Below, piece by piece: positions 1-40,305 of a stretch of 40,305 bases of DNA. Source of the DNA: a bacterium (lineage in GTDB: Bacteria > Patescibacteriota > Patescibacteriia > Patescibacteriales > VMTK01); NCBI GenBank assembly GCA_030693295.1, contig JAUYAT010000026.1:1-40305 (forward strand), given 5' to 3'. Below the pieces are notes generated by a model, which was not told the origin of the DNA, did no database searches, and saw nothing but the letters and a program-made list of their open reading frames with translations. Position numbers and translations under genes: made by a program. The first letter of the stretch is position 1. Each line of letters opens with the position of its first letter.

Positions 1-151
1 CAACTATTTGTCAAAGGTTTTAGACATAAATGTTATTATCGGCAACCCCTGGGACAGGATTTCCTATCCCGTTGATTTAAAGCTGGTGCTGGATGAAATA
101 GGGCCGCGAATGTCAACCGCCGTCGGCCTGGCAATGCGGCAGATAGAATAA
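1..151 (+). CDS. pilM: Type IV pilus assembly protein PilM, C-terminal end only
   Basis: The left edge cuts this gene. The readable frame starts at base 2 and ends at TAA 149-151, giving 49 residues. They include GNPWDRI and EIGPRMSTAVGLAMR, which resemble the end of PilM, an actin-like cytoplasmic protein that binds the N-terminus of PilN and links the pilus inner-membrane platform to the motor. The assignment rests on this short tail plus the pilN-pilO-pilB genes that follow. The unusual point is that pilN does not come next: two unrelated genes (174-3547) lie in between. Confidence 0.75.
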   Translation, partial: NYLSKVLDINVIIGNPWDRISYPVDLKLVLDEIGPRMSTAVGLAMRQIE

Positions 152-173
152 AATTAATATAAAACACGGCATT

Positions 174-3100
174 ATGAAAAAATCACCATTAATCGGTATC
201 GTTGTTTTTATTTTTTTTCTTTTTATCGCTCTTTCTCCATATTCCTTTTTTGATGGGAAAATAAATCAACTTAACGCTGAAGTTGTTATTAAAAATTATG
301 AGCACATTAAAAATGATACAATCTGGACAGCCGAAAAAGGCCCATATTTGATTGAAGGATTTAGCCGTGTGTTTAATGGGGTTAAATTAACTATTAAACA
401 GGGAACAATAGTAAAACTATATGAAAAGGCCGCTCTTTATACCAGCGGTGAACTAATTATTGAAGGCGCGGAGGAAAGCCCTGTTATTTTCACTTCAATT
501 TATGATGATGAAGTCGGTAGTGATAACAGTCCTTGGACTGTTCAATCGCCGAAGCCGGGTAGCTGGGGGACTTTGGGCTTGCAAGATGGCGGCAATTTAA
601 CCATTGATCACGCGGTATTCAAATATGGCGGATTGGATCCGGCATGGGTCAATGGATTAAAAGCTGGAGTTATTTTCGCTTGGAGCGGCGCGGTTAATAT
701 AACCAACTCAGAATTTACGGAAAACATAAGGGCTCTGAATAATTATTGGAATTATTATCCTGTATCAATTCATAATTCCAAAATATACAATAATCAATTA
801 GGCGGAATTCGCAATAACTCATATGTTATGGTTGACGCCGTTAATAATTGGTGGGGGCATAATTCAGGGCCATATCATGAAACTTTAAATCCAGACGGGC
901 AAGGCGATGCAATCCAAGGCATAGGAAGAGTCCATATTTTATTTGATCCTTGGATTGGCAAGAAAGAGAAAAAAGATCCGGTGATTATCGTGCCGGGGAT
1001 TATGGGGAGCTATTTATATAATCAAATCGGCGAAGAAGTATGGCCCGCGATTGATAAAATGATAGTTGACCCTTGGGATAATTATTTAAATGAGTTAACT
1101 TTACCGGGAGATGGCATTCCGATAGGAAATTCAATATTAATGCCGGATGGCATATTCAGAAAAATTGTTAACAAAGATTTTTTTCAAGGATTGATTGACG
1201 AACTCGTAAATAACGGTTATCAAGAAGGAGAAAATTTATTTGTTTTTCCTTATGATTGGCGCTGGGATTTGAATTGGACCGCTGGAGTTGACCCAATTCC
1301 GCAGGTACAATCATTGGCTGAGAAAGTAATAGAAGTAAAAAATCAAACCGGGGCTGATAAAGTAAATATTATCGCTCATAGTATGGGCGGCTTAATCGCC
1401 AAAAAATATATTAAAGATTATGGCGATAATTCAGTAAATAAATTCATTGATATTGCCACTCCGCATTTAGGCGCGCCTAAAGCTTTTAAGATTTTGATGT
1501 ATGGAGATGATATGAATTTAAATGTTTTAGGAAGAAGTATATTAAATCCAGAAAGAATAAAAAATATCTCACAAAACTTTCCATCCGTCTATCAACTTTT
1601 ACCAAGCCAAAATTATTTTAGTGAAGATGATCAAGATTATGCCTATTATATTTACGATATGCATGATTTAGATAATAATGGAATTAAAGGCAGGTTAAAT
1701 TATGATCAGTCAATAGAATTTATGAAAAACACCGGCAGAAATGAGCATTTATTAGGATTTAATAATACTTTACATAGTAATTTAGATAATTATTCGCCGC
1801 AGCAAGACAATATCACAACTTTTAACATTGTCGGCTGCGGCAGCCCGACCATTGGCCAAATTTTTGTCATGAATAAAGACAAGTCAGGCAAATATGAATA
1901 CGGCCTAAAATATATTAACGGAGATGAAACAGTGCCTTTAAGAAGCGCCGGCGTATTGGCGGCAGATGATACTTATTTTGCGATAGACGCTAAACACGCT
2001 TATTTGCCAAGCGCTAACGGAGTAAGACAATTAATTTCAGCTATGTTAAAAGGCGAGCAAGACTCTTTCAATTATCAAGATTATAATAATTTAACCAAGG
2101 ATTTAAATAATTGCGGTTTTAGCGGCACGCAAATCAGCTTTCACAGCCCGATAGAATTGCATGTTTACGATGAAAATAATAATCATTTAGGGCCGGATAC
2201 AAACGGCGATATTGAGATGGGTATTGAAGGCGCGCAGTATGATATTATTGAAAACAATAAATTTGCTTTTCTGCCAGAAGGCCATATTTATAAAATAATC
2301 GGCAAAGCGACTGGCGCGGGAAGTTTTAACGCCAGAATCCAGACTGTTAATAATAATCAATACGAGCAAACAGTTTATTATAATGAAGTGCCATTAGATA
2401 ATGTGAACGCTAATGTACAATTTACAATATGCGACAATCAAGAAGATTATCAAATGCAAATTGATCAGGACGGCGATCAATCCTTTGAGCAAGTTATTGA
2501 GCCAAGCTCAATTTTAAACCAAACGGAAAGCCAGGATTTAGTAAAGCCGGAAACAGAATTAATTATTACAGGCGAGCGAAGTATTGATAATAAGTATATT
2601 AACAACGTTTTAGCGGAATTAACGGCAAAAGACAATAAAGACGGCTCAGGGGTTTTAAAAACCGAATATAGTTTGGATAGCGGCCAAACATGGATAATTT
2701 ATAAGGAGCCGTTTATTTTAGACCAAGCCGGCGAGCATTCTATTTTATACAATTCAACCGATAGAGCCGGAAACATTGAAGAAGCAAAAGAATTAATTAT
2801 TGAAATAAAAAATATTAACATTGAAACTGTTATTAAAGAAATAGAAATGTTTTATAATAAGGGCATGATAACCAAAAAGATGGTTGAACGGCAATTAATA
2901 AATAAATTAAATTGGATTAAAAAATATATTGGAAGATACGGCAAAAAAGAAATTAGGCGGGAAAAAATATTTGTTCGCATTTTAGAAAAATGTGAACAAA
3001 GAAAACCGGAAAATTGGTGCGAAGAAAAACTGGTCGGCAAGTTTGATAAAACAGGTTATAAACTTAATCAAATTCATCAAAAAATTATTATCAAACAATA

Positions 3101-3209
3101 TCAAAGCATTTTAAAATTGTTAAAGCATTACAGCCAAAAACAATGGATTAGTGATTGGGCTTATGCTATAATTAAAGAAGACATTGAATATTTAATAAAT
3201 AATTTATAG
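174..3209 (+). CDS. Secreted beta-helix / LCAT-like alpha/beta-hydrolase (lipase or acyltransferase)
   Basis: A 1,011-residue exported protein. Residues 1-26 form a signal peptide or N-terminal anchor. Residues about 60-255 look like a short parallel beta-helix (short N-rich strands, NITNSEF, NNWWGHNSGP). Residues 268-625 are an alpha/beta-hydrolase of the lecithin:cholesterol acyltransferase type: PGIMGS near 274, a YDWRWD block at 360-365, nucleophile Ser403 in AHSMGG, probable acid Asp584 in GDETVP and His608 in KHAYLP. An Ig-like domain covers about 790-880, and a charged helical tail runs to the end. It probably hydrolyses or transfers acyl chains of lipids outside the cell; the substrate is inferred, not shown. 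It starts 22 bp after pilM and interrupts the pil operon. It has no clear ribosome binding site and appears more AT-rich than its neighbours, consistent with insertion or transfer. Confidence 0.8.
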   Translation: MKKSPLIGIVVFIFFLFIALSPYSFFDGKINQLNAEVVIKNYEHIKNDTIWTAEKGPYLIEGFSRVFNGVKLTIKQGTIVKLYEKAALYTSGELIIEGAEESPVIFTSIYDDEVGSDNSPWTVQSPKPGSWGTLGLQDGGNLTIDHAVFKYGGLDPAWVNGLKAGVIFAWSGAVNITNSEFTENIRALNNYWNYYPVSIHNSKIYNNQLGGIRNNSYVMVDAVNNWWGHNSGPYHETLNPDGQGDAIQGIGRVHILFDPWIGKKEKKDPVIIVPGIMGSYLYNQIGEEVWPAIDKMIVDPWDNYLNELTLPGDGIPIGNSILMPDGIFRKIVNKDFFQGLIDELVNNGYQEGENLFVFPYDWRWDLNWTAGVDPIPQVQSLAEKVIEVKNQTGADKVNIIAHSMGGLIAKKYIKDYGDNSVNKFIDIATPHLGAPKAFKILMYGDDMNLNVLGRSILNPERIKNISQNFPSVYQLLPSQNYFSEDDQDYAYYIYDMHDLDNNGIKGRLNYDQSIEFMKNTGRNEHLLGFNNTLHSNLDNYSPQQDNITTFNIVGCGSPTIGQIFVMNKDKSGKYEYGLKYINGDETVPLRSAGVLAADDTYFAIDAKHAYLPSANGVRQLISAMLKGEQDSFNYQDYNNLTKDLNNCGFSGTQISFHSPIELHVYDENNNHLGPDTNGDIEMGIEGAQYDIIENNKFAFLPEGHIYKIIGKATGAGSFNARIQTVNNNQYEQTVYYNEVPLDNVNANVQFTICDNQEDYQMQIDQDGDQSFEQVIEPSSILNQTESQDLVKPETELIITGERSIDNKYINNVLAELTAKDNKDGSGVLKTEYSLDSGQTWIIYKEPFILDQAGEHSILYNSTDRAGNIEEAKELIIEIKNINIETVIKEIEMFYNKGMITKKMVERQLINKLNWIKKYIGRYGKKEIRREKIFVRILEKCEQRKPENWCEEKLVGKFDKTGYKLNQIHQKIIIKQYQSILKLLKHYSQKQWISDWAYAIIKEDIEYLINNL

Positions 3210-3220
3210 AAAGGAGAAAT
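3209..3220 (+). promoter_or_regulatory. Strong Shine-Dalgarno for the 106-aa membrane protein
   Basis: AAAGGAG lies about 9 bases before ATG 3227, directly after the lipase stop. Most genes in the window lack such a site, so this supports the start and fits the lipase and its follower being a separate cassette. Confidence 0.6.
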
Positions 3221-3226
3221 TTTTAT

Positions 3227-3547
3227 ATGGAAAATATATTTAACAAAAATAAATTAGTTATTTGTTCTGTATTATTTTGGGTTTTATTCTTTATTTGTCC
3301 GTTAATAATTTTAAGATTTACAACATTGATTCATGATTTTGGATGGTATTTATTATATTATCTTTTTCTCTTTCCGCTGTTTTTCGTGCTAGTTATATTT
3401 TTTACAAAAAAATATAAAAAGAATAATAATTACAAGAAAGTGATTTCGTCAGATATTGTTGTTTTATTTATAGGATATATTTTTTTAATAATTTATTTTT
3501 ATAGATTAATTGTAATAGCATTTGAAAAATCTAGTTTTCCGTTTTAA
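3227..3547 (+). CDS. Small hydrophobic membrane protein, function unknown
   Basis: This 106-residue protein is not recognised. It has three likely membrane segments (about residues 10-30, 37-60 and 73-95), with a lysine/asparagine-rich loop (KKYKKNNNYKK) between the second and third. It starts 17 bp after the lipase with a good Shine-Dalgarno site, so the two are probably co-transcribed. It is very AT-rich. It might assist export or anchoring of the lipase or give immunity to it, but nothing in the sequence shows this. The 90 bp before pilN hold no further signal that I can see. Confidence 0.6.
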   Translation: MENIFNKNKLVICSVLFWVLFFICPLIILRFTTLIHDFGWYLLYYLFLFPLFFVLVIFFTKKYKKNNNYKKVISSDIVVLFIGYIFLIIYFYRLIVIAFEKSSFPF

Positions 3548-3637
3548 TAAATAATTCATAGGAAGAAGGAAAATTTTATACGGATAGAGTAAATACAAAA
3601 AAATTAATTTATTATTTTGTGCCATAGTCTAAGCATT

Positions 3638-4633
3638 ATGAAAAAAATTGATTTATTATCAAATAAAGACGATGATATTGATGGTTTGGAAAGCGATAAT
3701 GAAAATAAAACAAAAAAAGAAATAATATGGTCTGAACCGGATGAAAAAGAAGAATCAACGGATAAAAGAGGGTTGCTCTCCGGCTGGCTTTCTTTTTTTA
3801 AGAGAGCCGGTAAAGAAAATCGTCCGGATAAAAATCGTCTTAGAGATTCGCGCCGCGAATTAATAAAGTTGATTAAAAGCGAAAATGATCAGGGGGAAGT
3901 TTTTGCCGGAGCTAAAAGCAAGAGAAGCAAAGAACCGGAAAAAAACGAAGCCGAAGAACCGGAAAAAAAGCTGAAGAAGCCGAATAAAATAAATAAAAGC
4001 AAGCCCAAAAGCGAAATATTAATTCCATGCAAGCCGAAAAAAGCGCGAGACGAATCAAGACCGACAAAATGGGAAAAACTCAGTATCATGGGGACTAATC
4101 TGATAAAAGGGGAGGTAATTTCTTTTTTTGACTGGCGGAAAAAAATTTCAGTGTTGTTAATCGCCGCGATTTCGGCTTTTTTAATAATAGCCGTTGTTTA
4201 CGGCGGCTTAATTTTTTTGGAAAACAAGGAAATAAATAAAGGCCGATATTTTGTTGATAAAATCAATGAAATGAACCAAAGTATCGGACAAGCCAAAGAT
4301 TACATAAAAGAAATTCTAATTTTTAAAGAAAAGATGAAATTGGCGGACGAACTTCTCGGCCGGCATATTTATTGGACTGATTTTTTTGAATTTTTAGAAA
4401 AAAATACCTTGGCGGATGTCTATTATTCCGGATTTTCCGGAAATATTGGCGGCGAATATACATTATCCGCCACAGCCAAAAGCTTTAGCGCCATTGCCCA
4501 ACAAACCAAAACAATGAGAGGCGACAGCGACATTACGCGAGCCGAAGTAAGCGGCGGGCAATCGTCGGCAGAGGGAGGCGGTGTTGGCTTTCAGTTGGAA
4601 TTATCAGTCAACCCGGATATTTTCAAAAAATAA
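3638..4633 (+). CDS. pilN: PilN-like type IV pilus inner-membrane platform protein with long N-terminal extension
   Basis: PilN pairs with PilO in the inner membrane, and its N-terminal peptide docks into PilM. I chose ATG 3638 over the upstream TTG at 3617 because the protein then begins MKKIDLLS, which resembles the PilM-binding motif (INLLP-like) expected at a PilN N-terminus. From ATG 3638 the protein has 331 residues: a very charged, probably disordered cytoplasmic stretch to about 160, one membrane helix at about 170-194, a short coiled coil, then a PilN-like domain (RHIYWTDFFEFLE). Ordinary PilN proteins are close to 200 residues and have only a few residues before the membrane helix, so the roughly 160-residue cytoplasmic extension is unusual. 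PilO follows after 5 bp. Confidence 0.75.
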   Translation: MKKIDLLSNKDDDIDGLESDNENKTKKEIIWSEPDEKEESTDKRGLLSGWLSFFKRAGKENRPDKNRLRDSRRELIKLIKSENDQGEVFAGAKSKRSKEPEKNEAEEPEKKLKKPNKINKSKPKSEILIPCKPKKARDESRPTKWEKLSIMGTNLIKGEVISFFDWRKKISVLLIAAISAFLIIAVVYGGLIFLENKEINKGRYFVDKINEMNQSIGQAKDYIKEILIFKEKMKLADELLGRHIYWTDFFEFLEKNTLADVYYSGFSGNIGGEYTLSATAKSFSAIAQQTKTMRGDSDITRAEVSGGQSSAEGGGVGFQLELSVNPDIFKK

Positions 4634-4638
4634 TATAT

Positions 4639-5466
4639 ATGCATAATATTAAAATAACAGAAAACAACAATGAACAGTTGAAACAGAAAGTAAACAGTTT
4701 TTTAATTAAATATTTTAATTTATTGGCGATTGCTCTGGCGGCAATAATTTTAATCGTTGGATTTTTTTTACTGATTAAGCCCAAATATAATAAAATTTCC
4801 CGAGAAATCAGGCTGTCAAACGAAAGCAGTGAAAGTAAATACAATGCCGCCTTTGATCATTTAGCCCGGTTAAACAAGTTAAAAACGGAGTATGAGAAGA
4901 TAAGCCCCGAAGGTATAAAAAAAATTGAAATTATGCTGCCAAGCGAAAAATTTTACGAAGAACAGTTTGTCCAATTGGAATCAATTGTTTTAAAAAACGG
5001 ATTGCTTTTAACCTCCATGCAGATAAGCCCCGAGGGGCTTATCTCGGGGAAAGAAAGCGCCGCCGTTGCCAAAGCGCGAAATAATCAGCCGGAAAAAAAT
5101 AAGGCGGCTGAAGCCGGCCTGCCCGAAGAAGTTACGAAAATAAAAATCGCGATGAACGTAGCGGGCGTTGATTATCTTAGTTTAAAAAATTTGCTTTACG
5201 CTTTGGAAAATAATTTACAGTTGATGGACATAACAAATTTAAGCTTTTCTCCGGACCAGAAAGGCGCTACTTTTGAAATGCTCGCTTATTATTTTGTTTC
5301 CGGAGCGAATAATGAAAGCGATACGAATGTTTTAAACACAGGCATTTTTGACAACCCTAAATTTCAAGCGCTTAAAGAAAGCGGCGCCGGCGCCGGCGGC
5401 GGCGCTGTCGGCAAAAGAAATCCATTTGAGCCGTCTGATAAAGAGAAAAGTAATGAAAAGAAATAA
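4639..5466 (+). CDS. pilO: PilO-like type IV pilus inner-membrane platform protein
   Basis: A 275-residue bitopic protein. The cytoplasmic N-terminus is about 25 residues, the membrane helix is at about 27-47, then comes a coiled coil to about 90 and a ferredoxin-like periplasmic-type domain, ending in a G/A-rich stretch with NPFEP. The family forms heterodimers with PilN and transmits force between motor and fibre. Position and topology support the call; sequence conservation in this family is low. A perfect 11-bp hairpin (5021-5044) lies inside the coding sequence and encodes ISPEGLIS. The same sequence start recurs near 4898, encoding KISPEG. PilB begins 9 bp downstream. Confidence 0.75.
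   Translation: MHNIKITENNNEQLKQKVNSFLIKYFNLLAIALAAIILIVGFFLLIKPKYNKISREIRLSNESSESKYNAAFDHLARLNKLKTEYEKISPEGIKKIEIMLPSEKFYEEQFVQLESIVLKNGLLLTSMQISPEGLISGKESAAVAKARNNQPEKNKAAEAGLPEEVTKIKIAMNVAGVDYLSLKNLLYALENNLQLMDITNLSFSPDQKGATFEMLAYYFVSGANNESDTNVLNTGIFDNPKFQALKESGAGAGGGAVGKRNPFEPSDKEKSNEKK
5021..5044. repeat. Perfect palindrome inside pilO
   Basis: AGATAAGCCCC and its exact reverse complement flank a 2-base GA centre. It is in frame and adds no stop codon. A partial copy (AGATAAGCCCCGA) occurs about 120 bp upstream at 4898-4910. Confidence 0.8.
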
Positions 5467-5475
5467 TTTATTATT

Positions 5476-7221
5476 ATGAGCAAGCAAATTGAAATATTAA
5501 ATTTATTAATTCAGGAGAATCTGATCAGTTCGGAACAGTTAGTGAAGATAAAATCGCAATTAGACGGCGGCGGGAAGTCTATTGAAGATATTTTGCTTGA
5601 AAATAAAATGATTAATTCCGAAGAGTTCGCGAAAATCAAGGCCGGTGTCTTTAATCTGCCTTACGAGAATTTATCGGAAAAAAAAATAAGCGAGCAGGCC
5701 TTAGCCGTTATTCCCGCGGAGGTGGCGGAAAATTATAAGATTATTTGCTTTGATAAAAGCGATAAGGCGATTAAGATAGCAGTAATTGATCCGGATAATT
5801 TTAAAGCGATGGAAGCGGTTGATTTTTTGGCTAAAGAAGAAAAGCTGAGTGTTGAATATTATCTTGTTTCCAGCCAGAGTTTAAAAGCCGCCCATAAGCA
5901 ATATAAGACTTTTGGCAAGGAAATTTCTTCCGCCTTGGAAAAAAGAGCCGAGGAAGAGAAAGAAGAATTAAAAAAAACAGGGAAAACAGAAGAAAAGGAA
6001 TCAACGGAAATTACCAAAAGCGCGCCGGTGAGCAAAATCGTTTCGGTAATTATCCGCCATGCCGTAGAAGGGGGCGCCAGCGATATCCATATTGAGCCGC
6101 TGCAAAATGAATCCAGAGTCCGTTATCGCATTGACGGCATTTTGCAGACTTCTCTGATTTTGCCCAAAAATATCCATAATGCCGTAATCGCCAGAATCAA
6201 GGTTATAGCCAATTTAAAATTAGACGAAACGCGCATTCCGCAGGACGGGAGAATCAGATTGAATATTGAAGACAGGGAAATTGATTTTCGCGTTTCCACC
6301 CTTCCTTTGCTTGGCGCGGAAAAGGTGGTGATGAGAATTTTGGATGTGTCCAAGGAAGCGCCCACCTTGGAAAATCTTGGCTTTCAGGGGAGCGGCCTCA
6401 AAACCATATTGAAAAACATTAAGAAGACAGAAGGATTATTATTAGTTACCGGTCCGACGGGCTCGGGAAAGTCAACCACGCTTTATTCAATTATAAACAT
6501 GATTAATAAGGAAGGAATCAACATATCAACGCTGGAAGATCCTGTTGAATACCAGATAAAAGGCGCTAATCAGTCGCAAGCCAAGCCCGAGATCGGATAT
6601 ACTTTTGCCACCGGCTTGCGCAGTTTATTGCGCCAGGATCCGGACGTGATTATGGTCGGGGAAATCAGGGATGCTGAAACCGCCGAGTTAGCCATTCATT
6701 CCGCCCTAACCGGCCATTTTGTTTTTTCAACATTGCATACTATCAATGCGGTCGGCGCGATTACCAGATTAATAGATATGGAAGTAGAGCCGTTTTTATT
6801 GGGCTCAACATTGAATACGGTAATTGCTCAAAGATTGGGCAGAAAAATTTGTCCGCATTGCAAAGTTGAAGCAAAAATCCCCAAGGATTATTTAAATGAG
6901 ATTGAGAAGGAAATCGCCGAGATCCCAAGCGATTATTTGAAAGAGATGATTCCGGGGTTTGACATCGCGAAACTGGTGTTTTATAAAGGGAAAGGGTGCC
7001 CCAGATGCAGTAATTCCGGCTATAGCGGCAGATTATCCGTAGCCGAGGTGCTTGACATAAATGCAAAGCTGCAAAATATGATTATTGACGGCAAAAGCAT
7101 TATAAAAATGAAAGATATTAAAGAGAGCCAGAATTTTATCACTTTAAAGCAGGACGGCATTATTAAGGTCTTGCAAGGCGTTACCTCCATGGAGGAGATT
7201 TTAAGAGTAGTCTCCGCATAA
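5476..7221 (+). CDS. pilB: Type IV pilus extension ATPase PilB
   Basis: A 581-residue cytoplasmic secretion ATPase of the GspE/PilB family, which powers pilin polymerisation. An N-terminal GspE-type domain covers about 1-145 and a charged linker runs to about 185. The ATPase core has Walker A GPTGSGKS at 326-333, a Walker-B/Glu box VIMVGEIRD at 391-399 and a His box STLHT near 418-422. The tetracysteine zinc site, typical of extension ATPases and absent from PilT, is Cys459/462 and Cys508/511. All key residues are present and the length is normal. It lies in the pilN-pilO-pilB run, with a 9-bp gap from pilO. A MITE-like palindromic element separates it from the next gene. Confidence 0.95.
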   Translation: MSKQIEILNLLIQENLISSEQLVKIKSQLDGGGKSIEDILLENKMINSEEFAKIKAGVFNLPYENLSEKKISEQALAVIPAEVAENYKIICFDKSDKAIKIAVIDPDNFKAMEAVDFLAKEEKLSVEYYLVSSQSLKAAHKQYKTFGKEISSALEKRAEEEKEELKKTGKTEEKESTEITKSAPVSKIVSVIIRHAVEGGASDIHIEPLQNESRVRYRIDGILQTSLILPKNIHNAVIARIKVIANLKLDETRIPQDGRIRLNIEDREIDFRVSTLPLLGAEKVVMRILDVSKEAPTLENLGFQGSGLKTILKNIKKTEGLLLVTGPTGSGKSTTLYSIINMINKEGINISTLEDPVEYQIKGANQSQAKPEIGYTFATGLRSLLRQDPDVIMVGEIRDAETAELAIHSALTGHFVFSTLHTINAVGAITRLIDMEVEPFLLGSTLNTVIAQRLGRKICPHCKVEAKIPKDYLNEIEKEIAEIPSDYLKEMIPGFDIAKLVFYKGKGCPRCSNSGYSGRLSVAEVLDINAKLQNMIIDGKSIIKMKDIKESQNFITLKQDGIIKVLQGVTSMEEILRVVSA

Positions 7222-7231
7222 ATATAATTTG

Positions 7232-7359
7232 AGAGCGTTGAATAATTCAATTCTGTCATTCCCGCGAAAGCGGGAATCCAGATTTTATTCGCTTAACTCC
7301 TGGATTCCCGCTTTCGCGGGAATGACAATAGAGGGGTAAATTTAATTATTCAACAGTCT
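7232..7359. mobile_element. MITE/REP-like palindromic element, copy 1
   Basis: A 128-bp element. The outer inverted repeats are AGAGCGTTGAATAATT and AATTATTCAACAGTCT (14 of 16 complementary). Inside is a large hairpin with arms GTCATTCCCGCGAAAGCGGG...; each arm also carries its own small CCCGCGAAAGCGGG palindrome. A near-identical copy lies at 18583-18709. It has no coding capacity. The inner motif resembles the ATTCCC...GGGAAT type repeats (dRS3-like) known from other bacteria. Target-site duplications are not clear. Confidence 0.8.
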
Positions 7360-7380
7360 AAATTTACAAATAATAAACAT

Positions 7381-7761
7381 ATGACACAAAATAAAAAGAA
7401 AATTTTATTAATTGAAGACGATTCATTTTTAATCAGCATGTATACCACTAAATTTGAACTGGAAAATTTTGAAGTTGTCGCGGCCGAGGATGGCGAAAAG
7501 GGCCTGGGATTAGCCGCGGAGGAAAAGCCGGATATAATTTTGTTGGATATTTTATTGCCCAAGATGAACGGCTTTGAAGTCTTAAAAGAGCTTAAAAACA
7601 ATAAGAAAACCAGCCAAATCCCGGTAATTTTATTAACTAACTTAAGCCAAAAAAATGAGATTGAGCAGGGATTGGCTTTAGGCGCTCAGGATTATTTGAT
7701 TAAGGCCCATTTTATGCCCTCCGAGGTGATGGATAAGATAAAAAAGGTGTTAAATAAATAA
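7381..7761 (+). CDS. Single-domain response regulator (CheY/PilG-like receiver)
   Basis: A 126-residue stand-alone receiver domain. It shows the acidic pair in IEDDSF near residues 11-14, the phospho-acceptor Asp in LLDILLPKMNG near 57, the Thr/Ser position in LLTNLS and the invariant Lys in DYLIKAHF. There is no output domain, so it probably acts by protein contact. It is 4 bp from the following PilT-like gene and sits inside the pilus cluster, which suggests phospho-control of pilus motors as with PilG/PilH. No partner kinase is visible in the window. Confidence 0.9.
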   Translation: MTQNKKKILLIEDDSFLISMYTTKFELENFEVVAAEDGEKGLGLAAEEKPDIILLDILLPKMNGFEVLKELKNNKKTSQIPVILLTNLSQKNEIEQGLALGAQDYLIKAHFMPSEVMDKIKKVLNK

Positions 7762-7765
7762 ATAT

Positions 7766-8815
7766 ATGGAGGTGCCATCAATTTTTTTAAATAGAGTATT
7801 AGTTGAAGCGGCTAAAAAAAACGCCGCTTATTTGCATTTAACAGTCGGCAATCCGCCCATAATGAGGATTGACAATCAGCTTGTTGCCATGGAAGGCGAG
7901 AGTATTATCGCCGGCGAAACGTTGAATAAAATTATGGAATCATTTATGAGTAAAGATGAAATGGTTGAATTCAAAGAGAACAAAGAAGCCGTTTTGGTCA
8001 AGGATTTGGGCGGAAATTTTCGTTTCCGCATCAATGTTTTTTATCAAAAAAATATGCCGGCCATGTCCATTCATCATATTCCCGGCGTTATAAAAAGTTT
8101 GTCCGATTTGGGATTGCCGCCGGCCGCGCAAAATTTTACGAATTTTAATTCAGGCCTTTTGTTAATCGCCGGCTCTCATGGTTCGGGCAAAACTACCACT
8201 GCCGCTTCTTTTATTGAAGAGGTTAACAAAACCAGCGGTAAGCGCGTAATAACCCTGGAAGATCCGATTGAAAATCTGTTTGTCGGCAAGAAAAGCATTA
8301 TTGAGCAGAGGCAAATCGGCCGCGACGTGAAATCGGTGGTGGACGGTTTAAATTATTGCCTAATGGAAGATGTTGACATGGTTTACCTCGGCGAGATACG
8401 ACAGGAGCTGCCGATCGCCATGCCTCTTATTTTAGAGCTGTCAGCCGGCAACTGCTTGGTAATATTGGAAATGAATGTTGACAGCTCAATAAAAGCGATA
8501 GAAAAAATAGTGAATTCCGTTGATACTGAATTTATGACTGAGCCGTTCCGCTATAATTTAGCCGATGCTTTGATGGGAATTATAGTGCAAAAATTATTGC
8601 CTAAGCATGGCGGGGGAATGGTTTTGGCCGCTGAATTGCTTCTGGCGAATTCCGCGGTTAAATCGTTAATCAGGGAGGGCAAAGTATACCAGCTTGAAAG
8701 CATAATGCAAACCTCCAGAAGGGAAGGAATGATCAGTATGGAAAAGTCCATTGAAGAGCTGATTAAGTCCGGCGAAGTAAATCAACAAGCGATTAGCGAG
8801 AGCAGAGAAATGTAA
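7766..8815 (+). CDS. Degenerate PilT-like secretion ATPase paralogue
   Basis: A 349-residue PilT/GspE-family protein without the zinc tetracysteine, so it resembles retraction ATPases. Walker A is GSHGSGKT at 136-143, the Asp box LEDPIE is near 164-169, and the Walker-B region DMVYLGEIR lies at 204-212. The canonical His box (TGHLV.STLHT) is replaced by SAGNCLVILEMN at about 226-237, so the sensing histidine is lost. The normal LRQDPDVI before Walker B is also altered (CLMEDVDMV). It may bind ATP but hydrolyse it poorly, acting as a regulatory partner of PilB or of the canonical PilT at 39345. It starts 4 bp after the receiver gene, suggesting coupled translation. Confidence 0.8.
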   Translation: MEVPSIFLNRVLVEAAKKNAAYLHLTVGNPPIMRIDNQLVAMEGESIIAGETLNKIMESFMSKDEMVEFKENKEAVLVKDLGGNFRFRINVFYQKNMPAMSIHHIPGVIKSLSDLGLPPAAQNFTNFNSGLLLIAGSHGSGKTTTAASFIEEVNKTSGKRVITLEDPIENLFVGKKSIIEQRQIGRDVKSVVDGLNYCLMEDVDMVYLGEIRQELPIAMPLILELSAGNCLVILEMNVDSSIKAIEKIVNSVDTEFMTEPFRYNLADALMGIIVQKLLPKHGGGMVLAAELLLANSAVKSLIREGKVYQLESIMQTSRREGMISMEKSIEELIKSGEVNQQAISESREM

Positions 8816-8820
8816 CACAA

Positions 8821-8858
8821 ATTTCTAATTTCTAATTTCTAATTTCTAATTTCTAATT
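8821..8858. repeat. Heptamer tandem array before pilC
   Basis: Five ATTTCTA units in a row, ending 7 bp before ATG 8866. The same heptamer precedes the giant gene (19428-19448). Confidence 0.9.
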
Positions 8859-8865
8859 TTTATTT

Positions 8866-10074
8866 ATGGCTGTTTTTAAATATAAAGTCTCGGACAGAGA
8901 AGGAAAAACCAAACAAGGATTGGCTGAGGCGGTAAGCGAAAATATGGCGGCGGAAGCTTTGCAAGAAAGAGGATTCTCAATTATTTCCATTAAGGAGCAG
9001 TCAGTCTTTAAGGGGGTAAAACAAGGGTTCGCCTTGTTTAACAGGATTAAGTCGAAGGATTTGGTTATTTTTTCGCGGCAATTTGCCGTAATGATATCGG
9101 CTAACGTGGCTATGGTTCAGGCCTTAAAGATTGTTGCCGAGCAAACGGATAATCTTAAATTAAAAGCAGTTGTTTTGGATGTTTCCAACGAAGTTGACAG
9201 CGGCTCAAAATTATCCGACGGTTTAGCCAAAAGGCCTAATGTTTTTTCCAATTTTTTCATTAGCGTCGTAAGGTCGGGCGAAACTTCGGGCAAATTGGAC
9301 GAAGTGTTGAATTATTTAGCCGATGAAATGGAAAAAGATTACGATATGACGAGCAAAATAAAAGGCGCCATGATTTATCCGGCTTTTGTTTTTTGCGGCT
9401 TGGGCGCGGTGGGAATAATCATGATGGTTTTTGTTATCCCGAAATTAACAGGAATTTTACAGGAAACAGGCGCTGAATTGCCGTTTGCCACCAGAATTTT
9501 AATCGGCACCTCCGGTTTTTTGCAGAATTATTGGTGGCTTTTAATAATTATTATCATCGCTTTGATTTTCGGGGTTAGATTTTTAATTTCCATTCCCCAA
9601 GGAAGAAAATATCTTGATATTTTAAAATTAAAATTGCCAGTTTTCGGCAAATTATTCCAGAAAATTTATTTGGTTCGCTTCACCCGCTCCTTAAACACCT
9701 TGATAGTCGGCGGCGTGGCCATTTCCAACGGCTTAAAGATAACATCGGAGGTGGTGAGCAATACGGTTTACCGGCGGTTAATAGAAGAAACCATTAAAGA
9801 GGTGGAAGACGGCAATTCAATCTCCAGTGTTTTTATCAATAGCAAGGAAATTCCCAAAATGGTTTCCCAGATGATGAGCATAGGCGAAAAAACAGGCAAA
9901 TTGGATTTAATTTTGGAACGGCTTACCGACTTTTACGCCAAAGAGGTTACCAATACCGTTGCCAATTTGATGACTTTAATGGAACCCTTGATTATGGTGA
10001 TTATCGGAGTGGCGGTCGGCATAATGGTGGCGGCTATAATTATGCCGATGTATAATTTGGCGGGACAGTTTTGA
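8866..10074 (+). CDS. pilC: Type IV pilus inner-membrane platform protein PilC
   Basis: A 402-residue GspF/PilC-family protein that forms the membrane rotor on which PilB and PilT act. Two T2SSF repeats are visible: the first starts near residue 65 (LVIFSRQFAVMISA) and the second near 270 (LVRFTRSLNTLIVGG). Membrane segments lie at about 165-190, 220-240 and 370-395. The N-terminus (FKYKVSDREGKTKQG) is typical. It ends in TGA, showing that UGA is a stop codon here. The pilin promoter -35 element overlaps this stop codon. Confidence 0.95.
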   Translation: MAVFKYKVSDREGKTKQGLAEAVSENMAAEALQERGFSIISIKEQSVFKGVKQGFALFNRIKSKDLVIFSRQFAVMISANVAMVQALKIVAEQTDNLKLKAVVLDVSNEVDSGSKLSDGLAKRPNVFSNFFISVVRSGETSGKLDEVLNYLADEMEKDYDMTSKIKGAMIYPAFVFCGLGAVGIIMMVFVIPKLTGILQETGAELPFATRILIGTSGFLQNYWWLLIIIIIALIFGVRFLISIPQGRKYLDILKLKLPVFGKLFQKIYLVRFTRSLNTLIVGGVAISNGLKITSEVVSNTVYRRLIEETIKEVEDGNSISSVFINSKEIPKMVSQMMSIGEKTGKLDLILERLTDFYAKEVTNTVANLMTLMEPLIMVIIGVAVGIMVAAIIMPMYNLAGQF

Positions 10075-10099
10075 TACTCAATTGATTTTGTGTTATAAT
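10071..10099 (+). promoter_or_regulatory. Strong promoter of the pilin gene
   Basis: TTGATA (10071-10076), 17-bp spacer, TATAAT (10094-10099): a near-consensus sigma-70 promoter. Transcription would start near 10106, giving a leader of about 115 nt. Within it TCACGA (10135-10140 area) and TCGTGA (10195-10201 area) could pair. Confidence 0.75.
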
Positions 10100-10108
10100 T
10101 GTGGATAA
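10100..10108 (-). promoter_or_regulatory. DnaA-box consensus match at the pilin transcription start
   Basis: TGTGGATAA is the exact reverse complement of the DnaA consensus TTATCCACA. It abuts the -10 hexamer, where a bound protein would block initiation. One 9-mer can occur by chance. Confidence 0.35.
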
Positions 10109-10205
10109 GTGAATATAGTTAAATATTAATCTTCACGATATTAAAATTCCCATGCTTGTCAATTTAAAAACAAATAAAGCGGGTAAATTAATTTTCGTGA
10201 GTCAT

Positions 10206-10217
10206 GGAAGGGAGGTG
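10206..10217 (+). promoter_or_regulatory. Strong Shine-Dalgarno of the pilin gene
   Basis: GGAAGGGAGGTG precedes ATG 10222. It contrasts with the heptamer arrays that stand in this position for pilC, ftsZ and others. Confidence 0.8.
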
Positions 10218-10221
10218 AAAC

Positions 10222-10662
10222 ATGAAAAATAACAAAAAAGGTTTTACTTTAGTTGAATTATTGGTCGTTATCGCGATTATCGGCTTGCTGTCAACTTTGG
10301 CGGTTGTGGCGTTAAATAACGCCCGCTCTAAAGCAAGAGACGCCAGGCGCGTATCCGATGTTAAACAGATTCAAACCGCTTTAGAGCTGTATTTTAATGA
10401 TGAAAACGGGTATCCGCCCATAACTGGAGTAGTTGCAGGAGGCCCCATAACAGGACCGATAAGCCTCGTTACTTATATGAACGCTGTTCCATCCAATCCA
10501 ACTCCAGTAAATGACGGCACTGAGTGCGGCAGCGCTGACACAAGTTATACTTATGTATCGGATAGTCCATTTAGCACTTATACATTGCAGTACTGTTTGG
10601 GCGGCGCCACAGGCGGCATAATCGCAGGGCCCCATACGGCTACTCCTTCCGGCATTCAGTAA
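10222..10662 (+). CDS. pilA: Major type IV pilin (prepilin)
   Basis: A 146-residue class III prepilin. The leader MKNNKKG is followed by FTLVELLVVIAIIGLLSTLAVVAL, with cleavage expected after Gly7 and Glu5 of the mature protein present for subunit alignment and methylation. A polar helix and a small C-terminal domain follow; Cys102 and Cys125 could close a disulfide (D-region). It is rich in Gly, Pro and Thr at the end. The ribosome site GGGAGGTG lies about 6 bases before ATG, the strongest in the cluster. With its own promoter and a perfect terminator it forms a single-gene, probably highly expressed, unit. PilD downstream would process it. Confidence 0.93.
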   Translation: MKNNKKGFTLVELLVVIAIIGLLSTLAVVALNNARSKARDARRVSDVKQIQTALELYFNDENGYPPITGVVAGGPITGPISLVTYMNAVPSNPTPVNDGTECGSADTSYTYVSDSPFSTYTLQYCLGGATGGIIAGPHTATPSGIQ

Positions 10663-10703
10663 AATAAATTCTTAAAAGGATCCTATTAAGGATTTTAATT
10701 TTT

Positions 10704-10735
10704 CCCGCTCCGGTTTTACCGGAGCGGGTTTTTTT
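10704..10735 (+). terminator. Rho-independent terminator after the pilin gene
   Basis: CCCGCTCCGG, loop TTTTA, CCGGAGCGGG, then seven T. A perfect 10-bp GC-rich stem. Confidence 0.95.
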
Positions 10736-10747
10736 AATATTCCTTTA

Positions 10748-10776
10748 ATGACATCATTAATAAATTAAGCTATAAT
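10748..10776 (+). promoter_or_regulatory. Promoter of pilD
   Basis: ATGACA (10748-10753), 17-bp spacer, TATAAT (10771-10776). It lies just after the pilin terminator and 28 bp before ATG 10804, so the leader is short. Confidence 0.65.
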
Positions 10777-10803
10777 GTGAATATATAACGATTAAGATTT
10801 TGT

Positions 10804-11637
10804 ATGCTTTATTATTTTTTTATTTTTCTCTTCGGCCTGTGCATTGGCAGTTTTTTAAATTGCCTGATTTGGCGTTTGCATAAAGGCGAGGGGATGTGGA
10901 ACAGATCCTATTGCCCGAAATGCGGACAGCAGATTGCCTGGTACGACAATATTCCGATTTTAAGCTTTATTTTATTGCGCGGAAAATGCAGGAGTTGCGG
11001 CAAGCCGATTTCCTGGCAATATCCGATTGTGGAATTAGCAACAGGAATTTTGTTTGTCGTTGCTTTTATTACAAATTACCAAATAATATCCAATATCCAA
11101 TATCCCCCGGCCGCGCTCCGCGCAGCGGGGCAGGCAATATCCAATATATTCTTAATTCTTAATTCTAAATTCTTAATTCTGATTTTGCGGGATTGGTTTT
11201 TCATCAGCGTGATGATCGTAATTTTTATCTATGATCTGCGCTGGTATTTGATTTTGGACGCTGTCACTTTGCCGGCTTGCGCCATTGTTTTAGTATTAAA
11301 TTTATTTTTAGGAATAAATTGGCAAAATTTATTAGTTTCTGGTATAATAGGAAGCAGCTTCTTCTTGATACAGTTTTTAATTTCAAAAGGCAGGTGGATA
11401 GGCGGCGGCGATATCAGATTGGGCTTGCTTTTGGGCTTAGCTCTGGGCTGGCCTAATGTTTTAGCCGCGATATTAATCGCTTATTTTACCGGTTCAATTA
11501 TCGGCGTCGGCTTAATAATAGCCGGCAAGAAGCAATGGGGTTCAAAAATACCCTTAGGCGTGTTTTTGTCAGTCGCCGCGGTTATTGTTTTATTTTGGGG
11601 AGAGGAAATTGTTAAGTGGTATATGGGTTTGTTTTAA
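10804..11637 (+). CDS. pilD: Prepilin peptidase / N-methyltransferase PilD
   Basis: A 277-residue polytopic membrane aspartyl protease that cleaves prepilins and methylates the new N-terminus. The N-terminal zinc-type domain has Cys37/Cys40 and Cys62/Cys65. The probable catalytic aspartates are Asp144 (YDLRW) and Asp203 (GGGD). Residues about 90-128 are not family-like: they are translated heptamer repeats (ISNIQY, AISNIF, LILNSKFLILI) flanking a GC-rich palindrome, an in-frame insertion lying between the zinc domain with its following membrane helix and the helix that carries Asp144. It has its own promoter. The insertion seems tolerated because it reads as a loop or hydrophobic segment. Confidence 0.92.
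   Translation: MLYYFFIFLFGLCIGSFLNCLIWRLHKGEGMWNRSYCPKCGQQIAWYDNIPILSFILLRGKCRSCGKPISWQYPIVELATGILFVVAFITNYQIISNIQYPPAALRAAGQAISNIFLILNSKFLILILRDWFFISVMIVIFIYDLRWYLILDAVTLPACAIVLVLNLFLGINWQNLLVSGIIGSSFFLIQFLISKGRWIGGGDIRLGLLLGLALGWPNVLAAILIAYFTGSIIGVGLIIAGKKQWGSKIPLGVFLSVAAVIVLFWGEEIVKWYMGLF
11069..11182. repeat. Composite heptamer/palindrome insertion inside pilD
   Basis: In order: ATTACAA ATTACCA, three ATATCC(A/C) units (11086-11106), a GC-rich imperfect hairpin (CCCCGG...CGGGG, about 11103-11131), another ATATCCA, then CTTAATT-type units (about 11148-11182). The 14-mer ATTACAAATTACCA recurs at 11711-11724, before ftsA. No unit creates a stop codon in the pilD frame. Confidence 0.8.
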
Positions 11638-11651
11638 TTTTTGGTATTATT

Positions 11652-11660
11652 TGGTATAAT
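11652..11660 (+). promoter_or_regulatory. Extended -10 promoter candidate of ftsA
   Basis: TGGTATAAT (TGnTATAAT form), 71 bp before ATG 11732. No good -35 is visible. Confidence 0.4.
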
Positions 11661-11710
11661 TATAACAGTATTCTTTTGTGACAGATTAGCGTATTTCGTA
11701 ATTCAAAGTA

Positions 11711-11724
11711 ATTACAAATTACCA
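11711..11724. repeat. Degenerate heptamer pair before ftsA
   Basis: ATTACAA ATTACCA, identical to 11069-11082 inside pilD, 7 bp before ATG 11732. Confidence 0.5.
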
Positions 11725-11731
11725 CAATTAT

Positions 11732-12997
11732 ATGAGAGACAATATTATTGCCGGTTTGGACATCGGCTCAACCGCTATACGGTTAGTTGTCGGACAGCGG
11801 ATATCAAATGAATCCGGAGAACGATTGCAAATAATCGGCGCCGTAGAAGCGCCAGCCCAGGGCATAAATAAAGGAGTGGTTAACAGTATTGAAGACGCGA
11901 CATCTTCTATTTCGGCCTGCATGGAAAAAGCGGAAAGATTGATCGGCGTGCCAATCAGCAAGGTTTGGGTAAGCATTAACGGCCCGAGCATTAAATGCGA
12001 AAAGAGCCGGGGAGTGGTGGCGGTAAGCAGGAGCGACAGCGAGATCACCGAAGATGACATTGAAAGAGCCATTGAAGCCGCCCAAGCGCTGTCCGTGCCC
12101 CCTAATTACGAAATTTTGCATGTCATACCGGCAAAATTCACCGTGGATAACCAAGAAGACATAAAAGATCCGTTAGGCATGACCGGAATCAGGTTAGAAG
12201 TGGAGGCCTTAATTATTCAGGGGCTGTCAAGCCAAGTTAAAAATTTAACTAAGGCGATTTACCGCGCCAGATTGGATATTGAAGATTTAGTCCTTTCCCC
12301 CTTAGCCGCGGCCGAAGCGGTTATAAGCCCCAAGCAGAAGGAACTGGGCGCGGCTTTGATTAACATCGGCTCTTCCACCACCAGCTTGGCTGTTTTTGAA
12401 GAAGGCGAGCTTCTGCATACCGCGGTTTTGCCGCTCGGCTCCGAGCACATTACGGCTGATGTGGCTATTGGCTTGAGGTGCCCGATAAACTTGGCGGAAA
12501 GGATAAAAATTGAGCATGGCAGCGCCAGTTCAAACCGATTTAACAAGAAAGACGAGATTGATATCAGTGATTTGGCCAGCGAAGAAGATGTTTCCGACGA
12601 GAATATGACGGTGTCAAGAAAGTATTTAAGCGAGATAATTGAAGCGAGAGTGGAGGAAATATTTGAGAAAGTTGACAACGAGTTTAAAAAAATTGACCGC
12701 TCCGGCATGTTGCCGGCGGGCGTTTTCTTGATCGGCGGCGGCGCCCGTTTGGCTGATTTGGTTGAACTGGCCAAGGATAAGCTTCGCTTGCCGGCGGCCA
12801 TCGGCGCCAATAAAAACATTATGACAACAATTGATAAAGTCAATGATGTTAATTTTTTAACCGCTTTGGGGCTGGTAGTTTGGGGCGATCAATTAACTCG
12901 CCGCAAAGGCGGCTTTGGCGCAAGATGGATGGGCGGCGCGGCTATGGACAAAACCGCGGATAAAATTAAAAAATGGTTTTCTTCGCTCATCCCATAA
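11732..12997 (+). CDS. ftsA: Cell division protein FtsA
   Basis: A 421-residue actin-fold ATPase that tethers FtsZ to the membrane. The N-terminal phosphate loop (GLDIGSTAIRLVVG) is followed by the 1C/SHS2 insertion region (VWVSINGPSIK near 82-92, PPNYEILHVIP near 127-137). A second phosphate-binding stretch is NIGSSTTSLAVFE, and the adenosine motif GVFLIGGGARL lies near 329. The end (about 405-421, DKTADKIKKWFSSLIP) is the expected amphipathic membrane-targeting helix. The length is normal. It is followed by ftsZ 149 bp downstream, the usual partner, although ftsZ has its own likely promoter. Confidence 0.96.
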   Translation: MRDNIIAGLDIGSTAIRLVVGQRISNESGERLQIIGAVEAPAQGINKGVVNSIEDATSSISACMEKAERLIGVPISKVWVSINGPSIKCEKSRGVVAVSRSDSEITEDDIERAIEAAQALSVPPNYEILHVIPAKFTVDNQEDIKDPLGMTGIRLEVEALIIQGLSSQVKNLTKAIYRARLDIEDLVLSPLAAAEAVISPKQKELGAALINIGSSTTSLAVFEEGELLHTAVLPLGSEHITADVAIGLRCPINLAERIKIEHGSASSNRFNKKDEIDISDLASEEDVSDENMTVSRKYLSEIIEARVEEIFEKVDNEFKKIDRSGMLPAGVFLIGGGARLADLVELAKDKLRLPAAIGANKNIMTTIDKVNDVNFLTALGLVVWGDQLTRRKGGFGARWMGGAAMDKTADKIKKWFSSLIP

Positions 12998-13031
12998 ACT
13001 GTATAAAAAATTTATACACCCCTGAAAGGGC

Positions 13032-13060
13032 TTGATTATTTTGAAGCAATAAGATATTAT
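13032..13060 (+). promoter_or_regulatory. Promoter candidate of ftsZ
   Basis: TTGATT (13032-13037), 17-bp spacer, TATTAT (13055-13060), 86 bp before the ftsZ ATG. Confidence 0.45.
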
Positions 13061-13110
13061 ATAATTAAAGATAAAATTTTTAATAAAAAACATGAAGATA
13101 GAATTATGCT

Positions 13111-13141
13111 TTCTTAATTCTTAATTCTTACTTCTTGCTTC
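13111..13141. repeat. Heptamer array before ftsZ
   Basis: TTCTTAA, TTCTTAA, TTCTTAC, TTCTTGC, TTC: four progressively diverged units ending 5 bp before ATG 13147, occupying the ribosome-binding position. Confidence 0.8.
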
Positions 13142-13146
13142 TAAAT

Positions 13147-14334
13147 ATGGCTGAAGTAAAACCGGCGGCGGAAACTTTTGCTAAAATAAAAGTAATCGGC
13201 ATAGGCGGCTCGGGCGGCAGCGCGATTAACCGCATGATTGAATGCGGCATCAAAGGAGTTGAATTTATCGCCATAAACACCGACGTGCAGGCCTTGCATT
13301 ACAATAAAGCTTCCAAAAAATTGCATATCGGCAAAACAATAACCCGCGGACTGGGCGCGGGAATGAACCCGGAATTAGGCAGGCAGTCGGCCGAGGAATC
13401 GCAAAATGAAATCAGGGATTTGTTAAAAGACGCTGATATGGTTTTTATTACTTGCGGCATGGGAGGCGGCACGGGCACGGGCGCCTCGCCCGTAGTGGCT
13501 GAATTGGCGCAGGATCTCGGCGCCTTGACCGTTGCCGTGGTGACTAAGCCCTTTTCTTTTGAAGGCGCGCAAAGGAGGAATATCGGCGAGCGCGGATTAT
13601 CAGAGTTAGCTGATAAAGTTGATACCATCATTACCATTCCTAATGATAAAATATTGCAGGTGATTGACAAAAAAACTTCGCTTTTGGACGCCTTTATAAT
13701 AGTTGATGAAATTTTACGCCAGGGTGTTCAAGGAATATCCGAAGTAATTACCGTCCCGGGCTTGATTAACGTTGACTTCGCTGACGTGAAAGCGGTTATG
13801 GCTAAGGCAGGCAGCGCTTTAATGGGCATAGGCCAAGCCAGCGGCGAAAACAAAGCGGTTGAGGCCGCGAAAGCGGCTATTAATTCTTCCTTGCTTGAGA
13901 TGTCAATTGAGGGGGCGCGAGGAATACTGTTTACTATTGTCGGGGGTCCGAATTTAACCATGCACGAAGTTAATGAAGCGGCCAAGGTCATAACTTCTTC
14001 AATAGACGAAGACGCTAAAATTATTTTCGGCGCGGTTATTGACGAAAAATTAAAAGATGAGATAAAAATCACGGTTGTGGCGACCGGCTTTGACGGCAAG
14101 CAGATCGGCATGAGCGAATCAACGGCCGGAGGCAAATATACTCCAAGCACTTTTATTGCCAACATCGGCAAAGAAGAAAAGAAAGAAGAAGAAAAACTGA
14201 AAGAAAAGAAAAAAAGCAAATTTTCCAGCTTGAAAGCGGCGCAAGCCGAGCCGGCGAAGAAGAAAGTTGACGAATCGGGCGAAGAAGACGACGAGTTAGG
14301 CATCCCGGCGTTTATCAGAAAGAAGATGCTATAA
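13147..14334 (+). CDS. ftsZ: Cell division protein FtsZ
   Basis: A 395-residue tubulin-like GTPase that forms the division ring. I chose ATG 13147 over an upstream TTG at 13135, which lies in the heptamer array. The signature GGGTGTG is at residues 106-112, with [13 protein letters not shown] at 18-30 and the T7-type loop residues [11 protein letters not shown] near 210. An acidic/lysine-rich linker (about 340-380) leads to the conserved C-terminal peptide [13 protein letters not shown], which binds FtsA. The family and length are ordinary. The sequence [12 protein letters not shown] and the leader without a Shine-Dalgarno site fit a Parcubacterial origin. The bases after its stop hold two DnaA-box-like 9-mers. 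Confidence 0.97.
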
Positions 14335-14336
14335 AC

Positions 14337-14353
14337 TTATCCACTTATCCACA
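14337..14353 (+). promoter_or_regulatory. Tandem DnaA-box-like sites between ftsZ and nrdR
   Basis: TTATCCACT (14337-14345) and the exact consensus TTATCCACA (14345-14353) overlap by one base. They lie about 100 bp upstream of the nrdR promoter. Confidence 0.4.
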
Positions 14354-14450
14354 AGAGAAAAACGTTGTTTTTTTAAAATTAATGCTATAATAATAATATT
14401 ATAATAAAAGTTAAAAAATATTCGGCTTAAATTAGCTAATCCCGCCCTCC

Positions 14451-14478
14451 TTGACTTTACTATATGTTGTGGTATAAT
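14451..14478 (+). promoter_or_regulatory. Promoter of the nrdR-nrdD-nrdG operon
   Basis: TTGACT (14451-14456), 16-bp spacer, TATAAT (14473-14478). The bases before the hexamer (TGG) make an extended -10. Confidence 0.75.
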
Positions 14479-14504
14479 TAAATAAGATATACAAGATATG
14501 GTAA
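14457..14504 (+). promoter_or_regulatory. Tandem NrdR-box-like operator
   Basis: Box 1 at 14457-14472 (TTACTATATGTTGTGG) and box 2 at 14489-14504 (ATACAAGATATGGTAA) match the published NrdR-box pattern acaCwAtATaTwGtgt at 12 and 11 of 16 positions by hand alignment. The gap is 16 bp and the start-to-start distance 32 bp, the spacing described for NrdR box pairs. Box 1 fills the promoter spacer exactly, so binding would block RNA polymerase. The gene that follows is nrdR itself, so autoregulation is the natural reading. Confidence 0.6.
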
Positions 14505-14571
14505 ACCCCGTTAGAAATTTTTATGGCACATTAATACATAACGAATCGCGAGGCATTATTTCTAACGGGGT
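14505..14571 (+). promoter_or_regulatory. Long hairpin in the nrdR leader
   Basis: ACCCCGTTAGAAAT (14505-14518) is the exact reverse complement of ATTTCTAACGGGGT (14558-14571), with a 39-base loop. It may be an RNA element or simply a palindromic genomic repeat; one copy cannot decide. Confidence 0.55.
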
Positions 14572-14596
14572 AAATTTGGCAAGGAGTTAGCATAAA

Positions 14597-14641
14597 AGCG
14601 CCTCTAAAACAACTTTTAAAGATAATTTATAGGTGTTTTTT
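14597..14641 (+). terminator. Possible attenuator hairpin directly before nrdR
   Basis: AGCGCCTCTAAA (14597-14608) can pair with TTTATAGGTGTT near 14627-14638 (one mismatch, two G-U), followed by a T run that ends 8 bases before ATG 14649. A terminator in this place would stop transcription before the operon. The GAGGC in the upstream hairpin loop could pair with GCCTC of its left arm and act as antiterminator; this is inference. Confidence 0.4.
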
Positions 14642-14648
14642 TATTTAT

Positions 14649-15134
14649 ATGAAGTGTCCGGTCTGCTATTACCAAGACACTAAAGTGATTGATTCGCGCG
14701 TTGCCAGCGACGGGCTTTCTATTAGAAGGCGGCGGGAATGCTTGAAATGCGGCTTCCGCTTTTCAACTTATGAAGAGGTTGAAATTTTAGATCTGACAAT
14801 CGTTAAAAGAGACGGCCGCAAAGAAGCCTACGGCAGGGAAAAATTAATCAAAGGCCTGCGCAAAGCGCTGGAAAAGCGGCCGATTACCGATGATAATTTT
14901 AAAAAATTAGTTAATTCAATAGAGCGCGATTTGCAGGCGATGCGCAAAAGCGAAATTACCTCCAGCCAAGTCGGCCAGGTATTGATGAAGCACTTAAAGC
15001 GCGTTGACCAAGTGGCGTATATCCGTTTTGCCAGCGTTTACGAGTCATTTAAAGACGCGCAGACATTCAGGAGAGAACTTAACAAATTACTGAGGAATAA
15101 AAAAAGAGAAAATAAAAAGATAACAAAAAAATAG
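14649..15134 (+). CDS. nrdR: Transcriptional repressor NrdR
   Basis: A 161-residue regulator of ribonucleotide reductase genes. The zinc ribbon uses Cys3, Cys6, Cys31 and Cys34, with basic residues (SIRRRREC) that contact DNA. The ATP-cone (about 49-139) senses ATP/dATP. The lysine-rich tail is slightly longer than usual. The next gene, nrdD, follows the stop directly with no gap (TAG 15132-15134, ATG 15135), so the two are translationally linked. NrdR-box-like sites lie over its own promoter. It is very likely the repressor of this operon. Confidence 0.97.
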   Translation: MKCPVCYYQDTKVIDSRVASDGLSIRRRRECLKCGFRFSTYEEVEILDLTIVKRDGRKEAYGREKLIKGLRKALEKRPITDDNFKKLVNSIERDLQAMRKSEITSSQVGQVLMKHLKRVDQVAYIRFASVYESFKDAQTFRRELNKLLRNKKRENKKITKK

Positions 15135-17204
15135 ATGCCAAACAATATCTCACAAATCAGAAAAAGATCGGGCGAAATTGTTGATTTTGACCGGCGCAAG
15201 ATCGCTAACGCTATTTTCAAAGCCACCGAATCCACAGGCCGGCCGGATATGCAATTGGCCCAAAAGCTTAGCGAGCAGGTTGTTGAAAAATTAAGCAAAA
15301 AATTCCATAGCCGCAGCATACCGGCTGTTGAAGAAATTCAGGATATTGTGGAAGAAATATTGATTGAAAGCAGGCAGATAAAAACCGCTAAAGCTTATAT
15401 TTTATACCGCGACCAAAGAGCCCGTCTGCGCGAAATGAAGTCAATGATTAACTCCAACGAATTAATGGAAGGTTATTTGAAAAAGTCTGATTGGCGCGTC
15501 AAGGAAAATTCCAATATGAGTTATAGTTTGCAGGGGCTTAACAACCATATTGCTTCAGCTATCTCTTCCAATTATTGGCTTAACGAAGTTTATACTTCCA
15601 ATATCAGGGAAGCTCATAAAAACGGAGATTTGCATATTCATGACTTGCAGCTGCTGGCTCCTTACTGCGCCGGCTGGGATTTAAGGGATTTGTTAATCCA
15701 AGGTTTCGGCGGCGTGTCCGGCAAGGTTGAGTCAAAGCCGGCCAAGCATTTCCGCACAGCCTTGGGCCAAATTATTAATTTTTTCTACACCCTGCAGGGC
15801 GAAGTCGCCGGCGCCGAGGCCTTTGCCAATTTTGATACTTATTTAGCGCCTTTTGTCAGATACGACAATTTGAATTATCAGGAAGCAAAGCAGTCGTTGC
15901 AGGAATTTTTATTCAATATTAACGTGCCGACGCGGGTGGGATTCCAAACGCCGTTTACAAACATAACAATGGATTTAAAGCCGGGTGAAATAATAGGCGA
16001 AGAATACGCGATTATTGGCGGACAGGCGCAGAAAGAAAAATATAAAGAATTTCAGCCGGAGATGGACATGATTAACCTGGCTTTCGCCGAGTTGATGATG
16101 GAAGGCGACGCCAAGGGCAGGGTTTTTACTTTCCCGATTCCGACTTATAATATCACCAAAGATTTTGACTGGGATTCGCCGGTAGCGGAAAAAATTTTTG
16201 AAATGACGGCGAAATACGGCATTCCTTATTTTTCCAATTTTATTAATTCCGACATAAAGCCGGATGACGCGAGGAGCATGTGCTGCCGGCTCCGTTTGGA
16301 CAACCGCGAGTTGCGCAAGCGCGGCGGCGGTTTATTCGCCGCCAACCCTTTAACCGGTTCAATCGGCGTAGTGACTGTTAATCTGCCCAGAGCGGGGTAT
16401 TTATCCAAAACCAATGAAGAGTTTTTTGATAAATTAAGCGCCTTGATGCAGATTGCCCGCGAGAGCTTGGAGATAAAAAGAACGGTTTTGGAAGATTTAA
16501 CCGAGAAAGGCCTGTATCCTTACGCTAAATATTATTTGAGCGGCATCAAACAGCGCTTTGGCGGATATTGGAGAAACCATTTTTCCACTATCGGCATAAT
16601 CGGCATGAACGAGGCCTTGTTGAATTTTGAGCCGATTAAAGACACCGTTGCTTCAAAACAGGGAAGAAAATTCGCTCTGGAAATAATGGATTTTATGAGA
16701 AATAAAGTTTTAGATTTTCAAGGCAAAACCAATAATCTTTATAATCTTGAAGCAACCCCGGCCGAGGGCGTAACCAGAAGAATGGCCAAGATTGATAAAG
16801 ACAAATTCCCCGGATTAATCGTGGCCAACGATGAAGCGGTAAAAGCCGGCAAAGCCGCGCCTTATTACACCAACTCGTCCCAATTGCCGGTTAATTTCAC
16901 CGATGATATTTTTGAGGCGCTGGATCTGCAGGATGAAATTCAATGCAAATATACCGGCGGCACAGTTTTGCATTGTTTTGTCGGCGAAGCCCTGCCGTCA
17001 GCCGAGGCGGTAAAAAAGTTAGTCAGAAAAATAGCCAAGAATTACCATTTGCCTTATTTTACAATCACGCCGACCTTTTCAATCTGCCCCAAGCACGGCT
17101 ATTTGCCCGGCGAGCATTTCTTCTGCCCGAAATGCGATCAGGAAATTGGCTATACCGGGAATATTGGCGATATGGAAAGAGAAATTGTGCTGGCAATGTC
17201 ATAA
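15135..17204 (+). CDS. nrdD: Anaerobic ribonucleoside-triphosphate reductase NrdD, main subunit lacking the glycyl-radical tail
   Basis: A 689-residue class III ribonucleotide reductase that makes dNTPs without oxygen. An N-terminal ATP-cone (about 3-95) allows allosteric control by ATP/dATP. The barrel shows HIHDLQLLAPYCAGWD (about 167-182) and SMCCRLRLD (381-389), which hold candidate active-site cysteines. The zinc-site region is Cys651/His654 and Cys664/Cys667. Family members continue after this site into the glycyl-radical loop (RVTGY-like). Here the protein ends after IGYTGNIGDMEREIVLAMS, with no such motif. The missing part is encoded at 17283-17420, in the same frame but after many stop codons. 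The protein should need that peptide to be active. Confidence 0.95.
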   Translation: MPNNISQIRKRSGEIVDFDRRKIANAIFKATESTGRPDMQLAQKLSEQVVEKLSKKFHSRSIPAVEEIQDIVEEILIESRQIKTAKAYILYRDQRARLREMKSMINSNELMEGYLKKSDWRVKENSNMSYSLQGLNNHIASAISSNYWLNEVYTSNIREAHKNGDLHIHDLQLLAPYCAGWDLRDLLIQGFGGVSGKVESKPAKHFRTALGQIINFFYTLQGEVAGAEAFANFDTYLAPFVRYDNLNYQEAKQSLQEFLFNINVPTRVGFQTPFTNITMDLKPGEIIGEEYAIIGGQAQKEKYKEFQPEMDMINLAFAELMMEGDAKGRVFTFPIPTYNITKDFDWDSPVAEKIFEMTAKYGIPYFSNFINSDIKPDDARSMCCRLRLDNRELRKRGGGLFAANPLTGSIGVVTVNLPRAGYLSKTNEEFFDKLSALMQIARESLEIKRTVLEDLTEKGLYPYAKYYLSGIKQRFGGYWRNHFSTIGIIGMNEALLNFEPIKDTVASKQGRKFALEIMDFMRNKVLDFQGKTNNLYNLEATPAEGVTRRMAKIDKDKFPGLIVANDEAVKAGKAAPYYTNSSQLPVNFTDDIFEALDLQDEIQCKYTGGTVLHCFVGEALPSAEAVKKLVRKIAKNYHLPYFTITPTFSICPKHGYLPGEHFFCPKCDQEIGYTGNIGDMEREIVLAMS

Positions 17205-17207
17205 AAT

Positions 17208-17239
17208 AGAATTAAGAATTAAGAATTAAGAATTAAGAA
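17208..17239. repeat. Heptamer array after nrdD
   Basis: Four AGAATTA units; the reverse complement is the TTCTTAA family seen before ftsZ. In the nrdD frame they supply TAA stops. Confidence 0.85.
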
Positions 17240-17243
17240 AATT

Positions 17244-17278
17244 ATTCGTAATTCGTAATTCGTAATTCGTAATTCTAA
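17244..17278. repeat. Heptamer array before the glycyl-radical ORF
   Basis: Four ATTCGTA units plus one ATTCTAA, ending 4 bp before ATG 17283. Confidence 0.9.
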
Positions 17279-17282
17279 AAAT

Positions 17283-17420
17283 ATGAGTCCAATAGAAACA
17301 AAAAGAACTTCTTGCGAGGTTTACAGCAGAATAACCGGCTATCTCCGGCCGGTTCAGCAATGGAACGATGGCAAACAGGCCGAGTATTTCAACAGAAAGA
17401 CGTTTAAGATTGATAAATAA
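17283..17420 (+). CDS. Detached glycyl-radical domain of NrdD (45 aa)
   Basis: This short ORF encodes the piece missing from NrdD. It has CEVYSRITGYLRPVQQWNDG at residues 11-30, followed by a KQAEYFNRKTF tail. That is the conserved C-terminal segment of class III reductases, with the radical glycine Gly19 in RITGY. It lies in the same frame as nrdD, separated by 78 bp that consist mainly of two heptamer arrays with several stops. It has no clear Shine-Dalgarno site. The nrdG activase, which installs the radical, follows at once. It may act in trans on the barrel, much as the stand-alone YfiD/GrcA domain replaces the damaged end of pyruvate formate-lyase; that parallel is inference. Residual coupling or readthrough cannot be excluded. 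Confidence 0.85.
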   Translation: MSPIETKRTSCEVYSRITGYLRPVQQWNDGKQAEYFNRKTFKIDK

Positions 17421-17430
17421 TCTCAAATTT

Positions 17431-18198
17431 GTGATTATTGGAGGTTTGCAAAAATTCAGCATGCTTGATTATCCCGGGCATCTGTCCGCAATCATTTTTA
17501 CCCAAGGGTGTAATTTCAATTGCCAGTTTTGTTATAATCCCATGCTTGTCGCCTGGTCCATAACCGGCAAATTTAAACAAAAGGGTCATTCTCCCATTAT
17601 TAAAGAGGATGGCCTTTTTGTTTTTTTAAAATCAAGAATCGGCAAGCTGGAGGCCGTTGTCATCACCGGCGGCGAGCCGACAATGCAGCCGGATTTGCCT
17701 GATTTCCTGGCTAAAATTAAAAAATTGGGCTATTTGGTTAAACTGGATACCAACGGCTCCAATCCAAAAATGATCAAGAATTTAATTGATAAAAAGCTGA
17801 TTGATTATATCGCGATGGATATTAAGGCGCCGAAAGATAAATATAAAAAGATAATCGGCAAACCGATTGATTTTGCAAAAATCAAAAAAAGTGTTAAAAT
17901 AATAATGGAAAGCCCGCCTAGACAAGCTGGCGAGGCTGGCCCGCCTAGACTCGGCGAGGCTGGCGGTTTGCAGTATGAATTCAGGACAACCGCGGTTCCG
18001 GGGCTGCTTGATAAAAACGATATTATTAAAATCGCTAAAACAATTAAAGGCGCGAGAGTGTGGTATCTGCAGCGGTTCAAGAGCAATGTTGGTTTGTTAA
18101 ACAAGAAACTGCAAGGGATTAAGCCGTTTACGGAAGCGGAGATGAAAGAGATGCGCAAGCTGGCGGAAAAATATGTAAAAATTTGTGAAATAAGATAA
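17431..18198 (+). CDS. nrdG: Anaerobic ribonucleotide reductase activating enzyme NrdG (radical SAM)
   Basis: A radical-SAM protein that uses S-adenosylmethionine and a 4Fe-4S cluster to make the glycyl radical on NrdD. I favour GTG 17431 (255 residues), 10 bp after the glycyl-domain ORF, because the family begins near IGGLQKFS. An ATG at 17368 would overlap the glycyl ORF and add unrelated residues; TTG 17410 is also possible. The cluster motif is CNFNCQFC, preceded by IIFTQGCNF. VVITGGEPTMQ is the GGE SAM-binding motif. Near its middle the protein carries a 17-residue foreign stretch (PPRQAGEAGPPRLGEAG) from an in-frame GC-rich repeat. Confidence 0.92.
   Translation: MIIGGLQKFSMLDYPGHLSAIIFTQGCNFNCQFCYNPMLVAWSITGKFKQKGHSPIIKEDGLFVFLKSRIGKLEAVVITGGEPTMQPDLPDFLAKIKKLGYLVKLDTNGSNPKMIKNLIDKKLIDYIAMDIKAPKDKYKKIIGKPIDFAKIKKSVKIIMESPPRQAGEAGPPRLGEAGGLQYEFRTTAVPGLLDKNDIIKIAKTIKGARVWYLQRFKSNVGLLNKKLQGIKPFTEAEMKEMRKLAEKYVKICEIR
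17913..17963. repeat. GC-rich tandem repeat inserted in frame in nrdG
   Basis: Two units, 27 and 24 bp, both CCCGCCTAGAC...GGCGAGGCTGG, with hairpin potential (GCCT/AGGC). The total is 51 bp, 17 codons. The base composition differs sharply from the surrounding AT-rich codons. Confidence 0.8.
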
Positions 18199-18209
18199 TT
18201 TAAAAAATT

Positions 18210-18575
18210 ATGCCAATTCAAAATTTGCCCGATGAATCATCTCAAATAAAAAAATTGTTGGAAAAAAATCTGGAATTAACCGAAGAGATTTTTAAAATGA
18301 CCAAGAGCATTAAGAGTTTTGTAATACATCAAAGAATTTTTGGCATATTAAAGCTGTTGATTATCGTTGTTCCGATTATTTTAGGCATTATTTATTTGCC
18401 GCCGCTTCTCAGTGGCATCACCGAACAATATAAGGAACTTTTAGGCATTAAGGGCGCTGCCGGCGGAAATATAACAAATATACTGGATTTGTTAAAGGGC
18501 GGCGCGGGCGGAGAGAATTTAAAGAATGTTGACATAAATAAATTGCCGCCGGAAGCGCAAAAATATTTAAAATAA
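18210..18575 (+). CDS. Unknown small membrane protein with coiled coil
   Basis: A 121-residue protein that I do not recognise. A charged helix likely to form a coiled coil (about 8-35, IKKLLEKNLELTEEIFKM) precedes one membrane helix at about 46-66 (LKLLIIVVPIILGIIYL), then a G/A-rich linker and a short tail ending in PPEAQKYLK. It starts 11 bp after nrdG, so it may share the nrd transcript by position only. Nothing connects it to nucleotide metabolism. A MITE-like element lies just after it. Confidence 0.65.
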   Translation: MPIQNLPDESSQIKKLLEKNLELTEEIFKMTKSIKSFVIHQRIFGILKLLIIVVPIILGIIYLPPLLSGITEQYKELLGIKGAAGGNITNILDLLKGGAGGENLKNVDINKLPPEAQKYLK

Positions 18576-18582
18576 TATTTTG

Positions 18583-18709
18583 AGAGCGTTGAATAATTCT
18601 ATTCTGTCATTCCCGCGAAAGCGGGAATCCAGATTCTGTGCGCTAACTCCTGGATTCCCGCTTTCGCGGGAATGACAAGAGAAAGGTAAATTTAATTATT
18701 CAGTAATCT
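18583..18709. mobile_element. MITE/REP-like palindromic element, copy 2
   Basis: A 127-bp near copy of 7232-7359 in the same orientation. The outer and inner inverted repeats are conserved; differences cluster in the central loop and the right end. Both copies lie directly after a gene stop. Confidence 0.8.
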
Positions 18710-18720
18710 AATTTAATAAA

Positions 18721-18746
18721 AAATCATCCCAAAAGATGGTTTTTTT
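18721..18746 (+). terminator. Probable Rho-independent terminator
   Basis: AAATCATC, loop CCAAAA, GATGGTTT, then more T. The stem is 8 bp with one T-G pair; it is AT-rich and moderate. Confidence 0.55.
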
Positions 18747-18774
18747 GTATTTTTTTGTTGTTTTATGTTATAAT
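18745..18774 (+). promoter_or_regulatory. Extended -10 promoter candidate for the 18844 gene
   Basis: TGTTATAAT (18766-18774) with a weak TTGTAT 18 bp upstream. The leader also holds an 11-codon reading frame (18819-18851) that overlaps the start at 18844. Confidence 0.4.
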
Positions 18775-18843
18775 AAATACATAAAATAATTAATTTAGAA
18801 ACTTTGTTTTAGATAAATATGTCTGGCAAAGTTAAACAAAACT

Positions 18844-19422
18844 ATGAATAAAATTTATCTTTTAATCGCGGCAATATTTTTCGCCGCGGGAGTTGGTGTG
18901 GGAGTTTTAATTTCGTCTAATTTGGGAGGTAAAGGCGCCTCAAGCTTGAGCGAAAAATACAGCGCGCCCGACACTTTTCAGGCCGGCTGGGACGCGGCCA
19001 AGAAAAAAGTTGAAGAAACGCCTTATATACCGGCGGCAACCGGACAGGAAGAGGTAAAAAGCATTAAAGGCAGAATTGCCGCCGTAAGCGAAGGCCAAAT
19101 CACCATTGAAGCCCGCTTGTTTAATCCCTTGGATGACGAGAAATTAAAATTTAGAACCGTCAAAATTGACGAGAATACGGAAATTATCATCAGAGAAGAC
19201 AAGGACATGGAAGCCGTTAGAACAGAGCAAGAAGAATATAACAAAAAAATGGATGAATTCAGGCAAGGGAAAATAACCGTTATGCCCGAGGTGCCGGAAG
19301 TCAACACTGAAAAGAAAGCCGCTATCCAGGATTTAAAAGAGGATGATGTGGTAACCGTGGAATCAACGGAGAATATCAGAGAAGCGCTGGAATTCAAGGC
19401 GAGCAAGATAGTGGTTAGGTAG
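18844..19422 (+). CDS. Membrane-anchored or secreted protein of unknown function
   Basis: A 192-residue protein with an N-terminal hydrophobic helix (about 3-26, LLIAAIFFAAGVGVGVLI) that may be an anchor or signal. Residues about 68-115 look like a small beta-rich domain (KGRIAAVSEGQITIEA...FRTVKIDENTEIII), somewhat like DUF5666-type OB folds; I am not sure of this. A charged helix (about 118-140) interrupts the domain before it resumes (LKEDDVVTVES, KASKIVVR). It is separated from the giant gene by 41 bp that hold a heptamer array. It may be a cell-envelope partner of that protein, but only position suggests this. Confidence 0.65.
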   Translation: MNKIYLLIAAIFFAAGVGVGVLISSNLGGKGASSLSEKYSAPDTFQAGWDAAKKKVEETPYIPAATGQEEVKSIKGRIAAVSEGQITIEARLFNPLDDEKLKFRTVKIDENTEIIIREDKDMEAVRTEQEEYNKKMDEFRQGKITVMPEVPEVNTEKKAAIQDLKEDDVVTVESTENIREALEFKASKIVVR

Positions 19423-19427
19423 AAAAA

Positions 19428-19448
19428 ATTTCTAATTTCTAATTTCTA
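19428..19448. repeat. Heptamer array before the giant gene
   Basis: Three ATTTCTA units, the same heptamer as before pilC, 15 bp before ATG 19464. Confidence 0.9.
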
Positions 19449-19463
19449 ATTTTGAATTTTACC

Positions 19464-22400
19464 ATGCTTCATAAAAATAGCAAAGTTGGAACCGCCGCGC
19501 AGTTCGGTTTAATTGCCGTTTGTGTGATTTTTTTTGTTTTTTTGGCATTTGCCGGAGAAGCGAAAGCCGCGACTTATCAATGCGATAGTTGCGGCGACTG
19601 CCGGAATAAAATTAACTCCGCCGGGAATGGCGATACTGTTGAATTAAATAAAGACATTTGGAATACGACTGATTTGGAAACCGCGGGAAGTGATAGGGCC
19701 TGTGCAATTTTTAACAATAAGCAAAACATAACCTTTGACTGCCGCGACTATGTCATTGACGGCACGGGCTATAATTACGGCGTTTATTTCAGCGACGGCA
19801 GTAACGGCAATACAATAAAAAATTGCTATATTACGGGATTTTCCAATGGAATTTATGTAAATTACGCCGACTCGCTTACTTTTAATGAAGTAGAGATAAA
19901 TTATAATAGTAGCTATGGAATTTATTTTTACGGCGTTAACACCACCAGCAATTCCATCTCAAACACTTTATCCAATGTTACGGCTAATAATAATAACACT
20001 GGAATTTTTTTCCAATATTCCAGCTCTAATACCCTGTCCAATGTTGCGGCGAATAATAATAACGGCAACGGAATTGATTTCTCCGGCGCGGCAACGGGAA
20101 ATAATTTAAACAATGTTGCGGCGAATAATAATAGCGGCAGAGGAATTTATTTATCTTCTTTCGCATCGGGATTTTTAACAAGTTGTACGGCTGCCGGCAA
20201 TCAATACGAAGGTGTTTATTTGTGGTCATCTAATTCCAACACTTTATCCGGCTTAACAATAACAAATAATAAATATACCAGCGGCATCAGCAATGATTAC
20301 GGCATTTCTTTTAATAATTCGGGCAATAACACGATAATTAACAGCGTTATAAAATGGAATAATGACGGCGACGGCGATGATCGCGACATTTACATATCAA
20401 GCGGCAGCGATAATGTTTTTTATAATAATAATTTAATAAGCAAAAGCAAAATTAAAGATGCTGGCGTTAATACTCATTGGAACAAGTGGGATAGCATCGG
20501 CGGCGACCAAAAGCCGGGAAACAGCTGGGAGGTGTTTGATTATGACAGCGAGGGCTGTTTTGATATTGCTCCGGCAGACGGCTACTGCGACAGCAAATAT
20601 TTAGATATACCGGACAAGCTTTACGACGATAATTATCCCAAACATATTAATTCCATATCGGCTTTTTACTGCAACGGCTGTACCGACTGCAATAATAAAA
20701 TAGCCAGCTCTTCGGCCGGCAGTACTGTTTATTTAAGCGTTAATATTAACAATACCGCCGGCAACTGCATTAATTTAAAAGATAAGCAAAATCTAACCTT
20801 TGACTGCCAGGGCTATACCATTGACAGCAACGGCGCCGGCGGCAACGGCGTTTATTTGGATAATGGCGGCGCTAACGGATTAAACACCGTAAAAAATTGC
20901 GTTATTACCGATTTTAGCATAGGCGTTTACGCTTTAAATTCCAACCAAAACACGATTATCGGCGATACTGTTAAAGCCAATACCGTTGATGTTAAATTAA
21001 CCGCGGCTTTAAACAATGTTTTTTATAACAATAAATTTTTAAATCAAGGCAAAATCACCGATGAGGAGGCTAACGCCACGGCTTGGGATAATGGCGCGGT
21101 TGGCAACCATTGGGAGGGCTATGATTCGCCAAGCGAGGGATGCGTGGATGCCGCTCCGCCAGCCGGCGTCTGCGATGCCGGATATACTATTTCTTCCTCC
21201 GGAGCTAAAGACAATTTCGCCAAATACGTCGCTTACGATCCTTATTCCTGCGCAACCTGCGAAGACTGCTCCGCTAAAATAGCCGTGGCAAGCTCCGGAG
21301 ATACAATCAAATTAACTGAAAGCATTGTTAATTATTCAGTCGGCACTTGCGTTAAGTTTAGCAACAAACAAGGAATTACTTTTGACTGCCAAGGGTACGG
21401 CATTGACGGAACGGGCGCGGCCAACAGTTACGGCGTTTATATTCTCGGCGCGGGCGGAAACGATAATAACACCGTAAAAAATTGCTATGTCACAGCGTTC
21501 ACAAACGGAGTTTATGCGAACAATTCCAACGGTAATAATTTTGACAATATCGCGGCAAACTACAATACCAATTATGGGTTTTATTTTTCCCAAAGTTCGT
21601 CTAATATTTTTAAGAATAATATTACGGCAAATAATAATACCGCCGGCTACGGGCTTTACTTTGTAAATTCCAATTCCAATATATTAACCGACCCGGCCAT
21701 TGCCATTACGGCCAATAATAATAACAGAGGGATTTTTTTCAGCAATTCCGGCTCTAACGAATTAATAAATTTAACAGCGAATAACAACACCGGCTACGGG
21801 GTTTATTTCAGCAATTCCCATTCCAACACTTTATCCAATATAGCGGTTAATAATAATACAACCGCCGGGATACATTTTTCTATTTCCGGCAATAACACGA
21901 TTAAAGACAGCACGGGGATAAAATTCAATCCGGTGAATATTAACATCGCCAGCGACAACGGCGTAAACGGCAATAAATTTTACAACAATGATTTTGTTTC
22001 TAAAAACAAGATAACTGACGGAAGCGCTTTGACGCAATGGGACGACGGAGCAGGACAAGGCAACTGGTGGCAGTCTTATGACAGCGGCGATGAGGGATGC
22101 GTTGACGGAGGCGGTTTAATCTGCAACACGGCTTATACGGTTGGAAGCTTGGGAACGAAAGATGATTTTCCTAAGTGGAAAAAATTAAATGATGATGAAT
22201 ATCACTGCGCCGACTGCGCGAGTTGCACCGGCGCCATTGCCAACGCGATGTACGGCGATAAAATTATTTTAGATAATCATATTTTCGGCGCCGCCGGCGA
22301 TTGCGTTAATTTTGAAAGCTATAAAGAAGGGCTTACTTTTAAAAGCGGCTGTTCCACCGGCGACTGCATTATCCAAGGCCCCGGCAATTACTATGGGATT

Positions 22401-25400
22401 AGACTTGATGGTTATAATGAAAGCAACACAATAAAAAATATTATTATCAGTAATTTTAACAGTGGAATTGGTTTATTTGACAAGGGCAATAAATTCAATG
22501 TTTTCTCGGATATTATGTCAAGCTATAATCAATATGGAATTCAAGCTTATAAGTGGCAGGTTAATACTTCTGAATCAAATATTTTTACCTATATCGTAGC
22601 GAATAATAACAGCGCCAGAGGAATTTATTTGAATTATGGTTTGAACAATGTATTAACTTACAGTAATTTATTTAATAATGGCGTATATGGATTAGAACTT
22701 TATGGGGGAACCGGTTCTAATACCGTTGCCAGCAGCACATTAAAGCTTAACGCCACTGATGTTAATATATACAGTTCAATCAATAATGTTTTTTATAATA
22801 ATCAGTTTACTTCCAATACAAAAATAAGCGATAGCGCGACGAACGCCACTGTTTGGGATAATGGAATTAAAGGCAATTGGTGGGAAGCGTATGACGCTGA
22901 CGAGGACGGTTGTTTTGACAGCGGCGCCAATCCCGACCCCAATTTCATCACGCCATCAAACCCTGTGGCTGGCGATAGTTTATGCGACAACCGTTATGAA
23001 GTGAAAACAGGGATTTACGATAGGTATCCGCAGTATAAAGGAGGCGTTGGCGCTGTTTACACCTGTTCAACTTGCGCCGAATGCAACAGTAAAATAATTC
23101 AAGCGAAATACGGGGATAAAGTTCAGTTAACTCAAGATATATTTGGCGTGGTCAGCACTTGTATTGAACTTAATTATAAGCAAGGCATTACTTTTGACTG
23201 CCAAAATCATCTTATCAGCGGCCAAAACAGCGGTTATGGAATTCAGATTAAGGGCAATTTGCAAAATGATTATAATACAATAAAAAATTGCGTGGTATCA
23301 AAATTTCAATACGGCGTTTATATATACCAGTCTTCCGCGAACACCATGGACAATATTACAACCGATAGTAATAGTTATTATGGTGTTTATTCAAAAAATT
23401 CAAATTTTAACACTTTGACCAATATTACGGCAAAAAATCACACATCATACTCTGGAATTTATTTTGATGGTTCTGATAATAATCAATTATCTCAAATTAC
23501 AGTTAACAATAATACAATAGGAATTTATTTTTTAAATGGCTCTGATAATAATACAGTTACCGCCAGCGTAGGCATAAAATCAAACAAGACAAATGTAGCG
23601 ATAGATACATGGTCGTACAGCAATATTTTTTATAATAATCAATTTATTTCTAAAACAAAGATAAGCGATGACAATACCGGCGTTGGCAATAATATTACGC
23701 ATTGGAATAAATGGGACAGCGCTCCGGGCGACCAGAAGCCGGGCAACCAGTGGGAGGATTATGACACTGTGTCCGAGGGATGCTCTGACGATGGATTCGG
23801 CTATTGCGTTGCTAAACCGTATTGGAAAGACAAGTTTCCCAAGTACTATGGCGTAACCACTGACAGATCCTGCAATACCTGCGAAACTTGCAATACGGAA
23901 ATCGCTAACGCCCTATACGGCGAGAAAGTAACCTTAACGGAGGATATAGCTGGCGTTAATGGAACTTGCGCGACATTAAATTATAAAGAAGGCATAACTT
24001 TTGACTGCGGTAATTTTAAAATTGTCGGCGTAAACGGCAATGATTATTATCAGAGAGGCATTTATGTCAATGGCTTTGGCGCTGAATATAATACTATAAA
24101 AAATTGCAATATTTCCCAGTTTGTTTACGGGGTTTATTTAAATCAGTCTTCTAATAATAATATAAAAAATACCGTTGTTAATTATAATGACTGCGCGGTT
24201 AATTATTGCGACGGCGCCGGCGTTTATTTATATAATAATTCAAACAGTAATAATTTAGACGGTATCACGGCTTCTTATAATGAAAGTGGAATATATTTTT
24301 ATTCTTCCAATTCAAATAATTTAACCAACATTAATTTAAGCAATAACAGCATTAACGGCTTGTATTTTAGCAATTCGGACAGCAATATAGCAAGCTCCAG
24401 CAATATAAAATTAAATACTATTGACGTGAATATTGATTATTCCAGTTCCGACAATAATAAGTTTTATAACAACGAGCTTGTTTCCAAAGATAAAATAGTT
24501 GACAACGGCACAGGCACCAAGTGGGACAATGGCGCCACGGACGGAGGCAACCATTGGGAGCTGTTTGACACGGCGGACGAATGCTATTATGACGGTGCTG
24601 TTCAAATTTGCTGCACCGGCGCAGGCGCTTATTGCGGCAATGTTTATAAAATAGACAATGATAATGGCGCGAGCGACGGCGGAGTTTCGGTTGATAATTA
24701 TCCCAAAACAGGAGCCGTGGCGCAAATTTATACCTGCGAAACTTGCGCCGACTGTTCCGCTAAAATCGCCAGCTCAACAGCAGGGGACACGGTAAAATTA
24801 ACAAAGGATATTATCGGTTACGGCGGAACCTGTATTGATTTCGGCGGCAAAAGCGCAGTAACATTTAATTGCCAGGATTATATAATTAACGGGAATAACA
24901 GCGCTTCAAGCTACGGGGTTTATATTACCAGTGATTATAATACTGTAAAAAATTGCAATATCTCCAATTTTTATTATGGAGTATATTTTTACAATGTTAA
25001 ATTTAGTATTTTAAAATATTCCGCTATAAGCAGTTGCCAAATGGGCGTTAGTTTATATAATTCATATAATAATAGTGTGAGCGAGGTTGGTGTTAGCAAT
25101 AATACTCAATACGGCATTCAGTTTGGTTTTTCTAAATATAATGTATTAACCAACGTCATAGCTAATAATAATCGTTACGGAGTCAGCGCTACTTATAGAG
25201 CGGGTGATAATACTTTAATAAACATTACAGCTCTTAATAATAGCGATTACGGAATCGCGGTCAATGGCGAATATTCGTATGGTGATATGAAAAATACTGT
25301 TATTGCTTCCAGCGTAATAAAATGGAATGGAATAAAAGATATCACAATAGATCAATACGCATGCAATACTATTTTGTATGACAATAAATTTATTTCTAAA

Positions 25401-28400
25401 AATAACATTATTGATAATGGCGGCGAATATAGTTGGACTTGCGGCGGGCAACTGACTATTTGGGATAAAGACGGTGTTGGCAACCATTGGGACGGTTATG
25501 ACAGCGATGACGAGGGCTGTAAAGATGTCGCGCCGATCAATGGCATCTGTGACAGCGCTTATGTAATAGACGCAAATTCCAAGGATAATTATCCCAAATA
25601 TATCGGCGGAATATCAACTTTTTACTGCAATTCCTGCGCCGACTGCAACAATAAAATAGCCAGTTCGTCAAACGGCTCTACAATTTATTTAGCTAACAAT
25701 ATCAGCGATTTCAACGCCGCCGGCAATTGCCTTAATTTTAGTGATAAAAAGCAGAATTTAATTTTTAACTGCCAAGGATATTCGCTTACCGGCAACGGCG
25801 CGACAGGCAACGGCGTTTATCTGAATAATACCGCTAGCGCCGGCATTGGCGCCAATACCATTAAAAATTGCGTTATTAAAAGTTTTAACAAGGGCGTATA
25901 TATAGCTGATTCTGATAATAATATAATCGCTTCAAGCACCATAAACGCGAATATAACCAAAGACATAGAAATTATTGATATCGCTTCAGCCGGCAATATT
26001 TTCTACGCCAATGAATTTTTAAACGAAAGCAAGATGGCGGACGGCGGGACTAACACGCATTGGAATAATTGGACCGGCGCCAATTCAGCTCCGGGCAACC
26101 ATTGGCAGGGTTATGATGAGCCGGTTGAAGCATGTAATGATACTACGCCGGTTGACGGATACTGCGATACGGCTTACACCATTACTTCTTCAAGCGCGGT
26201 TGACAATTATCCGAAATATGTCGGCGCGGTCAGCCAATATGAATGCAATAGCTGCTCCGACTGCAATACAAAAATAGCCGCGGCTGTTTCAGGCGATACT
26301 ATTAAACTAACCAAAAATATTGTCAACCATTCCGGCGACTGCGTTAAATTTCAAGGCAGAACTGGAATAACTTTTGATTGCCAAAATTACGCGATTGACG
26401 GCGATAATATCAGTAATGGAAGCAAAGGAGTTTATTTAAAAAATTCCAACAGTAACAACAAAATTAAAAATTGCCGAATATCAGGGTTCAATTACGGGGT
26501 TTATTTGGAAAATTCAGACTCTAATTATTTAGAAGTTTTAGATGCGAGCAATAATAAAGTTGGCGTTAACGGATACGGCGTTTATCTTACAAGCTCGGGC
26601 GGGGGGCAAGACTCACAATTAAATAATTTAACCAATATAACAGCGAATAATAATTATAGTTACGGCATTTATTTTCAAGGTGGCGACACTAAGTGGAATG
26701 ATTTAATAAATATTATTGCCAATTACAACGGCAATAGCGCGGACAGCAACAGCAGCGGAATTTATTTTGCCGGCGCCCAAGAAAATGATTTAACCAATAT
26801 AACGGCCGATTATAACATCGTTAATGGAATTAATTTAACAGGCGGCAACAATACAGCCACCAGCAGTGAAATCAAATGGAATAAAGTAAACATAAAAAAT
26901 ACCGGTTCCAACAATACTTTTTATAATAATAAATTAATTTCCAAAGAAAAAATAGACGATACCGGAACAGGCACATTATGGGATAATGGAATTAATTTAG
27001 GCAATTGGTGGGAGGCGTTTGACGGCGATAATGAAAATTGCTTTAATGACGGTTCTGATATTTGCACAAACGATTATGAAGCGGAAAGCGGCCGGTTTGA
27101 CGGATTTCCGCAATATAAAGGAGTTGATTTTAACAAACAAGACAAAACTTGCTCAAGCTGTTCTGATTGCAGCGAGAAAATAAAAAGCGCTTATTACGGC
27201 GAAAAAGTTTTATTAACTCAAGACATTAACACCGCCAATGCCGATTGCGTTGATTTTGGCCAGTACAAAGAGGGAGTAACCCTGGACTGCCAGACGCTTT
27301 ATTATATCAGCGGAACAAGCGGTTCAAGTTATAAGGGCGTTTATATTTACGGTTATGGAACGGAAAACAACAGCGTAAAAAATTGCGCGATTTTAGGGTT
27401 TGATTACGGAATTTATGTTTGGTATTCTGATGCCGTTAATTTAACAAATATGGAGATTTATAATAGCGGTGAAGGAATTTATATCTATTCTAACGCCGGT
27501 AATAATATTTTAGACGATATTAAAGCCAACTATAATCGTTATACCGGAGTACGTATTGAGGGTTCTAATAATACTTTTAAAGAAATTAGCGCCAATAACA
27601 ACGAGAGAGGGTTGTTATTAAGCGGCAAAGGTTCTAATACGTTAAGTTCGGCTAATGAGTTTAAAAACAACAGCCAGTCAGGCATACAGGTTTGGTGCTC
27701 CGCCGGCTCGAGCGCGTTTAATACAATTACCGACAGCGTTGTTAAGCAGAATAAAGAAAATATTAATATAGCCGTTGGCTGCACTTTAGCAAGCGGCGTT
27801 GCCAATATTTTTTACGACAATGAGTTTATTTCCAAAGAGAAAATAGACGACCGGGGCGAGACAACGGAATGGGACAACGGCGCCGTTGGCAACTGGTGGG
27901 AGGCGTTTGACTGGGAAGACGAGAGTTGTTACGATGACGCTTCGCAAGGCGGCACTAATTCGATTGCCGGCGATAGTTTGTGCGACAATCGTTATGAAGT
28001 GGAAACAGGAGTTTATGATAATTATCCAAAATACAAAGGCTTGCCGTATAATCAGACCTATACTTGCAACTCCTGCGCCGACTGCAGCAGCAAGATTCAA
28101 AGCGCCCGTTACGGCGAAACGGTTAATTTAGCGCAAGATATTTACACTGAAACTGACTGCGTTAATTTTGGCAATTACAAAGAAGGAGTAACTTTTGATT
28201 GCGATAAAGGCGCGGGAGAAAGATATTCCATTGCCGGCAAGGGCGGTTATACCGGAGTTTATATTAAAGGCGAAGGCGTTGAAAATCACACAGTTAAAAA
28301 TTGCCAGTTGCGCAATTTTGGCACGGGAATTAAGCTTGACGGTTCCGACGGCAATACTATTGAAAATGTCGCGGCCAATAATCCGGGCGCGTATAGTTCC

Positions 28401-30785
28401 GGAGTTTATTTAAATTATTCTGATAATAATAAGTTAAAAAATATTAACGCGGATTACAATTATAACGGAGGAATTTATTTTACTTATTCCAATAATAATA
28501 ATTTAGACAATATCAGCGCTCAATATGGTTATAATACATCTTCTTGCAGTAATTGGATGTGGGGTTATGGGCTTTATTTTCAGAGCAACTCCAGTAATAA
28601 TACAGTTACTAACAGCGTTATAAAATATCATTACAGAAATATATACATATACAATAACACTTCGCAAAATAATAAATTTTATAATAACCATTTTATTTCC
28701 AAGGAAAAAATGGAAGATAATGGAACCGGCACAAAATGGGACGACGGAATAAGCGCGGGCAATTGGTGGGAGGCGTGCGGAGACGCGGATAGCAATGGCA
28801 TTTGCGACGCCATTCCGTACTGGAAAGACAATTTTCCCAAACATGAAGGCGGAGAGGGAACTGTTACAACTTGTACCACCTGCGCTGATTGCAATGAAAA
28901 AATAATTCAGGCAAAATACGGCGAAACAGTGCGGCTGACCAAGGATATATTTTTGCATAGCGGAACCTGCATTAAATTTAATTATAAAGAAGGCGTTATT
29001 TTTGACGGCGGCGGCTGTTTAACAGGCGACTGCATTATTGGCGGCACAGCCGGCGGAGATGGAATTAATGTTTGCGGCGGCGGGATGGAAAATAATAAAA
29101 TAGAAAATTTTGATCTCATTACTAATTTTACAAATGGAATTTATATTAATCAATCCGCTGCAAATATTTTGGAAAATATCGCGGCAAATAACAACAATAA
29201 CGCAGGGATTTATTTAACAAGTTCTAATCTAAATAACTTGCTAAACATCAGCGCTAATAATAATTACGGCTATCCGGGGACAGGTATTTATTTTTCAAAT
29301 TCAAGCAGTAATTTTTTAATAGATATTAACGCTAATAATAATAAAGGAGGTGGTTATTACGGCGTGGGTTGCGGCATACTATTCCAAAACAGCAATACCA
29401 ATATTTTAACCAATATAATCACCAATAACAATATCAACAAAATTACCGGCGGCGGTGTTTGTTTCAGTGGTTCCAATTCTAATGTTTTAAATAATATTAC
29501 CGCTAATAATAATTCGCTTGAGAAGGATTCCTGGTATGGCATTGACAAAGGCGGCGGCGTTTATTTCAGCAGTTCCAATTCAAATATTTTAACTAATATT
29601 ATCGCGGAAAATAACACAATGGATAGCGCGGGCAGCGGCGGCGGTTTGAGTTTTAATTCTTCAAGCAATAATAAAATTTCTTTTGCCACATCAACCAGCA
29701 ATTACAAAGACGGAATTTATTTTTCCAATTCCGGCAGCAACACCATAGCTTCCAGCACAATCAGCGGAAACAACAACAAAGACATAAACATATCAAGCGG
29801 CTCCGGCAATATGTTTTTCGCCAATGAATTTAATTCAAAAAGCAATATGGCTGACAACGGCGCCAGCACCCGTTGGAATTATTGGACCGGTTCTGCCAAT
29901 GCCAAGCCGGGCAACCACTGGGACGCTTATGACACGGCAGGGGAATGCTGTTTTGACAGCGGGGCCAACCCTGATTCCTGCGGCGGAACTCCGGTTAGTT
30001 TTTGGCCGTATGACGGCTATTGCGACAATCGCTATGAAATAAAAACAGGTGTTTATGACAATTACCCAATAAGAAAATCCGTAAAGCCGGCTGATTTTTC
30101 CATTACCGCCGCGTACGCGGGTTCGCTTACAAGCAATTCAACTTGCGAAAATATAATATTTTGGGAAAATAATGGGGACGTTGACGAATATGGCATATAT
30201 CGCTCCACGGACGGAATTATTTACAACAAGATTGACACGGTTGATTACTCTAAAAATAATTATATTGATAGCGCCGTTGATTATTTGAATTATTACGGCT
30301 ATTATATAGAAGCAAGAAACGGCGTTTTTACGACCATTGCCGACTGCAATTACGGCGGCGGCTTGCGCCCCTACTGCGAGGAAGATAACGGTACGGAAAC
30401 AGCCGCGCTTTATCCGACTATCTGTTTGGCTGATTTAACTGTTTCAGGCGTTTGCAGCGCGGTTGACTTAAGTTGGGCCGATGTTACGCCGACCGGCAGT
30501 TATTACGGTTTAAGAAGCGATGACGGAGGCGCGGTTTATAATAACATTTACAGCGTGTCAGACGACAATAGTTCAGACCCATGGACATATCAGGACACGG
30601 ACGCTTCAACCAGCATAGATTTTTATTATAAAATACAAAACTGTATCGGCGCCTGCCCCAGCTCTATTGAATGCCAGCCGGATGCGGCCGGTCCGCGCGA
30701 TGATTGCTACGCGGAATCAAATATTGGAACCATCAATCCCTGCCAGACTTTTTTAATGCCGACATGGAAAGAGGTTAAACCATAA
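19464..30785 (+). CDS. Giant secreted modular beta-helix protein (NosD-like repeats, about 3,773 aa)
   Basis: I chose ATG 19464 over TTG 19452. A signal peptide (about 1-35, cleavage likely after AKA) opens the protein. Twelve modules of about 190-400 residues follow, each starting with a C-x2-C-x2-C motif (for example CNSCADCNNKI). First-cysteine codons are at 19581, 20670, 21249, 22206, 23064, 23871, 24735, 25626, 26244, 27150, 28065 and 28872. Each module then has FDCQ-type strands, Asn-rich parallel beta-helix rungs (NNTITNN, GIYFSNS), and an ending like GNWWEAYD..DEGC.D...DNYPKY, which recalls the GNYWSDY...D.YP end of NosD-type helices. Two fibronectin-III-like domains close it (from about 30070). 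There is no LPXTG motif and no obvious C-terminal membrane helix. It is probably a surface or secreted adhesin or carbohydrate-binding fibre; the target is unknown. Confidence 0.88.
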   Translation: MLHKNSKVGTAAQFGLIAVCVIFFVFLAFAGEAKAATYQCDSCGDCRNKINSAGNGDTVELNKDIWNTTDLETAGSDRACAIFNNKQNITFDCRDYVIDGTGYNYGVYFSDGSNGNTIKNCYITGFSNGIYVNYADSLTFNEVEINYNSSYGIYFYGVNTTSNSISNTLSNVTANNNNTGIFFQYSSSNTLSNVAANNNNGNGIDFSGAATGNNLNNVAANNNSGRGIYLSSFASGFLTSCTAAGNQYEGVYLWSSNSNTLSGLTITNNKYTSGISNDYGISFNNSGNNTIINSVIKWNNDGDGDDRDIYISSGSDNVFYNNNLISKSKIKDAGVNTHWNKWDSIGGDQKPGNSWEVFDYDSEGCFDIAPADGYCDSKYLDIPDKLYDDNYPKHINSISAFYCNGCTDCNNKIASSSAGSTVYLSVNINNTAGNCINLKDKQNLTFDCQGYTIDSNGAGGNGVYLDNGGANGLNTVKNCVITDFSIGVYALNSNQNTIIGDTVKANTVDVKLTAALNNVFYNNKFLNQGKITDEEANATAWDNGAVGNHWEGYDSPSEGCVDAAPPAGVCDAGYTISSSGAKDNFAKYVAYDPYSCATCEDCSAKIAVASSGDTIKLTESIVNYSVGTCVKFSNKQGITFDCQGYGIDGTGAANSYGVYILGAGGNDNNTVKNCYVTAFTNGVYANNSNGNNFDNIAANYNTNYGFYFSQSSSNIFKNNITANNNTAGYGLYFVNSNSNILTDPAIAITANNNNRGIFFSNSGSNELINLTANNNTGYGVYFSNSHSNTLSNIAVNNNTTAGIHFSISGNNTIKDSTGIKFNPVNINIASDNGVNGNKFYNNDFVSKNKITDGSALTQWDDGAGQGNWWQSYDSGDEGCVDGGGLICNTAYTVGSLGTKDDFPKWKKLNDDEYHCADCASCTGAIANAMYGDKIILDNHIFGAAGDCVNFESYKEGLTFKSGCSTGDCIIQGPGNYYGIRLDGYNESNTIKNIIISNFNSGIGLFDKGNKFNVFSDIMSSYNQYGIQAYKWQVNTSESNIFTYIVANNNSARGIYLNYGLNNVLTYSNLFNNGVYGLELYGGTGSNTVASSTLKLNATDVNIYSSINNVFYNNQFTSNTKISDSATNATVWDNGIKGNWWEAYDADEDGCFDSGANPDPNFITPSNPVAGDSLCDNRYEVKTGIYDRYPQYKGGVGAVYTCSTCAECNSKIIQAKYGDKVQLTQDIFGVVSTCIELNYKQGITFDCQNHLISGQNSGYGIQIKGNLQNDYNTIKNCVVSKFQYGVYIYQSSANTMDNITTDSNSYYGVYSKNSNFNTLTNITAKNHTSYSGIYFDGSDNNQLSQITVNNNTIGIYFLNGSDNNTVTASVGIKSNKTNVAIDTWSYSNIFYNNQFISKTKISDDNTGVGNNITHWNKWDSAPGDQKPGNQWEDYDTVSEGCSDDGFGYCVAKPYWKDKFPKYYGVTTDRSCNTCETCNTEIANALYGEKVTLTEDIAGVNGTCATLNYKEGITFDCGNFKIVGVNGNDYYQRGIYVNGFGAEYNTIKNCNISQFVYGVYLNQSSNNNIKNTVVNYNDCAVNYCDGAGVYLYNNSNSNNLDGITASYNESGIYFYSSNSNNLTNINLSNNSINGLYFSNSDSNIASSSNIKLNTIDVNIDYSSSDNNKFYNNELVSKDKIVDNGTGTKWDNGATDGGNHWELFDTADECYYDGAVQICCTGAGAYCGNVYKIDNDNGASDGGVSVDNYPKTGAVAQIYTCETCADCSAKIASSTAGDTVKLTKDIIGYGGTCIDFGGKSAVTFNCQDYIINGNNSASSYGVYITSDYNTVKNCNISNFYYGVYFYNVKFSILKYSAISSCQMGVSLYNSYNNSVSEVGVSNNTQYGIQFGFSKYNVLTNVIANNNRYGVSATYRAGDNTLINITALNNSDYGIAVNGEYSYGDMKNTVIASSVIKWNGIKDITIDQYACNTILYDNKFISKNNIIDNGGEYSWTCGGQLTIWDKDGVGNHWDGYDSDDEGCKDVAPINGICDSAYVIDANSKDNYPKYIGGISTFYCNSCADCNNKIASSSNGSTIYLANNISDFNAAGNCLNFSDKKQNLIFNCQGYSLTGNGATGNGVYLNNTASAGIGANTIKNCVIKSFNKGVYIADSDNNIIASSTINANITKDIEIIDIASAGNIFYANEFLNESKMADGGTNTHWNNWTGANSAPGNHWQGYDEPVEACNDTTPVDGYCDTAYTITSSSAVDNYPKYVGAVSQYECNSCSDCNTKIAAAVSGDTIKLTKNIVNHSGDCVKFQGRTGITFDCQNYAIDGDNISNGSKGVYLKNSNSNNKIKNCRISGFNYGVYLENSDSNYLEVLDASNNKVGVNGYGVYLTSSGGGQDSQLNNLTNITANNNYSYGIYFQGGDTKWNDLINIIANYNGNSADSNSSGIYFAGAQENDLTNITADYNIVNGINLTGGNNTATSSEIKWNKVNIKNTGSNNTFYNNKLISKEKIDDTGTGTLWDNGINLGNWWEAFDGDNENCFNDGSDICTNDYEAESGRFDGFPQYKGVDFNKQDKTCSSCSDCSEKIKSAYYGEKVLLTQDINTANADCVDFGQYKEGVTLDCQTLYYISGTSGSSYKGVYIYGYGTENNSVKNCAILGFDYGIYVWYSDAVNLTNMEIYNSGEGIYIYSNAGNNILDDIKANYNRYTGVRIEGSNNTFKEISANNNERGLLLSGKGSNTLSSANEFKNNSQSGIQVWCSAGSSAFNTITDSVVKQNKENINIAVGCTLASGVANIFYDNEFISKEKIDDRGETTEWDNGAVGNWWEAFDWEDESCYDDASQGGTNSIAGDSLCDNRYEVETGVYDNYPKYKGLPYNQTYTCNSCADCSSKIQSARYGETVNLAQDIYTETDCVNFGNYKEGVTFDCDKGAGERYSIAGKGGYTGVYIKGEGVENHTVKNCQLRNFGTGIKLDGSDGNTIENVAANNPGAYSSGVYLNYSDNNKLKNINADYNYNGGIYFTYSNNNNLDNISAQYGYNTSSCSNWMWGYGLYFQSNSSNNTVTNSVIKYHYRNIYIYNNTSQNNKFYNNHFISKEKMEDNGTGTKWDDGISAGNWWEACGDADSNGICDAIPYWKDNFPKHEGGEGTVTTCTTCADCNEKIIQAKYGETVRLTKDIFLHSGTCIKFNYKEGVIFDGGGCLTGDCIIGGTAGGDGINVCGGGMENNKIENFDLITNFTNGIYINQSAANILENIAANNNNNAGIYLTSSNLNNLLNISANNNYGYPGTGIYFSNSSSNFLIDINANNNKGGGYYGVGCGILFQNSNTNILTNIITNNNINKITGGGVCFSGSNSNVLNNITANNNSLEKDSWYGIDKGGGVYFSSSNSNILTNIIAENNTMDSAGSGGGLSFNSSSNNKISFATSTSNYKDGIYFSNSGSNTIASSTISGNNNKDINISSGSGNMFFANEFNSKSNMADNGASTRWNYWTGSANAKPGNHWDAYDTAGECCFDSGANPDSCGGTPVSFWPYDGYCDNRYEIKTGVYDNYPIRKSVKPADFSITAAYAGSLTSNSTCENIIFWENNGDVDEYGIYRSTDGIIYNKIDTVDYSKNNYIDSAVDYLNYYGYYIEARNGVFTTIADCNYGGGLRPYCEEDNGTETAALYPTICLADLTVSGVCSAVDLSWADVTPTGSYYGLRSDDGGAVYNNIYSVSDDNSSDPWTYQDTDASTSIDFYYKIQNCIGACPSSIECQPDAAGPRDDCYAESNIGTINPCQTFLMPTWKEVKP

Positions 30786-30787
30786 AT

Positions 30788-31885
30788 ATGGAAAATTTAT
30801 TAAAGCAAATTGAAGAATTGCGCGAGCGCCTCCAGAAGATATGGGGGCTTTTGGATATTGATGGGCAAATAACGGAAATTGGAAATTGGAAATTGGAAAT
30901 TGGAAAGCCGGGCTTTTGGAACAATAAGGAACGGGCGGTTGAAGTTGGCAAAAAATTGGAAGACGCGGAAAAAGAAGTTAGTACATGGCAGGAATTAAAA
31001 AAAGAAATAAGAGAATTGGAGGAATTAGTCGCGGTAGCCGCGGAAGAAGGCGATATGTCCATCGCGGAAGACGCGCGCGAGAAATATCAGGAACTGAAAG
31101 AAAAATTTGAAAAATACGAGTTTCTTGTTTTATTTTCCGGCAAGTACGACAAAAATAACGCCATTTTATCAATCCATGCCGGCACTGGCGGGGTTGACGC
31201 GCAGGACTGGTCCGAGATGCTTGTGCGGATGTTTTTAAGGTTTTGCGAAAAAAAAGGATGGAAAGCGGAAATTTTGGACAAAACGGCCGGCGGCGAAGCC
31301 GGCATAAAAAGCGCGGCAATAAAAATATCCGGCCGCTGGGCCTACGGTTATTTAAAAAGCGAATCAGGCGTGCATCGGCTGGTGCGCATTTCGCCTTTTG
31401 ACGCTGAAGCCATGCGCCATACTTCGTTCGCTTTGGTTGAAGTCATTCCGGAACTGCCCGAAGCCGAGGAAATTAAAATTAAAGACGAGGATTTGCGGAT
31501 TGATGTTTTCCGTTCGTCAGGCCCCGGCGGCCAGAGCGTGAACACCACCGATTCGGCCGTGCGCGTCGTCCATATTCCGACTAATATTGTTGTCGCTTGC
31601 CAAACCGAACGCTCCCAGCATCAAAACAAAGAAACAGCTTTAAAAATATTAAAATCCAAATTATTTAAATTGGAAGAAGAAGAGAAAGAAAAAAAAGAAA
31701 GAGAATTAAGAGGCGAAGCGCAAAAAGCCGAGTGGGGCAAGCAGATCAGATCTTATGTGCTTCAGCCCTATAAGATGGTTAAGGACCACAGGACGAATTG
31801 TGAGACCGCGGATGTTGACGGAGTGTTAGATGGGGATTTGGAGCCGTTTATGGAAGCGTATTTACGGTGGGCGCGGATTTTGTAG
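30788..31885 (+). CDS. prfB: Peptide chain release factor 2
   Basis: A 365-residue factor that releases the peptide at UAA/UGA. The stop-recognition tripeptide SPF is at 202-204 (RF1 would have PxT) and the catalytic GGQ at 247-249. AGTGGVDAQDW near 131-141 is also typical. The frame is continuous: there is no CTTTGA programmed frameshift site, so the classic autoregulation is absent. Residues about 29-40 (EIGNWKLEIGK) are encoded by a heptamer array, yet the distance between flanking conserved residues looks normal. It starts 2 bp after the giant gene, so it may be translated by coupling to it. Downstream palindromes overlap its stop. Confidence 0.96.
   Translation: MENLLKQIEELRERLQKIWGLLDIDGQITEIGNWKLEIGKPGFWNNKERAVEVGKKLEDAEKEVSTWQELKKEIRELEELVAVAAEEGDMSIAEDAREKYQELKEKFEKYEFLVLFSGKYDKNNAILSIHAGTGGVDAQDWSEMLVRMFLRFCEKKGWKAEILDKTAGGEAGIKSAAIKISGRWAYGYLKSESGVHRLVRISPFDAEAMRHTSFALVEVIPELPEAEEIKIKDEDLRIDVFRSSGPGGQSVNTTDSAVRVVHIPTNIVVACQTERSQHQNKETALKILKSKLFKLEEEEKEKKERELRGEAQKAEWGKQIRSYVLQPYKMVKDHRTNCETADVDGVLDGDLEPFMEAYLRWARIL
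30874..30907. repeat. Heptamer array inside prfB
   Basis: Four GGAAATT units plus GGAAAG, in frame, coding for parts of EIGNWKLEIGK. Confidence 0.9.
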
Positions 31886-31940
31886 GGGCATTGCGCGCAA
31901 TGCCCCAATGATCAGGGGCGTAGCACGCTACGCCCCTACA
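31881..31940. repeat. Composite palindromic element between prfB and comEC
   Basis: A perfect 22-bp palindrome (31885-31906, GGGGCATTGC/GCAATGCCCC) and a second one (31914-31937, AGGGGCGTAG/CTACGCCCCT). Both lie within outer inverted repeats TGTAGGGGC (31881-31889) and GCCCCTACA (31932-31940). It overlaps the prfB stop codon. No T run follows, so it is more like a REP element than a terminator. Confidence 0.8.
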
Positions 31941-31949
31941 ATATGATTA

Positions 31950-33548
31950 ATGAATTTATCCAAATCCAAAATATTCTTAATCTGTTGTCTTGCGTTTATT
32001 GCCGGCGTTGCCATCGCTTCGTTTTTGCCGATTAAAATTATACAAAATGATTTATGGTGGTTCGCGGGAATGGTTGGATGCGCGGTATTATTGATTTTAT
32101 TTCGGCTGAATGCAAAAATTAGATTAACAGCTTTGATCGGGCTGTTTTTATTTTTAGCAATATGGCGCTATTCAATCAGCTTGCCGATTGATACGCCGGA
32201 TAAAATTTGGCATTATAACGGGCGAATGATTATAGTGTCGGGCGCGGTGTCAGACGAACCGGATATTAGGCAGAATAATGTTAAGTTAGAAGTAAAAAGT
32301 AATAAGTTAAAAATATTTCAAGAGCCGCAATCTTCAATAGCGGGCTGGAACTATGTTTCCGGTAAAATTTTGGTTACTGCAAATTTATACCCAGCTTACA
32401 ATTACGGCGATGAATTGGAAATTGTCTGCGAACTGCAGGCGCCGGAAAGGTTTAACAATTTTTCTTATGACAGGTATTTGGCCAGATATGACATTTATTC
32501 AGTTTGCTATTACCCGGAAATAAAATTAGCGGCCAAAGCCGTTGCGCGCGATACATTCGCGGGCTGGTTTTATGGGAACATTTTTAGCTTAAAAAGCAAA
32601 TTGCGCGAAATTATCAATTACGGCTTGAGCGAACCGGAAGCAAGTTTGGCAGGCGCGATTGTTTTAGGCGATAAACGATCTATTCCGGACGATTTGCGCC
32701 AGAGGTTTTCTCAATCCGGCCTAAGCCATATTATGGCAATCTCGGGCCTGCATATAAGCATTTTGGCGATGTTGGTTATGAGCTTGCTATTGGGGCTTGG
32801 CCTGTCGCGCAAAAAAGCTTTCTGGCTGGCTGTTTTATTTTTATTAGTTTATATTGTTTTAATCGGCTTGCCGGCTTCCGCTCTGCGCGCCGGCTTGATG
32901 GGTTTTTTAGCGCTCTACGCGATGAATATCGGGCGGCTGAATAAATTAACCAATTCATTGGTATTCGCCGCCGCGGTTTTACTGCTGTTTAATCCAAAAT
33001 TATTGCGCGACGACATCAGCTTTCAACTTTCCTTTTTAGCCGTGTTAGGCATCGCGCATATTTATCCGATTTTAGACGGCTGGTTTGAGAAATTTTCAAA
33101 AACTTTTTCAAAATTTTCAAAGTCTTCGCAAAGCATGGCTCGGATTATATACAGCGCGTTTGGCATAACTTTGGCGGCGCAGGTTTTCACTTTGCCGATT
33201 ATCGCCTATAATTTTTTTATAATTTCTATTGTCGCGCCTCTTAGTAATTTGTTGGTTTTGTGGACTTTGCCTTTATTAATTTCATTGGTTTTAACCGCTT
33301 TGATTCTAAGTTTAATGCTGCCCCAGCTTGCTGTTTTATTTTTTCTACCGGCCGGGCTTTTATTGAAATATATTATATTTATTGTTGAGCGGTCAACTGA
33401 ATTGCCCTATGCTTATATTCAAGTTGATTATTTATGGCCGGGCTGGCTGATTATTTATTACGGGGCCGCCGGCTGGCTTTTATTCCGTCTTAAAAGAAAA
33501 ACGGAACATAAAAATCTTGAAGTCGCGCAAAGCGCCGCGGCAAAATAA
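31950..33548 (+). CDS. comEC: ComEC/Rec2-family DNA-uptake channel
   Basis: A 532-residue polytopic membrane protein that carries incoming single-stranded DNA across the cytoplasmic membrane. Hydrophobic helices lie at about 6-75. An OB-like soluble domain (about 88-195) holds VSGAVSDEPD and GDELEIVC. The Competence domain runs from about 235 to 505, with the signature LGDKRSIP (239-246) and SGLSHIMAISGLHI (256-269). The C-terminal metallo-beta-lactamase-like nuclease domain of full ComEC (such as the 776-residue Bacillus protein) is absent, so it ends at the channel. Together with the pilus genes and pilT it suggests natural competence. It ends at a bidirectional terminator against the LysM gene. 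Confidence 0.9.
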   Translation: MNLSKSKIFLICCLAFIAGVAIASFLPIKIIQNDLWWFAGMVGCAVLLILFRLNAKIRLTALIGLFLFLAIWRYSISLPIDTPDKIWHYNGRMIIVSGAVSDEPDIRQNNVKLEVKSNKLKIFQEPQSSIAGWNYVSGKILVTANLYPAYNYGDELEIVCELQAPERFNNFSYDRYLARYDIYSVCYYPEIKLAAKAVARDTFAGWFYGNIFSLKSKLREIINYGLSEPEASLAGAIVLGDKRSIPDDLRQRFSQSGLSHIMAISGLHISILAMLVMSLLLGLGLSRKKAFWLAVLFLLVYIVLIGLPASALRAGLMGFLALYAMNIGRLNKLTNSLVFAAAVLLLFNPKLLRDDISFQLSFLAVLGIAHIYPILDGWFEKFSKTFSKFSKSSQSMARIIYSAFGITLAAQVFTLPIIAYNFFIISIVAPLSNLLVLWTLPLLISLVLTALILSLMLPQLAVLFFLPAGLLLKYIIFIVERSTELPYAYIQVDYLWPGWLIIYYGAAGWLLFRLKRKTEHKNLEVAQSAAAK

Positions 33549-33597
33549 AAAGAGGGAAAACCTTATATTTGGCTCCCTCTTCGCGCTTTTTATTTTT
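33541..33597. terminator. Bidirectional terminator between comEC and the LysM gene
   Basis: AAGAGGGA (33550-33557) and TCCCTCTT (33574-33581) form a stem, with inner CC/GG pairs. The T-rich tract comes right after the stem on the minus strand and about 6 bases after it on the plus strand, suiting convergent genes. Confidence 0.7.
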
Positions 33598-33598
33598 A

Positions 33599-33628
33599 GT
33601 GGAGTTAAAATATATATTTTAACTCCAC
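33599..33628. repeat. Perfect 30-bp palindrome over the end of the LysM gene
   Basis: GTGGAGTTAAAATAT is followed by its exact reverse complement. On the minus strand it encodes VELKYIF and the stop TAA. No T tract follows directly. Confidence 0.85.
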
Positions 33629-35299
33629 ATATGTTCTATCTTTATTGTCAAATTGGCCGAAGTTGCCATTCGGCTCGCCTCCGAATATATCCGCGCCGGC
33701 GGCAACTTGCCAGCACCCGTTTATTTTATAATTAATTTTCGGTCTCAATAGATAATCGTTTTTATCAAGGCCGAAAACGAAAAGCAGTTCCGGCTCCAGC
33801 TTATTGTCTAAAAATCCGGTTTTTAGCCAGACAGAAGCTGAAGTGTTTGTTTTGCCGTCTATCATTTTGTCGTCATGGTTGAAAACGATTCTTTGCATAA
33901 ATTGGAAATTAAAATCTATTTTTCCAAAGAATGTATAGTCAACTCCGATGATGTAGTCAATAAAATCTTTTTTAACTGCGCCGTCAGAGTCGGTTGAATC
34001 ATCAACTGAAAAATATTTGCCTTTGTTATATACCAACTCTCCTTTTAAGATTATATCGTTAAGATCTTTGGAAAAAGTCGCTCCAAAGATCGGCAGTCTT
34101 TCATATTGCGGCTTTAAGGTGATTACAGGCGTTGAAGTTGCCGGGTCTATGTTTAGCGCCCTAAAAACGGTTGGGAAATAGTCATATCCGTAAAAGCCAA
34201 AAGCCGATATGTCTAATCCCAATTTTTCCAGAAAGCGCGACATCCTGAACCCAACTTCTTGATTTTTTATTTTTTTTGCCGGTTTTTCCAAATTTTCAGA
34301 ATAAACCGGTATTCCTTGGGGCATTGGCGGCCCTTTTAGCTCAAATTCCGAGCCAAGAACGCCCAGCTCATGAAATTTGGGAAAAGGCAGCCAAACAAGC
34401 TCAAAATGATTGCCCTTGTAAAAATATTCCAAATCGGCCGCCCAAACGGGAACGCGCATCTGGTCCGGTTCGGGCAAAATAAACTCTCTTAAGTCTTTGG
34501 GATTTACCACATCGGCAAAAAAGAGCCCGCCGACCGTTTCCCCCCAAACGATTTGCTGCTTGCCAACCCTTAAGTCAAAATTCCCCAGAGAAAAATCCAG
34601 AAATCCGTCGCGAAGCTCGGCTTCGCGCTCTTGGTTTTTTTCTACCCCTTTGGCGAAGTTGTCGGTAAAATCAAATACGGCATCATAGTAAAGCCGCGCG
34701 GTTGCTTTGTATCCTATATTGTCCGCAAATTTTCCCTCTTTGCCAACGAATAATATATTTTTTATTTTGGCAAATTCTTCGGGATGGTTAATTCTATACG
34801 CGGTTTCGTTTTTTACAAAACCATGGATGCCTAAATCTTTCAGGCCGCATGGCTGTTCAGTTTCAGTTTTTTCTTCTTTTTCTGTTTGCGGTTCCGTCGC
34901 AACAGGTTCTAAATCTTCCGGTTTTTCATCTTCTATTTGTATATGCTCTCCTTCAGCGCTTATTTCGGTTTGTGGTTCTGTTTTTTCTTCCCTTTTCTTT
35001 TCCGATGGCGCTTTTATTTTTTTGTCATCGGTTGGCTTATCGTTAGGTTTGCCCGACTCGCATGGCAGTTTAAGCACTTTCCCTATACGCAATTTTTCAG
35101 GATCGCGGATGCCGTTCAGCTTGGCAATTTTTTTCCATAACAGCGGATTGCCCATTTCCTTTTCGGCGATTTGCCATAAGGTATCGCCCTTTTGAATTTT
35201 TATCCCGTCCGGGTTCTTTTTGTAACATAATGCAGTCCCGGAGAAAACCAGGACTGAAAAAATAAAAACAAATAACAGTCCTGTAATTTTTTGTCTCAT
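33605..35299 (-). CDS. LysM-domain protein with DUF1302-like outer-membrane beta-barrel
   Basis: A 564-residue exported protein. It has a signal peptide (about 1-25), one LysM peptidoglycan-binding domain (about 32-79, KIQKGDTLWQIAEKEMG), an acidic/Lys/Pro-poor linker (about 80-150) and a C-terminal domain (about 155-564) of alternating amphipathic strands. The stretch LRVGKQQIVWGE...FADVVNPKDLREF (about 243-273) resembles the DUF1302 family of Gram-negative outer-membrane proteins. The last residues VELKYIF end in Phe, as outer-membrane barrels do. Patescibacteria are generally thought to lack an outer membrane, so this is unexpected. The gene stands alone and inverted, with its own strong promoter and a GGAGG site, unlike its neighbours. 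Transfer is likely. The barrel assignment comes from pattern reading only. Confidence 0.72.
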   Translation of the reverse strand: MRQKITGLLFVFIFSVLVFSGTALCYKKNPDGIKIQKGDTLWQIAEKEMGNPLLWKKIAKLNGIRDPEKLRIGKVLKLPCESGKPNDKPTDDKKIKAPSEKKREEKTEPQTEISAEGEHIQIEDEKPEDLEPVATEPQTEKEEKTETEQPCGLKDLGIHGFVKNETAYRINHPEEFAKIKNILFVGKEGKFADNIGYKATARLYYDAVFDFTDNFAKGVEKNQEREAELRDGFLDFSLGNFDLRVGKQQIVWGETVGGLFFADVVNPKDLREFILPEPDQMRVPVWAADLEYFYKGNHFELVWLPFPKFHELGVLGSEFELKGPPMPQGIPVYSENLEKPAKKIKNQEVGFRMSRFLEKLGLDISAFGFYGYDYFPTVFRALNIDPATSTPVITLKPQYERLPIFGATFSKDLNDIILKGELVYNKGKYFSVDDSTDSDGAVKKDFIDYIIGVDYTFFGKIDFNFQFMQRIVFNHDDKMIDGKTNTSASVWLKTGFLDNKLEPELLFVFGLDKNDYLLRPKINYKINGCWQVAAGADIFGGEPNGNFGQFDNKDRTYVELKYIF

Positions 35300-35301
35300 G
35301 A

Positions 35302-35312
35302 CGAACCTCCAG
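35302..35312 (-). promoter_or_regulatory. Strong Shine-Dalgarno of the LysM gene
   Basis: On the minus strand CTGGAGG precedes ATG 35299 by about 6 bases; such sites are rare in this window. Confidence 0.7.
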
Positions 35313-35347
35313 TTTATTTATTTTATTGTAAAGAACATAAACATCTT

Positions 35348-35376
35348 ATTATAATGTAAACCATAAAAAAAGTCAA
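35348..35376 (-). promoter_or_regulatory. Strong promoter of the LysM gene
   Basis: On the minus strand TTGACT (35376-35371), 17-bp spacer, TATAAT (35353-35348). The leader is about 45 nt. Confidence 0.75.
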
Positions 35377-35458
35377 TGGTTGAAGATTTAAGCTCAGATT
35401 TGGAAATTTATTATTTATTTGGTAAGATAATTAATATAGATGGTTTTAATGCGCAGTT

Positions 35459-35731
35459 ATGTTATCAAAGCACAAACAATTATTAAAAGAAAAAGGCGAA
35501 TTGTATTTAAGAATAAAGGCGCGGCCCGGCGCCGCCAAAACCGCCGTCAGGGAAATAACGGATGATGAAACCGTGAAGATGGATATTGCCGCCCCGCCGG
35601 TTAAAGGCAAAGCCAATAAAGAGCTGGTTGAATTTTTGGCGAAAAATTTTGCAGTTTCAAAAAATAATGTTAAGATTATAAGCGGAGCGGCTTCGCGGAC
35701 TAAGCTAATAAAAATAATTAATAATTCGTAA
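35459..35731 (+). CDS. YggU-family (DUF167) protein
   Basis: A 90-residue protein of the widespread DUF167/YggU family, whose function is unknown. It shows the typical order: IKARPGAAKTAV (residues 19-30), then APPVKGKANKELVEFLAKNF (44-63), VKIISGAASRTKLIKI (71-86). It is complete and of normal length. It is transcribed away from the LysM gene and lies 21 bp before the polyprenyl synthase, with which it may form an operon. The TTGGAA/TAAGAT pair upstream (35400-35428) is a weak promoter candidate. Confidence 0.88.
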   Translation: MLSKHKQLLKEKGELYLRIKARPGAAKTAVREITDDETVKMDIAAPPVKGKANKELVEFLAKNFAVSKNNVKIISGAASRTKLIKIINNS

Positions 35732-35752
35732 TTTAATTATTTTGCAAACGGT

Positions 35753-36826
35753 ATGAATTTTAAAAATTTTTATAGCGCGCATAAAGAGAAAATAAACCAA
35801 GAATTAGGCAAGTTTTTAAATATAAAAACAAGGCAGGCAAAAAAGATTTCAAAAGATTGCGAAAAGCTGACGGAAGCTGTTAAAGAATTTACGCTCCGCG
35901 GCAGGAGCAAAAGAATCAGAGCATTGCTGGTTATATTGGGTTACGCGGGATTTGGCGGAAGAAATGGCAGAGAGATTATTAAAGCCGCTTCGTTTATTGA
36001 GTTAATTCATAGTTATCTGTTGATTCATGACGATATTATTGATCAGGATGATTTGCGCAGAGGCAAGCCAACGATGCATAAATATTTTGAGCATTCGGTA
36101 AAATCTAAATTATCAAAAGATAAAAGCAAACTTTTCGGCGTTTCAATGGGGATATTGGCGGGCGATTTATGTTGTTCATTGGGATATGAAATATTAATGA
36201 AAGCAAAATTTTCCGACAAGGCGAAAGCAAGAGCTATTGAAGAATTGGATAATTTAATTTTTAACGTGATACAAGGAGAAGCATTGGATGTTTTTGCTCA
36301 GCTGTCAAAACAAACAAGCAACAAGGAAATTTATAATATTTATAAATATAAAACCGCGCGTTATTCTTTTGAACAGCCGTTGCGTATCGGCGGCATTTTA
36401 GCCGGCGCTGGTGAAAGCGATTTAAACAAATTAAGCAAATTCGCTATCCCGCTCGGCATAGCTTTTCAAATTCAAGATGATTTGTTGGGATTGTTGGGCG
36501 AAGAAAAAACTATCGGCAAGCCGGCGGGCTCGGATTTAAGAGAGGGAAAAAAGACCATGGTGCTGTCATTGGCGCTGGAAAGATGCAATAGTAAAGAGAG
36601 AAAAATCGTTCAAAGCGTGTTGGGCGGCAAAGACATTGATTTAAAAGATATAAATAGAGTTAGGGATATTGCGCGGAAAACCGGCGCATTGCGGCTTTGC
36701 GGCGAATTGATACGCGATTATATCAGTAAAAGCAAGAAAGCGCTTAACAAGATTGATAATTTTGACGCTACTGCCAGATCATTATTGATTGAGCTGGCGG
36801 ATTATATTTCCAATAGAGAATATTAA
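35753..36826 (+). CDS. Polyprenyl diphosphate synthase (trans-isoprenyl type)
   Basis: A 357-residue enzyme that condenses isopentenyl diphosphate with an allylic diphosphate to make C15-C20 or longer all-trans chains. The first aspartate-rich motif is HDDIID (Asp93, Asp94, Asp97), followed by DLRRGKPTMH. The second is QDDLLG (Asp242, Asp243), followed by GKPAGSDLREGKKT. The chain length cannot be read reliably. The uppS gene starts 2 bp downstream, so the two probably work in sequence: this enzyme supplies the allylic primer (for example farnesyl diphosphate) that UppS extends into the lipid carrier. Confidence 0.93.
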   Translation: MNFKNFYSAHKEKINQELGKFLNIKTRQAKKISKDCEKLTEAVKEFTLRGRSKRIRALLVILGYAGFGGRNGREIIKAASFIELIHSYLLIHDDIIDQDDLRRGKPTMHKYFEHSVKSKLSKDKSKLFGVSMGILAGDLCCSLGYEILMKAKFSDKAKARAIEELDNLIFNVIQGEALDVFAQLSKQTSNKEIYNIYKYKTARYSFEQPLRIGGILAGAGESDLNKLSKFAIPLGIAFQIQDDLLGLLGEEKTIGKPAGSDLREGKKTMVLSLALERCNSKERKIVQSVLGGKDIDLKDINRVRDIARKTGALRLCGELIRDYISKSKKALNKIDNFDATARSLLIELADYISNREY

Positions 36827-36828
36827 AT

Positions 36829-37557
36829 ATGACTGATAAAAAAATTACAATTCCAAAGCATGTCGGCATTATTATGGACGGCAACCGGCGCTGGGCAAAA
36901 GAAAGAAACTTACCTTCCATTGAAGGCCATCACAAGGGTTATGAAAAGTTGAAACAAGCGCCTTCGTGGTTTTTCAGCAGAGGAGTTTCCATTATTTCTG
37001 TTTACGCTTTTTCCTCTGAAAACTGGAATCGCTCGCGAGACGAAGTAAATTATCTTATGAAATTGGTTAAAATAGCTTTTGACAGGGATTTAGACGATTT
37101 TAACCAGCGAGGTTGCAAAGTTTTGATCAGCGGCCGCGTGGACGAATTGCCCGGGGATCTGCCCGAATTATGCTATGAGGCGATGAATAAAACAAAGGCT
37201 AATCAAAAAGGAACTTTAAATATCTGCCTTAATTACGGCGGCCGGGCGGAAATTGTTGACGCGGCGCGCAAAATGATAAAAAATAAAGTCGCGCCGGAGC
37301 AGGTCCATGAAGGCATGATTAAAAAATATTTGTATCAGGGAGAATTGGACGACCCTGATATTATTGTCCGCACTTCAGGCGAACAGCGCTTGTCCGGCTT
37401 TATGCTTTGGCAGTCGGCTTACAGCGAGCTGATGTTTATAAAAAAATATTGGCCTGATTTCGAAGAGAGCGATGTTGATTTGATATTGGCCGAATACGCT
37501 GATAGAAAAAGAAGATTCGGGGGAGACGGGCAAGAAGTAAAAAGAAGTTATGAATAA
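36829..37557 (+). CDS. uppS: Undecaprenyl (cis-polyprenyl) diphosphate synthase
   Basis: A 242-residue cis-prenyltransferase that makes the C55-type lipid carrier for cell-wall and surface polymers. HVGIIMDGNRRWA near residues 11-23 has the catalytic Asp17. Other family motifs are GHHKGYEKL, SVYAFSSENWNRS, NICLNYGGRAEIVDA and IVRTSGEQRLSGFMLWQSAYSEL. Length and motifs are normal. Its end overlaps the start of rarA by 8 bp, so these genes form one operon. Confidence 0.96.
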   Translation: MTDKKITIPKHVGIIMDGNRRWAKERNLPSIEGHHKGYEKLKQAPSWFFSRGVSIISVYAFSSENWNRSRDEVNYLMKLVKIAFDRDLDDFNQRGCKVLISGRVDELPGDLPELCYEAMNKTKANQKGTLNICLNYGGRAEIVDAARKMIKNKVAPEQVHEGMIKKYLYQGELDDPDIIVRTSGEQRLSGFMLWQSAYSELMFIKKYWPDFEESDVDLILAEYADRKRRFGGDGQEVKRSYE

Positions 37558-38758
37558 GCAAATAAAAAATTCTCCGCTGGCGGACAGGATGCGGCCGGAA
37601 AAGCTGGAAGATTTTTTAGGCCAGAACGAAATTGTGGGCGAAGAGAAGCTGTTAAGCCGGGCGATTGAATCCGACAGGTTGCCATCAATGATTTTTTGGG
37701 GGTCGCCCGGAAGCGGCAAAACCACTTTGGCTTATATTATCGCCAAGCGGACCAAATCGGACTTTATCCAATTCAGCGCCGTTGCCAGCGGAGTCAAAGA
37801 GCTGAAAGAAGCGATAAAGAGAGCGGAAGAGAATAAAAGGTTAAACAAAAAAACCATTCTTTTTATAGATGAAATCCACCGCTGGAACAAGGCGCAGCAG
37901 GACGGCTTATTGCCGCATGTTGAGCGCGGCGTTATTGTTTTAATCGGCGCCACAACTGAAAATCCCAGTTTTGAAGTGCGCGGGGCTTTGCTTTCGCGCT
38001 GTCGCGTTTTTACGCTAAAGCGGCTGGCCGAAGAGCATATCATTAAAATAATCAAGCGGGCTTTAATTGATAAAGATCGGGGATTGGGCAAATTAAAAAT
38101 TAAAATTGACAACAAAACAATGGGAGTGCTGGCGCGAATGAGCAACGGCGACGCGCGCGCGGCTTTGAATACCCTGGAATACGCCGGCTCAATAAGCAAG
38201 AATATTGATTTGGCGGTTATTAAAGAAGCGTTTCAAAAATCGTATTTATTTTACGATAAAGACGGGGAGGAGCATTATAATATTATTTCGGCTCTGCATA
38301 AATCAATGCGCGGCTCCGACGCCGATGCCGCTTTGTATTGGCTGGCGCGGATGCTGGAGGCGGGCGAAGACCCTTTGTATGTCGCCCGCAGATTGGTGCG
38401 CTTCGCGTCCGAAGATATCGGCCTGGCTAACTCGCGGGCGCTGGAGCAGGCGGTTGCCGCTTACCAGGCCTGCCATTTTATCGGCATGCCTGAATGCAAT
38501 GTGATATTGGCGCAGACGGCAGTATATATGGCAAAGTGCGAAAAATCCAATGATTTATATATCGCTTACGGCAAGGCGGCTCGCGACGTTAAAGAATACG
38601 GCAATTTGCCCGTGCCTTTGCATATCCGCAACGCGCCAACCGAGTTGATGAAAAATTTGGATTACGGCAAGGACTACAAGTATTCGCCGGATTTTGATTA
38701 TAAAGAAAAGCAAGAGTATCTGCCGGAAGAGCTTGGAGGGAGAAAATATCTTCAATAA
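37550..38758 (+). CDS. rarA: Replication-associated recombination ATPase RarA (MgsA)
   Basis: A 402-residue AAA+ clamp-loader-like ATPase that acts at stalled replication forks. The N-terminal RPEKLEDFLGQ (16-25) is typical. Walker A is GSPGSGKTT (51-59), Walker B ILFIDEIHRWNKAQQD (103-118), sensor 1 IGATTENPSFEV and the arginine-finger region LLSRCRVF. The C-terminal tetramerisation part includes SDADAALYWLARMLEAGEDP and RLVRFASEDIGLAN, which separates it from DnaX and RuvB. The size is normal. It overlaps uppS by 8 bp. Confidence 0.95.
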   Translation: MNKQIKNSPLADRMRPEKLEDFLGQNEIVGEEKLLSRAIESDRLPSMIFWGSPGSGKTTLAYIIAKRTKSDFIQFSAVASGVKELKEAIKRAEENKRLNKKTILFIDEIHRWNKAQQDGLLPHVERGVIVLIGATTENPSFEVRGALLSRCRVFTLKRLAEEHIIKIIKRALIDKDRGLGKLKIKIDNKTMGVLARMSNGDARAALNTLEYAGSISKNIDLAVIKEAFQKSYLFYDKDGEEHYNIISALHKSMRGSDADAALYWLARMLEAGEDPLYVARRLVRFASEDIGLANSRALEQAVAAYQACHFIGMPECNVILAQTAVYMAKCEKSNDLYIAYGKAARDVKEYGNLPVPLHIRNAPTELMKNLDYGKDYKYSPDFDYKEKQEYLPEELGGRKYLQ

Positions 38759-38772
38759 CCAATAATAACAAT

Positions 38773-38883
38773 ATGAAGCGTTTTATAATTTTTTTATTAA
38801 TTATATTCTTAACCGGCTGCGCGGCTAAGCCCGGCGCTGAAATAATTATTGTGAATTACGAAACGAAAGAACTTTATGGTTAG
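38773..38883 (+). CDS. Tiny predicted lipoprotein (36 aa)
   Basis: An ORF encoding 36 residues: a Lys/Arg start (MKRF), a hydrophobic stretch (IIFLLIIFLTG) and the lipobox LTGC with lipidated Cys16, then a 20-residue tail (AAKPGAEIIIVNYETKELYG). Its stop overlaps the start of the vanZ-like gene (ATGGTTAG), and it lies 14 bp after rarA, so it fits the operon tightly. I do not recognise a family. Entericidin-like or other small lipoproteins are possible relatives. It could also be a fortuitous ORF, but the lipobox and spacing favour a gene. Confidence 0.6.
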   Translation: MKRFIIFLLIIFLTGCAAKPGAEIIIVNYETKELYG

Positions 38884-39262
38884 AATAGTAAAAACTTTAT
38901 TGCCCTTGGCCTGGATGGGATTTATTTTTATTTTGTCCGGTATTCCCGCTGATTCATTTCCGGCGGACACAACAAGCGCTCAGCAATCAACGGCGCATGT
39001 TTTTTTATACAGCGTTTTAGCATATTTAATAATGGGAGCTGTGTTGAGCCGGCAAACAGATAAAAAAAGGAATTCAGTTTATAAGTGGAAATTAAGTTTT
39101 TTCGCGGTTATTTTCTGCGTTTTGTACGGCATCACTGACGAATACCATCAGGGCTATATCCCCGGAAGATTTGTTTCTTTCATTGATTTAGGACTTGATA
39201 CTGCCGGCGCTGTTTTAGGAGTATTGTTTTATCGGTTTTTAAATTTAAATTGTAAGTCTTAA
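38876..39262 (+). CDS. VanZ-like family membrane protein
   Basis: A 128-residue protein with about four membrane helices. The VanZ-family features are WMGFIFILSGIP near the start, a central AHVFLYSVLAYL helix, GITDEYHQGYIPGRFVSFIDLGLDTAGAVLG (about 86-116) with the conserved Asp-Glu-x-x-Q and Asp-Asp-like residues, and a final helix. VanZ is best known for teicoplanin tolerance, but most relatives have no known role. It starts inside the end of the small lipoprotein ORF. Confidence 0.85.
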   Translation: MVRIVKTLLPLAWMGFIFILSGIPADSFPADTTSAQQSTAHVFLYSVLAYLIMGAVLSRQTDKKRNSVYKWKLSFFAVIFCVLYGITDEYHQGYIPGRFVSFIDLGLDTAGAVLGVLFYRFLNLNCKS

Positions 39263-39267
39263 ATTTC

Positions 39268-39297
39268 TTGTCTATTTGCCTTATTTAATGCTATAAT
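39268..39297 (+). promoter_or_regulatory. Promoter of pilT
   Basis: TTGTCT (39268-39273), 18-bp spacer, TATAAT (39292-39297), 47 bp before the pilT start. Confidence 0.5.
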
Positions 39298-39309
39298 AAA
39301 GAAAGATAA

Positions 39310-39337
39310 ATCTAAAATTTTCAATCTAAAATCTAAA
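39310..39337. repeat. Heptamer array before pilT
   Basis: ATCTAAA, ATTTTCA, ATCTAAA, ATCTAAA in phase, 7 bp before ATG 39345. Confidence 0.75.
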
Positions 39338-39344
39338 ATTTATT

Positions 39345-40305
39345 ATGGATATTTCTTCTTATTTTCAACAAGCCGTTGAGAGAAAAGCGTCTGATTTACA
39401 TTTAGTCGCCGGCAGCATACCCGCTCTGCGAATCGCTGGCGAGCTGATTAAATTAAATCATGCCGCGATTGACGCCGATGACCTGAAAAAAGCGGTTTTT
39501 GATTTAATTGATAAAAGAACCGTTGAAAGGTTTGAGCGCAAGCGTGAGCTTGATATTTCCCAAAAGTTTTTTGGCGCTCGTTTTAGAATTAATTTGCATT
39601 ACCAGGAAGGCAAAATCGGCTTATCAGCCCGTTTAATACCAAATATTATACCCACCCCGGAAGAGATTGGCTTTGATGAAATTATTTACAAGTTGACTCA
39701 CATGCAAGACGGCTTAATTCTTGTGACAGGGCCGTCAGGATGCGGCAAATCAACAACATTGGCCACGATGATTAATATTATCAATAAAGAAAGGAAAGCG
39801 CATATCATCACCATTGAAGATCCGATTGAATTTTTGTTTAATGAAAAACAAAGCATTATTGAACAGAGAGAATTGGGTTTTGACACTAAAGATTTCGCTT
39901 CGGGATTAAAATACGCCTTAAGGCAAGATCCGAATGTTATCATGGTCGGCGAAATGCGCGATAAGGAAACAATCGCCGCGGCCTTGACCGCGGCTGAAAC
40001 AGGGCATTTAGTCATATCAACCCTGCACACCATTACGGCTCCCGACACTATCGCGAGAATTGTTGATGTTTTTCCGTCGCATCAGCAAGATCAGATTTAT
40101 AATCAATTAGCATTGGTTCTGCGCGCGGTTATAGGCCAGCAATTGCTGCCCGCGGCCAAGGGAGGATTGGTGGCGGCCCGCGAAATTATGATTAATACGC
40201 GCGCCATCGCCAATTTAATCAGGACTCATCAAGTCGGGCAGATTGACTCTGTTATCCAAACCAGCCAAAAAGAGGGCATGATTGCCATGAATAAATCAAT
40301 TGACA
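39345..40305 (+). CDS. pilT: Type IV pilus retraction ATPase PilT, 3' end beyond the window
   Basis: The first 320 residues of a PilT-type hexameric ATPase that depolymerises the pilus and pulls DNA or surfaces toward the cell. The N-terminal domain holds KASDLHLVAG (14-23). Walker A is GPSGCGKS (129-136), the Asp box TIEDPIEF, Walker B DPNVIMVGEMRD (195-206) and the His box TGHLVISTLHT (219-229). All are intact, unlike in the paralogue at 7766-8815. It has its own promoter, far from the main pilus cluster. The C-terminus is cut off by the window edge; family length suggests only about 30-60 residues are missing. Confidence 0.95.
   Translation, partial: MDISSYFQQAVERKASDLHLVAGSIPALRIAGELIKLNHAAIDADDLKKAVFDLIDKRTVERFERKRELDISQKFFGARFRINLHYQEGKIGLSARLIPNIIPTPEEIGFDEIIYKLTHMQDGLILVTGPSGCGKSTTLATMINIINKERKAHIITIEDPIEFLFNEKQSIIEQRELGFDTKDFASGLKYALRQDPNVIMVGEMRDKETIAAALTAAETGHLVISTLHTITAPDTIARIVDVFPSHQQDQIYNQLALVLRAVIGQQLLPAAKGGLVAAREIMINTRAIANLIRTHQVGQIDSVIQTSQKEGMIAMNKSID

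Follow-up and report, generated by a model that had tools for sequence, protein, structure and literature searches.

The stretch of DNA analyzed here (the window, 40,305 nt) is contig C26 of a 1,056,697-base (1.06 Mb) genome, an assembly of 62 contigs with 89.9% completeness and 2.3% contamination. The genome size and the profile of the class, sampled over 292 genera with genomes of about 1 Mb and without Omp85, are consistent with the Patescibacteria. Between comEC and yggU lies a single gene oriented opposite to its neighbours, whose intact reading frame encodes a 564-aa protein from an ATG start (Table 1). A first-pass annotation of this DNA had delimited the gene at 33605-35376; the first boundary stands, whereas the open reading frame ends at 35299 and the stretch up to 35376 takes in the promoter. 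Its description of an isolated, inverted gene with a strong promoter and a GGAGG site of its own was confirmed. comEC and the barrel gene converge on a hairpin with z-scores of -2.3 on the forward and -3.1 on the reverse strand; it is terminator-like in both directions and, judging from the sequence, would be common to the two genes.

Table 1. Coordinates of the features discussed in the text (positions in the window unless another locus is named).
Feature	Location	Strand	Basis or remark
CDS, signal peptide - LysM - linker - DUF1302 β-barrel, 564 aa	33605..35299	-	
Signal peptide, residues about 1-25	35225..35299	-	Read from sequence; helix 2-17 in model
LysM, residues 34-79	35063..35200	-	Pfam PF01476, 37.0 bits; same position in whole-genome search
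Charged disordered linker, residues 80-155 (76 residues)	34835..35062	-	Composition; pLDDT about 27-36
DUF1302 β-barrel, residues 156-564, C-terminal Phe	33608..34834	-	Pfam PF06980, AlphaFold2, Foldseek, alignment
Shine-Dalgarno GGAGG, 6 nt before ATG	35306..35310	-	Sequence
Sigma-70-type promoter TTGACT-17-TATAAT, 11/12 matches	35348..35376	-	
Divergent promoter-like site in front of yggU, 10/12	35326-35355	+	Overlaps barrel-gene promoter
Hairpin between convergent comEC and barrel genes	33550..33581	.	T run on each side
Left flank, prfB-comEC	30788..33548	+	Syntenic with relatives of family and order
Right flank, yggU - polyprenyl synthase - uppS - rarA	35459..38758	+	Synteny with G006
AMIN protein, LolA_like protein and 663-aa AMIN-like-linker-barrel in a row	L144 (G013:C13:98000-110000), 1732-6290		
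MMPL - LolA_like - DUF1302-like cassette, argS-type neighbour	L142 (G276:C12), 6763-11161		18-kb contig; host-like codon usage
MMPL - LolA_like - DUF1302-like cassette, tyrS-argS-type neighbours	L118 (G053:C71), 4940-9397		Foreign codon usage
MMPL - LolA_like - DUF1302-like cassette, hrcA-grpE-hsp20-dnaK-type neighbours	L156 (G029:C11), 463-5128		Foreign codon usage

The protein is organized as a signal peptide, a LysM, a charged linker and a C-terminal DUF1302 β-barrel whose final residue is Phe, in agreement with the domains proposed initially. The LysM score lies above the curated Pfam cut-off of 20.9 bits, and the DUF1302 profile (PF06980) matched residues 193-452 with 63.7 bits (E 2e-17), above its cut-off of 23.2 bits. 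NCBIfam returned sub-threshold LysM matches only, and neither SLH nor the inverse-autotransporter barrel PF11924 gave a Pfam match in the 564-aa protein at E <= 1. As read from the sequence, the signal peptide is followed by Cys26, without a typical lipobox. Residues 85-150 of the linker include 22 acidic, 11 basic and 8 Pro residues.

AlphaFold2, supplied with an alignment of 19 sequences, gave a barrel model for residues 156-564, in which some 18-20 strands run up to the C-terminal Phe, with block-mean pLDDT values mostly of 88-96 and a few loops at 66-77. In this model the linker is disordered and the protein ends with the barrel, with no passenger behind it. The LysM folded on its own gave a low-confidence model, so that the assignment of this domain rests on Pfam. 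The top Foldseek matches in the PDB were all outer-membrane barrels, namely OmpF/OmpC-type porins, OccAB1 and Veillonella OmpM1 (best E 8e-12, probability 1.00, target-normalized TM-scores about 0.5), and those in a viral fold library were mostly phage-borne porins and other barrels; the barrel profile found no relative among PDB sequences. Profile search and structure prediction both point to a barrel rather than a non-barrel fold, and the predicted fold is that of an outer-membrane β-barrel of the DUF1302 family.

The gene is embedded in a host-type neighbourhood. On its left, prfB and comEC share 70-81% and 52-63% identity, respectively, with their counterparts in related genomes of the family and the order. 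On its right, G006 keeps the gene order with one extra gene (yggU 53%, polyprenyl synthase 56%, uppS 73% and rarA 78% identity). It is only in this genome that comEC and yggU adjoin; the two blocks are apart in every relative compared, so no empty site was seen. The gene 3' of comEC in these relatives is another polyprenyl synthase (G002, G021), a metallo-β-lactamase-like gene (G001) or an acylphosphatase-like gene (G006). The window's comEC (31950-33548, forward strand) lacks the metallo-β-lactamase part; in G001, a relative from the same family, this part follows comEC as a gene of its own (L113, 4401-5309).

A neighbourhood unique to one genome invites the suspicion of an assembly artefact, in which a piece of a diderm genome would have been joined into a Patescibacteria contig. 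The restriction of the LysM-barrel to a single genome and the contaminant appearance of other barrels in the order (G023, G247 and perhaps G097) point the same way. Such an artefact, however, requires two joins within 1.9 kb, each between intact genes, with host-type sequence on both sides and a terminator hairpin shared with comEC. Composition also argues against it: the mean codon log-likelihood of the barrel region is -1.032, compared with -0.970 to -1.095 (about -0.97 to -1.10) for the window's own genes and -1.18 to -1.21 for sampled diderm barrels (L003-L005) on the same reference, and the GC content of the gene (0.41) is like that of the contig. Nothing points to a break at 33550 or 35400, the two places that the first-pass annotation had named for a possible chimera; from the sequence, a chimeric contig is unlikely, and we give the artefact a low probability.

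A scan of bacterial genomes with the barrel retrieved 102 encoding stretches. The nearest, L003, L004 and L005, share 66% identity over the whole barrel and come from metagenome-assembled genomes (MAGs) labelled Proteobacteria, Deltaproteobacteria and Thermodesulfobacteriota. LysM is absent from these three and from all close relatives compared; in L007 and L008, an AMIN domain occupies its position between signal peptide and barrel. In L004-L007 the barrel is the last gene of an operon that also encodes an ABC ATPase, an FtsX/MacB permease and a LolA-like carrier. A ThiF-type gene comes next in L003, L005 and L007, and a gene for a FeeM-type N-acyl amino acid synthase is close by in L004 and L005. 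Neither exporter nor LolA-like carrier is found beside the window barrel gene. Elsewhere in the genome the MacB-type permeases are generic only (22-34% identity over part of the query), and the LolA-like query from the donor operon had no match at E <= 1, a weak negative, as this query matched nowhere.

The maximum-likelihood tree nests the window barrel among sequences of deltaproteobacterial MAGs, beside L003-L005 (100/98 support), in a clade (100/99) that comprises sequences of Thermodesulfobacteriota, Myxococcota, Omnitrophota and Acidobacteriota. The barrel gene is absent from the sole other genome of the same family compared. No relative occurs on viral contigs, and plasmid records hold distant barrels only (22-27%), without the LysM part. 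Lateral acquisition from a diderm bacterium is thus well supported at the sequence level, by the 66% identity, the nested placement, the absence from the family relative and the order-typical flanks. Transfer followed by use in the envelope was one of the two origins first suggested; the transfer is supported, and the use in the envelope is inferred from the LysM and the intact gene. Instead of being added once the gene had moved, the LysM may have come with it from a donor outside the sample.

An acquired gene may also be a mere passenger, recently transferred from a diderm neighbour, intact, useless and destined to be lost. This explanation gains from the patchy occurrence of the barrels, from a lone gene deprived of its partners, from the lack of obvious insertion machinery and from the similar cassettes of G029 and G053, which are still foreign in composition. 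Against it, codon usage has drifted to that of the host, and the branch leading to the gene since its split from the sampled relatives measures 0.37 changes per site, with neither a stop nor a frameshift. The gene also has a promoter, a Shine-Dalgarno site and a terminator of its own, and carries a LysM that its relatives lack. We regard the passenger explanation as doubtful. By sequence comparison, purifying selection was strong over the history that the barrel shares with its relatives (pN 0.21, pS saturated at 0.81-0.84); since dS is saturated, some of this selection may date from before the transfer.

The other origin first suggested, a lineage with an outer layer of its own that holds barrels, is not supported by the survey. 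The search of this genome for Omp85 found none, and no Omp85 exceeded the cut-off in any of the 381 genomes of the class, as against seven of 14 control genomes. The window encodes a type IV pilus cluster (PilB-, PilT-, PilC-, pilin- and PilD-type genes) in which PilQ has no Pfam match; CPR type IV pilus clusters have likewise been described without PilQ (PMC6744442). Groundwater ultrasmall cells attach to diderm hosts, and cryo-TEM shows an outer membrane on the hosts and none on the ultrasmall cells (PMC7906910). With an outer membrane of its own, the lineage would use the protein as an ordinary stalked porin tethering membrane to wall, as OmpM does in diderm Terrabacteria; the architecture matches that of a tether porin, OmpM1 is among the fold matches, and the relative G013 has an AMIN-barrel together with a LolA-like protein. 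However, this envelope is not supported because Omp85, PilQ and any LolA-like match are lacking in the searches above and the groundwater cells were imaged without an outer membrane; moreover, the barrel family is sporadic, in at most six of the 111 genomes of the order. We consider it highly improbable.

The reading that we favour, with a probability of roughly 0.55, is a laterally acquired DUF1302 barrel that became, or arrived as, a stalked barrel anchored to the wall. By analogy, it most likely works like OmpM or LysM-bearing adhesins, with the barrel tethered to the cell wall. The protein would be exported by Sec and held on peptidoglycan by its LysM, and the 76-residue linker, roughly 20 nm or more if extended, would let the barrel reach outward, as in OmpM or YeeJ. 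Binding of LysM to the wall belongs to the biology of this genome, since it encodes other LysM proteins, one of them an M23-type peptidase. Against the wall-anchored barrel, with Omp85 missing it has no known route into a membrane, the isolated LysM model is of low confidence, and the LysM version occurs in this genome only, with no other barrel-profile match in the sampled phylum set. In a further locus of the same genome (L122, G000:C33:9000-24000; 6071-8881, reverse strand), a LysM is fused, in a 936-aa protein, to a membrane part of glycosyltransferase-2-like type and to right-handed repeats resembling NosD.

With no recognizable Omp85 for insertion into its own membrane, the wall-anchored barrel would reside either in the outer membrane of a partner or in a surface layer without insertion. 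In the first case, the machinery of an attached diderm partner would assemble the barrel in the partner's outer membrane, where it would act as a wall-to-membrane tether and a channel. Its appeal lies in the expected life of the cell on another bacterium and in the reported lack of de novo fatty acid synthesis in CPR bacteria (PMC7906910), but we judge it rather unlikely; the surface layer, or else a passenger gene, takes up much of the rest. A partner-membrane channel could possibly serve for lipids, by analogy, as DUF1302/LolA-like systems handle hydrophobic cargo and CPR bacteria reportedly make no fatty acids de novo. Here the barrel gene has parted from the ABC exporter and the LolA-like carrier that accompany it in its relatives.

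Several characterized systems share parts of this design. AmeA, the DUF1302 member of the AmeABCD monoterpene efflux system of Castellaniella, is predicted to form the outer-membrane component of a hydrocarbon exporter whose carrier belongs to the LolA superfamily (PMC6394551). The window protein resembles such DUF1302 proteins (PF06980) in barrel family, signal peptide, full-length alignment with diderm sequences and C-terminal aromatic residue. It differs from them in its additional LysM and linker and in a host without recognizable Omp85, and from AmeABCD-like and ABC-LolA-DUF1302 exporters in that no RND or ABC partner and no LolA-like/DUF1329 carrier is encoded here. OmpM is a stalked porin that is both tether and channel (PMC10628300), and the two proteins have in common an N-terminal peptidoglycan-binding-type module, a linker and a C-terminal porin-like barrel, a likeness of architecture only, along with the OmpM1 fold match. 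Unlike OmpM, however, the window protein has a LysM in place of SLH and is a DUF1302 barrel by sequence, and no outer membrane is known in its host, whereas OmpM belongs to a diderm envelope with Omp85. The order signal peptide, LysM, barrel is also that of inverse autotransporters such as YeeJ, whose LysM binds peptidoglycan (PMC5595812), and intimin, but these have the PF11924 barrel and a passenger after it. The same layout is seen in AMIN-DUF1302 proteins, two from Deltaproteobacteria (L007, L008) and one from the relative G013 (L144), which bear another peptidoglycan-associated domain, AMIN, at the place of the LysM; in L007 and in G013 they are accompanied by a LolA-like gene.

This is not the only such case: by sequence comparison, distant DUF1302-like barrels occur sporadically in the order and class. 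The barrel profile detected barrels in four of 381 class genomes and, in the phylum set, in one of 380, which is the present genome; a second profile, built with G013, G053 and G097 among its rows, detected them in six of 111 order genomes. Presence throughout the order was rejected on this count. The strongest other case is G013, a genome of 99% completeness and 1% contamination, where the genes lie on a 136-kb contig that also carries housekeeping genes, namely thrS (NCBIfam) and, as read from sequence, dnaB-, recR-, polC- and murA-type genes. Three genes in a row there have host-like codon usage (z about +0.6); the LolA_like protein scores 152.7 bits, and the 663-aa barrel protein (L144:4299-6287) ends in Phe. 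Neither the AMIN-like part nor the barrel of this protein reaches Pfam: the former was judged by eye from the neighbour, which scores 36 bits, and the latter is a distant match to the family profile of the window barrel (E 1.1e-5; hhalign probability 90.6). G013 would thus represent a second, independent fusion of a wall-binding domain to a barrel in the order. Three further genomes carry MMPL - LolA_like - DUF1302-like cassettes (Table 1), of which those of G053 and G029 could be recent transfers or possible chimeras. Two other candidates were discarded as likely contamination: G023 (L157, G023:C39), where a porin gene adjoins a sulfonate-type ABC transporter on a contig of 5.6 kb, and G247 (L143, G247:C45), on a 5.2-kb contig at 52% GC. 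G097 (L119, G097:C30), on a 3.6-kb contig, is possibly a contaminant.

According to the tree, the six barrels from Patescibacteria bins must have arisen independently at least three to four times, the exact number being unsure given the long branches. A broader scenario would have episymbiotic Patescibacteria without an outer membrane repeatedly capturing diderm barrels, some with LysM or AMIN, for use on the partner's outer membrane as BAM-inserted, wall-tied tethers and channels; we hold this to be distinctly unlikely. The prevailing view gives Patescibacteria a single membrane and no outer membrane, and their ways of docking on Gram-negative partners and feeding from them are an open question. 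In the open-licence papers searched, none reports for this group an outer-membrane-type barrel with a wall anchor such as the LysM-stalked DUF1302 barrel described here. An intact wall-anchored barrel, with independent AMIN-barrel and MMPL-LolA-like-barrel cases in related genomes, either belongs to the machinery for interacting with a host or speaks against the simple picture of one membrane, and it raises a testable question, namely which membrane receives the barrel.

Two other secreted proteins are encoded in the window. A repetitive, NosD-like protein of 3777 aa (parallel β-helix type; 19452-30785, forward strand), with Cys-x-x-Cys in its repeats, lies directly upstream of prfB. A 1011-aa protein (174-3206, forward strand) combines an LCAT/lipase-type domain (91.5 bits) with a FIMAH domain; it is a possible lipid hydrolase, which would be interesting should the cell scavenge lipids from its partner.
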